Below are positions 1-64,000 of a DNA stretch of 64,000 nt, in pieces. This DNA comes from Halopenitus malekzadehii. Lineage in GTDB: Archaea; Halobacteriota; Halobacteria; Halobacteriales; Haloferacaceae. The position numbers and the translations under genes were made by a program. The notes under the pieces were generated by a model. The model saw only the letters and a list, made by a program, of their open reading frames with translations, made no database searches and was not told the DNA's origin. The DNA is taken from NCBI RefSeq assembly GCF_900108505.1, contig NZ_FNWU01000001.1:946725-1010724 (forward strand). The letters run 5' to 3'. Within the stretch, counting starts at the first letter, position 1; each line of letters starts with the position of its first letter.

Positions 1-600
1 TTCGAGGTGGTCTGTCTGGCCGTACCGATCTCCGCGGTCCCGGACGCCGTGGCGGCCTACGCCGACGTGGCCGAGGGCGCGATGATCGACGTCTCCGGCG
101 CGATGGCGGAACCGATCGCGGCGATGCGTGACCACCTCGATCCGGACGTCGAACGCGCCAGCCTGCACCCGCTCTTCGCGCCGCCCCGCGTGCCGGGGAA
201 CGTGGCGGCCGTCGTCGACCGGGACGGACCGCGCGTGACGGCGGTGCTCGAGGCGATCGAGGCGGGCGGAAACGACGTCTTCGAGACCACACCCGCGGAA
301 CACGACGAGGCGATGGAGACCGTGCAGGCGGGCGCCCACGCCGCCATCCTGGCGTGGCGGCTGGCGGGCGCGGACGTCCGCGAGGAGTTCCACACCCCGG
401 TCTCGGCCGGCCTCGAGGACCTCGCCGACACCGTCACCGAGGGCGCGCCCGAGGTCTACGCCGAGATCCAGCGCGCCTTTGACGGCGCCGACGACGTCGC
501 CGATGCGGCGCGGGAGATCGCCGAGGCTGACGCGTCGGCGTTCGCCGAGCTGTACGAGCACGCCCGCGGTGAGGGAACCGAACGGGAGCGACACGAGTGA
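1..600 (+). CDS. tyrA: Prephenate dehydrogenase, C-terminal part (cut by window start)
   Basis: The reading frame is open from base 1 and ends at TGA 598-600, so the start lies outside the window. The roughly 199 visible residues lack the N-terminal nucleotide-binding glycine loop. They begin in the Rossmann fold (VVCLAVPISAV), continue through DVSGAMAEP and the SLHPLFAP segment typical of haloarchaeal TyrA, and end in the all-helical dimerisation domain. The family oxidatively decarboxylates prephenate to 4-hydroxyphenylpyruvate in tyrosine synthesis. The next gene starts 19 bases downstream on the same strand, so the two may be cotranscribed. The family call rests on remembered haloarchaeal TyrA features, because the diagnostic N-terminus is missing. 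Confidence 0.8.
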   Translation, partial: FEVVCLAVPISAVPDAVAAYADVAEGAMIDVSGAMAEPIAAMRDHLDPDVERASLHPLFAPPRVPGNVAAVVDRDGPRVTAVLEAIEAGGNDVFETTPAEHDEAMETVQAGAHAAILAWRLAGADVREEFHTPVSAGLEDLADTVTEGAPEVYAEIQRAFDGADDVADAAREIAEADASAFAELYEHARGEGTERERHE

Positions 601-619
601 TGAGGAGAAACCGATACCG

Positions 620-2149
620 ATGATCGACGAGCAGGCCGTCAGGGATAGTGCGAAGTACCTCCGGAACGTGCGCCCGATCGATCCCGGGGAGGTCGCCGAC
701 TACGTCTCGGGCGGCGCACATCCGGCGGTGGTTCGGCAAACGCTGCGGGAGGCGTCCTACGACCTCGGGCTCCGCGAGCGCGAGGACGGGACGTTCGTCC
801 CGGTCGATTCGGATCCGGTTCCGGATCCGGAATGGGGTCCCGAGGCGTTTCCGGAGCCGTACGCCCGCGCCCTCGAGGACGAGCTGGTCGGGGAGTACGG
901 CGCGAACTGGCACGTCGGGGACGCCGGCGACGAGCTCCGGGCGGCGATCCGGCGGCTCAAACGCGACTACTACCACGAGAACCCGGTCGAGTACGACCGG
1001 ACCGCGGCGCTCGGGTACGCGATCTATCACCTCCCGGATTACTACGCCGTGATCGGGTACGTCCTGGCGGACCTGATCGAGAACGGCCTACTCGACCGGC
1101 GTCTGCGCGTCCTCGACGTCGGCGCGGGCGTGGGCGGTCCGGCGCTGGGACTCCACGACGTCCTTCCGGCGGACGCCGTCGTGGAGTACACCGCGATCGA
1201 GCCGAGCCCGGCCGCCGACGTTCTGGAGACGATGCTCGACGAAACGCGTCCGAGCTTCCGGTCGACGATCCGGCGTGAGACCGCCGAGTCATTCCTCGGA
1301 CTCGAGAGTGAGAAGAAGAAGAACGCGAGGGACAGGAACGGAGACGAGGCGGACCGAGCGGACACGGACCAGCACGCGAACGGGGACACCTATGACCTCG
1401 TCCTGTTCGGGAACGTCCTCTCGGAGCTTGCGGACCCGGTTGCCGTCGTGACGGCCGCCCTCGACGTCCTGGCGGACGACGGGTCGATCGTCGCACTCGC
1501 GCCAGCCGACCGGAACACCGCCACCGGGCTTCGGGAGATCGAACGCGCCGTCGTCGGCGAGTCGGCGGGCGATGAGGACGGCGCCGACGCGTCCCCGAAC
1601 CGGGACGTGACTGTCTACAGCCCGACGCTCCGCCTCTGGCCGGACGCGGAGCCGGACGACCGCGGCTGGTCCTTCGACGTTCGGCCCGACCTGGCGGTTC
1701 CGCCGTTCCAGGCCCGCCTCGACGAGGCAGCCGACCGCGGCCCCACGGACGAGCCGGGTGAGTTCGTCAACGTCGACGTCCAGTTCGCCGACGCGATCCT
1801 CCGCACCGACGGCACGCGCCGCGTCGACGTCCGCGCGGATCCCGAGCGACACCTCCGGATGGCCGACAGCGAGACACACGTCACCGACCGGGTCGACCTG
1901 CTGTGTGTCAAGCTGAGCCACGACCTCGCCGACGGCGGCAACCCCCTGTTCAAGGTGAGCGACGGTTCCGAAACCGTCGACCACTACGCGGTGTGTACGC
2001 GCGAAACCTCGCTGAACGACACGCTGTGTACGGCCGGCTACGGCGCCGTCCTGTCGGTCGAAAACGTGCTCGTGCTCTGGAACGGCGACGAGGAGGCGTA
2101 CAACCTCGTCGTCGACGACGGGACCGTGGTCGATCTGGTGGCACCCTGA
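620..2149 (+). CDS. Rsm22-like small-subunit rRNA methyltransferase family protein
   Basis: A 509-residue protein. ATG 620 is chosen because it gives MIDEQAVRDSAKYL right after tyrA; the longer open frame upstream reads through tyrA. A class I SAM-binding loop (LDVGAGVGGPALG) lies near residue 163 and an acidic motif (TAIEPSP) follows. A charged low-complexity insert (SEKKKNARDRNGDEADRAD) interrupts the methyltransferase fold near residues 230-260. The C-terminal part (KLSHDLADGGNPLFKVSDGSE) matches the tail I associate with haloarchaeal Rsm22-type proteins, which are linked to the small ribosomal subunit in mitochondria and bacteria. The exact rRNA target is not shown here. Confidence 0.75.
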   Translation: MIDEQAVRDSAKYLRNVRPIDPGEVADYVSGGAHPAVVRQTLREASYDLGLREREDGTFVPVDSDPVPDPEWGPEAFPEPYARALEDELVGEYGANWHVGDAGDELRAAIRRLKRDYYHENPVEYDRTAALGYAIYHLPDYYAVIGYVLADLIENGLLDRRLRVLDVGAGVGGPALGLHDVLPADAVVEYTAIEPSPAADVLETMLDETRPSFRSTIRRETAESFLGLESEKKKNARDRNGDEADRADTDQHANGDTYDLVLFGNVLSELADPVAVVTAALDVLADDGSIVALAPADRNTATGLREIERAVVGESAGDEDGADASPNRDVTVYSPTLRLWPDAEPDDRGWSFDVRPDLAVPPFQARLDEAADRGPTDEPGEFVNVDVQFADAILRTDGTRRVDVRADPERHLRMADSETHVTDRVDLLCVKLSHDLADGGNPLFKVSDGSETVDHYAVCTRETSLNDTLCTAGYGAVLSVENVLVLWNGDEEAYNLVVDDGTVVDLVAP

Positions 2150-2251
2150 TCGACCGGGGAGAACCCTGACCGGCGGAAAACCGCCTGAGACACGGTCCAC
2201 AGCGGGGTCGGCGTCGGCGATAGCCGCACGATCTAACGAGATGCGTGTCCC

Positions 2252-2257
2252 TTTAAG
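2252..2257 (+). promoter_or_regulatory. TATA element of the symporter gene
   Basis: TTTAAG lies 23-28 bases before ATG 2280. This spacing fits a leaderless transcript and is the reason ATG 2280, not ATG 2241, is taken as the symporter start. Confidence 0.55.
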
Positions 2258-2279
2258 CCGGAGTCCGCACCGATCGGAT

Positions 2280-3584
2280 ATGGCCGGGTCGCTCGCATCA
2301 CTGTGGAAGCGGTATCGATCGGTTGGATTGATCTATCGGATCGCGGTCGCGTTCGTGATCGGGTCAGCCGCGGGGATCGCCTTCGGCGAACGGATGGCCG
2401 TCGTCCAGCCGCTCGGCGACCTGTTCCTCCGGCTGCTCAACATGCTCGTGGTCCCGATCATCGTCTTCACCCTGCTGACGGGGATCCGGCAGCTTTCGCC
2501 GGCACGGCTGGGCCGGATCGGCGGCGCGACGGTCGCGCTGTACGCGGTCACGACGACGGTCGCCGGCGTGATCGGGCTCGCGGTCGCGAACGTCCTCCAG
2601 CCCGGTCGCGGGGTGGAGTTCGTCGCCGGTGAGGCCGAGTCACAGGCGCCGCCGTCGCTGACCGAGGTCGTCCTCGGAATCGTGCCGAACAACCCCGTGA
2701 CGGCGATGGCCGAGGGGAACCTGCTCGGCACGGTCTTTTTCGCCATCGTCTTCGGGATCGCGTTGACCTACGTCCGGGCGAACAAACCCGAATACGCCGA
2801 GAGCGTCGATTCGCTGTTCGAGGCCTTCGAGGTCGGCGCGGAGGCGATGTTCGTCGTCGTTCGCAGCGTGCTCGAATACGGCGTCATCGGCGTCTTCGCG
2901 CTGATGGCGGCCGGGATCGGCACCGAGGGCGTCGGCGTCTTCTCCTCGCTGGGCGAACTCGTGCTCGCGGTCGCGATCGCGGTCCTCATCCACATCGTGG
3001 TCACCTACCTCGGATTGTTGATGACGGTCGTCTCGGACGTCTCGCCGGTCGCCTTCCTGCGGGGCGCCAAGGACGCGATGGTGACCGCCTTCGCAACCCG
3101 GTCCTCAAGCGGGACGCTCCCGGTGACGATGACGAACGCCGAGGAGGACCTCCGGATCGACGAGCGCGTCTACTCGTTCGCGCTGCCGGTGGGCGCGACC
3201 GCGAATATGGACGGCGCGGCGATCCGCCAGGCGATCACGGTCGTCTTTGCCGCCAACGTGGTCGGCCAGCCGCTCGCGCTGACCGAACAGGTCCTCGTGT
3301 TGATCGTCGCCGTGCTCATCAGCATCGGCACCGCCGGCGTTCCGGGTGCCGGGATCGTGATGCTCACGGTCGTGTTGACCCAGGTCGGCCTCCCGCTCAC
3401 CGTGGTCGGGTTCGTGGCCGGCGTCGACCCGATCCTCGGCCGAATCGCCACGATGAACAACGTCACGGGCGATCTGGCGGTGTCGACGGTCGTCGGCAAG
3501 TGGAACGACGCGATCGACTTCACGACCGGCGTCTGGGCCGACGGGGCGACCGCCGTCGGCGACGCGGCGCCGGCCGAGGACTGA
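2280..3584 (+). CDS. Dicarboxylate/amino acid:cation symporter (DAACS family)
   Basis: A 434-residue polytopic membrane protein of the GltP/DctA type, which imports glutamate, aspartate or C4-dicarboxylates with Na+ or H+. Hydrophobic segments run from about residue 20 to 410. Family hallmarks are the early LNMLVVPIIVFTLLTG segment, the serine-rich hairpin FATRSSSGTLPV, the NMDGAAIRQ motif (a variant of the usual NMDGTA) and the late MNNVTGD motif that forms the cation/substrate site. An ATG 13 codons upstream is less likely because the TATA element would then lie inside the gene. It stands alone on the plus strand with its own promoter. The substrate cannot be fixed from sequence. Confidence 0.9.
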   Translation: MAGSLASLWKRYRSVGLIYRIAVAFVIGSAAGIAFGERMAVVQPLGDLFLRLLNMLVVPIIVFTLLTGIRQLSPARLGRIGGATVALYAVTTTVAGVIGLAVANVLQPGRGVEFVAGEAESQAPPSLTEVVLGIVPNNPVTAMAEGNLLGTVFFAIVFGIALTYVRANKPEYAESVDSLFEAFEVGAEAMFVVVRSVLEYGVIGVFALMAAGIGTEGVGVFSSLGELVLAVAIAVLIHIVVTYLGLLMTVVSDVSPVAFLRGAKDAMVTAFATRSSSGTLPVTMTNAEEDLRIDERVYSFALPVGATANMDGAAIRQAITVVFAANVVGQPLALTEQVLVLIVAVLISIGTAGVPGAGIVMLTVVLTQVGLPLTVVGFVAGVDPILGRIATMNNVTGDLAVSTVVGKWNDAIDFTTGVWADGATAVGDAAPAED

Positions 3585-3781
3585 TCACCGACCCACAGAT
3601 CGACTTCCTGAACCCTGAGAGCGTTGTGTGGGACTCGGTGAGAGAGACCGTTGAAGAGAACGCCGTCATCGACACGCTCTGCCGGCTCCGCGACGCCGTT
3701 GAGAACGGCTTCGAAGTACTCACCGACCGACGACGTCGTGAAGCGTCTGGCGACGGCGGAGGAGGGCCACGTTCACGGTAG
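3585..3781 (+). pseudogene. Possible coding remnant of unknown family
   Basis: Directly after the symporter stop the +2 frame stays open with a protein-like, acidic composition (DPQIDFLNPESVVW, then RETVEENAVIDTLCRL) and ends at TAG 3779-3781. There is no ATG start and no upstream promoter, and the open frame only exists by reading through the symporter in the wrong frame. I do not recognise the family. It may be the tail of a lost gene or transposase, or chance. Confidence 0.25.
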
Positions 3782-3892
3782 GGGGATCGGAGCAGCCCAG
3801 GACGACGGGGGAATTATCACGTGGGATCCATCTCCGCGGTGTATCAAGTTCCATCACAGCACGTTTCATAATACGGTTACCATCTATAATCT

Positions 3893-3927
3893 AGTATCTC
3901 TCAGTAACTGTTATAGTGTTAGATACT
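3893..3927 (+). promoter_or_regulatory. Promoter with an inverted repeat ahead of the HxlR gene
   Basis: AGTATCT (3893-3899) and AGATACT (3921-3927) form a perfect 7-base inverted repeat around a TATA-like GTTATAG (about 3909-3916) that lies 24-31 bases before ATG 3940. A dimeric regulator bound here would block TBP, so autoregulation by the HxlR protein is a reasonable inference. The surrounding 3785-3940 segment is AT-rich and otherwise empty. Confidence 0.4.
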
Positions 3928-3939
3928 CAATAGTCGATC

Positions 3940-4332
3940 ATGTCCGACAGAACCGAGCAAACCGACGCGATCGACAAACTCGAGGTGTGGTGTGCTGGCG
4001 AAGAGTGGTGTCCGGTTACGACTACCGCAACACTCATCGGCAAGAAGTGGCATCCCGTTATCGTTCATCGACTCCTCGAACATGGTCCGAGCGGCTTCAA
4101 CGAACTTAAAGAGAACGTGGATGGAATCTCGAGTAAAGTGCTCTCCGACAGTTTGGACGATCTCGGCGAGAAACAGCTCGTTGACCGCGAGATCATCAGC
4201 GAGAAGCCAGTCCGCGTCCGGTATTCGCTCACCGATCACGGTGAATCACTCAAACCAGTCATCTACGCTATGCGAGATTGGGGGTTAGAACACATTACGG
4301 AATCGGACGACAGGAACTCGTCGATCGTGTGA
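3940..4332 (+). CDS. HxlR-family winged-helix transcriptional regulator
   Basis: A 130-residue protein. Family features are the N-terminal EEWCPVTTTATLIGKKWHPV stretch with its conserved cysteine and W-C-P-V, a helix-turn-helix through GFNELKENVDGISSKVLSDSL, and a wing at VRVRYSLTDHG. HxlR dimers often sense electrophiles, aldehydes or redox state through a cysteine near this N-terminal motif. The upstream palindrome over the TATA box suggests autoregulation. The flavoprotein gene 246 bases downstream is a plausible target, but no matching palindrome was seen in front of it. Confidence 0.88.
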   Translation: MSDRTEQTDAIDKLEVWCAGEEWCPVTTTATLIGKKWHPVIVHRLLEHGPSGFNELKENVDGISSKVLSDSLDDLGEKQLVDREIISEKPVRVRYSLTDHGESLKPVIYAMRDWGLEHITESDDRNSSIV

Positions 4333-4549
4333 TCCCTCGGATTCCCGGTCGCTCATCGTCTCTCTTGTATTCACCGTCGCTGTCGTGTTTTTCGGTGGTG
4401 TCGCGAGATCTCTTCGAGCACCTCGGATTCCCCAGTGAGGACACGGTTCGCTGAAGTTGATCAGAATTGAGGCGAGAATACCCCGCACTCAACGAACGAT
4501 CACCGGACGCGAGTAGGGCGGGGATGAATCTCTCTCCCGTAACTGGGAT

Positions 4550-4557
4550 TTCATAAG
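4550..4557 (+). promoter_or_regulatory. TATA element ahead of the flavoprotein gene
   Basis: TTCATAAG is 22-29 bases before ATG 4579 and points to a leaderless start there. ATG 4579 is out of frame with the flavoprotein body, which is part of the case for a frameshift at its N-terminus. Confidence 0.5.
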
Positions 4558-4588
4558 GCGGGGCCGAATAGTACCTGTATGGACGGGT

Positions 4589-6010
4589 TTGATTATCGGG
4601 TCGGGATCCGGGCTCGATGTCGCGAACGTCGCGACGAATCAGGGGCAGTCCGTCGCCATCGTCGAAAAGGGCCCACTCGGTGGGACGTGTCTCAACCGGG
4701 GTTGCATTCCCTCAAAGATGCTGCTGTATCACGCCGACGTCCTCGAAACGATCGAACGCGCCGACGAGTTCCACATCGACGCAACCGTATCCGACGTTGC
4801 GTTCGACGACATCATCAGGGAGGTGACCGAAGAGGTGACCGCAGATGCGGAGTCGATTCGTCGCGGTCTGCGGTCGTCCTCCCAGCATACGCTGTTCGAG
4901 GGCACAGGGCGGTTCGTGGACGAACGGACGGTCGAACTCGTCGACGGCGACGACGAAGGAGTACAGCTTCGAGCAGAGACGATCCTCATCGCGGCTGGTA
5001 CCCGGCCGTCGATCCCGAATATCGACGGGATCGAGGACGTGAACTACCTCACGAGCACTGAGGCTCTCCAGATTGAGACGCTCCCTGATCATCTGGTCAT
5101 CGTTGGCGGGGGGTATATCGCTGCCGAACTCGGGCACTTCTTCGGGACGTTCGGGAGCGACGTGACGATCATCGGACGCCGTCCAAATCTACTGCCGGAA
5201 GCCGATGAGGAGGTCGCAAAAGCGTTCACCGAGCGCTACGCCGAGAGATTCACCGTCCACACCGGTCACACAGCCACCGCAGTTTCGGAGACCGGTGGAA
5301 CAGTCACCGTCGAGGCGCATCCGTACGAATACGGTCCCGACGGCGGCGTCACTGACGAAGAGTCCGTGACCGTAACCGGGGATGAACTGCTCGTTGCCGC
5401 AGGTCGCAGGCCGAACACGGATCTGCTCACTCTCGATGCGACGGGAGTCGAAACGGACGACCGGGGGTTCGTCGAAACGGACGACTACCTCCGAACCACT
5501 GCCGACGGCGTGTGGGCGCTCGGCGACATCGTCGGCGAGTACCTCCTGAAACACAGCGCGAACCACGAGGCGCAGGCAGTCGCACGCAACATGTTTGGAG
5601 ACGAATTACGGCCCGTCGACTACACGGCGATGCCGTCCGCCGTCTTCGCCTCCCCGGAAGTCGCCGGCGTCGGCGTCCGCGAGGAAGAGCTCCAAGAGGA
5701 GGGTCGAGAGTACGCAGTCAACACGTATCGTTACGAAGACACCGCACGCGGTGATGCAATGAAGGCAAACGGGTTCGTGAAGGTCCTCATCGACCTCGAC
5801 GGCGAGATCCTCGGCTGTCACATCATCGGCCCCGAAGCGCCCGACCTCATTCAGGAGGTCGTCGTGGCGATGAAGGCAGGCTCGGGGACGGTACAAGGCG
5901 TTCGGGAGTCGGTCCACATCCATCCGGCGCTCTCCGAAGTCGTCCAGCGTGCGTTCTCCGGACAGTTTTCTCGGGGTGATAGAGAGCACAGTCACAGCCA
6001 CTCACACTGA
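4589..6010 (+). CDS. Dihydrolipoyl dehydrogenase / mercuric-reductase-like flavoprotein, N-terminus probably frameshifted
   Basis: A pyridine nucleotide-disulfide oxidoreductase, 473 residues from TTG 4589. It has an FAD-binding GSGSGLDVA loop at the very start, the redox-active disulfide GGTCLNRGCIPSK (about residues 31-43), an NAD(P)-binding GGGYIAAELG loop, an FAD site ending in VWALGDI, and the C-terminal HPALSE motif with the catalytic His. The tail is a run of His/Ser (HSHSHSH). The expected start, MxxFDYxLIIGSGSG, is visible only by combining two frames: ATG 4579 reads MDGFDY and then leaves frame, while the body continues from TTG 4589. Either a 1-base deletion (or 2-base insertion) occurred near 4594, or translation begins at the weak TTG. 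The substrate may be lipoamide or another disulfide. Confidence 0.82.
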   Translation: MIIGSGSGLDVANVATNQGQSVAIVEKGPLGGTCLNRGCIPSKMLLYHADVLETIERADEFHIDATVSDVAFDDIIREVTEEVTADAESIRRGLRSSSQHTLFEGTGRFVDERTVELVDGDDEGVQLRAETILIAAGTRPSIPNIDGIEDVNYLTSTEALQIETLPDHLVIVGGGYIAAELGHFFGTFGSDVTIIGRRPNLLPEADEEVAKAFTERYAERFTVHTGHTATAVSETGGTVTVEAHPYEYGPDGGVTDEESVTVTGDELLVAAGRRPNTDLLTLDATGVETDDRGFVETDDYLRTTADGVWALGDIVGEYLLKHSANHEAQAVARNMFGDELRPVDYTAMPSAVFASPEVAGVGVREEELQEEGREYAVNTYRYEDTARGDAMKANGFVKVLIDLDGEILGCHIIGPEAPDLIQEVVVAMKAGSGTVQGVRESVHIHPALSEVVQRAFSGQFSRGDREHSHSHSH

Positions 6011-6336
6011 TGACGGCTCTGTTGATCGTATCGCGGCCTCATCGACCGGGTTCGATGCCGAATCGAGAGGCAATGCCGATCGAGAGACTCGCTGTCGAAG
6101 AGTGTCTTCAGAACGACGGACAGGTTTCCCAATCGCTTTTCCAGAGAATCGGGGCTCACTGACGATCTGACCTGTCTCACCAAAGACGGAGAGGGGTTCC
6201 CGTCCATCGAGTTCGGCTTCGGCACCCAGACGGTGCACGGAACTGACGAAGACACGACGATCGAGATCCTGGTTCGAAACGCCATCAGCTACGGCACACT
6301 TCCCGTCCTGTACGAACAACTCACGGACGTTGACAA
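6011..6336 (+). other. Gap with short coding-like remnants
   Basis: The stretch between the flavoprotein and the exporter pseudogene has no intact gene. One frame from about 6162 reads an acidic peptide (DDLTCLTKDGEGFPSIEF, then RNAISYGTLPVLYEQLTD) with a stop at about 6358, and another from 6010 reads 50 residues to a TGA. Neither has a recognised family or a clear promoter. They look like decayed pieces of a gene lost together with the neighbouring exporter. Confidence 0.3.
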
Positions 6337-6700
6337 ATGGTCTCGGGTGTCGGCGGGATGATAGTCGCGCTGATGACGCTCGTTATTCTGATCGCCGGAA
6401 TGACGAACGGACTGGCTGGCTTCGGGTTCGCCCTCGTCGTGACTCTCGGCTGCGTCGCGACGGCTCAGCGACGGATTCCCCTTCCTGAATGGTCGTCAGG
6501 TGGGATCGGGGACGTTCGGTCAAACGCGAGTCGGGATGCTCGGTGTCGGCAGCATCTCGGGGCTGCTGTTCGGCGGGACGAACGTCGGGGTACAGCTCAT
6601 CGCATATCTTCGGAGTTTCGACCTCTCACACGGATTGGTTCAACGTATGCGTCGCAGGGATCTTCTCGCCGGGGAAACTGCTGGGTCGTCGGACCGTTGA
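6337..6700 (+). pseudogene. Broken TauE/SafE-type sulfite/anion exporter
   Basis: The first frame gives a TauE/SafE N-terminus (MIVALMTLVILIAGMTNGL followed by AGFGFALV), then jumps at about 6440 straight to a late family segment (CVATAQRRIPLPEW), consistent with an internal deletion of about 100 codons. The family then continues in another frame from about 6500 with MLGVGSISGLLFGGTNVGVQ and LIAYLRSFDLSHGL, and a further shift gives WFNVCVAGIF. An intact member would be a polytopic permease of about 250 residues. At least one deletion and two frameshifts make this non-functional. Confidence 0.7.
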
Positions 6701-6940
6701 CCGGCTGTCTCGGCGGCGTCAACGCTCCTCGGAACGACGCCGACCCTTCCTCGAACGAACTGACGGCGGCTGGTGGGAGCCGACCGTTCTTCCCCACGAA
6801 TCGATCGCCTAGGGCCGGAGCACGACGACGTACGATCCCGGCGAGCCGATCACCGGACGGTTCATCGTCACCACACATCCAGAGACCGACGACAACTGCT
6901 GGCAACCGTTCCAGATGTCGGGGACGTAGGGACCACGCGG
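6701..6940 (+). other. Gap between pseudogene and racemase, coding-like fragment only
   Basis: No intact gene is seen. After TAG 6810-6812 one frame reads a short peptide (TYDPGEPITGRFIVTTHPE, then TDDNCWQPFQMSGT) before a stop at about 6929. It has no start codon or promoter and I do not recognise it. It may belong to the same decayed region as the upstream pseudogene. Confidence 0.25.
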
Positions 6941-7945
6941 TCAGGTTGAGACGTCGAAACTGTGGACGGGGTCGTCGGGGTCCAGCAGGAACGTGTGTTT
7001 TGCGACGACGTAGGCCGACCCGGTTATCTCGGGATCGACCACGGCGTAGCCGTCCCGCCGTCGTACGTCGCGAAGTCGCCCCTCGAAGCGCGTGCCGATG
7101 ACGCTCTCGTGGCGGTACGGCTCGCCCACGTCCAGTTCGCCCGTTGAGTGCAACAGCGCCATCTTGCCGCAGGTACCGGTGCCACACGGCGACCGGTCGA
7201 CGGACCCCGCGGAGAAGACGACGACGTTTCGATCGACCTCCGCGCACGGTTCGTAGAACTCCGTGTGGTCGACGACCAGCCGATCGCCCGAGAACGGGTC
7301 CTCGAAGTCCGCGGCTTCGTTCACACGGTCGCGAACCTCGACGCCGTAGTCGACGAACGTCGCCGTGTTGTCGGGGGTAACGTCCATACCGAACGCCGAG
7401 GCCGGCACCATCGCGAAGACGTTCCCGGCGTAGACGACGTCGACCGGGACGTCCACGGGTTCGCCGTCGACGTCCATCGAGAGCGTCATCGAGTCGAGGA
7501 CGTACGAGGAGACGTTCTCGACGGTCACGTGCTCCACCCCGCCGTCGGTCGACAGTTCGGGGTCGGCGGTCACCAATCCCGCCGGCGTTTCGAGCGTGAC
7601 CGGACCGTCGGGATCCAGGTAGCCGGTCTCGATGAGCGCGGTCACCACACCCATCGTCCCGTGTCCGCACATGTCCTTGTACCCGCCGTTGTCCACGAAG
7701 AAGACCCCGAGGTCGGCTTTCTCGGCCGCCGGCGGGACGGGTATCGCGCCGTACATATCGTCGTGGCCACGTGGCTCCTTCATGAGGAACGTTCGCACGT
7801 CGTCGGCTTCCTCGCGGAAGCGGTCACGCTGTTCCTCGACGCTGCCGCCGGCGAACCGGTCCGTGTTCAATCCCCCGGTCACGATCCGCGTCGGCTCCCC
7901 GCCCGTGTGCGTGTCCACAGCCTCGATGAGGAGTTCCGTTTGCAT
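6941..7945 (-). CDS. Proline racemase family protein, probable 4-hydroxyproline 2-epimerase
   Basis: A 334-residue cytosolic enzyme. Both catalytic cysteines of the family are present: Cys93 in DMCGHGT and Cys254 in SPCGTGT. Having both argues for a racemase/epimerase and against the trans-3-hydroxyproline dehydratases, which replace one cysteine. The N-terminal EAVDTHTGGEPTRIV and the later VVDPEITGSAYV are also typical. The family includes proline racemase and 4-hydroxyproline 2-epimerase, which interconverts trans-4-hydroxy-L-proline and cis-4-hydroxy-D-proline. The next genes (DapA-type lyase, DAO oxidase) are what the hydroxyproline route needs, so epimerase is favoured. Start 7945 (MQTELLIEAVD) fits a TATA-like TTCATA about 30 bases upstream; an open frame runs 46 codons further but looks non-coding. 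Confidence 0.88.
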   Translation of the reverse strand: MQTELLIEAVDTHTGGEPTRIVTGGLNTDRFAGGSVEEQRDRFREEADDVRTFLMKEPRGHDDMYGAIPVPPAAEKADLGVFFVDNGGYKDMCGHGTMGVVTALIETGYLDPDGPVTLETPAGLVTADPELSTDGGVEHVTVENVSSYVLDSMTLSMDVDGEPVDVPVDVVYAGNVFAMVPASAFGMDVTPDNTATFVDYGVEVRDRVNEAADFEDPFSGDRLVVDHTEFYEPCAEVDRNVVVFSAGSVDRSPCGTGTCGKMALLHSTGELDVGEPYRHESVIGTRFEGRLRDVRRRDGYAVVDPEITGSAYVVAKHTFLLDPDDPVHSFDVST

Positions 7946-8006
7946 CGTTCTGTGTCCGGGGAGTAGCAGTATGAATGTTTGGTACGTCAGGGCAGGCCAC
8001 TGTGGC

Positions 8007-8888
8007 TTATCCGCTCCGGAACGCGTCGACGGCGGCCACGACCTGCTCCCGTTGGTCGGGATCGAGTTCATACTGCGGCGCACGGACGTTCGCGGGCGCG
8101 TGGCCCATGTACGCCAGAGCGGCCTTGACGGTTATCTGGGGGTTCTTGACGACGAGGGCGTCCTCAAGCGCGATGACTTCGCGGTGGATCTCCGATGCGG
8201 TCTCGCGGTCGCCGTCTCTGGCCGCCGCGACCAGCTCCGCCAGCGCGCCCGGGAAGACGTTCCCGGAGATGCCGATGAGACCGGTCGCCCCGGCGTTTAT
8301 CGCGGGCCAGGCTAACGAGTCCCACCCGGAGATGACGTCGAAGTCCGTCTCCTCGGTGCGGCGAATCAGTTCGTGAATCTGTCGCAGGTCTCCAAGCGAG
8401 TCCTTGATGCCGACCACGTTGGGATGGGCGGCCAGCTCGACCACGACGTCGGGAGCCAGGTTGAACCCGAACGCAGCGGGATAGTTGTACAACAGGATCG
8501 GGATCTCGGCCGCGTTGGCGACCTCCCTGTAGTGGCGGACGACGTCGTCGTCGCTCGGGGCGCTGTAGTAGGGCGCGTGGACCATCGCCGCGTCCGCACC
8601 GACGTTGGCGGCGTGCTGTGTCAGCTCGATGGCCTCCCACGTCGAGGACGACCCGGTCCCCGCGATGACCGGTGTCGAGGCGTGTTCGACCGTGAACTCG
8701 ATGACGTCGCGGTGTTCCTGTGGGCGGAGCGTGGACCGCTCGCCCGTCGACCCACAGGAGGTGATCCCGGAGACGCCGTTTCGTTCCAGCCGGTCGACGT
8801 TGTCCGCGAGCGATTCGTAGTCGACCTCGCCGTCGTCGTCGAACGGCGTCACGATGGGTGGAAACACACCCTCGGTAATGTCACTCAT
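8007..8888 (-). CDS. DapA-family (dihydrodipicolinate synthase-like) lyase, candidate pyrroline-4-hydroxy-2-carboxylate deaminase
   Basis: A 293-residue TIM-barrel aldolase/lyase. The Schiff-base lysine is K162 in NVVGIKDSLGD, the conserved tyrosine is Y134 in LLYNYP, and the substrate carboxylate loop is GSTGE (residues 46-50). The superfamily covers dihydrodipicolinate synthase, N-acetylneuraminate lyase, KDG-type aldolases and 1-pyrroline-4-hydroxy-2-carboxylate deaminase of hydroxyproline breakdown. It lies between a proline-racemase homologue and a DAO oxidase, all on the minus strand with 50-62 base gaps and separate TATA elements. That context favours the deaminase, which yields alpha-ketoglutarate semialdehyde. 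A lysine-biosynthetic role is unlikely this far from other dap genes. Confidence 0.85.
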   Translation of the reverse strand: MSDITEGVFPPIVTPFDDDGEVDYESLADNVDRLERNGVSGITSCGSTGERSTLRPQEHRDVIEFTVEHASTPVIAGTGSSSTWEAIELTQHAANVGADAAMVHAPYYSAPSDDDVVRHYREVANAAEIPILLYNYPAAFGFNLAPDVVVELAAHPNVVGIKDSLGDLRQIHELIRRTEETDFDVISGWDSLAWPAINAGATGLIGISGNVFPGALAELVAAARDGDRETASEIHREVIALEDALVVKNPQITVKAALAYMGHAPANVRAPQYELDPDQREQVVAAVDAFRSG

Positions 8889-8913
8889 ACGTACCTCGAT
8901 CCGTTTCCGCGAG

Positions 8914-8921
8914 CTAATAAG
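8914..8921 (-). promoter_or_regulatory. TATA element of the DapA-family gene
   Basis: On the minus strand CTTATTAG lies 26-33 bases upstream of the ATG at 8888, so this gene can be transcribed on its own as a leaderless message. Confidence 0.5.
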
Positions 8922-8940
8922 TGGTTTGGTGGTGTGCGTG

Positions 8941-10050
8941 TTACTGGTTCGGGAACCGGTCGAGCGCGAGCGACTCCAGGAGGTCGGGTTTGCGGTCGGT
9001 GGTGAGCCACTCGGCGACGAGTTCGCCGATGGCGGGAGCGATGGTGACGCCGTATCCGCTCATCCCGCAGGCGAGGACGTACCCCTCGACGTCGGTCTCG
9101 TCGACGATAGCCCGCCCGTCGGGCGTGACCGTACGAAGCCCGTTCCACTCGTTGATGACGTCGAAACCCGGCACGTCCGTCAGGTACGTCTCGACGACGT
9201 CGGCCACGTGGAGGTACATCGACTCGTCGATTCCCCGTGTGTGGTCCGGGTTCTCGGCCCGCGCGTTCTCGTAGTCGGTCGCGAGACTCCCGGCGAACGC
9301 CTGCGAGGGTCCCTCCTCGCGGAGATACACGCCCTCCTCGAAAAAGACGAACGGGAGCGAGAACGGCTGGCCGGCCTCCAGCACGACGATCGGTCCCTGC
9401 GTGTGTCGGAGTGGGACGCTGACGTCGACCAACCGGTTCACCCGCGGTGCCCAGGGACCGGCCGCGTTGATGACGGTGTCGGCTGCCTGGAAGCCGTCGC
9501 TCGTCTCGACGCCGGTCACCGCGCCGTCGTCGGTGGCGACGTCGGTCACTTCGACACCGGTCTCGACGTCGACGCCCGCCTCGCGCGTCTCCTCGGCGAA
9601 GAAGCCGACGATCTCACCCGAGTCGAGGACGCCGTCGTCGGGAAACCACAGGCCACCGCGGAGGTCGTCGCTCGCGAGGCCGTGTGCGGCGATCTCGTCG
9701 GGCGAGAGGACGTCCAGGTCCAGGCCGAAATCGGCGAACGACGCTTGCATCTCCCGGATTGCCTCGTCCTCGGCGTCGCTTTTCGCCAGGTGGAGCGTCC
9801 CGATTCGCTCGAACTCGATCTCGCCGTCGTCCCTCTTCTCGTCGTACCACTGCCGGGCCCGCTCCCGAAGATCGTACGTCTCACGTTCGGGGTCGTCCTG
9901 GTGGTGGGTGAACATCGACGCGGATTTCGCCGTCGTTCCGGCTCCGATCATGTCCTTCTCGAACAGGCGGACGTCCAAGTCGGTCGTTCGGAGCTGGTAC
10001 GCGATGCTGGTGCCGATGATGCCACCGCCGACGATTACCACGGTCTCCAT
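8941..10050 (-). CDS. DAO-family FAD-dependent amine/imino-acid oxidase
   Basis: A 369-residue flavoprotein with an N-terminal dinucleotide-binding loop (VVIVGGGIIGTSIAYQL, residues 4-20), the adenine-ribose glutamate in RLFEKD, and the C-terminal FAD-contact segment GLRTVTPDGRAIV...ACGMSGYG. The family (D-amino acid, glycine and sarcosine oxidases, D-amino acid dehydrogenases, gamma-glutamylputrescine oxidase PuuB) oxidises C-N bonds. Directly upstream of the lyase and racemase, it is the natural candidate for oxidising cis-4-hydroxy-D-proline to 1-pyrroline-4-hydroxy-2-carboxylate. A sarcosine or gamma-glutamyl-amine substrate is the main alternative. It has its own TATA element. Confidence 0.85.
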   Translation of the reverse strand: METVVIVGGGIIGTSIAYQLRTTDLDVRLFEKDMIGAGTTAKSASMFTHHQDDPERETYDLRERARQWYDEKRDDGEIEFERIGTLHLAKSDAEDEAIREMQASFADFGLDLDVLSPDEIAAHGLASDDLRGGLWFPDDGVLDSGEIVGFFAEETREAGVDVETGVEVTDVATDDGAVTGVETSDGFQAADTVINAAGPWAPRVNRLVDVSVPLRHTQGPIVVLEAGQPFSLPFVFFEEGVYLREEGPSQAFAGSLATDYENARAENPDHTRGIDESMYLHVADVVETYLTDVPGFDVINEWNGLRTVTPDGRAIVDETDVEGYVLACGMSGYGVTIAPAIGELVAEWLTTDRKPDLLESLALDRFPNQ

Positions 10051-10070
10051 ACCGTCTTGTCTCAGATTTC

Positions 10071-10079
10071 TATTAAAAA
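10071..10079 (-). promoter_or_regulatory. TATA element of the DAO oxidase gene
   Basis: An AT-rich TTTTTAATA (minus strand) sits 21-29 bases before the ATG at 10050. Confidence 0.5.
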
Positions 10080-10385
10080 TGTTTTCCCCAGAGTCGCCCG
10101 CCGAACGCGATTGACACTGACGCGTGTGCCCGAAGCTTGAGAGGGAGCGACCGGCAGCTACGTCTCTCGCGTTAAATCACAACTATATATTTGTAAGTTT
10201 AATCGGACGAGCGGGTGATCGATCCCTCCGCTCGGGACGTTGATCCCCGTCCGACCCGGACATCCACTGATGGTGGATCTGGACGTTCTCGGCGTCGGCG
10301 GCATTCCGGTCGACGATGGGTTTCGGGTTGCAGCTCTCCGTTGCAGAAGTATCAATTTAAAATAGTACATACACTTCTGATACGT

Positions 10386-10790
10386 ATGGATATAACGCAG
10401 TCAAGCGGTCGTTCATTAGTGGGTACGGAACGTCGATCGATACCGTCTGAGCTGCCAGTTCAGATCGGGTCGTCGTCGATGAGAGCACGGTTTGAATCAC
10501 CGATCAGCAGTTCTGGCTCTACGTGGGAGCCGATCCAGCAACGGAGCACGGCCACCATAGTCAGTCATTTTTGACGGATATAACCATAATATCTGAAATA
10601 CTGCTTCGATAATCTCCTGAGAAAGACGATGTGGCTGATGCACCGTTTCTCGTCGATGATGCTGAGTGACTTCACACGGCTCTCCAACGCCACGGCCTCG
10701 ATATCCACTACGAACGTCACGGAAACCGCAACAGCGTTGAACGTGTCATCGATAACGTATAAACCGCACCTCTTTGTTTCCAAATTATTT
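10386..10790 (+). pseudogene. Degraded IS6-family transposase
   Basis: Read across stops, the plus strand encodes the hallmarks of haloarchaeal IS6-type DDE transposases: VVVDESTV*ITDQQFWLYVG (first catalytic Asp in VVDE, from 10472), GADPATEH, then from about 10628 a segment resembling the second catalytic region (APFLVDDAE), and finally LQRHGLDIHYERHGNRNSVE with the last catalytic Glu. At least three in-frame stops and loss of the N- and C-termini make it dead. No terminal inverted repeats or target duplication were found. It fills most of the 744-base gap between the oxidase and the peroxiredoxin; 10081-10385 shows only AT-rich DNA. Confidence 0.7.
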
Positions 10791-10794
10791 CATC

Positions 10795-11370
10795 TCACCG
10801 ATCCTCGTTCCGGGTCTCCCGAAGCCACTCGAGCACCTCGCCGGCGTGTTCGTCGGGTGGGAAGATCGGGTAGAAGACGTCGTCGATACGTCCGTCCGTG
10901 ACCACCATCGTGAGCCGATGCAGGTAGTCGTCGCCTTCGATGTGGAACCGCGGGAGGTCGAGCGCGTCGGCGAGGTCCCAGTCGGCGTCGCTGAGCAGTT
11001 CGAACGGGAGATCGAGGCGATCGCGCGCCTCCCGCTGGTAAGCGGTCGACTGCGTGGACAGGCCGTACACCTCTCCAGCGCCCGCGTCCCGAAGCTCGGC
11101 GTAGTGGTCGCGGAACCCGCAGGATTCCGGCGTGCAACCCCGGGCTCCGGGGATCTCTTCCCATCCCTCTGGGATGTTGTCGGTGCCCGGCCGTCCAGTG
11201 AGCGGATATACGTACACGACCGTCCGCGGCGGACACGCGCGAAGGTCGATCGTCGATCCGTCGGTCGCCGCCAACGGGACGTCCGGAATCGTGGTTCCCT
11301 CGAGGTGGTCGACGGCGCCGTCGTCCCCCGGTACCGGCAGGTTGTCCGGCAGCGGAAAGTCCGTGGCCAT
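10795..11370 (-). CDS. Peroxiredoxin (PrxQ/BCP-like, AhpC/TSA fold)
   Basis: A 191-residue thioredoxin-fold peroxidase. It contains YVYPLTGRPGTD followed by GARGCTPESCGFRDHYAEL, with a probable peroxidatic Cys79 and a resolving Cys84 five residues on, the PrxQ arrangement. The family reduces peroxides using thioredoxin-like donors. The stop lies at the edge of the degraded transposase, so the element appears to have landed just downstream of this gene. FAD oxidases of the DAO family make hydrogen peroxide, so a peroxiredoxin beside them would be useful, although it has no operon link to them. Confidence 0.85.
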   Translation of the reverse strand: MATDFPLPDNLPVPGDDGAVDHLEGTTIPDVPLAATDGSTIDLRACPPRTVVYVYPLTGRPGTDNIPEGWEEIPGARGCTPESCGFRDHYAELRDAGAGEVYGLSTQSTAYQREARDRLDLPFELLSDADWDLADALDLPRFHIEGDDYLHRLTMVVTDGRIDDVFYPIFPPDEHAGEVLEWLRETRNEDR

Positions 11371-11450
11371 ACCCGCCGATCGGGAGCCTCGTACATACCG
11401 TCATCGACTCCGCGGGAGGTGGTCACACGGGGGGCGGTCACTCGGATCTG

Positions 11451-12374
11451 TCACTCGGAACCGTCACACGCTGCAGCCCGCTCGAGCCGGTCGGTGACGG
11501 CCTCTCGCCATCGGTGGGGATTGTACCAGCCGCAACCCGAACATCCGACGTCGTCCTCGTACTCCCGGCCGCCCTCGTAGTAGAACTCGATCCCGAGGAA
11601 GGGCGGCCGCTCACCGGTCTCGACGCACCGCTCGCACTTCCGGCTCTTGAGGAGGTTGTGCTTTCCCGAGAGGATCTGGAAGTGTTCGCGGACCGCCGCG
11701 TCGCTCATCGACTCGTAGTCGAAGTCCTCGGGCTCGTCCCACCGGATCCGTGGCTTTCGGTGGTCGACCTCCGGCGTGCCGCCCGGCGTCGAGAGATCGA
11801 ACGCGTCGCGGCCGTCGTAGAGCTCTCGGACCCGCTTTTTGAACGGTTCGGGCATCTCCTGGCGGGTGATCGGCTTCGCGCTCGGGAAGGCGTACTTCAT
11901 CCGCCGGTGAGTCGTCTCGTCGTCACAGGTCCGGCAGTAGCGGCGGTCGTACTCGCCGCGGCCGTCGGTCGTGCTCACGAACTCGAACCCCTCGTCGCGG
12001 AAATCGCGGATGTAGGCAGCGGGCTGTGACCCCGAGAGCTCACACTCCGAACAATGCCACTCGCCGTCGGCGAGCACGTCGAAGGTCCGGCCCTTCTTGG
12101 TGGTCATCGAGGAGGGGTTCCAGTCCTCGATGAGGACGAACTCGGCCCCCCGTTCGCCCCAGTCGGTGAGCACCACCCGGCCGTCGTCCGTTCGTTCGAG
12201 GAGCTCCTGTTCGATCGCCGTCTCGAGGATCCCGGACAGTTCCTCGCGGCCCAGGCCGGTCTCTGACCGCAACTCCGCCGGCGTTCGGGGCTCCTCCTCG
12301 AGGAGTTCCACGACGCGTGTGCGTGCGTCGTCCTGGCGAAGCTCGTGGATCAGCTGGGCAGTGGCGTCGTCCAT
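11451..12374 (-). CDS. Winged-helix protein with an HNH-like, zinc-knuckle nuclease domain
   Basis: A 307-residue protein of unproven function. Residues 1-75 form a helix-turn-helix (ARTRVVELLEEEPRTPAEL). A second small DNA-binding-like domain, about 85-145, contains CSEC. The C-terminal part has an HNH-type layout: D204-H205 in PEVDHRKPRIRW, N240 and K243 in GKHNLLKSRKC, and zinc pairs C247/C250 and C278/C281. This resembles HNH domains of restriction enzymes, yet no methyltransferase lies nearby, so a repair or regulatory role is equally possible. ATG 12374 is preferred over a start 30 codons upstream because the extension is basic and unlike coding sequence; a TATA-like run lies near 12412. 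Confidence 0.6.
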   Translation of the reverse strand: MDDATAQLIHELRQDDARTRVVELLEEEPRTPAELRSETGLGREELSGILETAIEQELLERTDDGRVVLTDWGERGAEFVLIEDWNPSSMTTKKGRTFDVLADGEWHCSECELSGSQPAAYIRDFRDEGFEFVSTTDGRGEYDRRYCRTCDDETTHRRMKYAFPSAKPITRQEMPEPFKKRVRELYDGRDAFDLSTPGGTPEVDHRKPRIRWDEPEDFDYESMSDAAVREHFQILSGKHNLLKSRKCERCVETGERPPFLGIEFYYEGGREYEDDVGCSGCGWYNPHRWREAVTDRLERAAACDGSE

Positions 12375-12460
12375 CGGTTGGGTACGATCCCATAGGCGGA
12401 CGGCCGATATATATGCTGGCCCCGGGTCGCGTCGTCGGTGCCGCGATGATCGGGTTGGCC

Positions 12461-12580
12461 TCACGGTCCCGCAGCCGCGTCAGGCAGCGGGGTCCCGCAA
12501 TCGGGACACGTCTCATCGCTCGTCGTCGCCGGAGCGTCACAGGTCGGACAGAACACGCGGTCACACGGTCGATCGCCCAT
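12461..12580 (-). CDS. Small CPxCG-related zinc-finger protein
   Basis: A 39-codon reading frame with two cysteine pairs spaced as in a zinc ribbon: FCPTCD near residue 11 and CPDCGTPLP near residue 26. Haloarchaea encode many such proteins under 60 residues, annotated as small CPxCG-related zinc-finger proteins and mostly uncharacterised. The frame is open upstream of the ATG for 14 more codons (KALGIEPRH) before a stop, so the true start could differ or an N-terminal part may have been lost by a frameshift: an acidic peptide (EDPPSEPEHPEATELG) is readable just upstream in another frame. It is easily missed because of its size. No clear TATA element was found. Confidence 0.5.
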   Translation of the reverse strand: MGDRPCDRVFCPTCDAPATTSDETCPDCGTPLPDAAAGP

Positions 12581-12731
12581 GTGTCGGGGTTCGATCCCCA
12601 GCGCCTTCAGGCTACCTCCGGTTCAGCGGCTTCAGGTACCCCCAGTTCGGTGGCTTCGGGGTGTTCCGGTTCGGATGGTGGGTCTTCAAGGCGCCTTCAC
12701 TCCGGACGTCGACGGTGCCGGTGGACGCTCC

Positions 12732-14684
12732 CTAGACGTCGATGAAGTCCGGCTCGGCCCGTTTCTCGTCGCGTTCGGCGACGAGATGGTCGACGAACGT
12801 CTCGACGTCGACGTCGTCGGCCTCGTTCTCGAAGCGGTCCCGGACCGAGATCGTGTCCGATTCCTCCTCGTCGCCACCGACGATCACCATATACGGCAGG
12901 CGGTCGTCGTGCGCCTGGCGGATCTTGCGGCCGACGGTCCAGTCGCGGTCCTCCACCTCGACCCGGAGTCCGGCGTCGTCGAGCGCGTTCTTCACGCGGT
13001 GGGCGTAGCCCAGCGTGTCGTCGGAGACGGGCAGGACGCGGACCTGTTCGGGAGCCAGCCACAGCGGGAAGTTCCCCTTGAAGTGCTCGATCGTCACGCC
13101 CATGAACCGCTCGATGCTGCCGAGCAGGGCGCGGTGGATCATCACGGGATGGTGCTCGTCGTTGTCCTCGCCGGTGTAGGTCAACTCGAGCCGCTCGGGG
13201 ATGTTGAAGTCGACCTGCACGGTGCCGATCGTCCACTCACGGCCGATCGCGTCCCGTGCGTCCAGGCCGATCTTCGGGCCGTAGAAGGCGGCCTCGCCGG
13301 CCTCGACGTCGTACTCGAGCCCCTTTGACTCCAGGGCGTTCCGCAGGGCGTCGGTGGCGGTCTCCCAGATGTCGTCGCTCCCGACGGAGTTGTCGCCCTG
13401 CGTCTCGATCTTGTAGATGATCTCCAGACCGAACTGGTCGTAGATGTCCTCGATGACGCCGATCGTTCGGCGGATCTCGTCCTCGATCTGGTCCGGGCGG
13501 ACGAAGGCGTGACCGTCGTCCTGGGTCAGACCGCGGACGCGCAGGAGCCCGGACAGCTCGCCGGACTGCTCGTTGCGGTAGACGGTGCCGAACTCGGAGT
13601 AGCGCAGCGGGAGGTCCCGGTAGGAGTGCTGGTCGTCGTCGAAGATGTGCGCGTGGTTCGCGCAGTTCATCGGCTTGAGACCGTACTCGGTGTCGTCCTG
13701 CTCCCAGGCGAACATCTCGCCGGCCTCCTTGAACGCGTCGTAGTGGCCGGTGGGCTTCCAGAGCTCGGCCTTGTTCAACTCGGGTGTCCAGACCTCCTCG
13801 TAGCCGAGTTCGTCGTTCTTCTCGCGGATGTACTCCTCGAGCTCGCGGCGGATCCGCATCCCGTTCGGGTGGTAGTGGGCACAGCCGGGCGAGTGGTCCG
13901 GGATCGAGAAGAGGTCCATCTCGCGGCCGATCTTCCGGTGGTCGCGTTCGGCGGCCTCCTCGCGCATCTCGAGGAACTCCTCGAGGTCGGCTTCGGACCC
14001 GAAGGCCGTCCCGTACACGCGGGTGAGGCTCTCGTTGTCCTCCTCGCCGCGCCAGTAGGCCGAGGAGATGTTGAGCAGCGTGACGGCGCCGATCTCGCCG
14101 GTCGAGTCGACGTGTGGCCCCTGACAGAGGTCCTGCCAGTCGTCCTGGACGTAGAAGCTGACCGGGTCCTCGCCGGCCGCCTCGGTCTCGAGGATGTCGC
14201 GTTTGAACTCGTTGTCCGCGTAGGCGTCGAGCGCCTCCTCGCGGGATCGCTCGACGCGCTCGATGTCGTAATCGGCCTCGAGGATCGCCTCCATCTCCGT
14301 CTCGATCTCGGCGAGATCGTCCTCGTCGAGGTCGACGCCGGTGACGTCGTAGTAGAACCCGTCGTCGGTCGGCGGACCGATCGTCAACGTCGCCTCCGGG
14401 TGGAGTCGCTGCAGCGCCTGGGCAAACACGTGGGCCGCGGAGTGACGGAGGACCGTGAGGTACGCGTCGGAGTCCTCGGTCACGATCTCGATCTCGGCCC
14501 CGTCGTGGACGGCGTCGTGTTTGCTCACGAGTTCACCGTCGATCTTCCCGGCAACGGTGTCGCGACCGAGCCCCGGGCCGATCTCGTAGGCGACGTCCTC
14601 GACTGTCGACCCGGCCGGTACGGTAAGGGATGATCCGTCCGGGAGGACGACCGTGACGTCGGCCTGCGCGTCGGTCTCGCTCAT
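12732..14684 (-). CDS. thrS: Threonyl-tRNA synthetase
   Basis: A 650-residue class II aminoacyl-tRNA synthetase that charges tRNA-Thr. Domains in order are a TGS domain (residues 1-70), a second additional editing-like domain ([16 protein letters not shown], about 80-240), the catalytic core from about 265 with motif 2 ([15 protein letters not shown]) and motif 3 near [20 protein letters not shown], and the anticodon-binding domain (about 550-650, [14 protein letters not shown]). The editing domain is of the bacterial type (HSAAHV), not the short archaeal type, as in other haloarchaea. The TATA-like CTTATC lies 26-33 bases before ATG 14684. Confidence 0.97.
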
Positions 14685-14750
14685 ACTTCCGCGAAGCCGG
14701 AGGATCGGGATAAGTGTTGTTGGATGGCGGGACGGGAACGGACGTGACGA

Positions 14751-14816
14751 CGGGATCGGGTGGACGTGACCGATGGGGCGGGGTGGACGTGACCGATGGG
14801 ACGGGGTGGACGTGAC
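14751..14816. repeat. 23-bp tandem repeat upstream of thrS
   Basis: Two near-identical 23-bp units (14771-14793 and 14794-14816, differing at one base) preceded by a 20-base partial copy. The shared core is CGGGGTGGACGTGAC. It lies 67-132 bases upstream of the thrS start, outside the core promoter. Confidence 0.8.
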
Positions 14817-15110
14817 CGGTGCATCGACGATCAGGGTGGGAATCGATGTCCCGTTCCGTCGACATCGATCGAGCGCTGTCTCAACGCCGTACTCATCAAA
14901 TATGTATATATTAGATTTAAACTGATATTAATTCACCACATACCATGTTCGAGCTGGGTATCCAGTCCACGGAGTCGATCCGGGTCGGTCCCGCTCGAAC
15001 GGAGCCCGACCAACACGGGCGAATCGGTCAGTACAGTCGCTACGTACTCACAGGGCGACCACGTGGTGCCACCACGTTTTTCCCTACTCGACGAGTAGAT
15101 ACGGCGTTCC

Positions 15111-15233
15111 GTGTCCGGATCCGAACCCATACAGTGTCCGATCTGTGGCTGGACGGGCGAACAGTCCGATCTCGAAGGAACGGAGGGCGGGGTCGTCTGC
15201 CCGGTATGTGATGAACCGATGGTGATCGAGTAG
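15111..15233 (+). CDS. Small CPxCG-related zinc-finger protein
   Basis: A 40-codon reading frame starting at GTG 15111, with QCPICGWTGE near residue 9 and VVCPVCDEPM near residue 30: two CPxC knuckles 17 residues apart, the layout of a one-zinc ribbon. The composition is acidic and the frame closes at TAG 15231-15233. It belongs by pattern to the haloarchaeal CPxCG micro-protein group. A T-rich stretch about 35 bases upstream could serve as a TATA element. It occupies the otherwise empty 637-base gap between thrS and the next oxidase; the rest of that gap holds the 23-bp repeat and AT-rich DNA around 14895-14945. Confidence 0.6.
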   Translation: MSGSEPIQCPICGWTGEQSDLEGTEGGVVCPVCDEPMVIE

Positions 15234-15321
15234 CCGCACGGAATGCGCTGGTGATGGACTGGGATCCACACCGGGTATAGTAATCGTATAGTTACACCTA
15301 CTCAGTAGTATTTGGCAGGTG

Positions 15322-16455
15322 TCACACCTCCGACGTCGAGATATACTCGAAATCCGCCCCGACGTCCTCGAACCGGTCGGCGTCGAACGGGTCCGTCGGG
15401 AAGGGGGCCTCGGCGCCGGTCAGCCGGTGGCGGACCGTCGGCCCGACGACCGGCGAGGTCATCACGCCGAGTCCGTTGAAGCCGGTCGCCACGATCAGCG
15501 AGTCGGGCGCGCCGACCGGCGAGTCGATGATGGGACGGGTGTCCGGCGAGGCGGTATCGACGCCCGCCCACCCGTTGACGAAGCCCGCCTTCTCGGCACC
15601 CGCGAAGAACGTCGGGAGGAACTCCGCAACCTCGAGCATGAACGACTCGTCGGCGTCGGCCGAGGCCGCCCGCGGATCCGCGATCGTGTCGTGTGCGCCG
15701 CCGATCAGGAGGTCACCGTTGTGCTCGGGCCGGAAGTAGAGGTGTTCGCTGCCGATCCGGCCGGTCGGGAAGGTGTCGTCGAGCGGCGCGTCGGGTTCGA
15801 CGACCACGCATTGGGTCCGATACGGGCGGATCGGGACCGAGAGACCGGTGGGAAGGAGGTCGCCGGTTCGCCAGCCGGCCGCGACGACGACCGCGTCCGC
15901 GTCGATCGGTCCCGTGGCGGTGTCGACGCCGCGAACGGTCCCGTCCGTGCGGATCCCGGTGACCTCACGATCGAGCTCGAAGGCGGCGCCGCGTTCCTGT
16001 GCGGTCTGCCGGAGCGCGTTCGCGTACGTGTAGGGATCGACCCAGCCGGTGTCGCCGTAGCGAACGGCGCCGGCGAAGCCGTCGGCACGGATCCCGGGGA
16101 ACCGATCCCGGAGTGTGGACGCCTCGAGGAACTCCACGTCGAAATCCGCCGCCGCGAGAGCGTCCGCGGTCGCCCGTCCGTCCGCGACTTCCGCATCGGT
16201 GAGGACGTCAAGGCGGTCACGCGGCGTGAACGTGAACTCGTGAGTGCCGTCGAAGTCGCGGAAGAACCGGTTCGCGTGCCGGGCGATCGCGGGCTCGTCG
16301 TCGTAGTAGTTCGTCGGTGCCACGAGGCCGGCGGAAACGCCGGTTGCCTCCGCGGCGACGCCCGATCGGTCGATGACGGTGACCTCGTGATCGACGGCGA
16401 GATCGGCGGCGGCGTGGCACCCGGCGACGCCCGCTCCGACGATGAGTACGTGCAT
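15322..16455 (-). CDS. DAO-family FAD-dependent oxidoreductase (DadA/glycine-oxidase type)
   Basis: A 377-residue flavoprotein and the second DAO homologue in the island. It has an FAD loop (VLIVGAGVAGCHAAADL, residues 3-19), the family segment SAGLVAPTNYY, and the C-terminal FAD contact GWAGVDTASPDTRPIID...ATGFNGLGVM. It probably oxidises a D-amino acid, an N-substituted amino acid or a gamma-glutamyl amine. It lies next to the IclR regulator and a polyamine-type importer, which suits a PuuB-like or imino-acid oxidase role. Which of the two DAO proteins serves hydroxyproline cannot be told from sequence. Confidence 0.82.
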   Translation of the reverse strand: MHVLIVGAGVAGCHAAADLAVDHEVTVIDRSGVAAEATGVSAGLVAPTNYYDDEPAIARHANRFFRDFDGTHEFTFTPRDRLDVLTDAEVADGRATADALAAADFDVEFLEASTLRDRFPGIRADGFAGAVRYGDTGWVDPYTYANALRQTAQERGAAFELDREVTGIRTDGTVRGVDTATGPIDADAVVVAAGWRTGDLLPTGLSVPIRPYRTQCVVVEPDAPLDDTFPTGRIGSEHLYFRPEHNGDLLIGGAHDTIADPRAASADADESFMLEVAEFLPTFFAGAEKAGFVNGWAGVDTASPDTRPIIDSPVGAPDSLIVATGFNGLGVMTSPVVGPTVRHRLTGAEAPFPTDPFDADRFEDVGADFEYISTSEV

Positions 16456-16541
16456 CGGTCAGTACCCTCCACAGTGACGTGTCATTGCCACACGTATGAT
16501 GACATCTGATATTAATAGTTGCGTTCCCGGATATCCAATCA

Positions 16542-16694
16542 GTTTGTATATGACGAAGTATATCCCGTTCTAGATAAACAATTACAAAACTATGTATGTG
16601 ATTCTTTGTGTGGGAAAATACCACACCACCCGCCGATCCGTGCCACATTCGTGGACGAAACCGTTCCCATCCCTTTCGTTTGTATATGACGAAG
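16542..16694. repeat. Perfect 17-bp direct repeat between oxidase and IclR genes
   Basis: GTTTGTATATGACGAAG occurs at 16542-16558 and again at 16678-16694, 136 bases apart. The first copy lies upstream of the minus-strand oxidase, the second abuts the 3' end of the IclR gene. Between them is an AT-rich 119-base segment containing GTGTGG/CCACAC inverted arms (16608-16613 and 16621-16626). It may be a regulator site pair or the scar of an insertion. Confidence 0.6.
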
Positions 16695-16699
16695 GTATG

Positions 16700-17485
16700 T
16701 TACTCCGAGTGAACCGGATCGGACCGTTGGATGTTGATCTCGATCCGGTTTGCGGTCTCCTTGAGCGACGGGAGCAGATCGGTGATGTAGTCGTCGTCGA
16801 ATCGGGTTTTCGGCCCGCTTGCACAGATAGCCCCCGCCACGCCCCGATCGGGGTGAGCGATGCTCGTCGCGACGGTGCGGGAGCCGAGGAACTCCTCCTC
16901 GTCGTTGAGGGCGTACCCCTGTTCGGTGATGCGTTCGAGTTCCTCGCGGAACTCGTCGCGATCGACGATCGTCTTTTCGGTGACCGGTTCGAAGGTGAGC
17001 TCCTCAAGGACGTGCTCCCGCTTCTCGTCGGGCATCGCCGCAAGCAGCACCTTCCCCGCGGAGACGGCATGGAGCGGTCGGACCGTCCCGACCGACGTCG
17101 CGGGTTCCGGAGCATCGGCGCCGCGTGTCGGATACAGGTAGTACACGCGCCCGCGCTGTTCGACCGCGAGGTAGACGAGGTCACCCGTCCGCCGTGCCAG
17201 GTCATCCGCCGGCCCCGTACCGTGACGGTAGACGGGTATCCGTTCCCGGAGTTCGGTGCCCAGGGTGAACCACTCCAAGGTGAGTCGGTACTCCCCGTCC
17301 TCCTTGTACACCAACCCGTCGGCCCGGAGCGTGTTCAGATAGGTGTGCATCGTCCCGTCGGAGACGTCGAACTCGGCCGCCAGGTCGGTCACTCTGGCGC
17401 CGTTGTGGCGCTTGAGCGATTCGACGATCTCGACGGCGTTCCGCACCGTCCGAAGGTGCCGGCCGTCGTTCGCCTCGCTTGTCAT
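16700..17485 (-). CDS. IclR-family transcriptional regulator
   Basis: A 261-residue two-domain regulator. The N-terminal winged helix covers residues 10-75 (LRTVRNAVEIVESLKRH, then VSDGTMHTYLNTLRADG). The C-terminal IclR effector domain includes RPLHAVSAGKVLLAAMPDE and the Ser/ligand-loop region HPDRGVAGAICASGP. IclR proteins sense small organic acids or amines and control nearby catabolic genes. It is divergent from the importer operon that starts at 17626 and convergent with nothing, so the 140-base gap is the likely site of control. The gap contains imperfect inverted arms ACTCTCGCAC and GTGGGAGT. Confidence 0.9.
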   Translation of the reverse strand: MTSEANDGRHLRTVRNAVEIVESLKRHNGARVTDLAAEFDVSDGTMHTYLNTLRADGLVYKEDGEYRLTLEWFTLGTELRERIPVYRHGTGPADDLARRTGDLVYLAVEQRGRVYYLYPTRGADAPEPATSVGTVRPLHAVSAGKVLLAAMPDEKREHVLEELTFEPVTEKTIVDRDEFREELERITEQGYALNDEEEFLGSRTVATSIAHPDRGVAGAICASGPKTRFDDDYITDLLPSLKETANRIEINIQRSDPVHSE

Positions 17486-17590
17486 ATACCGTCATCTCGG
17501 TCCCCCTCCTCATAAATTTTGAGATATACGAACTCTCGCACCGCTCGATCGTGGGAGTCCATCTATGGATACTGCCACTCGTTCACAACT

Positions 17591-17599
17591 GTTATATAG
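17591..17599 (+). promoter_or_regulatory. TATA element of importer operon 1
   Basis: GTTATATAG is 27-35 bases before ATG 17626. It lies in the divergent gap with the IclR gene and would be the point of regulation. Confidence 0.55.
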
Positions 17600-17625
17600 T
17601 ATGGTTGCGCTTGTCGTGACGAACC

Positions 17626-18834
17626 ATGACAAGAAAGCAGTCATCGAGTCGCGCAGATCCGACTCCGTCGAACGACAGGCGTGGATTCCTCACCAAACTC
17701 GGCGTCGTCGGGGGTCTCGGAACGGGGCTTGCCGGGTGTCTGGGAAACGGCGGCGACGGTGGAAACAGCGGTAACGGGAACGAGGGCGGATCCGGAACCG
17801 GCGGTGGCAACGGCGGCACGCAGGGCAGCACGGGTTCCGGCGACCGAACGCTCACGATCCTCGGGTACAACTTCTATTACCCCGACTCGATCGTCGAACC
17901 GTTCGAGGAGGAGCACGGCGTCGACGTCGAGGTGATCAGTCTGACGACGAACTCCGAGGCGGTCGGGCTGATGCGAACGCAGTATCAGGGCGAAGTCGAC
18001 GTGATCGGCGTGACTAACAACTGGGTCGAACCGCTGTGGAACGCCGACCTCGTCCAACCGATCCCGACCGACGACATGAGCCACTTCGGGAACCTGGTCG
18101 AACGCGCCCGGACCGCTCCGGGCTGTGTCATCGACGGGACGCAGACCGCGATCCCGTACGCGTACGGAATGACCGGGCCGATGTACCGCACCGACGTCAT
18201 CGACGAGGAGCCGGACGAGCTCACCTGGGACTACCTGTTCAACCCGGAGACGATCGAGTCGAACGACCTCGACGGCCGGACCGCGATGCGCGATTGGCCG
18301 ATCGCAGCCTTCGCCGATGCGGGATACTACCTCGGAGACGATCATCCGCATCCGCCGAGCGACCTCGAGGCCTGTCGGGACGCCCTGGAGGCGGCCTTCC
18401 CCGCCTATCGAACGCTCTGGTCGACCCAGGACCAGCATCTGAAGCTGATCGCCAACGAGGAGGTCGTCGTCCAGCACGGATGGGACCTCACCGGATTCCT
18501 GGCGATGGATCAGGGCCATCCCGTCGAGATGGCGGTTCCGCCCGGCGGAACCGACGGCTACGCGGACGCCCACCAGCTCGCCACGGACGCGCCCAATCCG
18601 GACCTCGCGGTCGAGTTCATGGACCACTACTCCTCGCCGGACGCGTCGATCCAACAGATGCGGAACGCGGGGAACCTCCCGATAAATCTCGACGCCCGCG
18701 ATCGAATGACCGAGACCGAGCGCGACCATCGGTCGGTCGTCCTCGAGAACGAGGACCGGCTCCGGATGCGCCGATACTTCGGCGACGAGGAACTCGAGAC
18801 TGCCCAGCAGATGTGGCAGGAGCTGAAGGGGTAG
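17626..18834 (+). CDS. ABC importer substrate-binding lipoprotein (polyamine/PotD type)
   Basis: A 402-residue exported binding protein. The signal has a Tat motif (NDRRGFLTKLG, residues 16-26) and a lipobox ending at Cys38 (GLAGCLGN), so it should be a membrane-anchored lipoprotein. A Gly/Asn/Ser-rich linker (about 40-72) joins the anchor to the extracytoplasmic SBP domain (LTILGYNFYYPDSIVEPFEEEHG onwards). The closest relatives by pattern are the spermidine/putrescine and iron-type family 6 binding proteins. It is the first gene of an operon with two permeases. No ATPase follows directly; the PotA-like ATPase at 25063-26094 is a likely partner. The substrate may be an amine or amino acid of the island. 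Confidence 0.88.
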   Translation: MTRKQSSSRADPTPSNDRRGFLTKLGVVGGLGTGLAGCLGNGGDGGNSGNGNEGGSGTGGGNGGTQGSTGSGDRTLTILGYNFYYPDSIVEPFEEEHGVDVEVISLTTNSEAVGLMRTQYQGEVDVIGVTNNWVEPLWNADLVQPIPTDDMSHFGNLVERARTAPGCVIDGTQTAIPYAYGMTGPMYRTDVIDEEPDELTWDYLFNPETIESNDLDGRTAMRDWPIAAFADAGYYLGDDHPHPPSDLEACRDALEAAFPAYRTLWSTQDQHLKLIANEEVVVQHGWDLTGFLAMDQGHPVEMAVPPGGTDGYADAHQLATDAPNPDLAVEFMDHYSSPDASIQQMRNAGNLPINLDARDRMTETERDHRSVVLENEDRLRMRRYFGDEELETAQQMWQELKG

Positions 18835-18868
18835 CTCGCGTGCTCGGCACCGATATTCGACAGCCCCT

Positions 18869-19747
18869 ATGAAACTCACGCGCACCCTCTCACGCGGCCG
18901 GGGACGCACCGCCGTCGATCTGCTGTTGACGGCGCCGGCGATCGCCGTCATGGTCGGTATCGGCCTGTTCTCGCTCGTGTGGGCCATCTACTTCAGCTTC
19001 TGGCCGATGCAGGGGAACCTCTGGAGTCCCGGCTTCTCGCTCGAGCACTACCGGGTTCTGTTCGATTCGACGCGGACGATCGTCATCTTCGCCGAGACGC
19101 TCGCGAAGGTCCTCACCATCGCGGTCGTCACGACGGCGATGGCGTTCCCCGTGGCGTGGTACGGCGGCCAGACGCTCGACGGGCGGGCGGGGACGCTGTT
19201 CATTCTCGTCGCCATCGCCCCGTTCTGGACGAACTACATCGTCCGGACCTGGGCGTGGATGCTGATGTTGGGCGATCGGGGGTTCATCAACGAGGTGTTG
19301 ACCGGGATCGGCGCGGTCGCGGAGCCGATCAGCCTGCTGTACACCGAGTTCGCGGTGATCGCCACGATGGTGTACATCTATCTCCCGTACTCGCTGTTCG
19401 CGATGTACGGGTCGGTGGACGCGATCCCGGGATCCCAGATCGAGGCGGCCTACGACCTCGGGTCGAACCGGTTCGAGGTCCTTCGATACGTGATCCTGCC
19501 GCTCGCGATGCCGGGGATCGTCCTGTCGTTCGTCTTCATCTTCGGGCGCGCGATCGGCGCGTACGTGACTCCCGAACTCGTCGGATCCCCCCGGACGTTG
19601 TGGTACGGGAACGTCCTCGTCAACCAGTTCAAGGACAGCTTCAACTGGCCGCTCGGGGCGGCATATAGCGTCGTCCTGTTCGGGTTCGTCCTCGTGGTGC
19701 TGGCGGGGCTCTCGCGATGGCTCACTCTCCGGAAGGTGATGACCTGA
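18869..19747 (+). CDS. ABC importer permease (PotB type)
   Basis: A 292-residue inner-membrane permease with about six membrane segments. It carries the conserved EAA loop (GSQIEAAYDLGSNRFEVLRY, then ILPLAMPG) that docks on the ATPase, and the family segment PFWTNYIVRTWAWM. The gene starts 34 bases after the binding protein and its stop codon overlaps the next start (TGATG), so the three genes form one translationally linked operon. Confidence 0.92.
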   Translation: MKLTRTLSRGRGRTAVDLLLTAPAIAVMVGIGLFSLVWAIYFSFWPMQGNLWSPGFSLEHYRVLFDSTRTIVIFAETLAKVLTIAVVTTAMAFPVAWYGGQTLDGRAGTLFILVAIAPFWTNYIVRTWAWMLMLGDRGFINEVLTGIGAVAEPISLLYTEFAVIATMVYIYLPYSLFAMYGSVDAIPGSQIEAAYDLGSNRFEVLRYVILPLAMPGIVLSFVFIFGRAIGAYVTPELVGSPRTLWYGNVLVNQFKDSFNWPLGAAYSVVLFGFVLVVLAGLSRWLTLRKVMT

Positions 19748-20586
19748 TGGCGGGCAAGTCGGCACTCGGAACGCTCGGCGACCGCGTCGACGCCCGGCTG
19801 CCGTCCGATCTCGACGCCACGCGCTGGCTCGCCGGGTTCACGATCGTCTTCCTCTATTTCCCGTTGGCGCTCGTGATCGTGATGTCGTTCAACGCAAACG
19901 ATCTCGGATTCTTCCCGTTGACCGGCTTCACTCTCGAATGGTATCGGCAGTTGGCGGCCGACGCCGAGTTCTGGACCGCGCTGTGGTTATCGGTCCGACT
20001 GATGGTCGCCAGCGCGGTCGTCGCGACGCTGTTGGCCCTGCCAGCGGCGTACGGGTTCGCGCGACTGGAGGCTGACGGCGCCGGGGAGTGGATCAAGGGA
20101 CTCCTCGGATCGATCCTCCTGCCGATGTTCATCCCGGTCATCTTCATCGGGATCGCGTTGCTGTTGTACCTCTCGGCGATCGGGCTCGACTTCGGGTTCC
20201 TCTCCGTGCTGCTGGGCCACGTGATCTACGTGTTCCCCTACACGTTCCTGATCATCTACGCCGCCGTCCGCTCGTTCCCGCCGGCGATCACGGAGGCGAG
20301 CCGTGACCTCGGCGCGAGCCGGGGCGAGACGTTCGCGCTGGTCGTGCTCCCGCAGATCTTCCCGTCCGTGATCTCCGGGTTCGTCTTCGCGATGCTGCTG
20401 TCGCTCAACGAGTTCATCATCACGTTCATGGTGAGCGGTCCGGACACGTTCACGATGCCGCTTTTGATCTTCGATCGCCTCCGTCGCCACCTGACGCCGG
20501 AGATGAACGCCATCGGCGCGATGCTGTTGCTGTCCGGAATCCTCGTGGCAGTGTTCGCGGCCCGGTTCGATCCCCGTATCGACTGA
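19747..20586 (+). CDS. ABC importer permease (PotC type)
   Basis: A 279-residue permease. ATG 19747 shares its A with the previous stop codon (TGATG), which decides the start over an in-frame ATG 10 codons upstream. Six membrane segments and the EAA loop (ITEASRDLGASRGETFALVV) are present. With the preceding permease it forms the channel of importer 1. After it come a 19-bp tandem repeat and then a new promoter. Confidence 0.92.
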   Translation: MAGKSALGTLGDRVDARLPSDLDATRWLAGFTIVFLYFPLALVIVMSFNANDLGFFPLTGFTLEWYRQLAADAEFWTALWLSVRLMVASAVVATLLALPAAYGFARLEADGAGEWIKGLLGSILLPMFIPVIFIGIALLLYLSAIGLDFGFLSVLLGHVIYVFPYTFLIIYAAVRSFPPAITEASRDLGASRGETFALVVLPQIFPSVISGFVFAMLLSLNEFIITFMVSGPDTFTMPLLIFDRLRRHLTPEMNAIGAMLLLSGILVAVFAARFDPRID

Positions 20587-20630
20587 TCGAACCGGCCGCG
20601 ACCGCCGCGAGACGTGAACTCGGTCGCCGT

Positions 20631-20706
20631 GTCCGAATCTGACCGCAACGTCCGAATCCGACCGCGACGTTCGAATCCGACCGCGGTGTCTGATTCCGGA
20701 TCGACA
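20631..20706. repeat. 19-bp tandem repeat after importer operon 1
   Basis: Three 19-bp units at 20631, 20650 and 20669 with consensus GTCCGAATCCGACCGCGAC, plus a degenerate fourth. They lie just after the permease stop and before the next promoter. Confidence 0.8.
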
Positions 20707-20730
20707 ACGCGCGCCGTGTGGTAACGTGAG

Positions 20731-20738
20731 TTTTATAT
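20731..20738 (+). promoter_or_regulatory. TATA element of the leader-ORF/glycosyltransferase operon
   Basis: TTTTATAT is 25-32 bases before ATG 20763, placing transcription start right at the short leader reading frame and not at the glycosyltransferase start. Confidence 0.55.
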
Positions 20739-20762
20739 CCTGTCGGTCTGTTCTCTCGAACC

Positions 20763-20843
20763 ATGGGCGTTAGCAACACGCACCGAGATAGAGTCGCGAG
20801 ACGCGTGGCCAATCCCGAATCGACCGCCGGAGGTGACCGATGA
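20763..20843 (+). CDS. 26-residue leader reading frame coupled to the glycosyltransferase
   Basis: ATG 20763 opens a 26-codon frame (MGVSNTHRDRVARRV, then ANPESTAGGDR) that ends at TGA 20841-20843, overlapping the downstream ATG 20840 as ATGA. A TATA element 25-32 bases upstream would make this the leaderless first cistron. The same region carries a strong Shine-Dalgarno-like GGAGGTGA (20828-20835) just before the glycosyltransferase start. The peptide has no recognised family; its likely role is to bring ribosomes to the downstream gene or to control it. Confidence 0.45.
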   Translation: MGVSNTHRDRVARRVANPESTAGGDR

Positions 20844-22126
20844 GCGACGGCGCCACGATCGCCTTCTTCCCGGAGGCGGCGTATGGCCCGGCGCTCAATT
20901 CGGTCGGGATCGCACAGGTGTGCCGCGATCGCGGCCACGAGCCGGTGTTCATCTGTGACCCGAGTATGGAGGGCGTCTTCGAGGACTACGGCTTCGAGGA
21001 GCACTACGTGCCGATGTCGGATCCCGACGCCGACGCGGGGTGGGAGGAGTTCATCAACACCCACATCCCGAACTTCGACAAGGATCCGATCGATCAGCTC
21101 GACAACTACGTCGAGGAGACCTACGATGCGATCGTGGCCTCCGCGGAGTGGGCCGAGACGGAGCTCCCCGAGGTCCTCGACGAGATCGATCCCGACCTGA
21201 TCGTCGTCGATAACGTGATCCTGTACCCGTCGACCAAACAGTACGGCGTCCCGTGGGTCCGGATCACCTCGTGTTCGGAAAACGAGATCCCGGATCCGAA
21301 CATCCCGCCGCACCTGTCCGGCGCCCGCGCGGATGACGTCGAGCACTACCACGAGTTCCAAGGGCGCTACGAGGACGTCATCGAGGACGTCCACGAGCGG
21401 TTCAACGACTTCCTCGAGGAGCACGGCGAGGACCCCTACCCGCGGGGCCTGTTCTACGAGACGTCGCCGTACCTGAACCTCCTCAAGTACCCCGAGCGGC
21501 TCCGATGGGACCGGTGGAACGAGCTCGACCCGGACCGGTTCCAGTACCTCAACGGCTGTATCCGCGAGGAGAACGAGTCCTACGAGGTCCCCGATCTGGA
21601 CGCCGCGGACGACGCGCCCCTGCTGTACCTGAGCTTCGGGAGCCTCGGCGCCGGCGACACGGACCTGATGAAGCGGCTGATCGAGTTCCTCGGGACGCAG
21701 GAGTACCGCTGTCTCGTCAACGTCGGCGACTACGAGGACGCCTACAACGACTTCGAGGTCCCCGGCAACGTGGCGATCGAGAGCTGGTTCCCCCAACAGA
21801 CCGTCATCGATCGTGCGGACGTCGTCATCCACCACGGCGGCAACAACACGTTCAACGAGTGTCTCTACTACGGAACGCCGGCGATCGTGATGCCGTACGT
21901 CTGGGACGGCCACGACAACGCGACGCGCGTCGACGAGACCGACCACGGGATCAAGCTGCACCGGTCGAACTGGACCGACGACGAGCTCGCCGGAGCGATC
22001 GAGACGTGTCTCACCGACGAGACGATCCGGGAGAACGTCGACCGCACCGCCGAGGACATGCAGTCCAGCGACGGCCGGAAGAAGGCGGCAACGCTGCTCG
22101 AGGACGTTCTGGAGACCCATGGCTGA
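20840..22126 (+). CDS. UGT-like glycosyltransferase (GT1 family)
   Basis: A 428-residue GT-B-fold protein. The C-terminal half carries the UGT/MGT donor-binding signature: SFGSLGAGD near residue 270, then VVIHHGGNNTFNECLYYG (about 327-344) and PAIVMPYVWDGHDNATRV. Family members transfer sugars from UDP-sugars to small lipophilic or polyketide acceptors. A Shine-Dalgarno-like GGAGGTGA lies 5 bases before the start. The next gene (cupin) overlaps its end by 8 bases and the aldehyde dehydrogenase overlaps that by 4, so all three are one operon. What a GT1 enzyme does with an aldehyde dehydrogenase and an amine importer is unclear. Confidence 0.82.
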   Translation: MSDGATIAFFPEAAYGPALNSVGIAQVCRDRGHEPVFICDPSMEGVFEDYGFEEHYVPMSDPDADAGWEEFINTHIPNFDKDPIDQLDNYVEETYDAIVASAEWAETELPEVLDEIDPDLIVVDNVILYPSTKQYGVPWVRITSCSENEIPDPNIPPHLSGARADDVEHYHEFQGRYEDVIEDVHERFNDFLEEHGEDPYPRGLFYETSPYLNLLKYPERLRWDRWNELDPDRFQYLNGCIREENESYEVPDLDAADDAPLLYLSFGSLGAGDTDLMKRLIEFLGTQEYRCLVNVGDYEDAYNDFEVPGNVAIESWFPQQTVIDRADVVIHHGGNNTFNECLYYGTPAIVMPYVWDGHDNATRVDETDHGIKLHRSNWTDDELAGAIETCLTDETIRENVDRTAEDMQSSDGRKKAATLLEDVLETHG

Positions 22127-22508
22127 CGACGGAGTGTCGGCGGCTGACGGCGAGGCGCCCTCGGCGAGCGTTCTCCAGGACCCGGCCGCCCTCGCGGACG
22201 CGGACCTCGATGACTGGGGCGTCGTCGACGAGCCGATCGAGGGCGAGTCGCGCACCGCCGGAACGGTCATCCACAAGGGCCCCGACGGTCGCTCCGAGTG
22301 CGGCGTGTGGACGTGTACTCCGGGCACGTGGAAGTGTGCGGTCGACCGCGACGAGTTCTGTTACTTCCTCGAGGGCCGTGCGACCTACACCCACGAGGAC
22401 GGCACCGTGATCGGGATCGAACCCGGGACTACGGTTCTGTTTCCGGCCGGCTGGACGGGGACGTGTCGCGTCGAGGAGACCGTTCGGAAGGTGTACATGA
22501 TCCGATGA
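22119..22508 (+). CDS. Cupin-domain protein (Cupin_3 type)
   Basis: A 129-residue single-domain beta-barrel. The cupin core lies at about residues 60-129 (CGVWTCTPGTWKCAVDRDEF, YFLEGRATYTHEDGTVI, GIEPGTTVLFPAGWTG). Members of this Cupin_3 group often sit beside amine oxidases and aldehyde dehydrogenases in polyamine catabolic loci, with unknown or regulatory roles. It overlaps the glycosyltransferase by 8 bases and the aldehyde dehydrogenase by 4 (ATGA), so translation is coupled. The usual cupin metal histidines are mostly replaced (Asp/Glu/Tyr in their place), so metal binding is uncertain. Confidence 0.8.
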   Translation: MADDGVSAADGEAPSASVLQDPAALADADLDDWGVVDEPIEGESRTAGTVIHKGPDGRSECGVWTCTPGTWKCAVDRDEFCYFLEGRATYTHEDGTVIGIEPGTTVLFPAGWTGTCRVEETVRKVYMIR

Positions 22509-24016
22509 CCGGGTTCGACCCCTTCGGACGACAGGTCTTCCGCGGGAACGAGTATCGGGAAAGCCGGTCCGAGGAAACGATGGCGGTGATCGACCCCGCC
22601 ACCGAGGAACCGGTCGGGGAGATCGCAGTCTGTGACCCGGCGGAAGCCGAGTCGGTGGTCGATGACGCCGTCCGTGCGCAGGCCGAGTGGGGACGGACGG
22701 ACGCCGCGACCCGGGCAGCCGCGCTCCACGAGGTCGCCGACGCGATCGAGTCGGCGGACGTCGAGGCCGACGCGACGCTGATGACGCGGGAACACGGGAA
22801 GCCGTATCCGGAGTCGGAGGGCGAGATCGACAACGTCGCGCACGTCTTCCGGTATTACGCCGAGTTGGCCCGCGACGAGGCGGGATCGATCCCCGGACCC
22901 AATCAGCCGGAGTCGTTCCAGTTCCACCGGTATTTCCCCTACGGCGTGACCGTCCACATCGTCCCGTCGAACTTCCCGGTCCTCCTGACCGCCTGGACCG
23001 TCGCCGCGTCGCTGGCCGCCGGCAACGCCGTCGTGGTCAAACCGTCCGAGCAAACGCCGCTGTCGACGCTACGGTTCATACGTCACTTCCGGAGCCTCCC
23101 CGAGGGACTGGTCTCGTGTGTCACCGGCGACGGCGAGACCGCCCAGGCGCTGATACGCTCCGACGACACCGACGCGATCGCCTTCACCGGCGGCGTCGAG
23201 ACCGGCCGTGCGGTGAACACCGCGGCCGCCGAGGGACTCAAGCCGAGCGTCATCGAGGCCGGCGGGAACGACCCGATGCTCGTCTCGAAACACGCCCCGA
23301 TGGCGGTCGCGATCGCCGGATCCGCCACGGCGGCGTTCCACCTCTCGGGACAGGTCTGCACCTCCTCCGAGCGCTTCTTCGTCCACGAAGACGTTCACGA
23401 CGAGTTCGTCGACGGCCTCGTCGAGATGGCGCGCGATCTCCGGATCGGCAACGGCCTGGAGGACGCCGAGATCGGCCCGCTCGTCAGCGAGCACGCCCGT
23501 GACGAGGTCGACCGGCAGGTCCAGGAGGCGGTCGACGCCGGCGCCACGATCGAACACGGCGGTCGCGTCCCGCCGGACCAGGAGGTCGGTTGGTTCTACG
23601 AGCCGACCGTGCTGACCGACGTGACGCCGGAGATGGCGGTGATGCGTGAGGAGACCTTCGGCCCCGTGGCGCCGATCTGTTCGGTCTCGTCCTTCGAGGA
23701 GGCGATCGAACGCGCCAACGACACCGAATACGGCCTCGGCGCCTCGGTGTTCACGACCGACCTCGAGGAGGCGATGCGCTCCTACGAGGAACTCGAGGCG
23801 GGGATGGTCTGGGTCAACAACCCGATGATCGACAACGACGCGATCCCCTTCGGCGGCTGGAAACACTCCGGGATCGGCCGGGAGCTGGGCCGCGAGGGCC
23901 TGAACGCCTTCCGGCGGACGAAGATGGGGGTCATCGACTGGAACCCGACCGTCCAGGAGTGGTGGTACCCCTACCCCGACGACTGGTTCTACAGTCACGG
24001 CGCCGAGCGCTTTTAA
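22505..24016 (+). CDS. NAD(P)-dependent aldehyde dehydrogenase, candidate alpha-ketoglutarate semialdehyde or gamma-aminobutyraldehyde dehydrogenase
   Basis: A 503-residue ALDH. Catalytic residues are visible: N155 (VPSNFPV), general base E251 (VIEAGGND) and nucleophile C285 (SGQVCTSSER). The cofactor-binding segment VVVKPSEQTPLS and the oligomerisation C-terminus are present. ATG 22505 overlaps the cupin stop (ATGA). The family oxidises aldehydes to acids. In context it could finish hydroxyproline breakdown (alpha-ketoglutarate semialdehyde to alpha-ketoglutarate) or act as the PuuC step on gamma-glutamyl-aminobutyraldehyde. It is the only ALDH in the island, so it may serve both. Confidence 0.9.
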   Translation: MTGFDPFGRQVFRGNEYRESRSEETMAVIDPATEEPVGEIAVCDPAEAESVVDDAVRAQAEWGRTDAATRAAALHEVADAIESADVEADATLMTREHGKPYPESEGEIDNVAHVFRYYAELARDEAGSIPGPNQPESFQFHRYFPYGVTVHIVPSNFPVLLTAWTVAASLAAGNAVVVKPSEQTPLSTLRFIRHFRSLPEGLVSCVTGDGETAQALIRSDDTDAIAFTGGVETGRAVNTAAAEGLKPSVIEAGGNDPMLVSKHAPMAVAIAGSATAAFHLSGQVCTSSERFFVHEDVHDEFVDGLVEMARDLRIGNGLEDAEIGPLVSEHARDEVDRQVQEAVDAGATIEHGGRVPPDQEVGWFYEPTVLTDVTPEMAVMREETFGPVAPICSVSSFEEAIERANDTEYGLGASVFTTDLEEAMRSYEELEAGMVWVNNPMIDNDAIPFGGWKHSGIGRELGREGLNAFRRTKMGVIDWNPTVQEWWYPYPDDWFYSHGAERF

Positions 24017-24093
24017 GCGTGAACGCGCGTCGGGGTGACGTCTCCCGAGGCGAGGGTCCGAACGGGGATCGATGCCTCCGGACCGGCTCACGC

Positions 24094-25056
24094 TTACGCC
24101 CGCACGTCGTCGGGCAACGCGAGCACGAGCGCCCCCTCGAGCACCGCCGCGTCGCCCCGGTCGCTGACGGTGACCTCGGGCGTGTCGACGACGAGTTTCG
24201 GCGGGAGTCGGTCCCGGATCGGATCGACGATCGTGTCCGGGTTGTTGGTCACGACCGCGCCGCTCAGCGTCACGACGTCTGGCGCGTACGCGTGCACCAC
24301 GTTCGCGACGCCGAGCACGTTCAGCGCCGTCACGCGGTCGATCACGTGGTCCGCGAACGCGTCCCGGCCCGCGTACGCGAAGACGTCCGCGGCGGTGAAC
24401 GACTCGTCGTCGATCGGCAGCGCCGTGTCGGACGTCCCCTCCTCGAAGAGACGTCTCGCGAACCGCGGAATGTTGTTCCCCGAACAGTACGCCTCCCAGT
24501 GACCCGGCTGCCCGCAGCCACAGGTCATCGTTCCGTCCGCGTCGATCGTCTGATGGCCCACCTCGCCCGCGTTCGAGTTCCGGCCCCGCAGGAGGTCACC
24601 GTCCGCGATGACGCCCGCGCCGATCCCCGAGGAGATGGTGAGATACACGAGGTCGTCGACTGCCGGATGCGCGTGGAACCGGTCGCCGATCGCGCCCGCC
24701 TGCGTGTCCCCGCGAAGGGTCACCGACTCGGGGTCGAGATCCAACAGGGTCGCGACGGGCTCGACCAGGCGGATACCGTCGATATCGTCTCCGAGGTTCG
24801 ACGGGACCGTCACCGTCCCTGCGTCGACGTCGAGCCGCCCCATCGAGGCGAGCCCGGCACCCGCGACCGCAGCCGGATCGACGGCCGCCTCCGCACACGC
24901 CGCCCGGACGACTTCGCGAACGGCTTCGGTGACGGCCTCTCCGGTCGGTCCGTCCGGCGTCGGTTCGCGTGCGCTCGCCGAGATCGTCGCCGTCTCGTCC
25001 CCGACGGCCGCCCGGACGTTGCTCGCGCCGAGATCGACGCCCACGTAGTGTGGCAT
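24094..25056 (-). CDS. ROK-family sugar kinase
   Basis: A 320-residue ASKHA-fold kinase. It has an N-terminal phosphate-binding loop (VGVDLGASNVRAAVGD), ISSGIGAGVIADGDLLRG, the ROK signature GEVGHQTID and a zinc cluster CGCGQPGHWEAYCSG, in which histidine replaces one cysteine as in other archaeal members. Family members are glucokinases, fructokinases and N-acylhexosamine kinases. It lies 6 bases after an ABC ATPase, and the phosphohexomutase follows upstream on the same strand, suggesting sugar uptake and phosphorylation as an alternative job for that ATPase. Confidence 0.88.
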   Translation of the reverse strand: MPHYVGVDLGASNVRAAVGDETATISASAREPTPDGPTGEAVTEAVREVVRAACAEAAVDPAAVAGAGLASMGRLDVDAGTVTVPSNLGDDIDGIRLVEPVATLLDLDPESVTLRGDTQAGAIGDRFHAHPAVDDLVYLTISSGIGAGVIADGDLLRGRNSNAGEVGHQTIDADGTMTCGCGQPGHWEAYCSGNNIPRFARRLFEEGTSDTALPIDDESFTAADVFAYAGRDAFADHVIDRVTALNVLGVANVVHAYAPDVVTLSGAVVTNNPDTIVDPIRDRLPPKLVVDTPEVTVSDRGDAAVLEGALVLALPDDVRA

Positions 25057-25062
25057 CGACGG

Positions 25063-26094
25063 TCACTCGAAGATCCGCACGTCGTCGATCGTCACCGACG
25101 CCTCGTCGCCGATCTCGAAGCCGGTCTCGTCGGATTCGATCTGGATCTGTCGGTCCCGTCCGGCCGTCGCGATATACCGCGTCGATGAACCGTGGTACTC
25201 CTTGTTCGTGATCCGTACTGCGAGTCCGTCCGTCTCCGCTCCGTGCAGACGGACGTGTTCCGGGCGGACGACGACCGTCGCCTCACCGACCGCATCGACG
25301 TCCGGGATCGGGAGCGAGAGGTCGCCGTCGGTGAGGGTTGTGACCCCATCCTCGACGCCGATCCGGCCCGAGAAGGCGTTCGCGTCGCCGATGAAGTCGG
25401 CGACGAAGGGGTTGGCCGGCTCGTCGTATACCTCCTCAGGGGTCCCTATCTGCTGGATCTTCCCGTCGCGCATGATCGCAAGCCGATCCGACATACTCAT
25501 CGCGCTCTCCTGATCGTGGGTGACGTAAAAGAACGTGACCCCGGTCTCCGACTGGATCCGGGCTAATTCGACTCGAAGCTCCTTGCGAAGCTTTCGGTCG
25601 AGACTCGCCAGCGGCTCATCGAGCAGGACGATCGGCGGCTCCTTGATGAGCGCGCGTGCGAGCGCGACGCGCTGCTGTTGGCCGCCGGACATATCTCGAA
25701 CGTCCCGGTCCTCGTACCCCGCGAGGTCGACGAGTTCGAGGTACTCGGCCACGCGGGCGTCGATCGTCTCCGCGTCGACGCCGTCACGTTTCAGTCCGTA
25801 CGCGAGGTTCTCACGGACCGTCAGGTGTGAGAACAGCGCCAGCTCCTGAAAGACCAAATTGACGTCCCGCTCGTTCGGCGGCACGTCGTTGACGACCTCG
25901 CCGTCGATGTGGACGGTTCCGTCGCTTTGCGTCTCGAACCCCGAAACGATCCGGAGCGTCGTGGTCTTGCCGCTGCCGCTCGGTCCGAGTAGGGAGAAGA
26001 ACTCCCCCTGTTCCAACTCGAAGGACACGTCGTCGCAGGCGACCACGTCCCCGAATCGCTTGATGACACCGTCTACCGTGAGAGCCGCAGCCAT
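25063..26094 (-). CDS. ABC importer ATPase (PotA/MalK type)
   Basis: A 343-residue ATPase. Walker A GPSGSGKTTT, Q-loop VFQELALF, signature MSGGQQQRVALARAL, Walker B IVLLDEPLAS and the H-loop YVTHDQE are all present, followed by a C-terminal TOBE-like regulatory domain (from about residue 235). ATG 26094 (MAAALTVDGVIKRFGD) is preferred over an ATG six codons upstream. No permease or binding protein is adjacent. The importer at 17626-20586 lacks an ATPase, so this is its probable motor; a sugar importer elsewhere is the alternative, given the ROK kinase next to it. Confidence 0.88.
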   Translation of the reverse strand: MAAALTVDGVIKRFGDVVACDDVSFELEQGEFFSLLGPSGSGKTTTLRIVSGFETQSDGTVHIDGEVVNDVPPNERDVNLVFQELALFSHLTVRENLAYGLKRDGVDAETIDARVAEYLELVDLAGYEDRDVRDMSGGQQQRVALARALIKEPPIVLLDEPLASLDRKLRKELRVELARIQSETGVTFFYVTHDQESAMSMSDRLAIMRDGKIQQIGTPEEVYDEPANPFVADFIGDANAFSGRIGVEDGVTTLTDGDLSLPIPDVDAVGEATVVVRPEHVRLHGAETDGLAVRITNKEYHGSSTRYIATAGRDRQIQIESDETGFEIGDEASVTIDDVRIFE

Positions 26095-26192
26095 GGAACG
26101 TGATACTAACACTGCCTATAAGGATGTTTCGGGAGCCGACCGGCGAAAGGGTCTCGTCGCGGTCGGTCAATCCTGCGGGACGTCGCGTTCGG

Positions 26193-27608
26193 TCAGTCCT
26201 CGCCCGTCCCGCCGAGCCTGGCGGCGACCAGGTCGCTGCCGGCATCGAGGAGCGGCTCGAGTCGGTCCGGATCGGTGGTCTCGGCGTACACCCGGATCTT
26301 CGGCTCGGTTCCGCTCGGGCGGAGCAGAACCCACGAGCCGTCATCGAGCAGGAACTTGAACCCGTCGACGGTGACGGTTTCGGCAACCGGATCGCCCGCG
26401 ATCCGGTCGGGGACGTCGGCCTCGAGCGCCTCGACGAGCCGGGGTTTCGCCGCCTCGTCACACGCCACGCTCCGTTTGTCCGCATAGATCCGCCTATGCT
26501 CCTCGAAGAGTCGGTCCAACCGGTCATCGAACGGTTCGACGGCGGCCACCGCCGCCGCAAGTAGCGCGATCAGGACGCCGTCCTTGGTGCCGATGTGGCC
26601 GCGGATCGTGTACCCGCCGGACTCCTCGCCGCCGAAGAGGCCGTCGTGGGTCGCCATCCCGTCCGCGATCCACTTGAACCCGACCGGGACTTCGTGGACG
26701 TCGACGCCGTGTGCTTCCGCGATCCGATCGATCAGGAACGTGGTCGAAACCGTTCGGATGGCCGGTCCCGTCGCGTCCGCGTCCGTCAGCAGCGCCTCGA
26801 AGAGCACCGCGAACAGGAGGTGCCCGCTCAACACCCCTCGATCCGGAGAGCAGACCGTGATCCGGTCGGCGTCCCCGTCGTTGGCGATCCCGAGGTCGGC
26901 ATCGTGTTCGGCCACCGCCTCCGGGAGCCCCGCGAGCGTCTCGGGGCTCGGCTCCGGAGCCTGACCGCCGAAGGTCGGGTCCCGCTCACAGCGGCGCCGG
27001 ATCACGGTCGCACCGGCCTCCTCGAGCAGCGTGTCCGTCACCCCGCGGCCGCTCCCGTAGATCGCGTCGTAGACGACCGTGAGGTCGGAGAGGTCGACGT
27101 CGAGGAAGTCACCGACGAGCTGTCGGGAGTGCTCGGCGTGCAGCGCCACCGGGTCGAACCGTTCGACCGTCCCGTGGTCCGTCTCGGGGAGCGCTGTCGG
27201 CGCCCCGAGCCGCGCCTCGATGGCGTCCGTCACCGACGGCATCGCGGAGACCGCGTCCCCCGGGATGAACTTGATGCCGTTGTACTCGGGCGGGTTGTGG
27301 GAGGCCGTCACCATCACCCCGCCGCAGTAGTCGCCCCGGGCGACCGCGTACGCGAGGACCGGCGTCGGGCGATCCCGATCGGTGACCGAGACGTCGAACC
27401 CGTTGGCCGAGAGCACGTCCGCAAGGCTTTCGGCGGCGTCTTCGGAGGTCGCCCGCGCGTCGTATCCCACCGCGACGGCGCCGCCGGTTTCGACCGCCGT
27501 ATCGCGGAGATAGGTCGCGATCCCCTGTCCGACGATGCGCACGCGCTCGTCGCTGAAGCGGTCGCCCCGTGCTCGCCAGCCGCCCGTGCCAAAGGTGATG
27601 TCGTCCAT
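26193..27608 (-). CDS. Phosphoglucomutase/phosphomannomutase family protein
   Basis: A 471-residue alpha-D-phosphohexomutase. The phosphoserine is S103 in VMVTASHNPPEYNG, the Mg2+ loop is NDGDADRIT, the sugar-binding loop is GGEESGGYT, and the phosphate-binding loop is LRPSGTEPKIRVY near the C-terminus. It interconverts hexose 1- and 6-phosphates. ATG 27608 is chosen because the start MDDITFGTGGWRA is typical for the family, while the 38-codon extension is not. It is on the same strand as the ATPase and the ROK kinase, 98 bases upstream of the former. Confidence 0.93.
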   Translation of the reverse strand: MDDITFGTGGWRARGDRFSDERVRIVGQGIATYLRDTAVETGGAVAVGYDARATSEDAAESLADVLSANGFDVSVTDRDRPTPVLAYAVARGDYCGGVMVTASHNPPEYNGIKFIPGDAVSAMPSVTDAIEARLGAPTALPETDHGTVERFDPVALHAEHSRQLVGDFLDVDLSDLTVVYDAIYGSGRGVTDTLLEEAGATVIRRRCERDPTFGGQAPEPSPETLAGLPEAVAEHDADLGIANDGDADRITVCSPDRGVLSGHLLFAVLFEALLTDADATGPAIRTVSTTFLIDRIAEAHGVDVHEVPVGFKWIADGMATHDGLFGGEESGGYTIRGHIGTKDGVLIALLAAAVAAVEPFDDRLDRLFEEHRRIYADKRSVACDEAAKPRLVEALEADVPDRIAGDPVAETVTVDGFKFLLDDGSWVLLRPSGTEPKIRVYAETTDPDRLEPLLDAGSDLVAARLGGTGED

Positions 27609-28259
27609 ACCGGTTCCTCTCCACAGCGGAGTATAAATGCTGCCGAAACCTGCCGCCCCAAGGGGCTCCTGCACGGTCGCCGAGATGGACGAGCGTCCCT
27701 GACGCCGTGGCGCTCCCGTCATCGACGGGATGGTGACACCACGACACTACCGATCGAATATGTGACTTCCTATCAATACTCTACGATATCATACACGTTC
27801 GATCCGTTCGCGTCCTGCACGGTACTTACAAAACGGGTGTTCGAACCTGTATGCCGTCTCTCTCTTTAGTATGCGGTTGATACAGCATCTGCGTTGGTGA
27901 TTCGATCGACGAACGTCGATCGTCCATCGCAGTCCGATGATCGTTGCCCTATTCAGCAGATTCGATGTACGGGAGCGCTGTAGCGTGTCGTCTCTCGTAT
28001 TCTCTCGTATTCTCTCGTTCCTCTCGGGCCTCTCGGGCCTCTCGTCCCGCTCGGCAGCCTCGTCCAATCCCCGGAGATCTATCTGATTGATGTATATTGT
28101 TGATAACCTATATTTGTGCCGTGTCACCTCGTTCGGCGGACTCATCACACTCGGCGGACTCATCGCTCCGAGTGTCGTGATGGCGACGGCGAAACCGTAC
28201 GCGAGATGGGGATCGGCGGGAGATGCTTCGATCGCCTGGATTCTCCGTCGTCGACGCGA
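27609..28259. other. Intergenic gap with short pyrimidine-rich repeats
   Basis: No gene is supported here. The stretch holds short direct repeats: TCTCTCGTAT twice plus a variant, then CTCTCGGGC twice (27991-28044), and a duplicated CGGCGGACTCATC around 28133-28163. AT-rich segments at 27760-27800 and 28085-28125 resemble promoters, but no start codon with a sensible frame follows. Long minus-strand frames across it have basic, non-haloarchaeal composition. Confidence 0.5.
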
Positions 28260-29918
28260 TCAGGCCGGAACGGCCGCGTCGGGGACGACGCCGTCCTCCC
28301 AGCCGCGGGCGTCGTAGTACTCCCCGAGGGCCTCCTCGAGGTCCGGCAGGTCGTACGGGAGCGTGTCGTCCTCGCGGTCGAGACCGCGCTGGTTGTTGAA
28401 GTGGCGCTCGAGCGTGACGATGCGGTCACCGACGGCGAGGAGGTCCTCGAAGTCGGCGCCGAACAGCGCCTCGTAGCGGTCCGGGTTCATGTAGTCCCGG
28501 GAGAACTTGCAGACGACGCCGGCGTCGTTGACCGCCATCAGGTTCTCGCGCTCGACGAGCCGGTCGGCCTTCCCGAGGGTGCCCTCGGGATCGAGGGCGT
28601 CCTCCTCGGGAACCAGGGGATACTCGACGGAGTAGAAGACCGAGTACATGTGGTCCGCGCCGCGGTTGGAGACGGCGTAGGAAAGCCCCTGTCCGTGAAG
28701 GACGCGCCCCTCGTGGGCCGCGAAGTCCATCCCCTTGACCGTCCAGTTCTCGACGCCGAGCTCCTCGTAGCATCGGTCGATCCCCTCCGCAAGCGTGTCC
28801 CCGATCCCCTCGCGGCGGGCGATCTTCTCGACGGTCTCGTGGATCAGATCGACGTCGCCGAACGCATCCTCGCTGGCGAGGTAGGCGGCCACGGTGTTGC
28901 CCGCCGAGATCGCGTCGAGGCCGTACTGGTCACACAGCTCGTTGGACTGCATCACGTCGACGATGTCGTCGACGCCGGAGTTCGAACCGAACGCCATCGC
29001 GACCTCGAACTCGGGGCCCTCGGTCTCGACGCCGCGCTCCTCGTCCCTCGTCGGGAGCTTGCACGCGAACGCGCAGGCCGAGCAGGTTCCCTTCTTGTAC
29101 TTTTTCTCCTCGACGGCCGAGCCGTTGATCCCCTCGACGCCCGCGAACTCGCGCTCGGAGAAGTAGTAGGAGGGCAGCCCCTCCATCGCGTTGGCGAGAT
29201 CCATCACCGCGACCGTCCCCTGTCGCTTCATGATGTTGTCGTCGGTGGCGGCCTCCCGATGGATCTCCATCTGGGTCGACGGGATCTCGATCTCGGGTGC
29301 CGAGTCGCCGCCGACGGTGATCGCCTTGACGTTTTTGGACCCCAGGACGGCGCCGAGCCCGCCGCGGCCGAACGCACGCTCCTCGGAGGTCATGATCGAG
29401 GCGAACCGGACCTGGTTCTCGCCGGCCGGGCCAATGACGGCAGTCTGGTCGGCGGTGATGTCGTGTTCTGCCTCCAGGTACGCCACCGTCTCGCCAACCG
29501 TCTCGCCGGCCAGTTCCGGAACCGGCTCGAACTCGACGCCGTCATCGCGGATGTGGATCGCGATCAGCTCGTCGCTTGCGCCGGTGATCTCGACCGCGCT
29601 GTAGCCCGTGTCGGCGAAGTTCCGGGACATAAAGCCGCCGGCGTTGCTCGAGAGCAAGCCGTCGGTCAGCGGCGAGACGCCGGTACAACTCATCCGCCCC
29701 GTGAAGCTCATCGTCGACGACTGCATCGGCCCCGTCGAGAACACGAGCCGGTTCGCCGGCCCGAGCGGGTCGGCGTCGAACGGGATACGCTCGTGGGTGA
29801 GTCGGGTGCCGACGCCCCGGCCCCCGATGTACTGCTCGTTGATCTCGGCGATGTCCTCACGTGCCGTCTCCCGGCTGCCGACGTCGATCGTCAACAGCGG
29901 ACCGCGGTTGTGGAGCAT
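28260..29918 (-). CDS. Tungsten-dependent aldehyde:ferredoxin oxidoreductase
   Basis: A 552-residue AOR-family enzyme. The N-terminal pterin-binding domain includes the YIGGRGVGTRLTHE segment, domain 2 carries the EERAFGRGGLGAVLGSKNVKA motif, and the [4Fe-4S] ligands are C279, C282, C286 (CSACAFAC) and C470 (VVCKFS). The family oxidises aldehydes to acids with ferredoxin as acceptor, using a tungsten or molybdenum bis-pterin. It has its own TATA element and is flanked by empty gaps, so it is a single-gene unit. It could act on aldehydes made by the neighbouring amine catabolism, or on amino-acid-derived aldehydes in general. Confidence 0.9.
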   Translation of the reverse strand: MLHNRGPLLTIDVGSRETAREDIAEINEQYIGGRGVGTRLTHERIPFDADPLGPANRLVFSTGPMQSSTMSFTGRMSCTGVSPLTDGLLSSNAGGFMSRNFADTGYSAVEITGASDELIAIHIRDDGVEFEPVPELAGETVGETVAYLEAEHDITADQTAVIGPAGENQVRFASIMTSEERAFGRGGLGAVLGSKNVKAITVGGDSAPEIEIPSTQMEIHREAATDDNIMKRQGTVAVMDLANAMEGLPSYYFSEREFAGVEGINGSAVEEKKYKKGTCSACAFACKLPTRDEERGVETEGPEFEVAMAFGSNSGVDDIVDVMQSNELCDQYGLDAISAGNTVAAYLASEDAFGDVDLIHETVEKIARREGIGDTLAEGIDRCYEELGVENWTVKGMDFAAHEGRVLHGQGLSYAVSNRGADHMYSVFYSVEYPLVPEEDALDPEGTLGKADRLVERENLMAVNDAGVVCKFSRDYMNPDRYEALFGADFEDLLAVGDRIVTLERHFNNQRGLDREDDTLPYDLPDLEEALGEYYDARGWEDGVVPDAAVPA

Positions 29919-29940
29919 ACGTGACGATCTGCAGTGGACG

Positions 29941-29948
29941 GTAATAAA
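29941..29948 (-). promoter_or_regulatory. TATA element of the aldehyde:ferredoxin oxidoreductase gene
   Basis: Minus-strand TTTATTAC lies 23-30 bases before the ATG at 29918. Confidence 0.5.
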
Positions 29949-30257
29949 CCTTCATCGACGGTCGTCATCGAACGCCGCTCCGTCCCCAATGGTGTCAGAT
30001 GTTTATCGTTATTTTGGGGATATCACGGCCGGATACACCTGGGTGTCGTTTGAATCCAGTTCGAATATTTGGTCTCAATATTACTCTTGCTTGTCTATCC
30101 GTTTCGCTTCCAATGGATGGGTGAATGTATATACTCGCCGTCGGATCGAGATTTCGGAGTATATCAACGACAGACAACACATCGAATGAGCCGATACCGG
30201 GATTCACCACCGGCTTGAGCAGGCGGATGGTACTGGTCGCCGAGGTGGCCGAATACG
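29949..30257. other. AT-rich gap with an isolated inverted repeat
   Basis: No gene is seen. The notable element is ATATACTC (30129-30136) facing GAGTATAT (30157-30164), an 8-base perfect inverted repeat with a 20-base spacer, about 210-245 bases upstream of the oxidoreductase start. It could be an upstream regulator site. Confidence 0.35.
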
Positions 30258-30408
30258 ACGGCGCATCCGGACGCTACGAGACGGCGCATCCGGACGCCAC
30301 GAGACGACGCGCTATTCAAAAACACCGGCACTGATCGATCCGACACACCGGCACTGATCGATCCGACACACCGGCACTGATCGATCCGACACACCGACGC
30401 GGATCGAT
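30258..30408. repeat. Two families of 23-bp tandem repeats
   Basis: First, a pair of 23-bp units (30258-30280 and 30281-30303, one difference, core CGGCGCATCCGGACG). Then three perfect 23-bp units at 30322, 30345 and 30368 (core CACCGGCACTGATCGATCC) and a degenerate fourth that runs into the stop codon of the downstream minus-strand ATPase gene. Confidence 0.85.
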
Positions 30409-30409
30409 C

Positions 30410-31594
30410 CTACTCGAGGATCACTTCGCAGGCGCCGACCGGGAAGCTCACCGTGACGTCGTCGCCGGCCTCGAACTCGTCGACTTCCTCGTTGACCTGC
30501 CGTTCGACCTGGAAGGTGTGGCCGTCGACGTCGACCTGGTACACCTTCAGCGATCCCTTATAAATGGCGTCGGTGACGGTCCCGGTCCACTCGTTGGCGT
30601 AGCCGCGGCTCTCGCCGGGTGGCGTGAGGACGACCTCCTCAGGTCGGACCGAGACCCCGACGGATCGACCCGCGTGGTCAGGATACTCGCCGATGGCGAC
30701 GTCCGGCCCCTCGTCACTCTCGAGGACGGTGCCGTCGTCGTCGATCGTCCCCTCGAACAGGTTCGTTTCGCCGATGAACGTGGCGACGAACTCCGTCTCC
30801 GGCGACTTGTACAGCGAGTCGGTCGGCCCGACCTGCTCGATCCGGCCGTCGTTCATCACCGCGATCCGGTCGGACATCGTCAGCGCTTCCTCCTGATCGT
30901 GAGTCACGTAGATGAACGTGATCCCCAACTTCTCCTGGATATCCTTGAGCTCGACCTGCATATGCTGGCGGAGCTTCCGATCGAGGCTCGCCAGCGGCTC
31001 GTCCAGCAGGAGGACGTCCGGCTCGCGGACGATCGCACGTGCCATCGCGACGCGCTGTTTCTGGCCGCCCGACAGCTCGGTCGCCTGGCGCTCGTGATAG
31101 CCGGGCAGCTCGACCATCTCCAGCGCCTCCGTGACGCGTTCCTCGCGCTCGTCCTCGGGAACGCCGTCCATTTCGAGGCCGAAGGCGATGTTCTCCTCGA
31201 CGGTCATGTGCGGGAACAGCGCCCACTCCTGGAACACCATACTGGTGTTGCGCGCGTTGGCGGGTACGTTCGTCACGTCCTCGCCGCTGATCGATACCGT
31301 TCCGTCGGTGGGGGTCTCGAGGCCGCTTATCATCCGCAGGGTGGTCGATTTCCCGCAGCCGGACGGGCCCAACAGCGTGAGGAACTCGCCGGCCTCGATC
31401 TCGAGGTTCACGCCGTCGACCGCGACGACGTCGTCGAACTCCTTTCTGAGCGCGTCGAGTTGGACGGTACCGCGCGTCGACGCCGCCGCGGCGCCGTCCA
31501 TTGACGGGGTCGTTCCTCCGTTCCGGTCCGCCGCCTCGTCGTGGTCCGTCTCGGCCGATTCCTCGGGGTCGTGTGTATCCATTTTGGTACTCAT
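30410..31594 (-). CDS. ABC importer ATPase (PotA type), importer 2
   Basis: A 394-residue ATPase with an acidic, low-complexity N-terminal extension of about 40 residues. The nucleotide-binding domain then shows Walker A GPSGCGKSTT, signature LSGGQKQRVAMARAI, Walker B VLLLDEPLAS and the YVTHDQEEALT H-loop. A TOBE domain follows (from about 280; SVGVSVRPEEV). The spermidine/putrescine PotA subfamily fits best. It follows the binding-protein gene by 51 bases on the same strand; the permeases are divergent. Downstream alternative starts (for example M5) would remove only part of the extension. Confidence 0.92.
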   Translation of the reverse strand: MSTKMDTHDPEESAETDHDEAADRNGGTTPSMDGAAAASTRGTVQLDALRKEFDDVVAVDGVNLEIEAGEFLTLLGPSGCGKSTTLRMISGLETPTDGTVSISGEDVTNVPANARNTSMVFQEWALFPHMTVEENIAFGLEMDGVPEDEREERVTEALEMVELPGYHERQATELSGGQKQRVAMARAIVREPDVLLLDEPLASLDRKLRQHMQVELKDIQEKLGITFIYVTHDQEEALTMSDRIAVMNDGRIEQVGPTDSLYKSPETEFVATFIGETNLFEGTIDDDGTVLESDEGPDVAIGEYPDHAGRSVGVSVRPEEVVLTPPGESRGYANEWTGTVTDAIYKGSLKVYQVDVDGHTFQVERQVNEEVDEFEAGDDVTVSFPVGACEVILE

Positions 31595-31645
31595 AATGAA
31601 CTCCCGGGTAATGAACGCCCGGGTGTTGACCGCTGCTGCGGGCGC

Positions 31646-32803
31646 TTAGATGCTGCTTTCGGCCTTCGCTTCCTCCCACATATCCGTCCACTGGTCGGTC
31701 ATGGGGGAGAACTCGTAGGGCGTGGTTCGGTTGGCGATGTCCTCGGCCGCGTCGAAGCCTTCGTCGGTGAACATAAGCGCCTCCTGTTCGTCGGCGCTGA
31801 AGAGGTCGAACGACTCCGTGTTGACCGGCGGGCTCTTCGCGGCGGGCTCCCAGGCGATGCTGCGCTGGCCCTCGGGGGAGATGACGGTGTTCATGAACTC
31901 GATCGCGAGCTCGCGGTTCGAGGGGTCCTTCACAAGACACAGCCCCTCCGTCCACTGCATCCCGCCCTGCTCGGGCAGGACGACGTTGACCCAGTCGTTG
32001 CCCTCCGCGCGCAGCTCCGACATCGTGAAGTTCCCGACCGGCGAGATGACGATGTCCTCCTGGAGGAACGCCTGACGGATGGCGCTGGTCCCGCTGTAGA
32101 TCGCGGTGAACTGGTCGAACATCTGCACCAGGTGGTCGAAGACGTCGTCCAGCTGCTCGTCGGTCTGTTCGAACGGCGGGTATCCGAGCGTCTGTGCGAT
32201 CTTCGGGATGTTCCAGGTCGGCCAGTCCATGATCCCCATTCGATCGGTATACTGCCCGTCCGGCCCGCCCGTCCAGAGGACCTCGTAGGAGTCGTAATGG
32301 CCCTCCTCGACCTGGTTCGTGTTGACTGTCAGCGTGTCCCATCCCCATCGGGTCGGGAGCGCGTACATCTCGTCGTCGTACTCGAAGGAACTGAACGGCC
32401 ACTGGAACTCGCTCAGGAAGTTGTCCATCGCCGGGAAGTCGTCCGGATTCAGTGGCTCGATCGTCCCCGCCTCCGCGTGGCGGGCCGCCCAGGTGTTGTT
32501 AAGCGTGAGCAGGTCGTAATCCTCCGTCCCGCCGCTCTCGAGGATGTTCAGCCCCTCGGGATCGCTTGAGAGGAGGCTGATGTTGACCGTCGCGTCGTGT
32601 TCCGATTCGAACGCATCAACGATCGTGTCCGTGCCGTACCCCTCCCAGGTGAGGACGTTCAGTTCGGTCGTACCGCCGCCGCCGAGACAGCCGGCCACCG
32701 CCGCGGTTCCGACCGCGCCGGCAGCCTGAACGAACCGACGGCGTGACGCCGCGGAGTGCCCGGATCCGGTCGTGTCACTCGAGTCAGGTGTGGGGGAAGT
32801 CAT
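31646..32803 (-). CDS. ABC importer substrate-binding lipoprotein (PotD type), importer 2
   Basis: A 385-residue exported lipoprotein. It has a Tat motif ASRRRFVQAAG (residues 19-29) and a lipobox ending at Cys39 (AVAGCLGG). The mature part begins ELNVLTWEGYGTDTIVDAF, a start characteristic of spermidine/putrescine binding proteins. ATPase and binding protein form a minus-strand pair and the two permeases a plus-strand pair, sharing a 278-base promoter region. Together they make a complete PotABCD-type importer. Confidence 0.9.
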   Translation of the reverse strand: MTSPTPDSSDTTGSGHSAASRRRFVQAAGAVGTAAVAGCLGGGGTTELNVLTWEGYGTDTIVDAFESEHDATVNISLLSSDPEGLNILESGGTEDYDLLTLNNTWAARHAEAGTIEPLNPDDFPAMDNFLSEFQWPFSSFEYDDEMYALPTRWGWDTLTVNTNQVEEGHYDSYEVLWTGGPDGQYTDRMGIMDWPTWNIPKIAQTLGYPPFEQTDEQLDDVFDHLVQMFDQFTAIYSGTSAIRQAFLQEDIVISPVGNFTMSELRAEGNDWVNVVLPEQGGMQWTEGLCLVKDPSNRELAIEFMNTVISPEGQRSIAWEPAAKSPPVNTESFDLFSADEQEALMFTDEGFDAAEDIANRTTPYEFSPMTDQWTDMWEEAKAESSI

Positions 32804-32834
32804 CTTGGGTCTACAGTAGCATGCCTCGCTATCG

Positions 32835-33056
32835 TATATAAATCTTTCTTATTTATCCATCATTTTGGGCGTATCGTACGACCGAGTTCAACTACCTTGC
32901 CCTTTCTTGAATTTTAGTTCGATTCAAGCGGGATCGCGCCACGCGGCCCATCGTTGCGTCGCCGCCCCCTCCCCCCGTCTTGCCGCTTTCGTGGCGCCGT
33001 CGGCCGTGAACCGGATACGTCTCCGAACTGTGGGTGTCGCGATCGGAAGATATATT
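32835..33056. promoter_or_regulatory. Divergent promoter region of importer 2
   Basis: A minus-strand TATA element at about 32835-32843 (GATTTATATA read on that strand) serves the binding-protein gene. A plus-strand AGATATATT at 33048-33056 lies 26-34 bases before ATG 33082. The latter decides the permease start: the upstream GTG 33034 would precede the TATA element. No clear operator was recognised between them. Confidence 0.5.
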
Positions 33057-33081
33057 GGATAGAGTTCGATCAAAGGGGAGT

Positions 33082-33978
33082 ATGGTGGAGACTCACAGTA
33101 GAACAGATACCATAGTTCGAACCATACTCGATCGCGTCCGCGAGTCGAACAGCTTCCTCGTGACCGGCGGGCCCATCCTCCTTCTCGAGGTGCTGTTCTT
33201 TCTGGCTCCCGTGGCGATCATGTTCTACATCGCCACGACCGGGATGGAAAGCCTCGCGTTAACGGTGGATTTCGGCCTCAGTAACTACACCGCGGTGTAC
33301 ACGAGGGCGGCCAACCGGGTGGCGTTCATCAACACGACGCTGATCGCGCTGGTGACGACCGCGACGGCGGTCGTCGTCGCCTATCCGTTCGCCTACTACA
33401 TCGCCCGGTTCGGCGGGAAATACAAGAACATCCTGCTCGTGCTCGTGATGATCCCCTTCTGGACGAATTACATCGTCCGCGTGTACGGCTGGCAGATCAT
33501 TCTCGGCACGCAGGGCGTGCTCAACGGGCTGTTGGTCTCTCTTGGGATCATCAACGAGCCGATCGGCTGGCTCCTGAACACCAAGTTCTCGATCTGGCTC
33601 GGCTTGACCTATCTCTGGTTGCCCTTCATGATTCTCCCGCTGTACACGAGCCTCGAGAAGCTCGACGAATCGCTGATCGAGGCCGCCTACGATCTGGGAG
33701 CGAGCCGACGTGAGGTGTTCAAGCGGATCGTTCTCCCGCTTTCGATCCCCGGGCTGGTCGGGGGGATCATCTTCGTGTTCATCTTCAGTATGGGCGCGTA
33801 CATCGTGCCCGCGATGATCGGCGGCGGCGAACTGTTCGTCGGAACCCGGATCGCGTACGCCTTCGGCATCGGTAGCGACTGGCCGCTCGGGGCTGCCCTC
33901 GGCAGCGTCCTGATGTTGATCGTCGGCGGCGTGCTGTGGAGTCTGATGGGCTACACCAATATGGAGGAGATGTTCTGA
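33082..33978 (+). CDS. ABC importer permease (PotB type), importer 2
   Basis: A 298-residue permease with about six membrane segments (first at residues 28-50). It has the family segment PFWTNYIVRVYGWQIILG and the EAA loop SLIEAAYDLGASRREVFKRI. It starts the plus-strand half of importer 2 and is followed after 2 bases by the second permease. Confidence 0.92.
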   Translation: MVETHSRTDTIVRTILDRVRESNSFLVTGGPILLLEVLFFLAPVAIMFYIATTGMESLALTVDFGLSNYTAVYTRAANRVAFINTTLIALVTTATAVVVAYPFAYYIARFGGKYKNILLVLVMIPFWTNYIVRVYGWQIILGTQGVLNGLLVSLGIINEPIGWLLNTKFSIWLGLTYLWLPFMILPLYTSLEKLDESLIEAAYDLGASRREVFKRIVLPLSIPGLVGGIIFVFIFSMGAYIVPAMIGGGELFVGTRIAYAFGIGSDWPLGAALGSVLMLIVGGVLWSLMGYTNMEEMF

Positions 33979-33980
33979 CG

Positions 33981-34826
33981 ATGAGCGTCGACGCCACACC
34001 CTCCGACGGGACCGCCGCCGAGGAGTCCGCAGGCCAGTCGCCGATGAATACGGTGTTGAACGCCGTCAGTGGATACTGGATGCCGGTCTGGGCGATCCTC
34101 GTCTTCGGGTTCCTGTACGCGCCGATCGCCGTCCTGATCCTCTTCTCCTTCGAGCAGGGAACCTTCTCCGGGTTCCCCTGGGACGGGTTCACGATGCAGT
34201 GGTACGTCCAGATGGTCAACGACGACCGACTCATCCAATCCACGCTCAACAGCCTCTACGTGGGCGCGTTCGTCACCACTGGCGCGACGATCCTCGGCAC
34301 GCTCGGGGCGATCGCCTTGGTTCGCGGCAGCTTCCGCCGGAAGGGACTGTTCCGCGCGCTCGTCATCGCACCGATGACGATTCCCGGACTCATTCTCGGG
34401 ATCGCGTTGCTGCTCTGGTTCAACATGATCGGGTTCAACACGTCGCTGCGCACCGTGATGCTCGGACAGCTCGTCTTCGTGACCCCGTTCGTGCTCATCA
34501 CCGTGAGTGCGCGCCTGCGCGGGTTCGACCCCGAGCTCGAGGAGGCCGCCCGCGATCTGGGTGCCAGCAAGTGGCAGACCTACCGCCGGGTGACCCTGCC
34601 GATCCTGATGCCCGGGATCATCAGCGGCGCGCTGTTCGCGTTCACGCTCTCGTTCGACGACTTCCTGATCGCCTTCTTCACCAGCGGCGTGGAGAACACG
34701 CTCCCGATCTACATCTGGTCGAAGGTCCAACACGGGACTGACCCGGTCATCAACGCGATCAGCGCGATGGTGCTGCTGTTCAGCATCTCGCTCATCGTCG
34801 TCAGTGAACTGCTTCGACAGCGGTAG
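33981..34826 (+). CDS. ABC importer permease (PotC type), importer 2
   Basis: A 281-residue permease. ATG 33981 (MSVDATPSDG) lies 2 bases after the previous stop. An acidic cytosolic N-terminus of about 28 residues is followed by six membrane segments and the EAA loop ELEEAARDLGASKWQTYRRV. The C-terminal segment SFDDFLIAFFTSGVENTLP is typical of PotC. No promoter lies between the two permease genes. Confidence 0.92.
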   Translation: MSVDATPSDGTAAEESAGQSPMNTVLNAVSGYWMPVWAILVFGFLYAPIAVLILFSFEQGTFSGFPWDGFTMQWYVQMVNDDRLIQSTLNSLYVGAFVTTGATILGTLGAIALVRGSFRRKGLFRALVIAPMTIPGLILGIALLLWFNMIGFNTSLRTVMLGQLVFVTPFVLITVSARLRGFDPELEEAARDLGASKWQTYRRVTLPILMPGIISGALFAFTLSFDDFLIAFFTSGVENTLPIYIWSKVQHGTDPVINAISAMVLLFSISLIVVSELLRQR

Positions 34827-34969
34827 GGTCGCTCCCGTTTCGAACGCCGTTCGCTTCCGCGACGTGGTCGACGTTTTTCCCACACGGCGCCTGACGGTCT
34901 GCTCACACGTACACGCCGGTTGGCGCGGTCGAACCGATCGCTTGAATGGATCGCCCGAACCGATCGCTT

Positions 34970-37306
34970 TCAGCCGTGACGTGGGAGCTCCGAGAGGACG
35001 TCGTCCAGCGCCGCAAGGAGTCGGTCCGCGTGTTTCCGTTCGAACACCAGCGGCGGTCGGATCTTCAGGACGTTTCCGTCCGCGCCGGTTGACCCAATGA
35101 GTACCCGGCGCTCACGGAGTCCGTTGACCACCGCAGTCGTCTCGTCGGGTGCCGGCTCCCACGTCTCGCGATCGCGAACGAGCTCGACGCCGATCATCAG
35201 TCCGCTCTGCCGAACCTCGCCGACGAGTTCGTGGTCGGCGCCGAGTTCCCGCAGTCCGTCTCCCAGGCAGGCGCCGACGTCGACGACGTGGTCCAACAGG
35301 TCCCGGTCATCGATCTCGTCAAACACCGCCAACGCGGCCACACAGGAGACGGGGTTCCCGCCGAAGGTGCTGAAAAAGCCGGTTCGGTCGTACAGGGCCG
35401 ACGCGACGTCCGACCGCGTCACGACGGCAGCGACCGGGTGTCCGTTGCCCATCGGCTTGCCGAGCGTGACGACGTCGGGAACGACGTCCGCGTTCCGGAA
35501 GCCCCAGAGGGCCTCTCCCGGTCGGCCGAACCCGGACTGTACCTCGTCCGCGATGACGAGTCCTCCCGCCTCGCGAACGCGATCGGCCATCGACGTCAAT
35601 CGTTTCTCGTCGGGCGGATGGATCCCATCGCTCGTGAACAGCGGATCGAACATCCACGCCGCGGTTTCCGTCCCCCGTTTCTCGAGGGTTGCCAGCGACT
35701 CGGTCATCTTCTGGACCGGATCCGTCCCTGCTCGGTCCCCGTGATGAGCATCGTCGATCGGGGGAGCGACGGTCTCGACGTGGTCCGGATCCATCCCCTC
35801 GGGCCAGATCGTCGGGGACTGTGCGGTCGTCGCCTCCGTGATCCCGTGATACGCGTTCCTCGAGACGATCGCGCCGCCGTTGCCGGTGGCAGCCCTGGCC
35901 AGTCGCCACGCGGTGTCGGTCGCTTCGCTGCCGGAGTTGACGAACAGGACGCGATCCAGCTCCTCGGGCATCGTCGCCAGGATCCGGTCGGCCAGCTCCA
36001 CCGGCGCTTCGTGAAGGTACCGCGTGTTGGTGGCCAACGTACGGGCCTGTCCCGCGATGGCGTCCGCGACCGCTGGGTTCGCGTGCCCCACGACGGGGAC
36101 GTTGTTGTACGCATCGAGATACTGGCGACCGTCCGGGTCGAACAGCCACACTCCATCGCCGTCGACGAAATGAACGGGGTCGTCATACGAGAGCGGCGAC
36201 GATCCGAGCACGTCCCGTCGTCGAGACAGTAATTCAGACGTGTCCGTCCGAGAATACGGGACGGCTCCGGATTTCGCGGCGGCTTGGAGGCGGCGACCGA
36301 CGGCGTCCAGCCCCCGTTCATCGAGCGATCGCAGGAGGTCCCACCCGTCATCGACGCCGTCCACGCTGTGGGCGTCCGTCTTTTCGGGATGCTCCGCGAG
36401 CCGCCACGCGACGGTGACGCCCCAGGTGAGGTGTCGTGCCGCGACGAGATCCGCCAGCAATTCCGCCTCCTCGTCCTCGAGGGGTGTGACGCTGACGTAC
36501 CCTCGGATCACGTCCTGGGCCGCCTCGATCGGGTCCTCGCGACGGTACATCACGCTCGCCACCGCCATCACCAGGTCACTCACGAGCGCGGTGTGGGTGA
36601 GATCGCCGAAATCGACGATGCCGCCGACGCGATCGGCACCGTTCAGGAGGACGTTATCCAGCGTGAGGTCGTTGTGGATCACCTGCGCACGGAACGAATC
36701 GAACTCGGGCTCGACCCGGTCCTCGTACCGATCGAGGATCCGTTCCGCGAGCTCGCGTCGCTCGGCGTTGGTCACGCTGTCGAGCAGCGACCGAAGTTCG
36801 GGGACGTGCCGCAGATCCCACAGGATATCGTAGTCGGCGTCGGGATGGAAGAAGCCGCGCAATGCTTTCCCGAGCCGTGCCACGACCGCCCCGTATTTGA
36901 AGAGCGCCTCCGCGTCGAGGTCCTGGCCCGGAACGGGGCGTCCCGGAACGTGGGTGAACAGCCGCACGTGATACGTCTCGTCATCCTCGATGGTCGTCCA
37001 TAGCGATCCATCGGTCGTCGGCACCGGCTCCATCACCGGGAGGTCGGGATCGGTCCGTTGGATATGACGCAGCGCCTCCGTCTGCAGATCGAGCGATGCC
37101 TCGTCATCAGCCGGGCTGGAGACCTTCAGGACGTACGCCTCGCCGTCGTCGACGTCGATCCGAAAGTTCTGGTCCCGTTCCCCGCCGAGTTCGGTGGCCG
37201 TCCCCTGGGTGCCGAACTCCCGCTCGGCGATCCGCGCCGCCCGCCGTTCATCTATGGTCGGGGGTTGTACGACAAATGGCTCTATCAAGGTGGCTGCATC
37301 CGTCAT
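34970..37306 (-). CDS. Fusion of APH-type kinase and class III aminotransferase/phospho-lyase
   Basis: A 778-residue two-domain protein. Residues about 20-340 are an aminoglycoside-phosphotransferase/choline-kinase-like fold with the catalytic loop H211-N-D213-LTLDN218 and metal Asp232 (IVDFGDLTHT). Residues about 360-778 are a class III PLP enzyme with D587 (IADEVQSGFGR) and PLP lysine K617 (VVTLGKPMGNGHP). The GKPMGNGHP form is the one seen in ethanolamine-phosphate and 5-phosphohydroxy-L-lysine phospho-lyases. A plausible reaction is ATP-dependent phosphorylation of a hydroxy-amine followed by loss of phosphate and ammonia to an aldehyde or semialdehyde. It lies between an importer and a PuuA-like ligase, consistent with import and breakdown of hydroxylysine, ethanolamine or a similar amine. 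Bacterial relatives often add a peptidase domain, absent here. Confidence 0.85.
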   Translation of the reverse strand: MTDAATLIEPFVVQPPTIDERRAARIAEREFGTQGTATELGGERDQNFRIDVDDGEAYVLKVSSPADDEASLDLQTEALRHIQRTDPDLPVMEPVPTTDGSLWTTIEDDETYHVRLFTHVPGRPVPGQDLDAEALFKYGAVVARLGKALRGFFHPDADYDILWDLRHVPELRSLLDSVTNAERRELAERILDRYEDRVEPEFDSFRAQVIHNDLTLDNVLLNGADRVGGIVDFGDLTHTALVSDLVMAVASVMYRREDPIEAAQDVIRGYVSVTPLEDEEAELLADLVAARHLTWGVTVAWRLAEHPEKTDAHSVDGVDDGWDLLRSLDERGLDAVGRRLQAAAKSGAVPYSRTDTSELLSRRRDVLGSSPLSYDDPVHFVDGDGVWLFDPDGRQYLDAYNNVPVVGHANPAVADAIAGQARTLATNTRYLHEAPVELADRILATMPEELDRVLFVNSGSEATDTAWRLARAATGNGGAIVSRNAYHGITEATTAQSPTIWPEGMDPDHVETVAPPIDDAHHGDRAGTDPVQKMTESLATLEKRGTETAAWMFDPLFTSDGIHPPDEKRLTSMADRVREAGGLVIADEVQSGFGRPGEALWGFRNADVVPDVVTLGKPMGNGHPVAAVVTRSDVASALYDRTGFFSTFGGNPVSCVAALAVFDEIDDRDLLDHVVDVGACLGDGLRELGADHELVGEVRQSGLMIGVELVRDRETWEPAPDETTAVVNGLRERRVLIGSTGADGNVLKIRPPLVFERKHADRLLAALDDVLSELPRHG

Positions 37307-37374
37307 AGGTCTTCTCTACGCGCTCCAACGAAAGGAACCATACTGAGTGTTTCCCCGTCCCACCAGAGGGACCC

Positions 37375-38694
37375 CTAGACCGTCTTCACGTACTGGTCGC
37401 GTTCCCAGTCGGTGACGTGGTTCCGGAACGCCTCCAGCTCGCGCCGCTTGGAGGCCGCGTATACGCGCACGACGTCCTCGCCGAGGAGATCGACCATCGC
37501 GTCGTCGGTTTCCAGCGCCCGCAACGCGACCTCCGGCGAGCGCGGGAGCACCGGCCGATCGTCGGTCGGGTCGCCGGTCGTCGGGGTGGGCGGCTCCAGC
37601 TCGCGCCGGAGCCCGTCGAGACCGGCGGCGATCGTCCCGGCGATGACGAGGTAGGGATTGGCGTCGGCACTGGCGATCCGCGTCTCCGTCCGGACGACCC
37701 CCGGCGGCACGCGGACCGCGGTCATCCGGTTGTCGTACCCCCACGAGGCGGTGTAGGGCGCGAACGAGTTCGGCTCGAACCGTTTGAAGCCGTTGATGCT
37801 TGGCGTCCCCAGCGCGGCCAGCGCGTCGGCGTGGTCCATCAGGCCGCCGACGAAGTGCCGGCCTCGCTCGGAGAGGGTTCCGTCCGCGTCACCCGCGTCG
37901 GCCGTCTCGAAGACGTTCTTCTCGTCGTCGAACGCGCTCACGTGGAGGTGGTAGCCGCTACCCGACCGGTCGTCGAACGGCTTCGCCATAAACGTCGGCC
38001 ACTGGTCAAAGCTGCGGCCGGCCTGCTTGACGAGCCGCTTGAAGTCGAACGTCGTGTCCGCCTGTTCGAGCGGGCGGCCGTAATCGAACAGCACTTCCAG
38101 TTGTCCGGGCCCGTGCTCGTGGTGGAGTGCGGTGAGATCGATGCCGTAGTCGCCGGCCCAGTCGACGATCCGGTCGTAGAATCCCGCGACCTCCTCGGTC
38201 GCCCAGGAGACGCACTCGTGGTTGTCGTCGGTGGCCGGGGTGAACTCGCCGTCGGGGGTCTCCTCCAGGAGGTAGAACTCCAGCTCGCTGCCGGCGTAGA
38301 AGTCGAATCCGAAGTCGTTGGCCGACAGCACCGATTCGAGCACCGCCCGCGGCGAACACGCCAACCGCTCGTCCTCGTGGAAGAACCGACACAGGACTCG
38401 CACGGCGTTCTCGCGCCAGGGGAGCCGCATCGTCGTCTCCGGAATCGGATGCACGGTTCCGTCGGCGTGACCGATCTCCGCGCCAAGCCCGGATCCCTCG
38501 GGGACGTGGTTGCGCGGCGTCTGGGCCAACAGCACGAGGTTCATCGCGAACCCGTCCGCCCACTTCTCGAGGAACGCGTCCGCGGTGAGCTGTTTCGACC
38601 GGGAGATCCCGTTGACGTCGGCGAACTCGATGAACACGTGGTCGATCGCGGGATCCTCGATCGTCTCGACCATCCGGTCTGCCGCCTGGCTCAT
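37375..38694 (-). CDS. Glutamine synthetase-family ligase, probable gamma-glutamyl-amine (PuuA-like) ligase
   Basis: A 439-residue GS-fold ATP-dependent ligase. It has the short beta-grasp N-terminus (HVFIEFADVNGISRSK) and the catalytic core with ELEFYLLEE, HHEHGPGQLEVLFDYG, SGSGYHLHVS and RFEPNSFAPYTASWGYDNR followed by RIASADANPYLVIAG. The length and the missing adenylylation-loop region match the GlnA-like/PuuA group that gamma-glutamylates amines, and not the housekeeping enzyme. The neighbours (class I amidotransferase, class III aminotransferase, polyamine importers) make gamma-glutamylputrescine or a similar amine the best guess. The start at 38694 is divergent from the amidotransferase at 38854. 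Confidence 0.85.
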   Translation of the reverse strand: MSQAADRMVETIEDPAIDHVFIEFADVNGISRSKQLTADAFLEKWADGFAMNLVLLAQTPRNHVPEGSGLGAEIGHADGTVHPIPETTMRLPWRENAVRVLCRFFHEDERLACSPRAVLESVLSANDFGFDFYAGSELEFYLLEETPDGEFTPATDDNHECVSWATEEVAGFYDRIVDWAGDYGIDLTALHHEHGPGQLEVLFDYGRPLEQADTTFDFKRLVKQAGRSFDQWPTFMAKPFDDRSGSGYHLHVSAFDDEKNVFETADAGDADGTLSERGRHFVGGLMDHADALAALGTPSINGFKRFEPNSFAPYTASWGYDNRMTAVRVPPGVVRTETRIASADANPYLVIAGTIAAGLDGLRRELEPPTPTTGDPTDDRPVLPRSPEVALRALETDDAMVDLLGEDVVRVYAASKRRELEAFRNHVTDWERDQYVKTV

Positions 38695-38819
38695 TCGAGC
38701 ATCGCCTCCCTGCGGGCCGATCCCCAGCGGGCTGATCCCCAGCTGGTCGATCGCTGTGTGGTATCTAGTCTCATTGGTTATGTGCCACCGTCTGGATGTG
38801 GGTTACAGTCAAGGTACAA

Positions 38820-38827
38820 TAATTTAT
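38820..38827 (+). promoter_or_regulatory. TATA element of the amidotransferase gene
   Basis: TAATTTAT lies 27-34 bases before ATG 38854, so the message starts at or within a few bases of the start codon. Confidence 0.5.
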
Positions 38828-38853
38828 CCTTCTTGGGATACGAGGGACGATCG

Positions 38854-39486
38854 ATGATCCTCGTCCTCGACGACGAAGTACAGCCTGAGTACCGATACCT
38901 CGGCACGGAGATCGCCGCGTTCACGCCCGATAGCGAGTATCACGTCTACGCGGAGGACCCGGAGACGCCTCCGCTCTCGCGGTTCGACGGCGTGATCGTG
39001 AGCGGCTCCACCGCGAGCGTCTACGAGGACGGCTATGACTGGTTCGACGACCAGCGCTCGCTCGTTGAGACGTGTCGGGAAGAATCGATCCCGCTTTTAG
39101 GCGTCTGTTTCGGCCACCAACTGATCAACGACGCCTTCGGCGGCGAGGTGATCGAGGATCGCCGCCGGGCGACGTTCGTCGAGATGACCACGCTCGACGC
39201 GGACGACCCGATCCTGGCGGGCGTGAACCCGGTCGTTCCGGTGCTTCACTCGGACCTCGTCGTCGAACCCGGCGAGGGAATGGAGCCGATCGCCGAGACC
39301 GACTACAACAACCACTTCTGCACCCGCCACGTCGACGCGCCGATCTGGACCGTGCAGTTCCATCCCGAGTTCACCGAGCGCGTCCGCGACCGGCCGAGCG
39401 ACTGGTCCGACGGCGATCACTCCTTCGGCGAGTGTAACGCGACGGCGGTGTTGGAGAACTTCGCCGCGTACTGTCGGGACCGATAG
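38854..39486 (+). CDS. Class I glutamine amidotransferase, candidate gamma-glutamyl hydrolase (PuuD-like)
   Basis: A 210-residue free-standing class I GATase. The triad is C85 (LLGVCFGHQL), H170 and E172 (VQFHPEFTE). Stand-alone GATases of this shape are annotated either as GMP-synthase-like amidotransferases or, in amine catabolism, as hydrolases that free GABA or the amine product from gamma-glutamyl conjugates. Standing head-to-head with a PuuA-like ligase and next to an aminotransferase favours the second role. ATG 38854 is set by the TATA element; an upstream open frame is antisense read-through of the ligase. Confidence 0.8.
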   Translation: MILVLDDEVQPEYRYLGTEIAAFTPDSEYHVYAEDPETPPLSRFDGVIVSGSTASVYEDGYDWFDDQRSLVETCREESIPLLGVCFGHQLINDAFGGEVIEDRRRATFVEMTTLDADDPILAGVNPVVPVLHSDLVVEPGEGMEPIAETDYNNHFCTRHVDAPIWTVQFHPEFTERVRDRPSDWSDGDHSFGECNATAVLENFAAYCRDR

Positions 39487-39528
39487 CGCGCGAAAAAGCC
39501 GATAGCACGGGAACGGCCGACGGCTACC

Positions 39529-40854
39529 TCACTCGAAGACGGCGGCGAACGATTCGTCGAGCGCGTCGAGGGCCTCCTCGACGTCGTCCTCATCGATGCA
39601 TAGCGGCGGCGAGAGGGTGATCTGGTAGTCGGGCCGGCCGAGCCCCACGAGGACGCCGCGATCCTTGGCCTCGCCAAGGACCTCGCTGACGGGGTTGTCG
39701 ACGTCGTCGTCGACCCAGGAGTTCGCGAACGGCTCGCCCGTCTCGGGGTTCTCCACCACGATACCCCACAGGAGCCCCTTCCCGTGAACGTGGGAAATCT
39801 CGTCGTACGAGTCCGCGAGATCGTGAAGGCCCTCCTCCAACAGCGCACCCATCTCCCGGCCGTTCTCGATGAGGTGGTCCTCGTACTCGTCGATCGCCGC
39901 GAGTCCGGCGGCACAGCCCAGCGGGTGGCCCGCGAAGGTCTGTCCGACATCGGTGCCGTCCTCGCGGATGTCGTCGGCGATCTCCTTGCGCATCAGGACG
40001 CCCGCAAGGGGAACGTACGCGCTCGTCACGCCCTTCGCGAAGGAGATCATGTCCGGATCGACGCCCTCGTCCTGCATCGCGAACATCTCGCCACAGCGGC
40101 CGAATCCCGCGATCACCTCATCGGCGATGAGCAGGACCCCGTACTCGTCACAGATCTCCCGCAGGCGCTCGAAGTAACCCTCGGGTGCGGGATAGGCACC
40201 GCTCGAACCCGCCACCGGCTCCATCAGGATCGCGGCCACGGAGTCGGGGCCCTCGTTGCGGATCACGTATTCGACGTGGTTGGCGGCCTGTTCGGCGAGC
40301 TCCTCGCCCTCGGCGTCGAAGACCGACGGGAGGGGCGGCAGGAACTTGCCCGATCCGGTCACCGCGGCGTGGGAGTTGACGTTGTTCCGCGTGCTGGGGT
40401 CGGCGGTGAGCGCCGCGGTTCCGTAAGTGCTGCCGTGATAGGACTGCCACCGGGTCAGGACCTTCGAGGCGTCGCGGTACTCGCGGGCGTACTGGACGGC
40501 CAGCTCGTTCGCCTCGCTACCCGACACCGAGAAGACGACGTCGGTGAGCGGCTCCGGCGAGACCTCGGCGAGTCGGCGGGCCAGCTTCGTCCGCGTGTCG
40601 TTCTCCTTGCCCGAGGAGACGTACGGAATCCGGTCGAGTTGCGTCTTGACCGCGTCGATGATCGCCTGGTTGTCGTGGCCGGCGTTGACGCAGTAGAGCG
40701 ACGCGATGAAATCGAGATACGACTCACCCTGGTCGTCGATCACCCGCGCACCCTCGCCGTGGGTTATCGGCGCGCTGTCGCCGTCCGGATCGTACCAGTG
40801 GGGGATCCAATCTGGATCGTCAGCCAACTGTTGTGCACTTTGATCGGAGCTCAT
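39529..40854 (-). CDS. Class III PLP-dependent aminotransferase (omega-amine type)
   Basis: A 441-residue fold-type I aminotransferase. The PLP lysine is K274 (MISFAKGVTSAYVPLAG), the ring-binding aspartate is D245 (LLIADEVIAGFGR), and the phosphate loop is VSGSEANE. Family members transfer amino groups from omega-amines such as GABA, putrescine, beta-alanine or taurine to pyruvate or ketoglutarate. Its place beside PuuA/PuuD-like genes suggests a GABA or diamine aminotransferase. It is transcribed convergently with the amidotransferase (42-base gap) and has its own strong TATA element. Confidence 0.88.
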   Translation of the reverse strand: MSSDQSAQQLADDPDWIPHWYDPDGDSAPITHGEGARVIDDQGESYLDFIASLYCVNAGHDNQAIIDAVKTQLDRIPYVSSGKENDTRTKLARRLAEVSPEPLTDVVFSVSGSEANELAVQYAREYRDASKVLTRWQSYHGSTYGTAALTADPSTRNNVNSHAAVTGSGKFLPPLPSVFDAEGEELAEQAANHVEYVIRNEGPDSVAAILMEPVAGSSGAYPAPEGYFERLREICDEYGVLLIADEVIAGFGRCGEMFAMQDEGVDPDMISFAKGVTSAYVPLAGVLMRKEIADDIREDGTDVGQTFAGHPLGCAAGLAAIDEYEDHLIENGREMGALLEEGLHDLADSYDEISHVHGKGLLWGIVVENPETGEPFANSWVDDDVDNPVSEVLGEAKDRGVLVGLGRPDYQITLSPPLCIDEDDVEEALDALDESFAAVFE

Positions 40855-40879
40855 CCGAGTAAATCCTTCACGGTCATAC

Positions 40880-40888
40880 TATATATTA
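40880..40888 (-). promoter_or_regulatory. TATA element of the class III aminotransferase gene
   Basis: Minus-strand AATATATAG lies 26-34 bases before the ATG at 40854. Confidence 0.55.
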
Positions 40889-41063
40889 GTTGTGCGTCAC
40901 CGGCGGAACGGCGATGTACCGGCGGAAGACGGCCGTGAGGCCGTCGTTCGGTCCCGTCACCGATCGGTGCCGCAGGGCTGTGGCGGCCCGTCCCGCGGAG
41001 TTGGATAGGATCTAACGAGACGTTCATCGGTGAAAGGGAAGACAAGGTTTCCGGAATAATTGG

Positions 41064-41091
41064 TTTTATTATCCTAGACTCGAGAGAGTCT
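41064..41091 (+). promoter_or_regulatory. TATA element and overlapping palindrome ahead of the cyclodeaminase-family gene
   Basis: TTTTATTA (41064-41071) is 24-31 bases before ATG 41095. Between them sits the perfect palindrome-like AGACTC-GAGA-GAGTCT (41076-41091), covering the expected transcription start. A repressor bound there would block initiation. Candidate regulators are the Lrp protein at 42991 or the IclR protein at 16700. Confidence 0.5.
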
Positions 41092-41094
41092 GGT

Positions 41095-42084
41095 ATGTCT
41101 GTCCTGTTGCTGTCCAGCGAGGACGTCGAAACGCACGCCCGTATGACCGACGTCATCCCGGCCGTCGAGGAGGCCTTCGCGGCCTACGAGCGCGGCAGCG
41201 TTCAGATGCCCGCAAAATCATACATCGAACTGGAGCGGTACAACGGCGACTTCCGGTCGATGCCGGCGTATATGGATGCCGGCGACTGGGACGCCGCCGG
41301 GATCAAGTGGGTCAACGTCCACCCAGACAACCCCGAGAAACACGATCTGCCCACGGTGATGGGGACGATGATCTACTCGGACCCCGAGACCGCGCTGCCG
41401 CTGTCGATCATGGACGGTACGGCGCTGACGATGCAGCGCACCGGTGCCGCGGCGGCGGTTGCGACCGACCATCTGGCGATCGAGGACGCCTCGACGCTCG
41501 GGATCGTCGGCGCCGGCATCCAGTCGTACACCCAGGTCGAGGCGATCGCCGAGGTGCGACCGATTACCGAGATCGTCGTGAGCGATCTCGATGAGGATCG
41601 GATCGCTCGGTTCATCGACCACTTCGAGGACGACTTCGACGTTCGCGCGGGCTCGATCGCCGAGGCCGCCTCCTGTGACGTCCTCTCCACGGTCACGCCC
41701 GTGCGCGAACCGATCGTGAGCCTCGATGACGTGGGTGAACACACCCACATCAACGCGATGGGCGCCGATGCGGCGGGCAAACAGGAGCTCGAGACCGCGG
41801 TGTTGGAGGCTGCCAAGTTGACGATCGACGACCACGCGCAGACCACCCACTCCGGGGAGATCAACGTCCCCTACGGACGGGGAGAGATCGAGGATCCCCA
41901 CATCTACGCCGAGATCGGTGAGATCGTCGCCGGGGCCAAGCCCGGCCGAACCGACGACGACGGGATCACCGTGTTCGACTCCACCGGCCTGGCGATCCAG
42001 GACGTCGCCGCCGCGCGCGTCACCTACGAAGCGGCCAACGACGCGGACGCTGGGACGACCTTCGACCTGATCGATACGTCCTGA
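41095..42084 (+). CDS. Ornithine cyclodeaminase / archaeal alanine dehydrogenase family protein
   Basis: A 329-residue mu-crystallin-type enzyme. The substrate lysine lies in GIKWVNVHPDNPEKH and the NAD-binding loop is GIVGAGIQSYTQVEAI (about residues 140-155). The family includes ornithine cyclodeaminase, archaeal alanine dehydrogenase, delta1-pyrroline-2-carboxylate reductase and ketimine reductases. In this context it could regenerate pyruvate-derived amino groups for the omega-aminotransferase, or reduce a cyclic imine such as pyrroline-2-carboxylate from proline-type substrates. The sequence alone does not decide. Confidence 0.88.
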   Translation: MSVLLLSSEDVETHARMTDVIPAVEEAFAAYERGSVQMPAKSYIELERYNGDFRSMPAYMDAGDWDAAGIKWVNVHPDNPEKHDLPTVMGTMIYSDPETALPLSIMDGTALTMQRTGAAAAVATDHLAIEDASTLGIVGAGIQSYTQVEAIAEVRPITEIVVSDLDEDRIARFIDHFEDDFDVRAGSIAEAASCDVLSTVTPVREPIVSLDDVGEHTHINAMGADAAGKQELETAVLEAAKLTIDDHAQTTHSGEINVPYGRGEIEDPHIYAEIGEIVAGAKPGRTDDDGITVFDSTGLAIQDVAAARVTYEAANDADAGTTFDLIDTS

Positions 42085-42094
42085 TACAGTCGGA

Positions 42095-42116
42095 CGAAAC
42101 TCCGCGAGGAGTTTCG
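42095..42116 (+). terminator. Stem-loop after the cyclodeaminase-family gene
   Basis: A perfect 9-base stem (CGAAACTCC / GGAGTTTCG) with a GCGA loop starts 11 bases after the stop codon. It is not followed by a T-run, so it may stabilise the 3' end and need not terminate transcription. Confidence 0.45.
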
Positions 42117-42307
42117 CCCGCCAGTAGTCACCGAGTTGGAGTGTGCTCGAGCCGCTCTCGCCCGGGCTATCGTCTGATTCCTCGCAATTCTCCGTCCTCG
42201 TCGACGGACGGGTTGGGTATCGTCGTCGGTCACGTACGTTTGTCCGACAGTATGTCGTGATCAAGGCGGTCACCGACGCGAGACGGCCCACCGGCCGAAA
42301 GAGTGAG

Positions 42308-42736
42308 ATGACCACCACCCGTGCGGCCGATATGACACGCACGGCGACCGTGTTCCGGCACGGCAGCTTCTGGTACACGACGATCCCGCCGGCGAGAACG
42401 GGGCCGAGTGGACCGGGCGGCTCGCCTACCGCGAGCACCATCCGGATCGACCCCGAGTGGGTCCGCACCATCAACCGGATCCTCCGGATGGAGATCTCCG
42501 ACCGGATCGAGTGGGTAGAACCCGATCTGCAACTCGTCAGCGCCGGCCAGGATCCGGGGGCGGTCGATCCGCTCGCCGGGATCGACGCGAACGTCGACGC
42601 CGATACCGTCGCGGATGCCGCGACCACCACGCGGAGTACTGGTCGACGCTCGAATGAGCTGAATTCCCATCCAAGAGTGAGTAATAAATCAGGATATTGT
42701 TCCGAGTATCGTGGTATTTTGAACTTTTATTCATAA
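42308..42736 (+). CDS. Hypothetical protein or gene remnant
   Basis: A frame of 142 residues from ATG 42308. The middle is acidic and protein-like (IDPEWVRTINRILRMEI, then SDRIEWVEPDLQLVSAG), while the last 30 residues run into AT-rich DNA with unlike composition. No family is recognised and no TATA element lies at a suitable distance. It may be the tail of a decayed gene whose upstream part is lost. The remaining gap (42117-42307 and 42737-42990) shows no gene. Confidence 0.3.
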   Translation: MTTTRAADMTRTATVFRHGSFWYTTIPPARTGPSGPGGSPTASTIRIDPEWVRTINRILRMEISDRIEWVEPDLQLVSAGQDPGAVDPLAGIDANVDADTVADAATTTRSTGRRSNELNSHPRVSNKSGYCSEYRGILNFYS

Positions 42737-42990
42737 TTCCTGGCAGGGGAAACAAACTTACAACGCTAAGCGTGTAATAACGTTCCAGAGTGATCAAACA
42801 GTCACATGGTGTCACGACGGACACCCGGCAGAAGGGCGATCGATGCTCGAACGCGCGTGCGAAACCCGTTCCGATGGGAAAGAATTAATACGTAAGTCGA
42901 ACTATGCTTCCATAACTGAACGTGGTTCAAACACACACGGAACGGCGGTCGGTTCGTCGGCGTCGAGCCACGTTCGAGCCCGCGACACCT

Positions 42991-43479
42991 ATGGACGAAA
43001 AAGACCTGCGTATCCTCAAGACGATCGCATCGGAACGGATCAACAGCCCGGAACGGATCCACGAACACACGGGGATCCCCAAATCAACCGTTCACTACCG
43101 GATCGAACAGCTTCGAGAAAAGGGCGTCATTCTGAACGATCTTTACGAGATGGACCTCTCGAAGGTGGGACTCTCCATCGTGTTGATAAGCGAAGTGTAC
43201 GCCGAGTACGAGGAGGATTACCACGAGTCCGTCGGCGAGCGGATCGGCGAGATCGAAGGGGTCAACCAAGTGTACTTCACGATGGGCGATACCGACTTCA
43301 TCGTCATCGCCCACGTCACCGACCGGCGGATGGTCGAGGACCTCGTGGAGTCCTACGAGTCGATCGACGAGATCCGCCGCACCAGCTCGAAGTTCGTGAT
43401 CACCACGGTCAAAAACGAGAGCCACCCGATCAACGACTTCGAGCACGAAACGCTCGTCGAGGCGATCCTGGAGGAGTAG
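42991..43479 (+). CDS. Lrp/AsnC-family transcriptional regulator
   Basis: A 162-residue protein. The N-terminal helix-turn-helix (MDEKDLRILKTIASER, then TGIPKSTVHYRIEQLREKG) is followed by the RAM/AsnC ligand-binding domain (about residues 70-150, GVNQVYFTMGDTDFIVIA). Such regulators sense amino acids and control transport and catabolism. ATG 42991 is taken as start because the 23-residue extension from GTG 42922 is strongly basic. However, a TATA-like ATTAATA at 42884-42890 would place the message start close to that GTG, so a 70-80 base leader or the longer form are both possible. It stands next to the amine catabolic genes and may regulate them. Confidence 0.88.
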   Translation: MDEKDLRILKTIASERINSPERIHEHTGIPKSTVHYRIEQLREKGVILNDLYEMDLSKVGLSIVLISEVYAEYEEDYHESVGERIGEIEGVNQVYFTMGDTDFIVIAHVTDRRMVEDLVESYESIDEIRRTSSKFVITTVKNESHPINDFEHETLVEAILEE

Positions 43480-43729
43480 GCGGTCTGGCCAGCGATTCCA
43501 CCTCCCGGGGAACCGTCACCGCGTCCGCCATCCGGATAGTCCTCAGCTCGTCGTTTCGGCCGTCGTTCAGCTTACCGGTCGCTCCTCACTCACTCACTCG
43601 CGTCGATCGTCTTGGGTCACGTCAGCATCACGCTCCCGTTCGTGATTCTCGTGGTCTTCGTTAGGGCTGCAACGTGAGAAGGCTCAAACATAAGATATCT
43701 GAAACGTGAGACGAGCCGAATTTCGGCTG
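43480..43729. other. Gap before the second transposase remnant
   Basis: No gene is seen between the Lrp stop and the transposase remnant. The composition becomes more AT-rich towards 43690. No inverted repeat was found that could mark the end of the element. Confidence 0.4.
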
Positions 43730-43738
43730 GTCAATGGC

Positions 43739-44255
43739 TGCAATCGCTCACCTCGCGGTTGTCGCGACTGGCTCACGTGGATTTTGTGGAGCGACAGCGG
43801 CCGCCGACTGAGCTGATGAAGCTCGGTATTCGGCTGTATGTGATAATTATCATTGTAAAATACTATATTTAAATTTGAAACGTTTCGTGTCTATTGATCA
43901 TAAAATGGCGTTCACGACTGGATACAAAAAGCCGATCGATAGCCCGCCAGCGACGCGAGTCCGAATCAGATCGCAGTTGAGGAAACGGTGGTCCGAATTA
44001 CTGGACAGCGGTTCTGGCCGTCTACTGTCTCCGATCCAAAAAACCAACAGAGTCCGGTATGTAAGGCCGTATAAGACGACAAGAACAGTAGTAATGCAGC
44101 AATTTCTTCACGGGCTTCGTGAGAAACACGACGGTGAAAACGCCGGTTTCTCGTCGATTATGGAGAATATCTCGCAACTTCGCTCCGTCGGTCTAGGCTT
44201 CGATTCCGGACAATTCGTCACGGAAATCGGCACATCATTACATATATATTTATAG
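43739..44255 (+). pseudogene. Degraded IS6-family transposase (second copy)
   Basis: Pieces of an IS6-type transposase appear in order but in different frames: an N-terminal part (AHVDFVERQRPPTELMKLG, then IRLY) near 43770, then after an AT-rich break ASPNQIAVEETVVRITGQRFW (from about 43955, first catalytic acid here Glu in AVEE instead of Asp), then in another frame TNRVRYVRPYKTTRTVV and FLHGLREKHDGENAGF. A 126-codon open frame spans part of it but mixes sense and shifted sequence. It is a different copy from the remnant at 10386-10790. No terminal repeats were found. Confidence 0.65.
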
Positions 44256-44418
44256 ATATACAATAGAATATATTATTTTCATCAATATTTTAGGTATGCT
44301 GATCCGACAACCGTCGAAACCTTGGTTCAGGCCTTTTGTGTCTGGTGAAGATCGCTTCCCTACACAGGATGGTCACGCTTGTCCGTAGTGGCCGGCCGAG
44401 AGGATCAGGCTGGCTGTG

Positions 44419-44482
44419 GTGCCCTGCACTGTGTTTGTGGTGTCCTGCACTGTGTTTGTGGTGTCCTGCACTGTGTTCTGTG
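44419..44482. repeat. 21-bp tandem repeat upstream of the squalene/phytoene synthase gene
   Basis: Three 21-bp units at 44419, 44440 and 44461 (core TCCTGCACTGTGTTTGTG), the last slightly degenerate. They lie 105-168 bases before ATG 44587. The flanking gap 44256-44586 has no other gene-like content. Confidence 0.85.
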
Positions 44483-44552
44483 TGTGACCGTGGAAGGGGG
44501 TGACCGATGGCCACCGGTACGGACTTCCTGGTCCACCCCATCCCCACGAGAC

Positions 44553-44559
44553 TTTTTAC
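44553..44559 (+). promoter_or_regulatory. TATA element of the squalene/phytoene synthase gene
   Basis: TTTTTAC lies 28-34 bases before ATG 44587. Confidence 0.5.
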
Positions 44560-44586
44560 CCCGCACGTTCTATGGTCGGTATCTGA

Positions 44587-45699
44587 ATGAGCGGACGTAA
44601 CATATCCGCCGGCGAGTCCGACGTCGAGTCGGCCGCCGGTGGCGACCACGAGGCCGCCCGGGCGGACCTCGACTGGTGTCACGAGGCGGTGCAAGGCGTG
44701 TCGCGCACCTTCGCGCTGACCGTCGACGTGCTCGAGGAGCCGATGGCGAGCCACATCTGTCTCGGCTATCTCCTTTGCCGAGTCGCCGATACCGTCGAGG
44801 ACGCCGGCCACATCCCGCCGGCGGCCCAGACCGAGCTGCTCGAGACCTACGACGCCGTTCTCGATCCCGACGACGACACCGACATCGACGAGTTCCGCGC
44901 GGCCGTCGACGAGTGGGTCCCGCCCGAGGCGGAGCGGAACGCGGACTGGGCGGTCGTCGCCCGGTCGCCGACGATCGTGGCGACCTTCCAGGAGTTCCCC
45001 GAGGACGTTCGGGCGGCCATCGTGCCCCCGGTCCGCGAGATGGTTGACGGGATGGCGATGTTCCTCGACCGGCACGCGGAGGCGGGCGGGCTCCGGATCG
45101 ACGACCGTGACGAGCTCGAGCAGTACTGTTATTATGCCGCCGGCACCGTCGGCACGCTGATCACCAACCTCCTGACCCGGGCTGACGTCGACGACGATCG
45201 CGTGCAACGGCTCTACGACACCGCCGAGGAGTTCGGCCTGCTCCTCCAGCTCGTCAACGTCTCGAAGGACGTCTACGACGATTACACCGCCGAGAACAAC
45301 GTCTACATCCCGGCCGAATGGCTCGCCGCCGAGGGCGTCGACCAGGAGTCGATCGTCGACCCCGAGAACCACGACTCCTCTGCCCGCGTCGTCGACCGGA
45401 CCGCCGAGTACGCCCACTCGTTCCTCGACGACGCCCAGGCGTACTTGGAGACGATGCCGCTGAAACACGGCAACACGATGGCCGCCTGGAGCGTCCCCTA
45501 CCTGCTTGCGGTCGGAACGCTTCGGGAGATCCAGTCGCGCCCGGAGGACGCGCTCACCGAGACCGGCGTGAAGGTCTCCCGCAAGGAGGTGTTTGCGGTG
45601 ATGTCAGCCGCCAGCGACGCCGGTCGCGACTCGCTTGCCGACCTGCGGGAAACGATCGCGAACAAGCCGTTCCACCGCGCGATGAGCGCGGGCGAGTAG
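44587..45699 (+). CDS. Squalene/phytoene synthase family protein
   Basis: A 370-residue all-helical prenyl-condensing enzyme. The two metal-binding acidic motifs are D68-TVE-D72 and D228-VYD-D232, and YCYYAAGTVGTLITNL lies between them. This middle motif resembles squalene synthases more than typical phytoene synthases (YCxxVAGTVG), and the protein is longer than many CrtB. It therefore probably couples two farnesyl diphosphates for squalene, although phytoene from geranylgeranyl diphosphate for bacterioruberin carotenoids cannot be excluded. It stands alone with its own promoter. Confidence 0.82.
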   Translation: MSGRNISAGESDVESAAGGDHEAARADLDWCHEAVQGVSRTFALTVDVLEEPMASHICLGYLLCRVADTVEDAGHIPPAAQTELLETYDAVLDPDDDTDIDEFRAAVDEWVPPEAERNADWAVVARSPTIVATFQEFPEDVRAAIVPPVREMVDGMAMFLDRHAEAGGLRIDDRDELEQYCYYAAGTVGTLITNLLTRADVDDDRVQRLYDTAEEFGLLLQLVNVSKDVYDDYTAENNVYIPAEWLAAEGVDQESIVDPENHDSSARVVDRTAEYAHSFLDDAQAYLETMPLKHGNTMAAWSVPYLLAVGTLREIQSRPEDALTETGVKVSRKEVFAVMSAASDAGRDSLADLRETIANKPFHRAMSAGE

Positions 45700-45784
45700 C
45701 CGGCACGCCACTCGACGCCGACACGCGTTGCCGGAACCGGACGCTCGGTGATTCCCCCGCGGTCCCCTGTCGCCATCCCCACCG

Positions 45785-46564
45785 ATGACCATCACCCGAC
45801 TCACACACCTCGCGCTCGAGGTCCAGTCGCTCGATCGCGCACGCGAGTTCTACGAGGATCGACTCGGGCTCGGCCACGAGCGCATTCACCGGACCGATCG
45901 GGAAGTCGCCTATGCGGTCGGTGATACCGGGTCACGCCTCGTGCTCCGCCGCCCACGGTCGATCCCGCGTGGCGGCGTCCACACCCATTTCGCCCTCTCG
46001 ACGACCGCTGACGCCTACGACGCCTGGATCGATCGCTGTGCGGATCTCAATCCCGTCGAACGGACGTTTGGGGCGTATCGGTCCCTGTACGTCGATGACC
46101 ACGACGGGCATTGCGTCGAGATCGGGACGCTCGAGGGGACTGACGACGCCGGCACTCGTGGAGACACGCCGGCACTCACAGGGATCTTCGAGGTCGTTCT
46201 CGAGGTCACGTCCCTGGATCGGAGCGAGGCGATCTACCGTTCGCTCGGCTTCGAGGTCGTCGATCGCGGCGACGACCGACCGCGTGTCCGCCTCCAGGGG
46301 CCGTTCGATCTCGAACTGTGGGAACCACACATCGGGATCGCCGACGCGCGTGGTGGGTGTCACGTCGATCTCGGACTGGCGAGCGACGACCCCGACGCCG
46401 ATGCCGATCGGCTCGCGGACGCGATCGCGACGGCGGGTTCGGCGGATTCGGTGGGTGGAACCGATGCGACTGGGGAAGCAGCGACCGAGATCGTGGAACC
46501 GATCGACGGCGGCGTCCGCGTTCGCGATCCGGACGGACACCGGATCGCGATCGTCGCTGAGTGA
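45785..46564 (+). CDS. Two-domain VOC (glyoxalase/dioxygenase-fold) protein
   Basis: A 259-residue protein made of two vicinal-oxygen-chelate units, residues 1-120 (ITRLTHLALEVQSLDRAREF, HCVEIGTLEG) and 130-259 (GIFEVVLEVTSLDRSEAIY, DPDGHRIAIVAE). Each unit holds His/Glu positions that could bind a metal. The superfamily covers glyoxalase I, extradiol dioxygenases and resistance proteins, and the substrate is unknown. It follows the synthase by 85 bases and converges on the SBDS gene with a 3-base gap. Confidence 0.8.
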   Translation: MTITRLTHLALEVQSLDRAREFYEDRLGLGHERIHRTDREVAYAVGDTGSRLVLRRPRSIPRGGVHTHFALSTTADAYDAWIDRCADLNPVERTFGAYRSLYVDDHDGHCVEIGTLEGTDDAGTRGDTPALTGIFEVVLEVTSLDRSEAIYRSLGFEVVDRGDDRPRVRLQGPFDLELWEPHIGIADARGGCHVDLGLASDDPDADADRLADAIATAGSADSVGGTDATGEAATEIVEPIDGGVRVRDPDGHRIAIVAE

Positions 46565-46567
46565 CCG

Positions 46568-47293
46568 CTATCGCGTTCGGAGGTCGTCTTTGTCCTTGAC
46601 GACCTGCGTCTCGGCGTTCCCCGAGGAGACCTCGTTGGCCAGGTCGTAGAAGTCGTTTTGCAGGCCGGCCGGGAAGGTCACGACGCCGACCCAGGATCCG
46701 TCGTTTTGCCACTCCTCGCGCTCGAGGTCGCCGAATTCGCGTATCTGCGCCTGGCCGGATCCGGCGTAGTCCGGCGGCAGCTGCACGGCGACCGTGATCT
46801 CCTCGAACCGGATCGGGATCACGGGTCGCAGCGCTTCCAGGGCGTCGTCGACCTGGTTCTCGACGGGCTCCATCGGATCGATGGTGAACCCGGCCTCCTC
46901 GAGGGCGCGGTCGATGCGCTCGGGCGGGTGCGGCGAGTCGTCCATCTGGGGATTGATCGCGTTGCGCGCGATCGTGTTGATGAGCTGTTTGCGCTTGCGC
47001 TCCTGCATCTCGCGGCGTTGATCGGCGGTGATCTGGATCTCGCCGCGCTCGACCACCTCGGGGATGATCGCCATCGGGTCGGTCGTTCCGAACACCTCCT
47101 CGAGGGCGGACTCGCCCGGGCGATCGCCGCGTGAGGCGTTCTCGAAGACGTCCTCGGCGGCGATCACGTCCTCGAGGTCGCCCTCGAAGTCGCCGCGTTT
47201 CATCGCCAGCGCCGCGTCGGGGTCGATCAGCACCTCGAATCGCTCCCCGTGTGATTCGAGCCGAGCCGTGACGGCGTCCTCGAGTGAGATCAT
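46568..47293 (-). CDS. SBDS-family ribosome maturation protein
   Basis: A 241-residue protein. The N-terminal FYSH domain is at residues 1-95 ([33 protein letters not shown]), followed by a helical middle domain ([23 protein letters not shown]) and a C-terminal ferredoxin-like domain. In archaea and eukaryotes SBDS acts in late 60S/50S maturation by helping to release aIF6. A TATA-like CTTTTTAC lies about 26-33 bases upstream, with GGAGGA in the short leader. Confidence 0.95.
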
Positions 47294-47454
47294 ACTCGCC
47301 GGTTCCTCCCCCGTGGTAAAAAGTCTCCCGCGTCAGAGTCACACGATCCTCCGACGGTCGGTCCCGACGGTATGATCCCCGATCGTCCGCGATCGTCCGT
47401 GATGAACGCCATCGACCGTCACGGTACTCGGCAGTTGCCGTGACCGAGCCAAGC

Positions 47455-47463
47455 TTCATATAC
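47455..47463 (+). promoter_or_regulatory. TATA element deciding the GT2 gene start
   Basis: TTCATATAC lies 22-30 bases before GTG 47485. It excludes the upstream GTG 47440, which would precede it. Confidence 0.5.
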
Positions 47464-47484
47464 TGTGGGCGAACAGTCTCTGGC

Positions 47485-48870
47485 GTGCTTGAACCGTCGG
47501 TTGCCGCGCTGTTGAACGTGTTCGTGGCCACCCAGATCATCTACGGGCTGGTCAACCTCTCGGTGGCCTTGCTGTTATATACCCAGCCGGTCAACCGGGT
47601 CGACGAGGCCCTCGCGATCCCGTTCGGCGGTGACGACGCCGACGTTCCCGTTTGGGGGAGCGATGTCGGCGGCTCGGCGACGGCGGATGCGGGGACGACT
47701 CGGGCCGATCGGTTTCGACCGATCCACGTTCTCCTGGCGATCCGCAGCGAACGACGGGCGGTCATCGAGGAGACGATCGCCGACGTGTTCGCCCAGGAGT
47801 ACCCGACCGATGCGATCCACGTCTACGTGGTTTACGAGGCGGACGACGACGTCGTCGGCGGGTACGTCGAAGACCTCGCCGCGGCGGCGGCCGAACGTGG
47901 GTGGGACGTCGTCCCGCACGTGGTCGACCGGGAGGGGCTGTCGTATTACCTGCAGGCGAACGCGCGATTGATCGCCGGCGACTTCGTCCCCCGAACCAAG
48001 GCCGCGGCGCTGACGTACGCGTTCGCCTCGCTATCGTTCGAGCCGGACGACGTGGTCACCGTCTCCGACGCCGACACGACGCTTCCCGCGGACACGTTTC
48101 GGCTCGCGGTCGGCGGACTCGAGGAATACGACATCGTTCAGGCCAAACAGACGGTTCGAAACGTCGCGGACGGCTGGTTGCCGACCCTTGAGGCGATGGG
48201 AATCGTTGCCTGGTCGGACGCGATCTACACCCGAACCAGCACGGGACCCTATCAGCTACTCGGAAAGGGCTACTTCATCGGCGTCGCCGACCTGTACGCG
48301 CTTGACGCCTGGGATCCGGACGCCATCACCGAGGACATGACCCTCGGCGTCGCGGCCTACCTGTGCGGCTACCGACTCGGGGTCATCGACCGATATGTAC
48401 AGGACCTCTGTCCGCCCGACTTCCGGGACTGGGTCCGGCAGAAGCGTCGTTGGGTCGGGGGCCCCTACGGCCACCTGTTCCGCACGGAGTTCACGCTGCG
48501 GGAACGGGTCCGGTTCTGGACGTTCACCGTGGCCAATCAGGCCATCTCGGTGGCGAACTTCCTCGGGATCCCGGTTGGCGCGGTCGTCGCGTGGTCCGTG
48601 CTCGTCGGACCGGGGATCACGCTCCCGACCCCGGTGACCGTCCTCGTCGCGTTCAACCTCCTCTGTTGGATCGAGTTCACGCGCCGGACGTACGCGGCGA
48701 CGCGGCGCGCGGTTCGCCTCGAGACCCGCCGTCAGAAGGCTCGATTCTACCTGATCTCGAACCCGATCACGCAGGCGATCTACGCGGCGCTGTGGGCAGT
48801 CCCGATCGCGAGCGCGGTTTGGGGAACCCTGCGCGGTGCGACCCCCGATTTCGAGGTGACGCCGAAGTGA
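47485..48870 (+). CDS. Membrane glycosyltransferase, GT2 family
   Basis: A 461-residue processive-type GT-A enzyme. An N-terminal membrane segment (residues 5-30) is followed by a cytosolic catalytic domain with the nucleotide-sugar aspartates (VSDADTTLP), a later ED motif (AITEDMTLG) and the QKRRWVGG motif equivalent to QxxRW. Three or four C-terminal membrane segments (about 345-455) complete it. The layout matches beta-glycan synthases of the cellulose synthase/hyaluronan synthase type and related lipid glycosyltransferases. GTG 47485 is chosen from the TATA spacing. The donor and product are unknown. Confidence 0.85.
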   Translation: MLEPSVAALLNVFVATQIIYGLVNLSVALLLYTQPVNRVDEALAIPFGGDDADVPVWGSDVGGSATADAGTTRADRFRPIHVLLAIRSERRAVIEETIADVFAQEYPTDAIHVYVVYEADDDVVGGYVEDLAAAAAERGWDVVPHVVDREGLSYYLQANARLIAGDFVPRTKAAALTYAFASLSFEPDDVVTVSDADTTLPADTFRLAVGGLEEYDIVQAKQTVRNVADGWLPTLEAMGIVAWSDAIYTRTSTGPYQLLGKGYFIGVADLYALDAWDPDAITEDMTLGVAAYLCGYRLGVIDRYVQDLCPPDFRDWVRQKRRWVGGPYGHLFRTEFTLRERVRFWTFTVANQAISVANFLGIPVGAVVAWSVLVGPGITLPTPVTVLVAFNLLCWIEFTRRTYAATRRAVRLETRRQKARFYLISNPITQAIYAALWAVPIASAVWGTLRGATPDFEVTPK

Positions 48871-48960
48871 GGGGGATGATTCGGATCCACCGGGCCGAAT
48901 CGTGGATGCGGTGGTCGTCGGATTCGAAACCCTTACTCCCGGGCCGTCACACTCATCGGT

Positions 48961-49335
48961 ATGAGCGATTCGCCCGACGAACGGTCCGAGGCGGCTGCGG
49001 ACGCGGCGGACGCCGCAGACACCGCAACCACGGACACGACGGAGGCTGTCGACGCGACCGACGCGACCGCCGTCGACGTCGAGGACGTCGACCACGTCGC
49101 GAGCCTCGCGCGCGTCGACCTCGAGGAGGCGGAGCGGGAGCAGTTCCCCGAACAGTTCGCGGAGATCCTCGAGTACTTCGAGACGCTGGATGAGGTCCCC
49201 GAACACGACCGCGAACCGGAGCTCGTGAACGTGATGCGTCCCGACGAGGTCCGTGAGGGGCTCACCCAGTCGGAGGCGCTCCGGAACGCCTCGGAGACCG
49301 AGGACGGCTACTTCCGCGGCCCGCGGGTGTCGTAG
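48961..49335 (+). CDS. gatC: Aspartyl/glutamyl-tRNA amidotransferase subunit C
   Basis: A 124-residue GatC. An acidic Ala/Thr-rich extension of about 38 residues precedes the conserved part VDHVASLARVDLEEAEREQF...ILEYFETLDEVPEHD and ends in GYFRGPRVS. GatC stabilises the GatA-GatB complex that converts Glu-tRNA-Gln or Asp-tRNA-Asn to the amide. The stop codon is followed at once by the gatA start. Confidence 0.95.
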   Translation: MSDSPDERSEAAADAADAADTATTDTTEAVDATDATAVDVEDVDHVASLARVDLEEAEREQFPEQFAEILEYFETLDEVPEHDREPELVNVMRPDEVREGLTQSEALRNASETEDGYFRGPRVS

Positions 49336-50613
49336 ATGGCGGCCGACCTCAACGCGTTCATCACTGAGGAATCGATCGAGGGTGCCGACGCGGGGCCCCT
49401 CGCGGACGCCACCGTCGCGGTCAAGGACAACATCTCGACGGCCGGCGTCGAAACGACCTGCGGGTCCCGGATGCTCGAGGGCTACGTCCCGCCCTACGAC
49501 GCCACCGTCGTCGAGCGACTCACGGACGCCGGCGCGACGATCGTCGGCAAGGCGAACATGGACGAGTTCGGGATGGGGACGACCACGGAGACGTCACAGT
49601 TCGGCCCGACGCGCAATCCGGTCGATCCGGACCGCGTCCCCGGCGGCTCATCGGGCGGCTCGGCGGCCGCGGTCGCCGCCGGCGAGGCCGACCTCGCACT
49701 CGGAACCGACACGGGCGGGTCGGTCCGCTGTCCGGCGGCCTTCTGCGGCGTCGTCGGGATCAAACCGACCTACGGGCTCGTCTCGCGATACGGGCTGATC
49801 GCGTACGCGAACTCCCTCGAGCAGATCGGCCCGATCGCCGGGACCGTCGAGGACGCGGCGGCGCTGCTTGACGTCATCGCCAGCCCCGACCCGCACGACG
49901 CCACGACCCGAGAGGCCGGCGCGGACGCGAACTACGCGGCCGCCGCTGACGGCGACGTCGACGGGATGACGATCGGCGTCGTCCCCGAACTCTTCGAGGG
50001 CGCCCACGAGGGCGTCGTCGAAACCGTCCGTGCCGCGATCGACGACCTCGAGGCGCAGGGTGCCGAGACGGTCGAGGTCTCGCTCCCGTCGGTCGAACAC
50101 GCCGTTCAGGCCTACTACGTCATCGCGACCTCGGAGGCCTCCTCGAACCTCGCGCGCTTCGACGGCGTCCGATACGGCCACTCGGCCGGCCACGACGGCA
50201 ACTGGAACGAGACGTTCGCCGAGACGCGCTCGGAGGGCTTCGGCGAGGAGGTCAAACGCCGGATTCTGCTGGGTACCTACGCGCTCTCGGCCGGCTACCA
50301 CGACAAGTACTACAAGAAGGCACAGGACGCCCGCGCGTGGGTCCGATCGGACTTCGACGACGCCTTCGCGGACGTCGACGTGATCGCCTCCCCGACGATG
50401 CCCGTGCTCCCCTTCGAGCTGGGCGAGGGGATCGACGATCCGATGACGATGTACCTCGCCGACGCGAACACGACCCCGGTCAACCTGGCGAACCTCCCCG
50501 CGATCTCCATCCCCGCCGGCACCGCCGAGGGACTTCCGGTCGGCCTCCAGCTGATCGGCCCCCAATTCGGCGAAGAGACGATCGTCCGGGCCGCAAGCGC
50601 CGTCGAGGAGTAG
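49336..50613 (+). CDS. gatA: Aspartyl/glutamyl-tRNA amidotransferase subunit A
   Basis: A 425-residue amidase-signature enzyme that releases ammonia from glutamine for tRNA-dependent amidation. The Ser-cisSer-Lys triad is intact with the family spacing: K30 (VAVKDNIS), S105 (GGSSGGSAAA) and S129 (DTGGSVRCPA). The gene begins one base after gatC, so the two are translationally coupled. No gatB is in the window. Confidence 0.97.
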   Translation: MAADLNAFITEESIEGADAGPLADATVAVKDNISTAGVETTCGSRMLEGYVPPYDATVVERLTDAGATIVGKANMDEFGMGTTTETSQFGPTRNPVDPDRVPGGSSGGSAAAVAAGEADLALGTDTGGSVRCPAAFCGVVGIKPTYGLVSRYGLIAYANSLEQIGPIAGTVEDAAALLDVIASPDPHDATTREAGADANYAAAADGDVDGMTIGVVPELFEGAHEGVVETVRAAIDDLEAQGAETVEVSLPSVEHAVQAYYVIATSEASSNLARFDGVRYGHSAGHDGNWNETFAETRSEGFGEEVKRRILLGTYALSAGYHDKYYKKAQDARAWVRSDFDDAFADVDVIASPTMPVLPFELGEGIDDPMTMYLADANTTPVNLANLPAISIPAGTAEGLPVGLQLIGPQFGEETIVRAASAVEE

Positions 50614-50700
50614 ACGGTCGGCGCGCCAGGACGAACTACGTCCCAGACGACGGCGGTATTTGTCGCCCTCCAAATCCGTTCCTGTCCTCACCACCCACCG

Positions 50701-51237
50701 ATGGGTATGTCGGAATCCACCGATCGGGACTTGCCGGAGATCCAGAAGCCGCTGAAGGCGGAGTACGAGGAGAACCCGGACGCGGCGAAGGTGACGCTGT
50801 CGGCCACCGGTGCCGAGCAGGCCGAGGAGGGACGCGCCTGCAACGTCGACATCGGCCGGGCGATCTACGAGGCCGAGCTCCACGAGGGCGCCGGCGGCCC
50901 GGGCTCGGGGGCCTGCTCGGGCGACCTGCTGCTCGGCGCGCTGGCGGCCTGTTCACAGCTCACCGCGCAGGCGGTCGCGGAGAACTTCGGCATCGACGCG
51001 GACGTGAGCGTCGACGTCGAGGGCGACCTCGACCTCCGGGGCACGATGGGCGTCGCCGAGGACGCGCCGGTCGGCTTCGAGGACATCCGCCTCTCGATCG
51101 ACGTCGATCCGGCCGACGGGGAGTCGATCGATCCCGAGACGGCGGTCACCTTCGAGCGGGCGACCGAGAAGTACTGCGTCGTCTACCAGACGCTCATCGA
51201 CCCGCCGGAGATCGAGACCGACTGGAACGTTGACTAA
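50701..51237 (+). CDS. OsmC-family protein
   Basis: A 178-residue protein of the OsmC/Ohr fold. Conserved features are GACSGDLLLGALAACSQLTAQAVAENFG, which provides one cysteine of the active pair (about residues 79-80 and 83-85), and the C-terminal FERATEKYCVVYQTL with the other. Family members reduce organic hydroperoxides or have unknown roles. A second ATG two codons on (50707) is an equally possible start. It follows gatA by 87 bases with no obvious promoter, so partial read-through is possible. Confidence 0.85.
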   Translation: MGMSESTDRDLPEIQKPLKAEYEENPDAAKVTLSATGAEQAEEGRACNVDIGRAIYEAELHEGAGGPGSGACSGDLLLGALAACSQLTAQAVAENFGIDADVSVDVEGDLDLRGTMGVAEDAPVGFEDIRLSIDVDPADGESIDPETAVTFERATEKYCVVYQTLIDPPEIETDWNVD

Positions 51238-51282
51238 AGCAACCACCGACTGGAACGTGAACGAGCCGGGACGGTCGGGCTC

Positions 51283-53916
51283 TCACTCCCCGTCGTCGCC
51301 CACGAGCGGTCGCGAGGAGTTCGCCACCACGAGCAGGCTGCTCGTTCCCATCGCGATCGCGGCGAACAGCGGGTTTAGGACACCGAACGCCGCAAGCGGG
51401 ATCGCGATCGCGTTGTAACAGAACGCCCAGGCGATGTTCCCCTTGACGCGCCGGCCCGCGGCGCTCGCGAGGTCGAAGGTCGTCGTCACCGACCGGAGGT
51501 CGTCGTCCACGATCGCGACGTCGGCGGCGTCGGCCGCCATCGCGGTCCCGCCGCCGAGCGCGATCCCCAGGTCCGCACGCGCCAGCGCCGGCGCGTCGTT
51601 GGTCCCGTCGCCGACCATCACCGTCGTCCCGGTCGCCGCGAGCCGCCCGACCGTCTCGGCTTTCCCCTCCGGCGGCACGCCGGCGAACACCCGCGAAACC
51701 GCGTCGTGGTCGGCAAAGACCGTCGCCGCCCGCTCGTCGTCCCCGGTGAGGACGACGACGTCAACCCCGCGGTCGTCGAGTTCCGCAACCGTCTCCCGCC
51801 AGCCATCCCGGAGGTCATCACCGACCACGATCGTTCCCTCCGCCTCGCCGTCGCGGCCGACCGCGACCGGGACGCGACCTACCGCGCGTGCGTCCGCGAT
51901 CCGGTCGGCGATCGCGTCCGGAACCGCCCAGCCACGCTCCGCGAAGAGGTCGGGATGGCCCACGAGCACTTCCTCGCCGTCGACCACGCCCGACACGCCG
52001 GTTCGGTGGCTTCGGAAGGACTCGACGCGATATGGCTCGGCGGGCTCCTCGATCGAACCCGTCCCGTCGCTCGTTGCGGTCGCGGCCGCCATCCCATCGT
52101 CGTCCGGTGCCTCCTCGGCGGCCGATCGCGTGGACGTGACCGACGACCCGCCGTCCGTTGCGGTCACGCCCCGTCCCTCGTCGGCGTCGCCAGCGGTCTC
52201 ATCCACGACCGCGTTCGCGATCGCGGTGCCGACGGGGTGGGCGGACCGACCCTCGAGGGCGGCGGCGCATTCGAGGAGGTCGGGGTCAAGGTCGTGGTCG
52301 ACCACCCGCGTCTCGCCGGTCGTCAGCGTGCCGGTCTTGTCGAGGACCACCGTATCGGCCTCGCGGACGCGCTCGAAGACGGTGTCGTCGAAGACGACGA
52401 TCGACCGCGCGAGCGCGTCGCGGATCCCGGCGGCGACCGCAAGCGGCGTCGCTAGTCCGAGCGCGCATGGACACGAGACGATGAGAACGGTGAGTCCGAC
52501 CAACAGCGCCTCCGCGGGCGGCGCCCCGACCAGGAGGGTTCCGACGGTCGCCACCGCGGCGATGGCGAGCACGACGGGCACGAAGACCGTCGCGAGCCGG
52601 TCGGCGAGCGCCTGGATCCCGTGGTTGGAACTCTGGAGGTCCCAGACGAGCTCGGCGATCCGGTCGAGGCTGCTCGTCGCGCCCTCGCCGACCTGCACGA
52701 CGAGCGCTCCGTCGGCGAGGACCGACCCGCCGACGACCGTGTCGCCCGGCCGCTTGTCCACGGGCAGCGACTCGCCGGTCACGACCGACTCGTCGACCGC
52801 GCCCTCACCATCCACGACCTCGCCGTCGACCGGGACGCGCTCGCCGGCCCGAACGAGCAGGCGATCGCCCGAGCCGAGGTCCTCGATCGCGACGGTCTCG
52901 GCGTCGGCGTCGACACCTGGTGGATCCGACGCGTCTGCGTCCGCCGTGGGTTCGCCACCTCCGACCGTGCCGTCGTCTCCGGTTCTGTCCGTGTCGACCA
53001 GCCGGCGCGCCTCGTCGACGCGAACGGCGGTCAGATCCGAGAGTCGCTCGGTCGCGCGGCGTTTGATCGACGTCTCGTAGTGGGTGCCGATCGTGACGAT
53101 CACGATGATCGCGACGGTCACGTCGAAGTAGACGTGTTCCTTCCCGGTCGCGATCGAGAGCACCGAGTAGGCGTACGCGCTCATTGCCGCCAGCGCGACG
53201 AGCAGGTCCATATTCGGCGACCGGGTCCGGAGACTCACGTACGCGCCACGGAGGATCGGCTTGCCGGTCACGACCACGACGATCGTCGTGAGGATGCCGA
53301 TGAAGCCGTAGAAGTACGTGCTCGAGGAGTGCCGGAGTGCATCCGAGAGGAACCGGGCCATCGCGTCGGTGTAGAACAGGCCGTCGAAGTAGGTCGGATA
53401 GATGATCGCGACGTACTGCAACATCACCATCATCCCGACGAGCACGCCGACCGCGAGCCGGACCGTCGCGATGGCGTCGGCGCGCCGGCGGCGGAAGGCG
53501 TCGTCCCGGTCGTACGCGCTGTAGCCGAGCCCGGAGACGGCCTCCCGTAGGTCGGCCGCCGAGACCGCCTCGGGGTCGTGGTCGATCCGCACCGTCTCGG
53601 TCACGTAGCTCGCGCTCGCGTCGCTGACGCCGTCGGTCGCTGCGGCGGCCGACTCGATGAACGCCTCGCAGGTCGCACAGTGCATCCCGTCGACCTCGAG
53701 GAACGTGGGCTCGTGGTCGTCGGGCACGGTCGGTTCCCCCTCGGCTCCCTCGGAGTCGTGTACACGCTCCCGGACGTCGGCGGCATCGACGTCGTCGACC
53801 GACCCGAGCGTCTCGTGGACGTCCCGGCAGCCGGGACAGCAAAACGGGTTGCCGGCGGCGTCGACGATGTCGGCGGCGGGAAGGTCACAGAGCGTGCAGG
53901 TCTGGTCCTCGGTCAT
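51283..53916 (-). CDS. Copper-translocating P1B-type ATPase (CopA/FixI-like)
   Basis: An 877-residue heavy-metal P-type ATPase. It opens with a cysteine-rich zinc-ribbon-like head (C7/C10, C26-C27-P-G-C30), then a heavy-metal-associated domain with GMHCATC (C80/C83), eight predicted membrane segments, the CPC ion motif near 482-484, the phosphorylated D526 in DKTGTLTTG and the GDGTNDAPAL hinge. The head plus HMA layout is that of FixI/CcoI/CopA2-type exporters which deliver copper to extracytoplasmic proteins. Two acidic low-complexity inserts interrupt the cytosolic loops. Downstream on the same strand (upstream in coordinates of transcription order) lie a SafE-like protein and a halocyanin, a coherent copper cluster. 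Confidence 0.92.
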   Translation of the reverse strand: MTEDQTCTLCDLPAADIVDAAGNPFCCPGCRDVHETLGSVDDVDAADVRERVHDSEGAEGEPTVPDDHEPTFLEVDGMHCATCEAFIESAAAATDGVSDASASYVTETVRIDHDPEAVSAADLREAVSGLGYSAYDRDDAFRRRRADAIATVRLAVGVLVGMMVMLQYVAIIYPTYFDGLFYTDAMARFLSDALRHSSSTYFYGFIGILTTIVVVVTGKPILRGAYVSLRTRSPNMDLLVALAAMSAYAYSVLSIATGKEHVYFDVTVAIIVIVTIGTHYETSIKRRATERLSDLTAVRVDEARRLVDTDRTGDDGTVGGGEPTADADASDPPGVDADAETVAIEDLGSGDRLLVRAGERVPVDGEVVDGEGAVDESVVTGESLPVDKRPGDTVVGGSVLADGALVVQVGEGATSSLDRIAELVWDLQSSNHGIQALADRLATVFVPVVLAIAAVATVGTLLVGAPPAEALLVGLTVLIVSCPCALGLATPLAVAAGIRDALARSIVVFDDTVFERVREADTVVLDKTGTLTTGETRVVDHDLDPDLLECAAALEGRSAHPVGTAIANAVVDETAGDADEGRGVTATDGGSSVTSTRSAAEEAPDDDGMAAATATSDGTGSIEEPAEPYRVESFRSHRTGVSGVVDGEEVLVGHPDLFAERGWAVPDAIADRIADARAVGRVPVAVGRDGEAEGTIVVGDDLRDGWRETVAELDDRGVDVVVLTGDDERAATVFADHDAVSRVFAGVPPEGKAETVGRLAATGTTVMVGDGTNDAPALARADLGIALGGGTAMAADAADVAIVDDDLRSVTTTFDLASAAGRRVKGNIAWAFCYNAIAIPLAAFGVLNPLFAAIAMGTSSLLVVANSSRPLVGDDGE

Positions 53917-54057
53917 GGGATGCGGGCGTGGGTCGGCCGATTCGCCGCGACGTGCTCGGTCGTGACGAGCCGACCGTTCGCGTTGTGTTGGGTTCGATCC
54001 GGAGGTGAATGACTGTTGCGTCTGGGAACGGCCTCGATCAGGGAGTCGTGACCCCGG

Positions 54058-54870
54058 TCAATGGCCGGCGGCCCCGCTCAGGGGGTCGTAGAACGGGAAC
54101 ATCGGGTGGGGAACGTGAATGCCCAGGCTCATCAGCCCGTGGGCGAACAGCACGTATCCCAGCGCCAGGAACACGACGCCGAGCAGGCGGTGCAGTCGTC
54201 GGCGGTGGACCGCGTCGACCGCCTCGATGACGGTTCCATAGGCGAAGACGGCCGGGATCGTTCCGACGCCGAGCGCCGCAAGCGCGAGCGCGCCCGATCC
54301 CGCGGAGCCACTCGCAAACGCGTAGAGGTACGCCGGGTAGAGGATCGGACACGGCAACAGTCCGTGGAGGCCGCCAAGGACGATGATCCCGGGGCCGTTT
54401 GCGAGCCGGTCGACGTGGGTCATCAGTCGTCCCGTGACGCGGTCAAGCCCTGGCAGGTGGATCCCGGCAGCCGCGCTTCCGAGTAGGTATTTGACGCCGA
54501 TCGCGACCACGAACAGTCCGACGAGGACGCCGACGACGCCCCGAACCAGTCCCGCCGTCGACGTGAGCGTCTCCGCAGTGAGAAAGACGGCGCCGCCGAG
54601 CGCGCCCACAAGCGCCCCAATCAGGGTGTAGCTCGTCGCTCGCCCGACGTTGAACAGCGCGTGCTGGCGGACCTCGTAGGTGGTGAGGTGTGAGTCCCGA
54701 CTCCCCCCAGCTGCGCCGTCGCTGGCTGCATCCGATCCGGGCCCCATCCGGTCGGCGTAGACCGTAACGAGGGGCCCACACATTCCGATACAGTGGGCGC
54801 CGCCGAGCAGCCCGACGAGCAGGAACAGCGCGACGTCGACGCCGAACAGCTCCGCGGCGGTCGGCACCAT
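54058..54870 (-). CDS. TauE/SafE-like (COG2836 type) membrane protein
   Basis: A 270-residue protein with about six membrane segments. The first carries the family motif LVGLLGGAHCIGMCGPLV (residues 18-35), whose His-Cys and Met-Cys could bind metal. Proteins of this group are regularly encoded beside copper ATPases and cytochrome oxidase assembly genes and are thought to help copper or sulfur handling. The start lies 3 bases from the halocyanin stop, so the two genes are cotranscribed, and the ATPase follows after 141 bases. Confidence 0.85.
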   Translation of the reverse strand: MVPTAAELFGVDVALFLLVGLLGGAHCIGMCGPLVTVYADRMGPGSDAASDGAAGGSRDSHLTTYEVRQHALFNVGRATSYTLIGALVGALGGAVFLTAETLTSTAGLVRGVVGVLVGLFVVAIGVKYLLGSAAAGIHLPGLDRVTGRLMTHVDRLANGPGIIVLGGLHGLLPCPILYPAYLYAFASGSAGSGALALAALGVGTIPAVFAYGTVIEAVDAVHRRRLHRLLGVVFLALGYVLFAHGLMSLGIHVPHPMFPFYDPLSGAAGH

Positions 54871-54873
54871 CGG

Positions 54874-55314
54874 TCACTCCTCGACGATGACGGCGCCGAT
54901 CATTCCGGCCTGCTCGTGGGGGATACAGACGTAGTCGTACCGACCCGGAACCTCGAAGGTTCGGGTGAACTCATCGCCGTTCTCCAGGGCGCCGCCGCGA
55001 TCGCTCCACCACGCGTCGCGGGCGGTCGCCTCGTCGTCGTATCCGCCGGTCGCGAAGAACTCCGCGTCCTCGGGAATGGCACCCTCGTAGGCGGTGACGG
55101 TGTGGGTCCGCGCGCTCGTGTTCCGCCAGGTCACGGCTTCGCCGACGGCGATCGTGACCTCCTGGGGGCGAAACGTCGTCGCGGTCATTCCGACGTCGTA
55201 GTCGGACTCGTCACCGGACCCACCCGCAGCACCGCCCAGACAGCCGGCGATCGGGAGCGTGGCGGCCACCGTCGCCGACCCGGCCAGGCGCGAAAGGAAC
55301 CGTCTCCGCTGCAT
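54874..55314 (-). CDS. Halocyanin-type blue copper lipoprotein
   Basis: A 146-residue exported cupredoxin. It has a Tat motif (MQRRRFLSRLAG) and a lipobox ending at Cys25 (PIAGCLGG), then a short linker and a plastocyanin-like domain. The type 1 copper ligands are visible: His in ARTHTVTAY and Cys-His-Met in YVCIPHEQAGM. Halocyanins carry electrons on the outer face of the membrane. It is the first gene of the SafE-CopA cluster, so the ATPase may load this protein with copper. Confidence 0.92.
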   Translation of the reverse strand: MQRRRFLSRLAGSATVAATLPIAGCLGGAAGGSGDESDYDVGMTATTFRPQEVTIAVGEAVTWRNTSARTHTVTAYEGAIPEDAEFFATGGYDDEATARDAWWSDRGGALENGDEFTRTFEVPGRYDYVCIPHEQAGMIGAVIVEE

Positions 55315-55405
55315 ATCTCCTCGTCAGCGACCCGCGGGCTTATGTACGGCGGTCCGCTCCCGGGTTCTGAGAATAACAACAGGTAAAAAGCCCGTCCACG
55401 ACCCG

Positions 55406-56107
55406 ATGGGTATGAAGCCGCGGTTCGCCGGCCGACTCGGGCTCGCGGACGCCGTCACCGTCGCGAACGCGGCGATCGGCTTTCTGGCGGTCGTGGCGGC
55501 AACGATCGACGTCGAGCTCGCTGCCCGGCTCGTGCTGTTCGGCGCCATCGCCGACGCGCTCGACGGGATCATCGCCCGGACGCACGGCTCCACGCCGGCC
55601 GGAGACCACCTCGACTCGCTGGCCGACGTCGCGACCTTCGGCGTCGCTCCCGCGACGATCGCCGCGATCACGCTGGAGTCGACCGGGATGGCGACGTCGA
55701 ACCCCGCCTTCCTCGCCGGAATCGCCGTCGGCGCGGCGTACGTCGCGATGGCGGTCACCCGTCTCGGGCTCTACGCCGCCTACGACCTCGAGAGCGACGA
55801 GACGAAGGGCGTGCAGACGACCCTCGCCGCGACCCTGATCGCGGCGACCGTCCTGGCGGGCTACACCGATCCGGTCGTGCTGGTCCCCGGGACTGCACTG
55901 CTTGCGGTCCTGATGGTCTCGCGGGTGACCTACCCGGACCTCCACGCACAGGACGCGATCGTTATGGGCGTCGTGCAGGCGATCACGATCGTCCTCACCG
56001 GCTACTGGGGGCGCGTCTTCGCGTTCGCGCTGCTGTTTCTGGCCGGCAGCTACCTCGTCTTCGGCCCCTGGTTCTACTGGCGCGACGAGTTACATCTCGG
56101 GGAGTGA
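55406..56107 (+). CDS. pssA: CDP-alcohol phosphatidyltransferase, probable archaetidylserine synthase
   Basis: A 233-residue integral membrane enzyme. The CDP-alcohol signature D-x2-DG-x2-AR-x7-8-G-x3-D-x3-D is complete: DALDGIIAR, then GDHLDSLAD (about residues 49-73). Six membrane segments follow. It transfers serine to CDP-archaeol, giving archaetidylserine and, after decarboxylation, archaetidylethanolamine. This lipid pathway is linked in haloarchaea to archaeosortase-dependent lipid anchoring. ATG 55412 is an alternative start, closer to the expected distance from a TATA-like GTAAAAAG at about 55383-55390. Confidence 0.85.
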   Translation: MGMKPRFAGRLGLADAVTVANAAIGFLAVVAATIDVELAARLVLFGAIADALDGIIARTHGSTPAGDHLDSLADVATFGVAPATIAAITLESTGMATSNPAFLAGIAVGAAYVAMAVTRLGLYAAYDLESDETKGVQTTLAATLIAATVLAGYTDPVVLVPGTALLAVLMVSRVTYPDLHAQDAIVMGVVQAITIVLTGYWGRVFAFALLFLAGSYLVFGPWFYWRDELHLGE

Positions 56108-56141
56108 CCGGAGCAAAACGGTCCGTCACGTCCGCCAGCGG

Positions 56142-56453
56142 TCACATCCCCATATCCGCGGCCGCCTCCGGAATCGGGAGGTCGGCGACGGCCACATCCA
56201 ACCGCTCGGCGACGTGGTCGAGCGCCATATCGAACCCGTAGTAGCGCTCCAGCTCGTCCCCGTCCGCCGCGGTTCGAACCTTCAGCATCGCGTAGCCGTC
56301 GACGTTCTGTGCGATCGCCGCGGTCCGTCCCTCGCGGTCGAACGCGAGCACGCGCTCGCCGTCGGTTTCGATGTATGTCGCGGTGACGTCGCCGGCGTCG
56401 ACGGTAACCGTGGACGAGCCATCGCTCGCGTCGGTTCGGGTCGGATCAGCCAT
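56142..56453 (-). CDS. Conserved haloarchaeal hypothetical protein
   Basis: A 103-residue acidic protein (TVTVDAGDVTATYIETDGERV onwards, ending AAADMGM) of the DUF7111 type by recollection. It has no signal peptide or membrane segment and no catalytic motif. ATG 56453 is chosen over an extension that is basic and overlaps the next gene. It lies after the zinc-ribbon membrane protein on the same strand. Confidence 0.65.
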   Translation of the reverse strand: MADPTRTDASDGSSTVTVDAGDVTATYIETDGERVLAFDREGRTAAIAQNVDGYAMLKVRTAADGDELERYYGFDMALDHVAERLDVAVADLPIPEAAADMGM

Positions 56454-56535
56454 ACCTCGCGTTCGGGCCGGGGGCCTTCGAACCCATCGATCGACGCGAG
56501 GACGGGAGCCGCTCGTCGGGCGTCGGTGCCGACGT

Positions 56536-56823
56536 CTACCTCGCTCGCCCGCCACGTTGGGCCTTCGAGTCGAGATAGCTCGTGTAGCCGCCGACGGCGA
56601 GGCCGAACCCGACGACCGCGAGCGTGAAGCCGATCCAGCGGGTGAGTCCGACGGTAAACGCCCCGAGCAGGAACCCGAACAGGAACGCGAACACCCCGAT
56701 CACGACCGCCCCGGCGGCGAGAATCGGCGTCGGCTGGAGCTCGCCGCAGTGGGGACACACGCGGGCATCCGCGTCGATCACCTCCTCACAGCCGAGACAG
56801 CGGACCGTCCGTCGATCGGCCAC
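56536..56823 (-). CDS. Zinc-ribbon protein with two membrane segments
   Basis: A 95-residue protein. The N-terminal zinc ribbon has CLGC (C9/C12) and CPHCGELQP (C23/C26), followed by two hydrophobic segments (about residues 33-55 and 60-80) and a basic tail. The zinc ribbon should face the cytosol. The function is unknown. It shares a TATA-like palindrome with the plus-strand gene at 56909. Confidence 0.75.
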   Translation of the reverse strand: MADRRTVRCLGCEEVIDADARVCPHCGELQPTPILAAGAVVIGVFAFLFGFLLGAFTVGLTRWIGFTLAVVGFGLAVGGYTSYLDSKAQRGGRAR

Positions 56824-56847
56824 GTCACCACGTTCGACCGGGATATC

Positions 56848-56853
56848 TTATAA
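56848..56853. promoter_or_regulatory. Symmetric TATA element between two divergent genes
   Basis: TTATAA, inside the longer CTTATAAAG, is 25-30 bases from the ATG at 56823 on the minus strand. On the plus strand it is 56-61 bases from ATG 56909, giving a leader of about 30 bases. It could direct both transcripts. Confidence 0.4.
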
Positions 56854-56908
56854 AGGCACGGCTCCGGGTGCCGGACGACTGAAGGGGATCGCCGCCGTTG
56901 GTGCCCGT

Positions 56909-57205
56909 ATGAGCGAGCCCGATCCGTGGACGACGATCGACCTGGCCCGCCCGGACCGAACCTCGATCGACGTGAGCGTGGGGGAAAGCGACCTCTCGGT
57001 CGGGGCACCCGGCGAATCTCCCGATTACGCGTCGATCGACGTCGAGACGACCGACGACGAGGACCGGATCATCGTGAGCATCGAGACGACCGCGGGCGAC
57101 CACGGAACCGGGATCGCGAGCGCGGAACTCACCGCCGCGGAGGCGGGGCAACTCGCGGACATCCTGACCGACGTCGTCGCCAAGCAGGAAGATCGGTCGG
57201 AGTAA
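56909..57205 (+). CDS. Small acidic hypothetical protein
   Basis: A 98-residue protein (MSEPDPWTTIDLARPDRTSI onwards) with predicted beta-strands and a helical C-terminus (LTAAEAGQLADILTDVV). No family is recognised. The open frame extends far upstream but only as the antisense shadow of the zinc-ribbon gene, so ATG 56909 is used. It lies next to the SRP RNA gene, which is on the other strand. Confidence 0.65.
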   Translation: MSEPDPWTTIDLARPDRTSIDVSVGESDLSVGAPGESPDYASIDVETTDDEDRIIVSIETTAGDHGTGIASAELTAAEAGQLADILTDVVAKQEDRSE

Positions 57206-57257
57206 GGAACGCACGGCTCACGGACGAACGACGGGACGGGATGAACGGCGTATGAAT

Positions 57258-57563
57258 GGTGGACGACCGGATTCGCCCGGCGTTCCGACACGGGGAATCC
57301 CGGTTGCCTCCTCCACCCCGCGATCCGACGAGCGACGCACGTCCGGCGGTGGGCTGCTCGCTTCCGCGCCTGACCCGGTACCACCGACGAACCACGACGG
57401 ACCGCTCCTGCGAGCGGACGCCGCGAACCGCTGTCCCCGTCGGACGAGGTTTCCACGTTGGCTCCCGGGGCCCGAGTCGGTCCGACCGGACTCCCCCGGC
57501 GTTCGGTCCCCGCTGAAGACTACCTCACGGGTAACGGGCGGGGCCTAACCGCCCGACCTAGTC
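57258..57563 (-). ncRNA. ffs: Signal recognition particle 7S RNA
   Basis: The minus strand, read from about 57563, starts GGACTAGGTCGGGCGGTTAG and forms the G/C-rich Alu end. It holds the SRP54-binding helix 8 signature GGGTCAGGCGCGGAAG / CGAGCAGCCCA at about 57350-57377, with the conserved GGAAG and AGCAGCC internal loop. The length of about 305 bases matches haloarchaeal 7S RNA. A TATA-like TTAA inside CCCTTAAGG (57587-57592) lies about 25 bases before the 5' end. The RNA pairs with SRP54 and SRP19 to target proteins to the membrane. The ends are estimates to within about 10 bases. Confidence 0.9.
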
Positions 57564-57710
57564 CGCTCGGTCGTACACCGGTCCGCCTTAAGGGCCTTTC
57601 GTTCCACGGGGTCGGTCGTCACCGTCGACGCCGACGACGCCGACGATCTCCGAGGCCGATGATCCCTGACGCCGCGGGCCACCCTTGACCACCAGTCCGA
57701 CAACCGTCGA

Positions 57711-58127
57711 TCACTCAAGCACCGATCGGGCGTACACGCCGGCGCTGGCGGCGACCCCGATCGCGGCGACGACGACCGCCGACGGATGCCACTCGATCCA
57801 GCGATACTCCCGTGGAAAGCTGTACAACACGGTGTCGTCGAGCGCGAACCACCAGAGCACCGCACCGACGAGGACGACGACGCCCAGCGCGACGAGCCCG
57901 CCGGCCATCGTGACCGGATCGACGTTCCCGCGCTCGGCCGAGGCGAACGCGACGCCGCCGACGGCGGTAAAGAGGACGATCGCCGTGAGTCCGATCGGGC
58001 CGGCGCCGTAGTAGGCGCCGATCAGATCGGCGTACCCGTCGATCAGGAGAAACGGTGCCGCGGCGACGATCACCGTGAGAAAACAGACCAGCGCGCCGAC
58101 CCGGGGCGCGAGGTGACGGACGTTCAT
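57711..58127 (-). CDS. Small four-helix membrane protein of unknown function
   Basis: A 138-residue protein with four hydrophobic segments (about residues 10-30, 42-60, 72-92 and 113-132). Between the third and fourth is an amphipathic loop (FALDDTVLYSFPREYRWIEW). No motif identifies a function. It is a single-gene unit between the SRP RNA and a peroxiredoxin. Confidence 0.7.
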   Translation of the reverse strand: MNVRHLAPRVGALVCFLTVIVAAAPFLLIDGYADLIGAYYGAGPIGLTAIVLFTAVGGVAFASAERGNVDPVTMAGGLVALGVVVLVGAVLWWFALDDTVLYSFPREYRWIEWHPSAVVVAAIGVAASAGVYARSVLE

Positions 58128-58215
58128 ACCGCCGGCTTCGTGCGGGGCAGCTTAAAAAGGGACGATCGACGCGAGCGGCCGAGAGACCCCACTCGGCAGC
58201 CGACCTGCAGGCGTC

Positions 58216-58710
58216 TCACTCGGCGGCGGCCGCGACGGCCTCGCGGACCTCGGGAACGAACGTTTCAAAGTCGGGATTCTCGCCCTCGCGGATCCACCGA
58301 TAGGTGACGATCCCGTCGTCGTCGATCACGAACACGCTCCGCTGGGCGACCTCGATCCGGTCGTACATGTCTCCGTAGACGACGTCGTATTTCCGGATCA
58401 CCTCGTGATCCCAGTCGGAGAGCATCGGAACGTCGATGTCCTCGGTCTCCATCCAAACGTTCTGCGCGAACGGGAGATCGACGCTGATGCCGTAGACGTC
58501 GGCGTCGAGCGCTTCGAAGTCCGACAGCCTATCGCTGAAGGTACACATCTCCTCGGTACATCCGCCCGTGAACGCCGCGGGGTAGAACGCCAACACGACG
58601 GGGCCATCGCCGATCCGGTCCGAGAGCCGAAAGTCGTCCAGATCGTTGTACGCCGCGCCGCCGGCGAGCGGGACCGCGAAATCGGGTGCTTCGTCTCCGA
58701 CGTCGACCAT
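58216..58710 (-). CDS. Peroxiredoxin (BCP/PrxQ type)
   Basis: A 164-residue thiol peroxidase. Peroxidatic C51 lies in FYPAAFTGGCTEEMC with C56 as the likely resolving cysteine; the fold continues through GISVDLPFAQNVW and ends in an alanine-rich helix. ATG 58710 (MVDVGDEAPDF) is fixed by a TATA element at 58733-58740, which gives a leaderless message. This is the second peroxiredoxin in the window. Confidence 0.92.
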   Translation of the reverse strand: MVDVGDEAPDFAVPLAGGAAYNDLDDFRLSDRIGDGPVVLAFYPAAFTGGCTEEMCTFSDRLSDFEALDADVYGISVDLPFAQNVWMETEDIDVPMLSDWDHEVIRKYDVVYGDMYDRIEVAQRSVFVIDDDGIVTYRWIREGENPDFETFVPEVREAVAAAAE

Positions 58711-58732
58711 ACGCCCCGTGAGACGGGGACGG

Positions 58733-58740
58733 CATATATA
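58733..58740 (-). promoter_or_regulatory. TATA element of the second peroxiredoxin gene
   Basis: TATATATG on the minus strand lies 23-30 bases before the ATG at 58710. Confidence 0.5.
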
Positions 58741-58795
58741 CACCCGTGCTCGGGAGCGCAGGTGGGACCCCACGGGACACCGATACCGGCGACAC

Positions 58796-59146
58796 TCACT
58801 CCTCGCGGTCGGTCCAGAAGTCGAACGAGCGGCCGGGCGCGAAGACGTCGAGCCCCACCGCGCGCTCGTCGCCGGTGTTCTCGACGCGATGCGCCTCCCA
58901 CCCGTCGAGTTTCACCGAGTCGTACCGCTCGAGCGTGACCGTCTCGCCCGAGTCCGACTCCACGGTCAGCTCGCCCTCCAGACAGAGGCACACCTGCTCG
59001 TTCTCGTGGTCGTGCATCGGCGAGCTGTGTCCCGGTGGCTTCTCGAACCACTCGACGGAGAACTGGTCGCTTCCTGCCAGGGCCGCCCGCATCCAGCCGT
59101 CGTCCGGTTCGTACGTCTCCGCGTCGTCGAATGCGACGTGGTCCAT
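58796..59146 (-). CDS. Cupin-domain protein
   Basis: A 116-residue single cupin with the metal-binding pattern intact: PPGHSSPMHDHENEQVCLCL (His-x-His...Glu) and a later WEAHRVENTG histidine. The function cannot be assigned; small cupins of this sort range from isomerases and dioxygenases to sensors. The start ATG 59146 is chosen because the open frame upstream is the antisense shadow of the reductase gene. Confidence 0.82.
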   Translation of the reverse strand: MDHVAFDDAETYEPDDGWMRAALAGSDQFSVEWFEKPPGHSSPMHDHENEQVCLCLEGELTVESDSGETVTLERYDSVKLDGWEAHRVENTGDERAVGLDVFAPGRSFDFWTDREE

Positions 59147-59251
59147 ACCCGATGTTGGGACATCGTCGCAAAACGGTTCCGCATTATGTGATCCCGGCGC
59201 GTCCTGCGGGATGCGAGAAACGTTTCCGTATTCGACCCGATATCGTTCCGT

Positions 59252-60049
59252 ATGGACCTCGAAATCGCCGATAATTCGGCACTGGTCACGGCATCGAGCC
59301 GTGGATTGGGGAACGCCTCGGCGACCGCACTCGTCCGCGAGGGTGTCAACGTCGCGATCAACGGTCGGGATGTGGACGCACTGGAGGAAGCTGCTGCGGA
59401 GCTTCGCGAGGAAGCCGCCGGCGACGCCCGTGTGCTCCCGATCCAGGGTGATCTGACCGACGAGAACGACATCGAAACCCTCGTCGAGACCACCGTCGAC
59501 GAGTTCGGCGGTCTCGACCACCTCGTGACCTCCGCGGGCGGTCCGCCGAGCGGTCCCTTCCTGGAGACCGACGACGAGGACTGGTACGAGGCCTACGACC
59601 TGCTCGTGATGAGCGTCGTCCGCCTCGTTCGCGAGGCCGCCGATCCGCTCCAGGCCGACGGCGGCGGCACGATCGTCAACATCACCTCCCGCAGCGTCAA
59701 GGAGGCGATCGACTCGCTGGTCCTTTCGAACTCGGTCCGGATGGGCGTCATCGGGCTCGAAAAGACGGTCTCGAAGGAGCTCGCACCCGAAGTCCGTGCC
59801 AACGCGGTCCTCCCAAGCGCCCACGAGACGTCCCGGATCGAGGATCTGATCGAACAGGGCGTCGAGCGCGGCGAGTACGAGAGCTACGAGCAGGGGCTCG
59901 CGGAGCGCGGCTCCTCGAACCCGCTCGGTCGCATCGGTGACCCGATGGAGCTCGGCAACACCGTCGCGTTCCTCTCCTCGCCGAAGGCCGGCTACATCAA
60001 CGGCCAGGCGATCCCGATCGACGGCGGTGCCGGCAAATCGAACCTGTAG
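59252..60049 (+). CDS. SDR-family oxidoreductase lacking the usual YxxxK motif
   Basis: A 265-residue short-chain dehydrogenase. The cofactor loop is TASSRGLGNASA (residues 13-24) and NGRDVDALE suggests NADP(H). The central NNAG equivalent is SAGGPPSG. At the catalytic site the expected Y-x3-K is replaced: the segment reads VLSNSVRMGVIGLEKT, where a Tyr would be expected near the Ser/Asn and an Arg stands for the Lys. The same substitution marks a known divergent SDR subgroup, so the protein may still be active with altered chemistry or may be non-catalytic. The substrate is unknown. Confidence 0.85.
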   Translation: MDLEIADNSALVTASSRGLGNASATALVREGVNVAINGRDVDALEEAAAELREEAAGDARVLPIQGDLTDENDIETLVETTVDEFGGLDHLVTSAGGPPSGPFLETDDEDWYEAYDLLVMSVVRLVREAADPLQADGGGTIVNITSRSVKEAIDSLVLSNSVRMGVIGLEKTVSKELAPEVRANAVLPSAHETSRIEDLIEQGVERGEYESYEQGLAERGSSNPLGRIGDPMELGNTVAFLSSPKAGYINGQAIPIDGGAGKSNL

Positions 60050-60175
60050 CGAGCGACGGCATCGACGCACAGCCGACGCGGTGTCTCCGCCGCTCCTCGC
60101 TCTGTACGTCGCTTTGGAGGCGCCCGTTTCGAAAAATACGGTGTCGTCTGTAGTTCCGCCGTCGGTGGTGGCCGG

Positions 60176-61438
60176 TTAGGCCAGATCGTGGATGTTCTCG
60201 ACGACCGTGTCGGCGAACTCGCTGGTGGAGAGCTTCTCCCCGCCCTCGATCTGTCGATGCAGGTCGTAAGTAACCGTACCGGCGGAGATGGTCTCCTCGA
60301 CGGCGTCGCGGACGAGGTCGGCCGCGTCGTTCCAGCCGAGGTACTCGAGCATCTCACGGCCCGAGAGGATCATCGCGGTCGGATTGACCTTGTCCTCGCC
60401 GGCGTATTTCGGCGCCGACCCGTGGACCGGCTCGGCCAGACAGCGGCCGTGGCCACGGTTGATCCCCGGCGCGATGCCGAGTCCGCCGATCTGGGCGCCG
60501 GCGGCATCGGACATATAGTCACCGTTGAGGTTCATCGTCGCGATGACCGAGTATTCGTCCGTCCGAGTGAGGATCTGCTGGAGCATATTGTCGGCGATGC
60601 GGTCATTGACGACGACCGTTCCCGCCGGCTGCTCGCCGTCGTATTCGTCCCACAGCTGGTCCTCGGTGATGACGTTCTCGCCGTACTCCTCCTCGGCGAC
60701 CTCGTAGCCCCAGTCCCGGAAGGCCCCCTCGGTGAACTTCATAATGTTGCCCTTGTGGACGAGGGTGACCGAATCGCGTTCGTTGGCGACCGCGTAGTCG
60801 ATCGCCTCGCGAATGAGCCGTTTGGAACCGAACTCGGAGATGGGTTTGACGCCGATGCCGACGGGACCGTCGTGGATGACGTCCGGGACGTCCATCTCGT
60901 CCTCGAGGTACGTCCGGACCTGCTCGGACTCGTCGGTGCCGGCCTCCCACTCGATGCCCGCGTAGACGTCCTCCGTGTTTTCCCGGAAGGTAACCATGTC
61001 CATCTGCCCGGGATCTTTGACCGGCGATGGGACGCCCTCGAGGTGATAGGTCGGACGGACGTTGGCGAAGAGGTCGAGCTTCTTGCGCAGCGCGACGTTG
61101 AGACTCCGGAACCCGGCGCCGACCGGCGTCGTGAGCGGGCCCTTGATGGCGACGCGGTGTTCGCGGATCGCGTCGACGGTCTCCTGTGGGAGGTTTTCAT
61201 CGTACTTTTCGCGGGCGGACTCTCCCGCATACACGCGCATCCAGGCGATCGATCGGTCGGTCGCCTCAGCGGCGGCGTCGAGCACCGTTTGGGCGGCCGG
61301 ACCGACGTCGGTACCGATCCCGTCGCCGTAGATGATCGGAATGATCGGCGTGTCGGGAACGTTCAGCTCGCCGGTCTCCTCGTCGACGAGCGTGATCCGT
61401 GTTCCGTCCTCTGGGGCGGATATATGGTTCGTACTCAT
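60176..61438 (-). CDS. icd: Isocitrate dehydrogenase (NADP+)
   Basis: A 420-residue decarboxylating dehydrogenase of the bacterial type. Typical segments are IIPIIYGDGIGTDV at the start, GPLTTPVGAGFRSLNVALRK (substrate loop with the conserved Ser/Arg region), VTFRENTEDVYAGIEW, LVHKGNIMKFTEGAFRDWGY (catalytic Lys region) and NLNGDYMSDAAGAQIGGLG (metal Asp residues). It converts isocitrate to alpha-ketoglutarate, the entry point for the island's catabolic product. A TATA element lies at 61465-61472. Confidence 0.97.
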   Translation of the reverse strand: MSTNHISAPEDGTRITLVDEETGELNVPDTPIIPIIYGDGIGTDVGPAAQTVLDAAAEATDRSIAWMRVYAGESAREKYDENLPQETVDAIREHRVAIKGPLTTPVGAGFRSLNVALRKKLDLFANVRPTYHLEGVPSPVKDPGQMDMVTFRENTEDVYAGIEWEAGTDESEQVRTYLEDEMDVPDVIHDGPVGIGVKPISEFGSKRLIREAIDYAVANERDSVTLVHKGNIMKFTEGAFRDWGYEVAEEEYGENVITEDQLWDEYDGEQPAGTVVVNDRIADNMLQQILTRTDEYSVIATMNLNGDYMSDAAGAQIGGLGIAPGINRGHGRCLAEPVHGSAPKYAGEDKVNPTAMILSGREMLEYLGWNDAADLVRDAVEETISAGTVTYDLHRQIEGGEKLSTSEFADTVVENIHDLA

Positions 61439-61464
61439 AGTCGGCTAAGGCTTACCAAACCGAC

Positions 61465-61472
61465 CTAAAAAA
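61465..61472 (-). promoter_or_regulatory. TATA element of icd
   Basis: TTTTTTAG on the minus strand is 27-34 bases before the ATG at 61438. Confidence 0.5.
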
Positions 61473-61617
61473 ACACCCGCTTTCCCGGCGTAGGCGCCCC
61501 GGATCGCCGATTCGGATCGGGTGTCTCTCTCCGATGCACGCCCGCTATCGGTTCGTCCGGTTCCGGAAAGACGTTCACCGATCGGAACCGACAAGCCGAC
61601 ACCGGCACAGGGTCCGA

Positions 61618-62049
61618 ATGATGCAACCGTACGTCCCCTACTCGCTGTTGGCCGTCGCGGCCTACGCGCTCGTCGCCCCCCTGATGCGGATCGCGACGTC
61701 CGGGTCGAACGCGATCCCGAGCGACGTCGCCGCGGCGATCTCGAACCTCATCCTCGTCGTCGCCGCGGTCGCCGTCGTCCTGTTCAGCGGACAGGACCTC
61801 GCGGGTCATCTCGGGAGCCCGAAGGTCGTCTACGTCCTCGGCGCGGGCTGTTTCCTCGCGGTGGGGATCCTCTCGTACTACCGTGCCCTCGCGCTCGGTC
61901 CCGTGAGCGTCGTCACGCCCATCTTCGCGACCTTCCTCGTGTTCAGCTCCGTCATCGGAATCGCCGTGCTCGGCGAGTCGCTGACGCTACAGAAAGCCGT
62001 CGGGATCGCCTTCGCCATCGGGGGCGTCTACCTCGTCTCGACGGCCTGA
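61618..62049 (+). CDS. EamA/DMT-type half-size transporter
   Basis: A 143-residue membrane protein with about five hydrophobic segments, one EamA repeat unit (PYSLLAVAAYALVAPLMRIA, and SYYRALALGPVSVVTPIFAT followed by LGESLTLQKAVGIAFAIGGV). Full-size members have two such units; half-size ones work as dimers. A role in small-metabolite export or uptake is likely but unspecified. ATG 61621, the next codon, is an equally good start. Confidence 0.85.
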   Translation: MMQPYVPYSLLAVAAYALVAPLMRIATSGSNAIPSDVAAAISNLILVVAAVAVVLFSGQDLAGHLGSPKVVYVLGAGCFLAVGILSYYRALALGPVSVVTPIFATFLVFSSVIGIAVLGESLTLQKAVGIAFAIGGVYLVSTA

Positions 62050-62154
62050 GGCGTCGACGTCGTACTCGGAGCCGCGATATTGCGATCGACAGTCCGCTGG
62101 GGTCACGCTTGCGCTGGAGTCAAACCTTTGAGTCGGCCGCCCCCATCTCCCAGT

Positions 62155-62988
62155 ATGTTCGGCCGCGATCCGATCGAGATGACCTGGGAAGACGTCGGGT
62201 TTCTCCATTGGCCCGTCGATCCCGCCACCGTGGCGGATCGACTACCGGACCGGCTCGAAGTCGCGACCGTCGACGGGGACGCCTACCTCGGCGTCGTTCC
62301 CTTCGTGATGCGCGACATCCGGATACGGGGACTCCCGATCGGACTCTCGTTCGTCGAACTCAACCTTCGAACCTACGTCGACGGCCCGGCCGGACCGGGT
62401 GTCTACTTCCACTCGCTGGACGCCGACGATCCGATCGGTGTCGCGATCGCACGGACGCTATTTGCGCTGCCGTACTACCGCGCCGACACGTCGGTTAGGC
62501 ACGAGATCGCCACCGGGGCCCGGTCGGGCGCGAGGCCGAATATGGGGACGGAGCCAGCCGCCGAGACAACGCCGGAAGCAGCCACGCCGAACGAGAACGT
62601 GTCCGGAGTCGTCGAGCCATCGATCACGGCGGTTCACGTTCGGAGTCGGCGCACGCACGGCGGCGCGGACCCTGCCGACTTCGACGCGACCGTTCATCCG
62701 ACCAGCCCCGAAACCGGCGGCCCGACCACGCCCGAGCCTGAAACGCGGGCGGCGTTTCTCACCGAGAACTACCGGTTTTACGCCACAGCGGGGGACGCAG
62801 CGCTACTTCCGAGCGGACTCTACTGCGGGGAGATCGACCACGAGCCCTGGCCCCTGCGGGAGGCGAGTGCGGAGATCCGGGCCAACGCGCTGTTCGCGGC
62901 GAACGGGTACGACCGTCCGGATGGCGATCCCCTGGTTCATTACTGTCGATCGCTTTCGGTCACTGCCGACCGGATCCGCCGAGTGTGA
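62155..62988 (+). CDS. DUF2071 (YqjF-like) family protein
   Basis: A 277-residue protein of the YqjF type. It starts MFGRDPIEMTWEDVGFLHWP and continues through VDGDAYLGVVPFVMRDIRIR and FVELNLRTYVDGPAGPGVYF, which are the family's conserved segments. A Thr/Pro/Glu-rich acidic insert (about residues 135-200) separates the two halves. The function of the family is unknown. Its stop codon (62986-62988) is the first part of a tandem repeat. Confidence 0.82.
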   Translation: MFGRDPIEMTWEDVGFLHWPVDPATVADRLPDRLEVATVDGDAYLGVVPFVMRDIRIRGLPIGLSFVELNLRTYVDGPAGPGVYFHSLDADDPIGVAIARTLFALPYYRADTSVRHEIATGARSGARPNMGTEPAAETTPEAATPNENVSGVVEPSITAVHVRSRRTHGGADPADFDATVHPTSPETGGPTTPEPETRAAFLTENYRFYATAGDAALLPSGLYCGEIDHEPWPLREASAEIRANALFAANGYDRPDGDPLVHYCRSLSVTADRIRRV

Positions 62989-63088
62989 GAGCAATGAGTA
63001 TGCGGGCAATGAGTGTGAGAGCAATGAGTATGCGGGCAATGAGTGTGAGAGCAATGAGTATGCGGGCGATGAGTATGCGGGCGTCAGG
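62985..63088. repeat. 30-bp tandem repeat of alternating 15-mers
   Basis: Two 15-mers alternate, GTGAGAGCAATGAGT and ATGCGGGCAATGAGT, in three 30-bp units starting at 62985, 63015 and 63045, with a degenerate tail to about 63088. The first copy includes the stop codon of the DUF2071 gene; the last ends about 25 bases before the glutamate dehydrogenase stop. Confidence 0.85.
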
Positions 63089-63113
63089 TGCGATAGTCCG
63101 GCGTCGGCGTGGC

Positions 63114-64000
<887 letters not shown>

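Follow-up and report, generated by a model that had tools for sequence, protein, structure and literature searches.

Gene content of the window

We analyzed a 64,000-nucleotide stretch of Halopenitus malekzadehii DNA, referred to here as the window, and established its gene content and the family of each gene directly (Table 1). A gene of the glutamine-synthetase fold and a gene of the class-I glutamine amidotransferase type stand with their start codons facing each other, 159 bp apart, followed by an aminotransferase gene. The original prediction had described this head-to-head arrangement together with the residues C85, H170 and E172, and we confirmed its coordinates, domains and residues. 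These three residues form a Cys-His-Glu catalytic triad that is also present in relatives.

Table 1. Genes and gene remnants considered in the window
Feature	Coordinates	Strand	Remarks
DAO-family FAD oxidase DAO1	8941-10050		
DAO-family FAD oxidase DAO2	15322-16455	-	resembles oxidases next to ligases in other genomes; may correspond to PuuB
Importer 1, PotD-like binding protein and two permeases	17626-20586	+	ATPase encoded separately
Importer 1, ATPase	25063-26112	-	
Aldehyde dehydrogenase	about 22490-24016	+	
Aldehyde ferredoxin oxidoreductase	28260-29918	-	possible but unspecific partner
Importer 2, PotA-like ATPase	30410-31594	-	TIGR01187 377 (cut-off 355.6)
Importer 2, PotD-like binding protein	31646-32803	-	distant from solved polyamine binders
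Importer 2, two permease genes	33034-34826	+	PotB/PotC-like
Fusion of APH-family kinase and phospholyase-type class-III PLP domain	34970-37306	-	778 aa
Predicted gamma-glutamyl-amine ligase, glutamine-synthetase fold	37375-38694	-	439 aa; Pfam Gln-synt_C 280 bits
Class-I glutamine amidotransferase-type hydrolase	38854-39486	+	210 aa; Pfam GATase PF00117 81 bits; C85/H170/E172
Class-III (omega-type) aminotransferase	39529-40854	-	Pfam 281 bits
Predicted alanine dehydrogenase, OCD/mu-crystallin family	41095-42084	+	Pfam 321 bits; best PDB match 1OMO 291 bits
Remnant of histone-deacetylase-family (acetylpolyamine amidohydrolase type) gene	42452-42577	+	internal deletion; tblastn E 2e-9 and 7e-8
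Lrp/AsnC-type regulator, kept at island edge	42991-43479	+	domain match, neighbourhood conservation

Two PotABCD importers had been predicted. Two Pot-family sets are indeed present, and importer 2 combines an ATPase above the PotA cut-off with two permeases and a PotD-type binding protein. The ATPase of importer 1, however, scored 317, so that only the importer 2 ATPase passed the TIGR01187 cut-off. The importer 2 binding protein matched solved polyamine-type binders weakly (25-45 bits). In alignments with matches of at most 45 bits, it appears substituted at the amine-binding carboxylates of SpuD and PotF.

The gene at 41095-42084 had been called a cyclodeaminase homologue. Judged by its nearest relatives, it is of the alanine-dehydrogenase type and not a cyclodeaminase: it matched the archaeal alanine dehydrogenase 1OMO far better than the OCD structure 1U7H (102 bits), and its best NCBIfam match was TIGR02371, at 363.6 bits, which is below the curated cut-off of 409. 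At the place equivalent to that of the deacetylase remnant, the same-genus genomes G017 and G061 carry an intact gene.

The kinase-phospholyase fusion adjoins the ligase gene and was left out of the original prediction. Its PLP half best matched the O-phosphoethanolamine phospho-lyases 5G4I (334 bits) and 6TOR (290 bits), while other class-III enzymes gave 183 bits or fewer. The fusion differs from both in carrying an APH-type kinase, with the sequence motif HNDLTLDN...DFGD.

The ligase and the facing hydrolase

The ligase retains E137, E139, E193, E200, H249, H251, R305, R323, R328, E337 and R339, which are metal, glutamate and ATP residues. Relative to glutamine synthetase, D50 is replaced by N52, S53 by L55 and E327 by F311, and the adenylylation tyrosine is absent. 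Loss of D50 and E327 has also been published for GlnA3, PauA7 and GlnA4 (PMC5403932, PMC6529630). The ligase scored 261 against a cut-off of 470 for TIGR03105, and it fell below the curated cut-off of the gamma-glutamylputrescine synthetase equivalog NF045547 (GGputSyn; 247 versus 650 bits).

In our phylogeny, the ligase sits inside the bacterial PuuA/IpuC clade with support of 100/100, and its grouping with GlnA-1, a separate copy of which is present in the same genome, was rejected (AU p 0.0098). The tree thus agrees with the prediction of a PuuA-type ligase separate from housekeeping glutamine synthetase. On this sequence evidence, the protein is not a glutamine synthetase; it is a member of an uncommon lineage of haloarchaeal ligases that branches among those of the bacterial PuuA/IpuC type. 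We also attempted a firm separation from Haloferax GlnA-2. The two proteins stand apart in the best tree and uniting them costs 26 log units, but the separation lacks statistical firmness because the AU p value was 0.075. The lineage is carried by 8 of 194 genomes; bacterial-like, patchy and often plasmid-borne, it was probably acquired. Annotations of some haloarchaeal genes as "glutamine synthetase family" are likely misleading.

We propose the amidotransferase-type protein as a candidate gamma-glutamyl amide hydrolase. The more specific description as PuuD-like did not hold: identity to E. coli PuuD was 24% over 70 aa, the PuuD model was absent among the NCBIfam matches listed, and the main family is PF00117, with PF07722 reaching just 36 bits over 35 residues. 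A search of 194 genomes found the gene in all eight ligase genomes at at least 64% identity, and beyond these carriers in only two further genomes, at 55-58%.

Conserved linkage and a candidate gamma-glutamylation route

Conservation of the arrangement seen in the window reaches 86-94% in genomes of the same genus and about 67-85% in members of a second family, so it is not due to chance. The order Lrp, alanine dehydrogenase, aminotransferase, amidotransferase, ligase is preserved across the two families, and all eight loci with the alanine dehydrogenase also have the aminotransferase. We compared the surroundings of 18 ligases with 18 control loci around other glutamine synthetase genes, mostly GlnA-1 (L172 and L173 are of the GlnA-2/3 type). 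PotABC-like genes occurred near 15 of the 18 ligases, class-III aminotransferases near 16, the deacetylase type near 7 and agmatinase near 4; the control loci gave 2 for PotA, 2 for aminotransferases and none for the other two. Since the ligase-carrying genomes are related to one another, these counts are not independent. Agmatinase and SSADH are annotated beside the ligase of Haloarcula sp. JP-L23, and Actinobacteria also have divergent ligase/amidotransferase pairs. The five kinds of enzyme predicted to lie near each other (ligase, FAD oxidase, aldehyde dehydrogenase, hydrolase and aminotransferase) are all present in the window, and the latter four, plus an importer, recur around the ligases of relatives. 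Because agmatinase, the acetylpolyamine-amidohydrolase type and PotABCD recur, the gene context points to putrescine or a polyamine as substrate.

Both DAO oxidases and the aldehyde dehydrogenase had been expected to serve the amine branch and a hydroxyproline branch together. This was too broad: of the three, only DAO2 and the aldehyde dehydrogenase co-occur with ligases. We rejected DAO1 for the amine branch, as ligase-adjacent oxidases of other genomes match DAO2 far better (for example, 437 versus 104 bits); DAO1 is located with a racemase/DHDPS pair. The aldehyde dehydrogenase occurs in 5 of 194 genomes, all five of them ligase carriers, and it accompanies the ligase even in genomes that have no hydroxyproline genes in their islands. 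Sharing with the hydroxyproline branch is possible, and nothing found requires it.

Two genes were rejected as specific pathway markers. The aminotransferase has an orthologue in 38 of 194 genomes, mostly without the ligase, and the aldehyde ferredoxin oxidoreductase is excluded as a marker by its presence in 134 of 194, though its gene neighbours that of the amidotransferase in G046 and an amidotransferase remnant in G180.

The reading we favor, and consider reasonably probable, is an accessory catabolic island that uses gamma-glutamylation on an amine, either taken up or produced by the cell itself, with putrescine or a close polyamine as the likeliest candidate. Importer 2 would take up the amine, and the ligase would couple its amino group to glutamate using ATP. 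The free amino end could then be converted to an aldehyde by the class-III aminotransferase, presumably with pyruvate as acceptor, or by DAO2; the alanine dehydrogenase would regenerate pyruvate and release ammonium. The aldehyde dehydrogenase, or possibly the aldehyde ferredoxin oxidoreductase, would yield a gamma-glutamyl amino acid, from which the amidotransferase-type hydrolase would recover glutamate and release an amino acid, for example GABA. Aminotransferases may feed this amino acid into central metabolism.

Several observations count against this reading. These are the NF045547 score of the ligase, the distant importer 2 binding protein with its apparent carboxylate substitutions, the fusion beside the ligase, which has no place in the standard putrescine route, the broken deacetylase gene in this genome, and the relatedness of the genomes behind the linkage counts.

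The fusion raises an alternative that we consider unlikely, namely that the compound joined to glutamate is an amino alcohol or a hydroxylated amine (of the ethanolamine, alaninol, isopropanolamine or hydroxylysine type), with the fusion as core enzyme turning the amino alcohol into an aldehyde. In its favor, the fusion gene comes immediately after the ligase gene in the window, in two genomes of the same genus, and in G028, Natrinema and Natronosalvus; the closest matches of its PLP half are O-phosphoethanolamine phospho-lyases; and the Streptomyces ethanolamine ligase GlnA4 shares the Phe at the E327 position (PMC6529630). This Phe, however, is common to other bacterial members of the clade, and just 6 of the 18 ligases have the fusion nearby. 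Three genomes carry the fusion without any ligase, and its neighbours there, which we inspected for a substrate, were uninformative. Furthermore, no alcohol dehydrogenase was recognized beside the ligase, and it is agmatinase and the deacetylase type that recur. It also seems doubtful that the island encodes a separate archaeal version of gamma-glutamylation, with a pyruvate-type aminotransferase and alanine dehydrogenase standing in for the PuuB oxidase, a tungsten aldehyde ferredoxin oxidoreductase substituting for the aldehyde dehydrogenase or supporting it, and the fusion extending the range to hydroxylated amines.

Alternatively, an accessory island might have brought together two independent pathways that share nothing but their location, one of them the gamma-glutamyl-amine pathway and the other, unrelated to it, an aminotransferase/alanine dehydrogenase or amino-alcohol pathway. 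This would fit the wide distribution of the aminotransferase and the aldehyde ferredoxin oxidoreductase, and taurine aminotransferase as the nearest solved relative of the former. The gene order kept across two families argues against this, as does G180, where the alanine dehydrogenase, aminotransferase and agmatinase genes stay together although the ligase is missing, and we regard it as rather improbable. An ammonia-assimilating role for the ligase, as a diverged glutamine synthetase whose fold it has in common, is extremely improbable and already largely refuted by the replaced D50 and E327, the rejected grouping with GlnA-1 and the genome's own GlnA-1.

Comparison with known amine-degrading systems

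The favored putrescine or polyamine route resembles the E. coli Puu pathway (PuuA-PuuD, PuuE) in the ligase gene divergent from that of an amidotransferase-fold hydrolase, as in puuA/puuD, and in the oxidase, aldehyde dehydrogenase and aminotransferase kinds. In contrast to E. coli, the island ligase is 31% identical to PuuA, the hydrolase falls outside the PuuD family, the oxidase is distantly related to PuuB (25%), an ABC importer takes the place of PuuP, and an aminotransferase is paired with an alanine dehydrogenase.

Streptomyces GlnA3 and GlnA4 and Pseudomonas PauA7, which have likewise lost D50 and E327, gamma-glutamylate polyamines or ethanolamine, the same type of reaction as proposed here, and GlnA4 also has an amidotransferase or hydrolase nearby. 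They differ in being bacterial and in their substrate-site residues and transporters. The isopropylamine pathway of IpuC (Paenarthrobacter pTC1) similarly clusters a glutamine-synthetase-like ligase, amidotransferases, an aldehyde dehydrogenase, an AsnC-type regulator and alanine dehydrogenase; its P450/ferredoxin hydroxylation is missing from the island, and the ligases are 33% identical.

The published archaeal precedent is Haloferax mediterranei GlnA-2 (HFX_1688), a haloarchaeal ligase that also lacks D50 and E327 and for which putrescine use is proposed. Its glutamate-putrescine ligase activity (PMC8394153) is the only archaeal case shown by experiment. The paper describes MATE and ABC transporter neighbours, names no hydrolase gene in the available text, and leaves open the route beyond this first step. 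The island ligase is 34% identical to L148, the probable HFX_1688 orthologue, and the best tree puts the two in different clades, a split without firm statistical backing (AU p 0.075). Here, the island brings together candidates for the import, hydrolysis, deamination and oxidation steps. It would represent a bacterial-type amine breakdown, most likely for nitrogen and carbon, of which only the first step is established in archaea, and deleting its genes one at a time offers a direct test of an archaeal polyamine pathway.

The island and genes linked to the ligase

The island around the predicted gamma-glutamyl-amine ligase is real and conserved, and it probably serves amine catabolism through gamma-glutamylation, with putrescine or a relative as the substrate. 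Its moderate interest lies in the candidate genes that it supplies for missing archaeal steps of this pathway. All elements named in the original prediction were located in the haloarchaeal window sequence where it had placed them. The ligase and amidotransferase stand head-to-head, separated by 159 bp, and alignment identified the amidotransferase catalytic residues C85, H170 and E172. Actinobacterial contigs also carry divergent ligase/amidotransferase pairs with C/H/E conserved.

Features of the window
Feature	Coordinates	Strand	Remark
Proline racemase family, DHDPS family, DAO1	6941-10050		consecutive
DAO1 oxidase	8941-10050
Module	15322-27722		DAO2, IclR regulator, importer 1, UGT-like glycosyltransferase, aldehyde dehydrogenase, ROK kinase, phosphohexomutase
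DAO2 oxidase	15322-16455
Importer 1	17626-20586
Aldehyde dehydrogenase (ALDH)	22490-24016
Importer 2	30410-34826
Kinase-phospholyase fusion	34970-37306	-	778 aa
Ligase	37375-38694	-
Amidotransferase	38854-39486	+
Class-III aminotransferase	39529-40854		after amidotransferase
OCD-family gene	41095-42084		after aminotransferase
Putative histone-deacetylase-family remnant	42452-42577

Genes within 12 kb of 18 ligase loci and of 18 control loci around other glutamine synthetase (GS) genes, mostly housekeeping GlnA-1 (L172 and L173 are of GlnA-2/3 type); the ligase loci are mutually related, so the counts are descriptive
Gene	Ligase loci	Controls
PotABC-like	15/18	PotA 2/18
Class-III aminotransferase	16/18	2/18
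Amidotransferase	13/18	0/18
Lrp	10/18	0/18
DAO	9/18	0/18
Alanine-dehydrogenase type	8/18	0/18
Histone-deacetylase family	7/18	0/18
ALDH	6/18	0/18
Agmatinase	4/18	0/18

Ligase orthologues (>50%) occurred in 8 of the 194 Halobacteria genomes sampled; the amidotransferase (≥64%) was found in exactly these eight, and at 55-58% in two further genomes. Among the carriers identified by name are Natrinema, Natronosalvus, Natronorubrum, Haladaptatus, Natribaculum, Halomarina, Natrialba magadii and Haloarcula sp. JP-L23, several with plasmid-borne ligases. The next relatives in the same search were bacterial (≤38%), and the simplest reading would be that haloarchaea acquired the ligase once from bacteria and then passed it among themselves. 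N. magadii has three ligases of the haloarchaeal clade on two plasmids (L157, L044), and two of them, on pNMAG01, sit among two PotABCD-type importers. Natrinema gelatinilyticum and Halorubrum sp. Hd13 have further ligase-like fragments 3' of their intact ligases (L053:14600-15000; L054:11800-12300). The amidotransferase beside the JP-L23 ligase is unannotated and split into frames (L158:11150-11768), and looks broken in that record. A related island without ligase (L191, G180) contains agmatinase, aminotransferases, two aldehyde dehydrogenases, Lrp, an alanine-dehydrogenase type, an amidotransferase fragment and aldehyde ferredoxin oxidoreductase.

Candidate enzymes of oxidation and amino-group transfer

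The original prediction suggested that the aldehyde dehydrogenase and both DAO oxidases might be shared with a hydroxyproline branch. This sharing may exist but is unnecessary, because the aldehyde dehydrogenase (≥75%) was confined to 5 of 194 genomes, each a ligase carrier with the gene in the same island, oxidases adjoining ligases match DAO2, not DAO1, and DAO1 lies next to racemase and DHDPS-family genes. No racemase or DHDPS match was found in the examined stretches of the ALDH-bearing N. magadii and N. hulunbeirensis islands. The racemase-family protein carries the two motifs with catalytic cysteines, MCGHGT and SPCGTGT, and its three-gene stretch is consistent with a hydroxyproline module. 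The DAO2 module recurs beside ligases in Natrialba and partly in Natronorubrum.

The supposed cyclodeaminase homologue proved nearest to an alanine dehydrogenase, that of Archaeoglobus, which it matches at 291 bits; its match to ornithine cyclodeaminase 1U7H reaches 102 bits. Where present in the ligase locus set, this type is always accompanied by the aminotransferase; if pyruvate is, as we infer, the acceptor, alanine dehydrogenase recycling would be a natural coupling. The aminotransferase and aldehyde ferredoxin oxidoreductase are common in haloarchaea. The fusion joins an APH-type kinase to a PLP domain nearest O-phosphoethanolamine phospho-lyases; we treat it as probably accessory because it lies near 6 of 18 ligases and also occurs without one.

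Substrate clues

Putrescine is the product of agmatinase, which directly adjoins the amidotransferase in one genome (G080) and lies near the cluster in G028, Natronosalvus, N. magadii and JP-L23, accompanied in the last by an annotated succinate-semialdehyde dehydrogenase. Acetylpolyamine amidohydrolases belong to the histone-deacetylase family, and Natrialba, Natribaculum and Haladaptatus have proteins annotated 'class II histone deacetylase' close to the ligase. The two same-genus genomes also have this family in their islands, intact between Lrp and OCD; what is left in the window is a pair of short segments with homology to residues 5-29 and 221-244 of the G017 domain, which we read as an internally deleted remnant. 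The binding protein of the importer is only distantly related to polyamine binders of known structure. Arginine decarboxylase and agmatinase occur in 10/10 haloarchaeal genomes, and therefore provide an internal putrescine source (PMC3102087).

The ligase among known enzymes

As predicted, the ligase stands apart from housekeeping glutamine synthetase, of which the genome has one (GlnA-1), its only other GS gene: grouping the two was rejected (AU p 0.0098). A placement with Haloferax GlnA-2/3 was disfavoured, short of rejection (AU p 0.075). GlnA-2 was represented by L148, probably an orthologue of the glutamate-putrescine ligase HFX_1688, since 18/19 tabulated residues agree at published numbers (PMC8394153). 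In the 64-row tree, the ligase falls in a haloarchaeal clade of 16 rows (100/100) nested within a PuuA/IpuC-type clade of 44 rows (100/100). Aligned on known GS positions, it retains the metal ligands and the ATP and glutamate residues and has lost D50 (N52), S53 (L55), E327 (F311) and the adenylylation tyrosine (T377); the Y179 column is unreliable, the expected residue being absent from the reference row itself. PauA7, GlnA3 and GlnA4 have likewise lost D50 and E327 (PMC5403932, PMC6529630).
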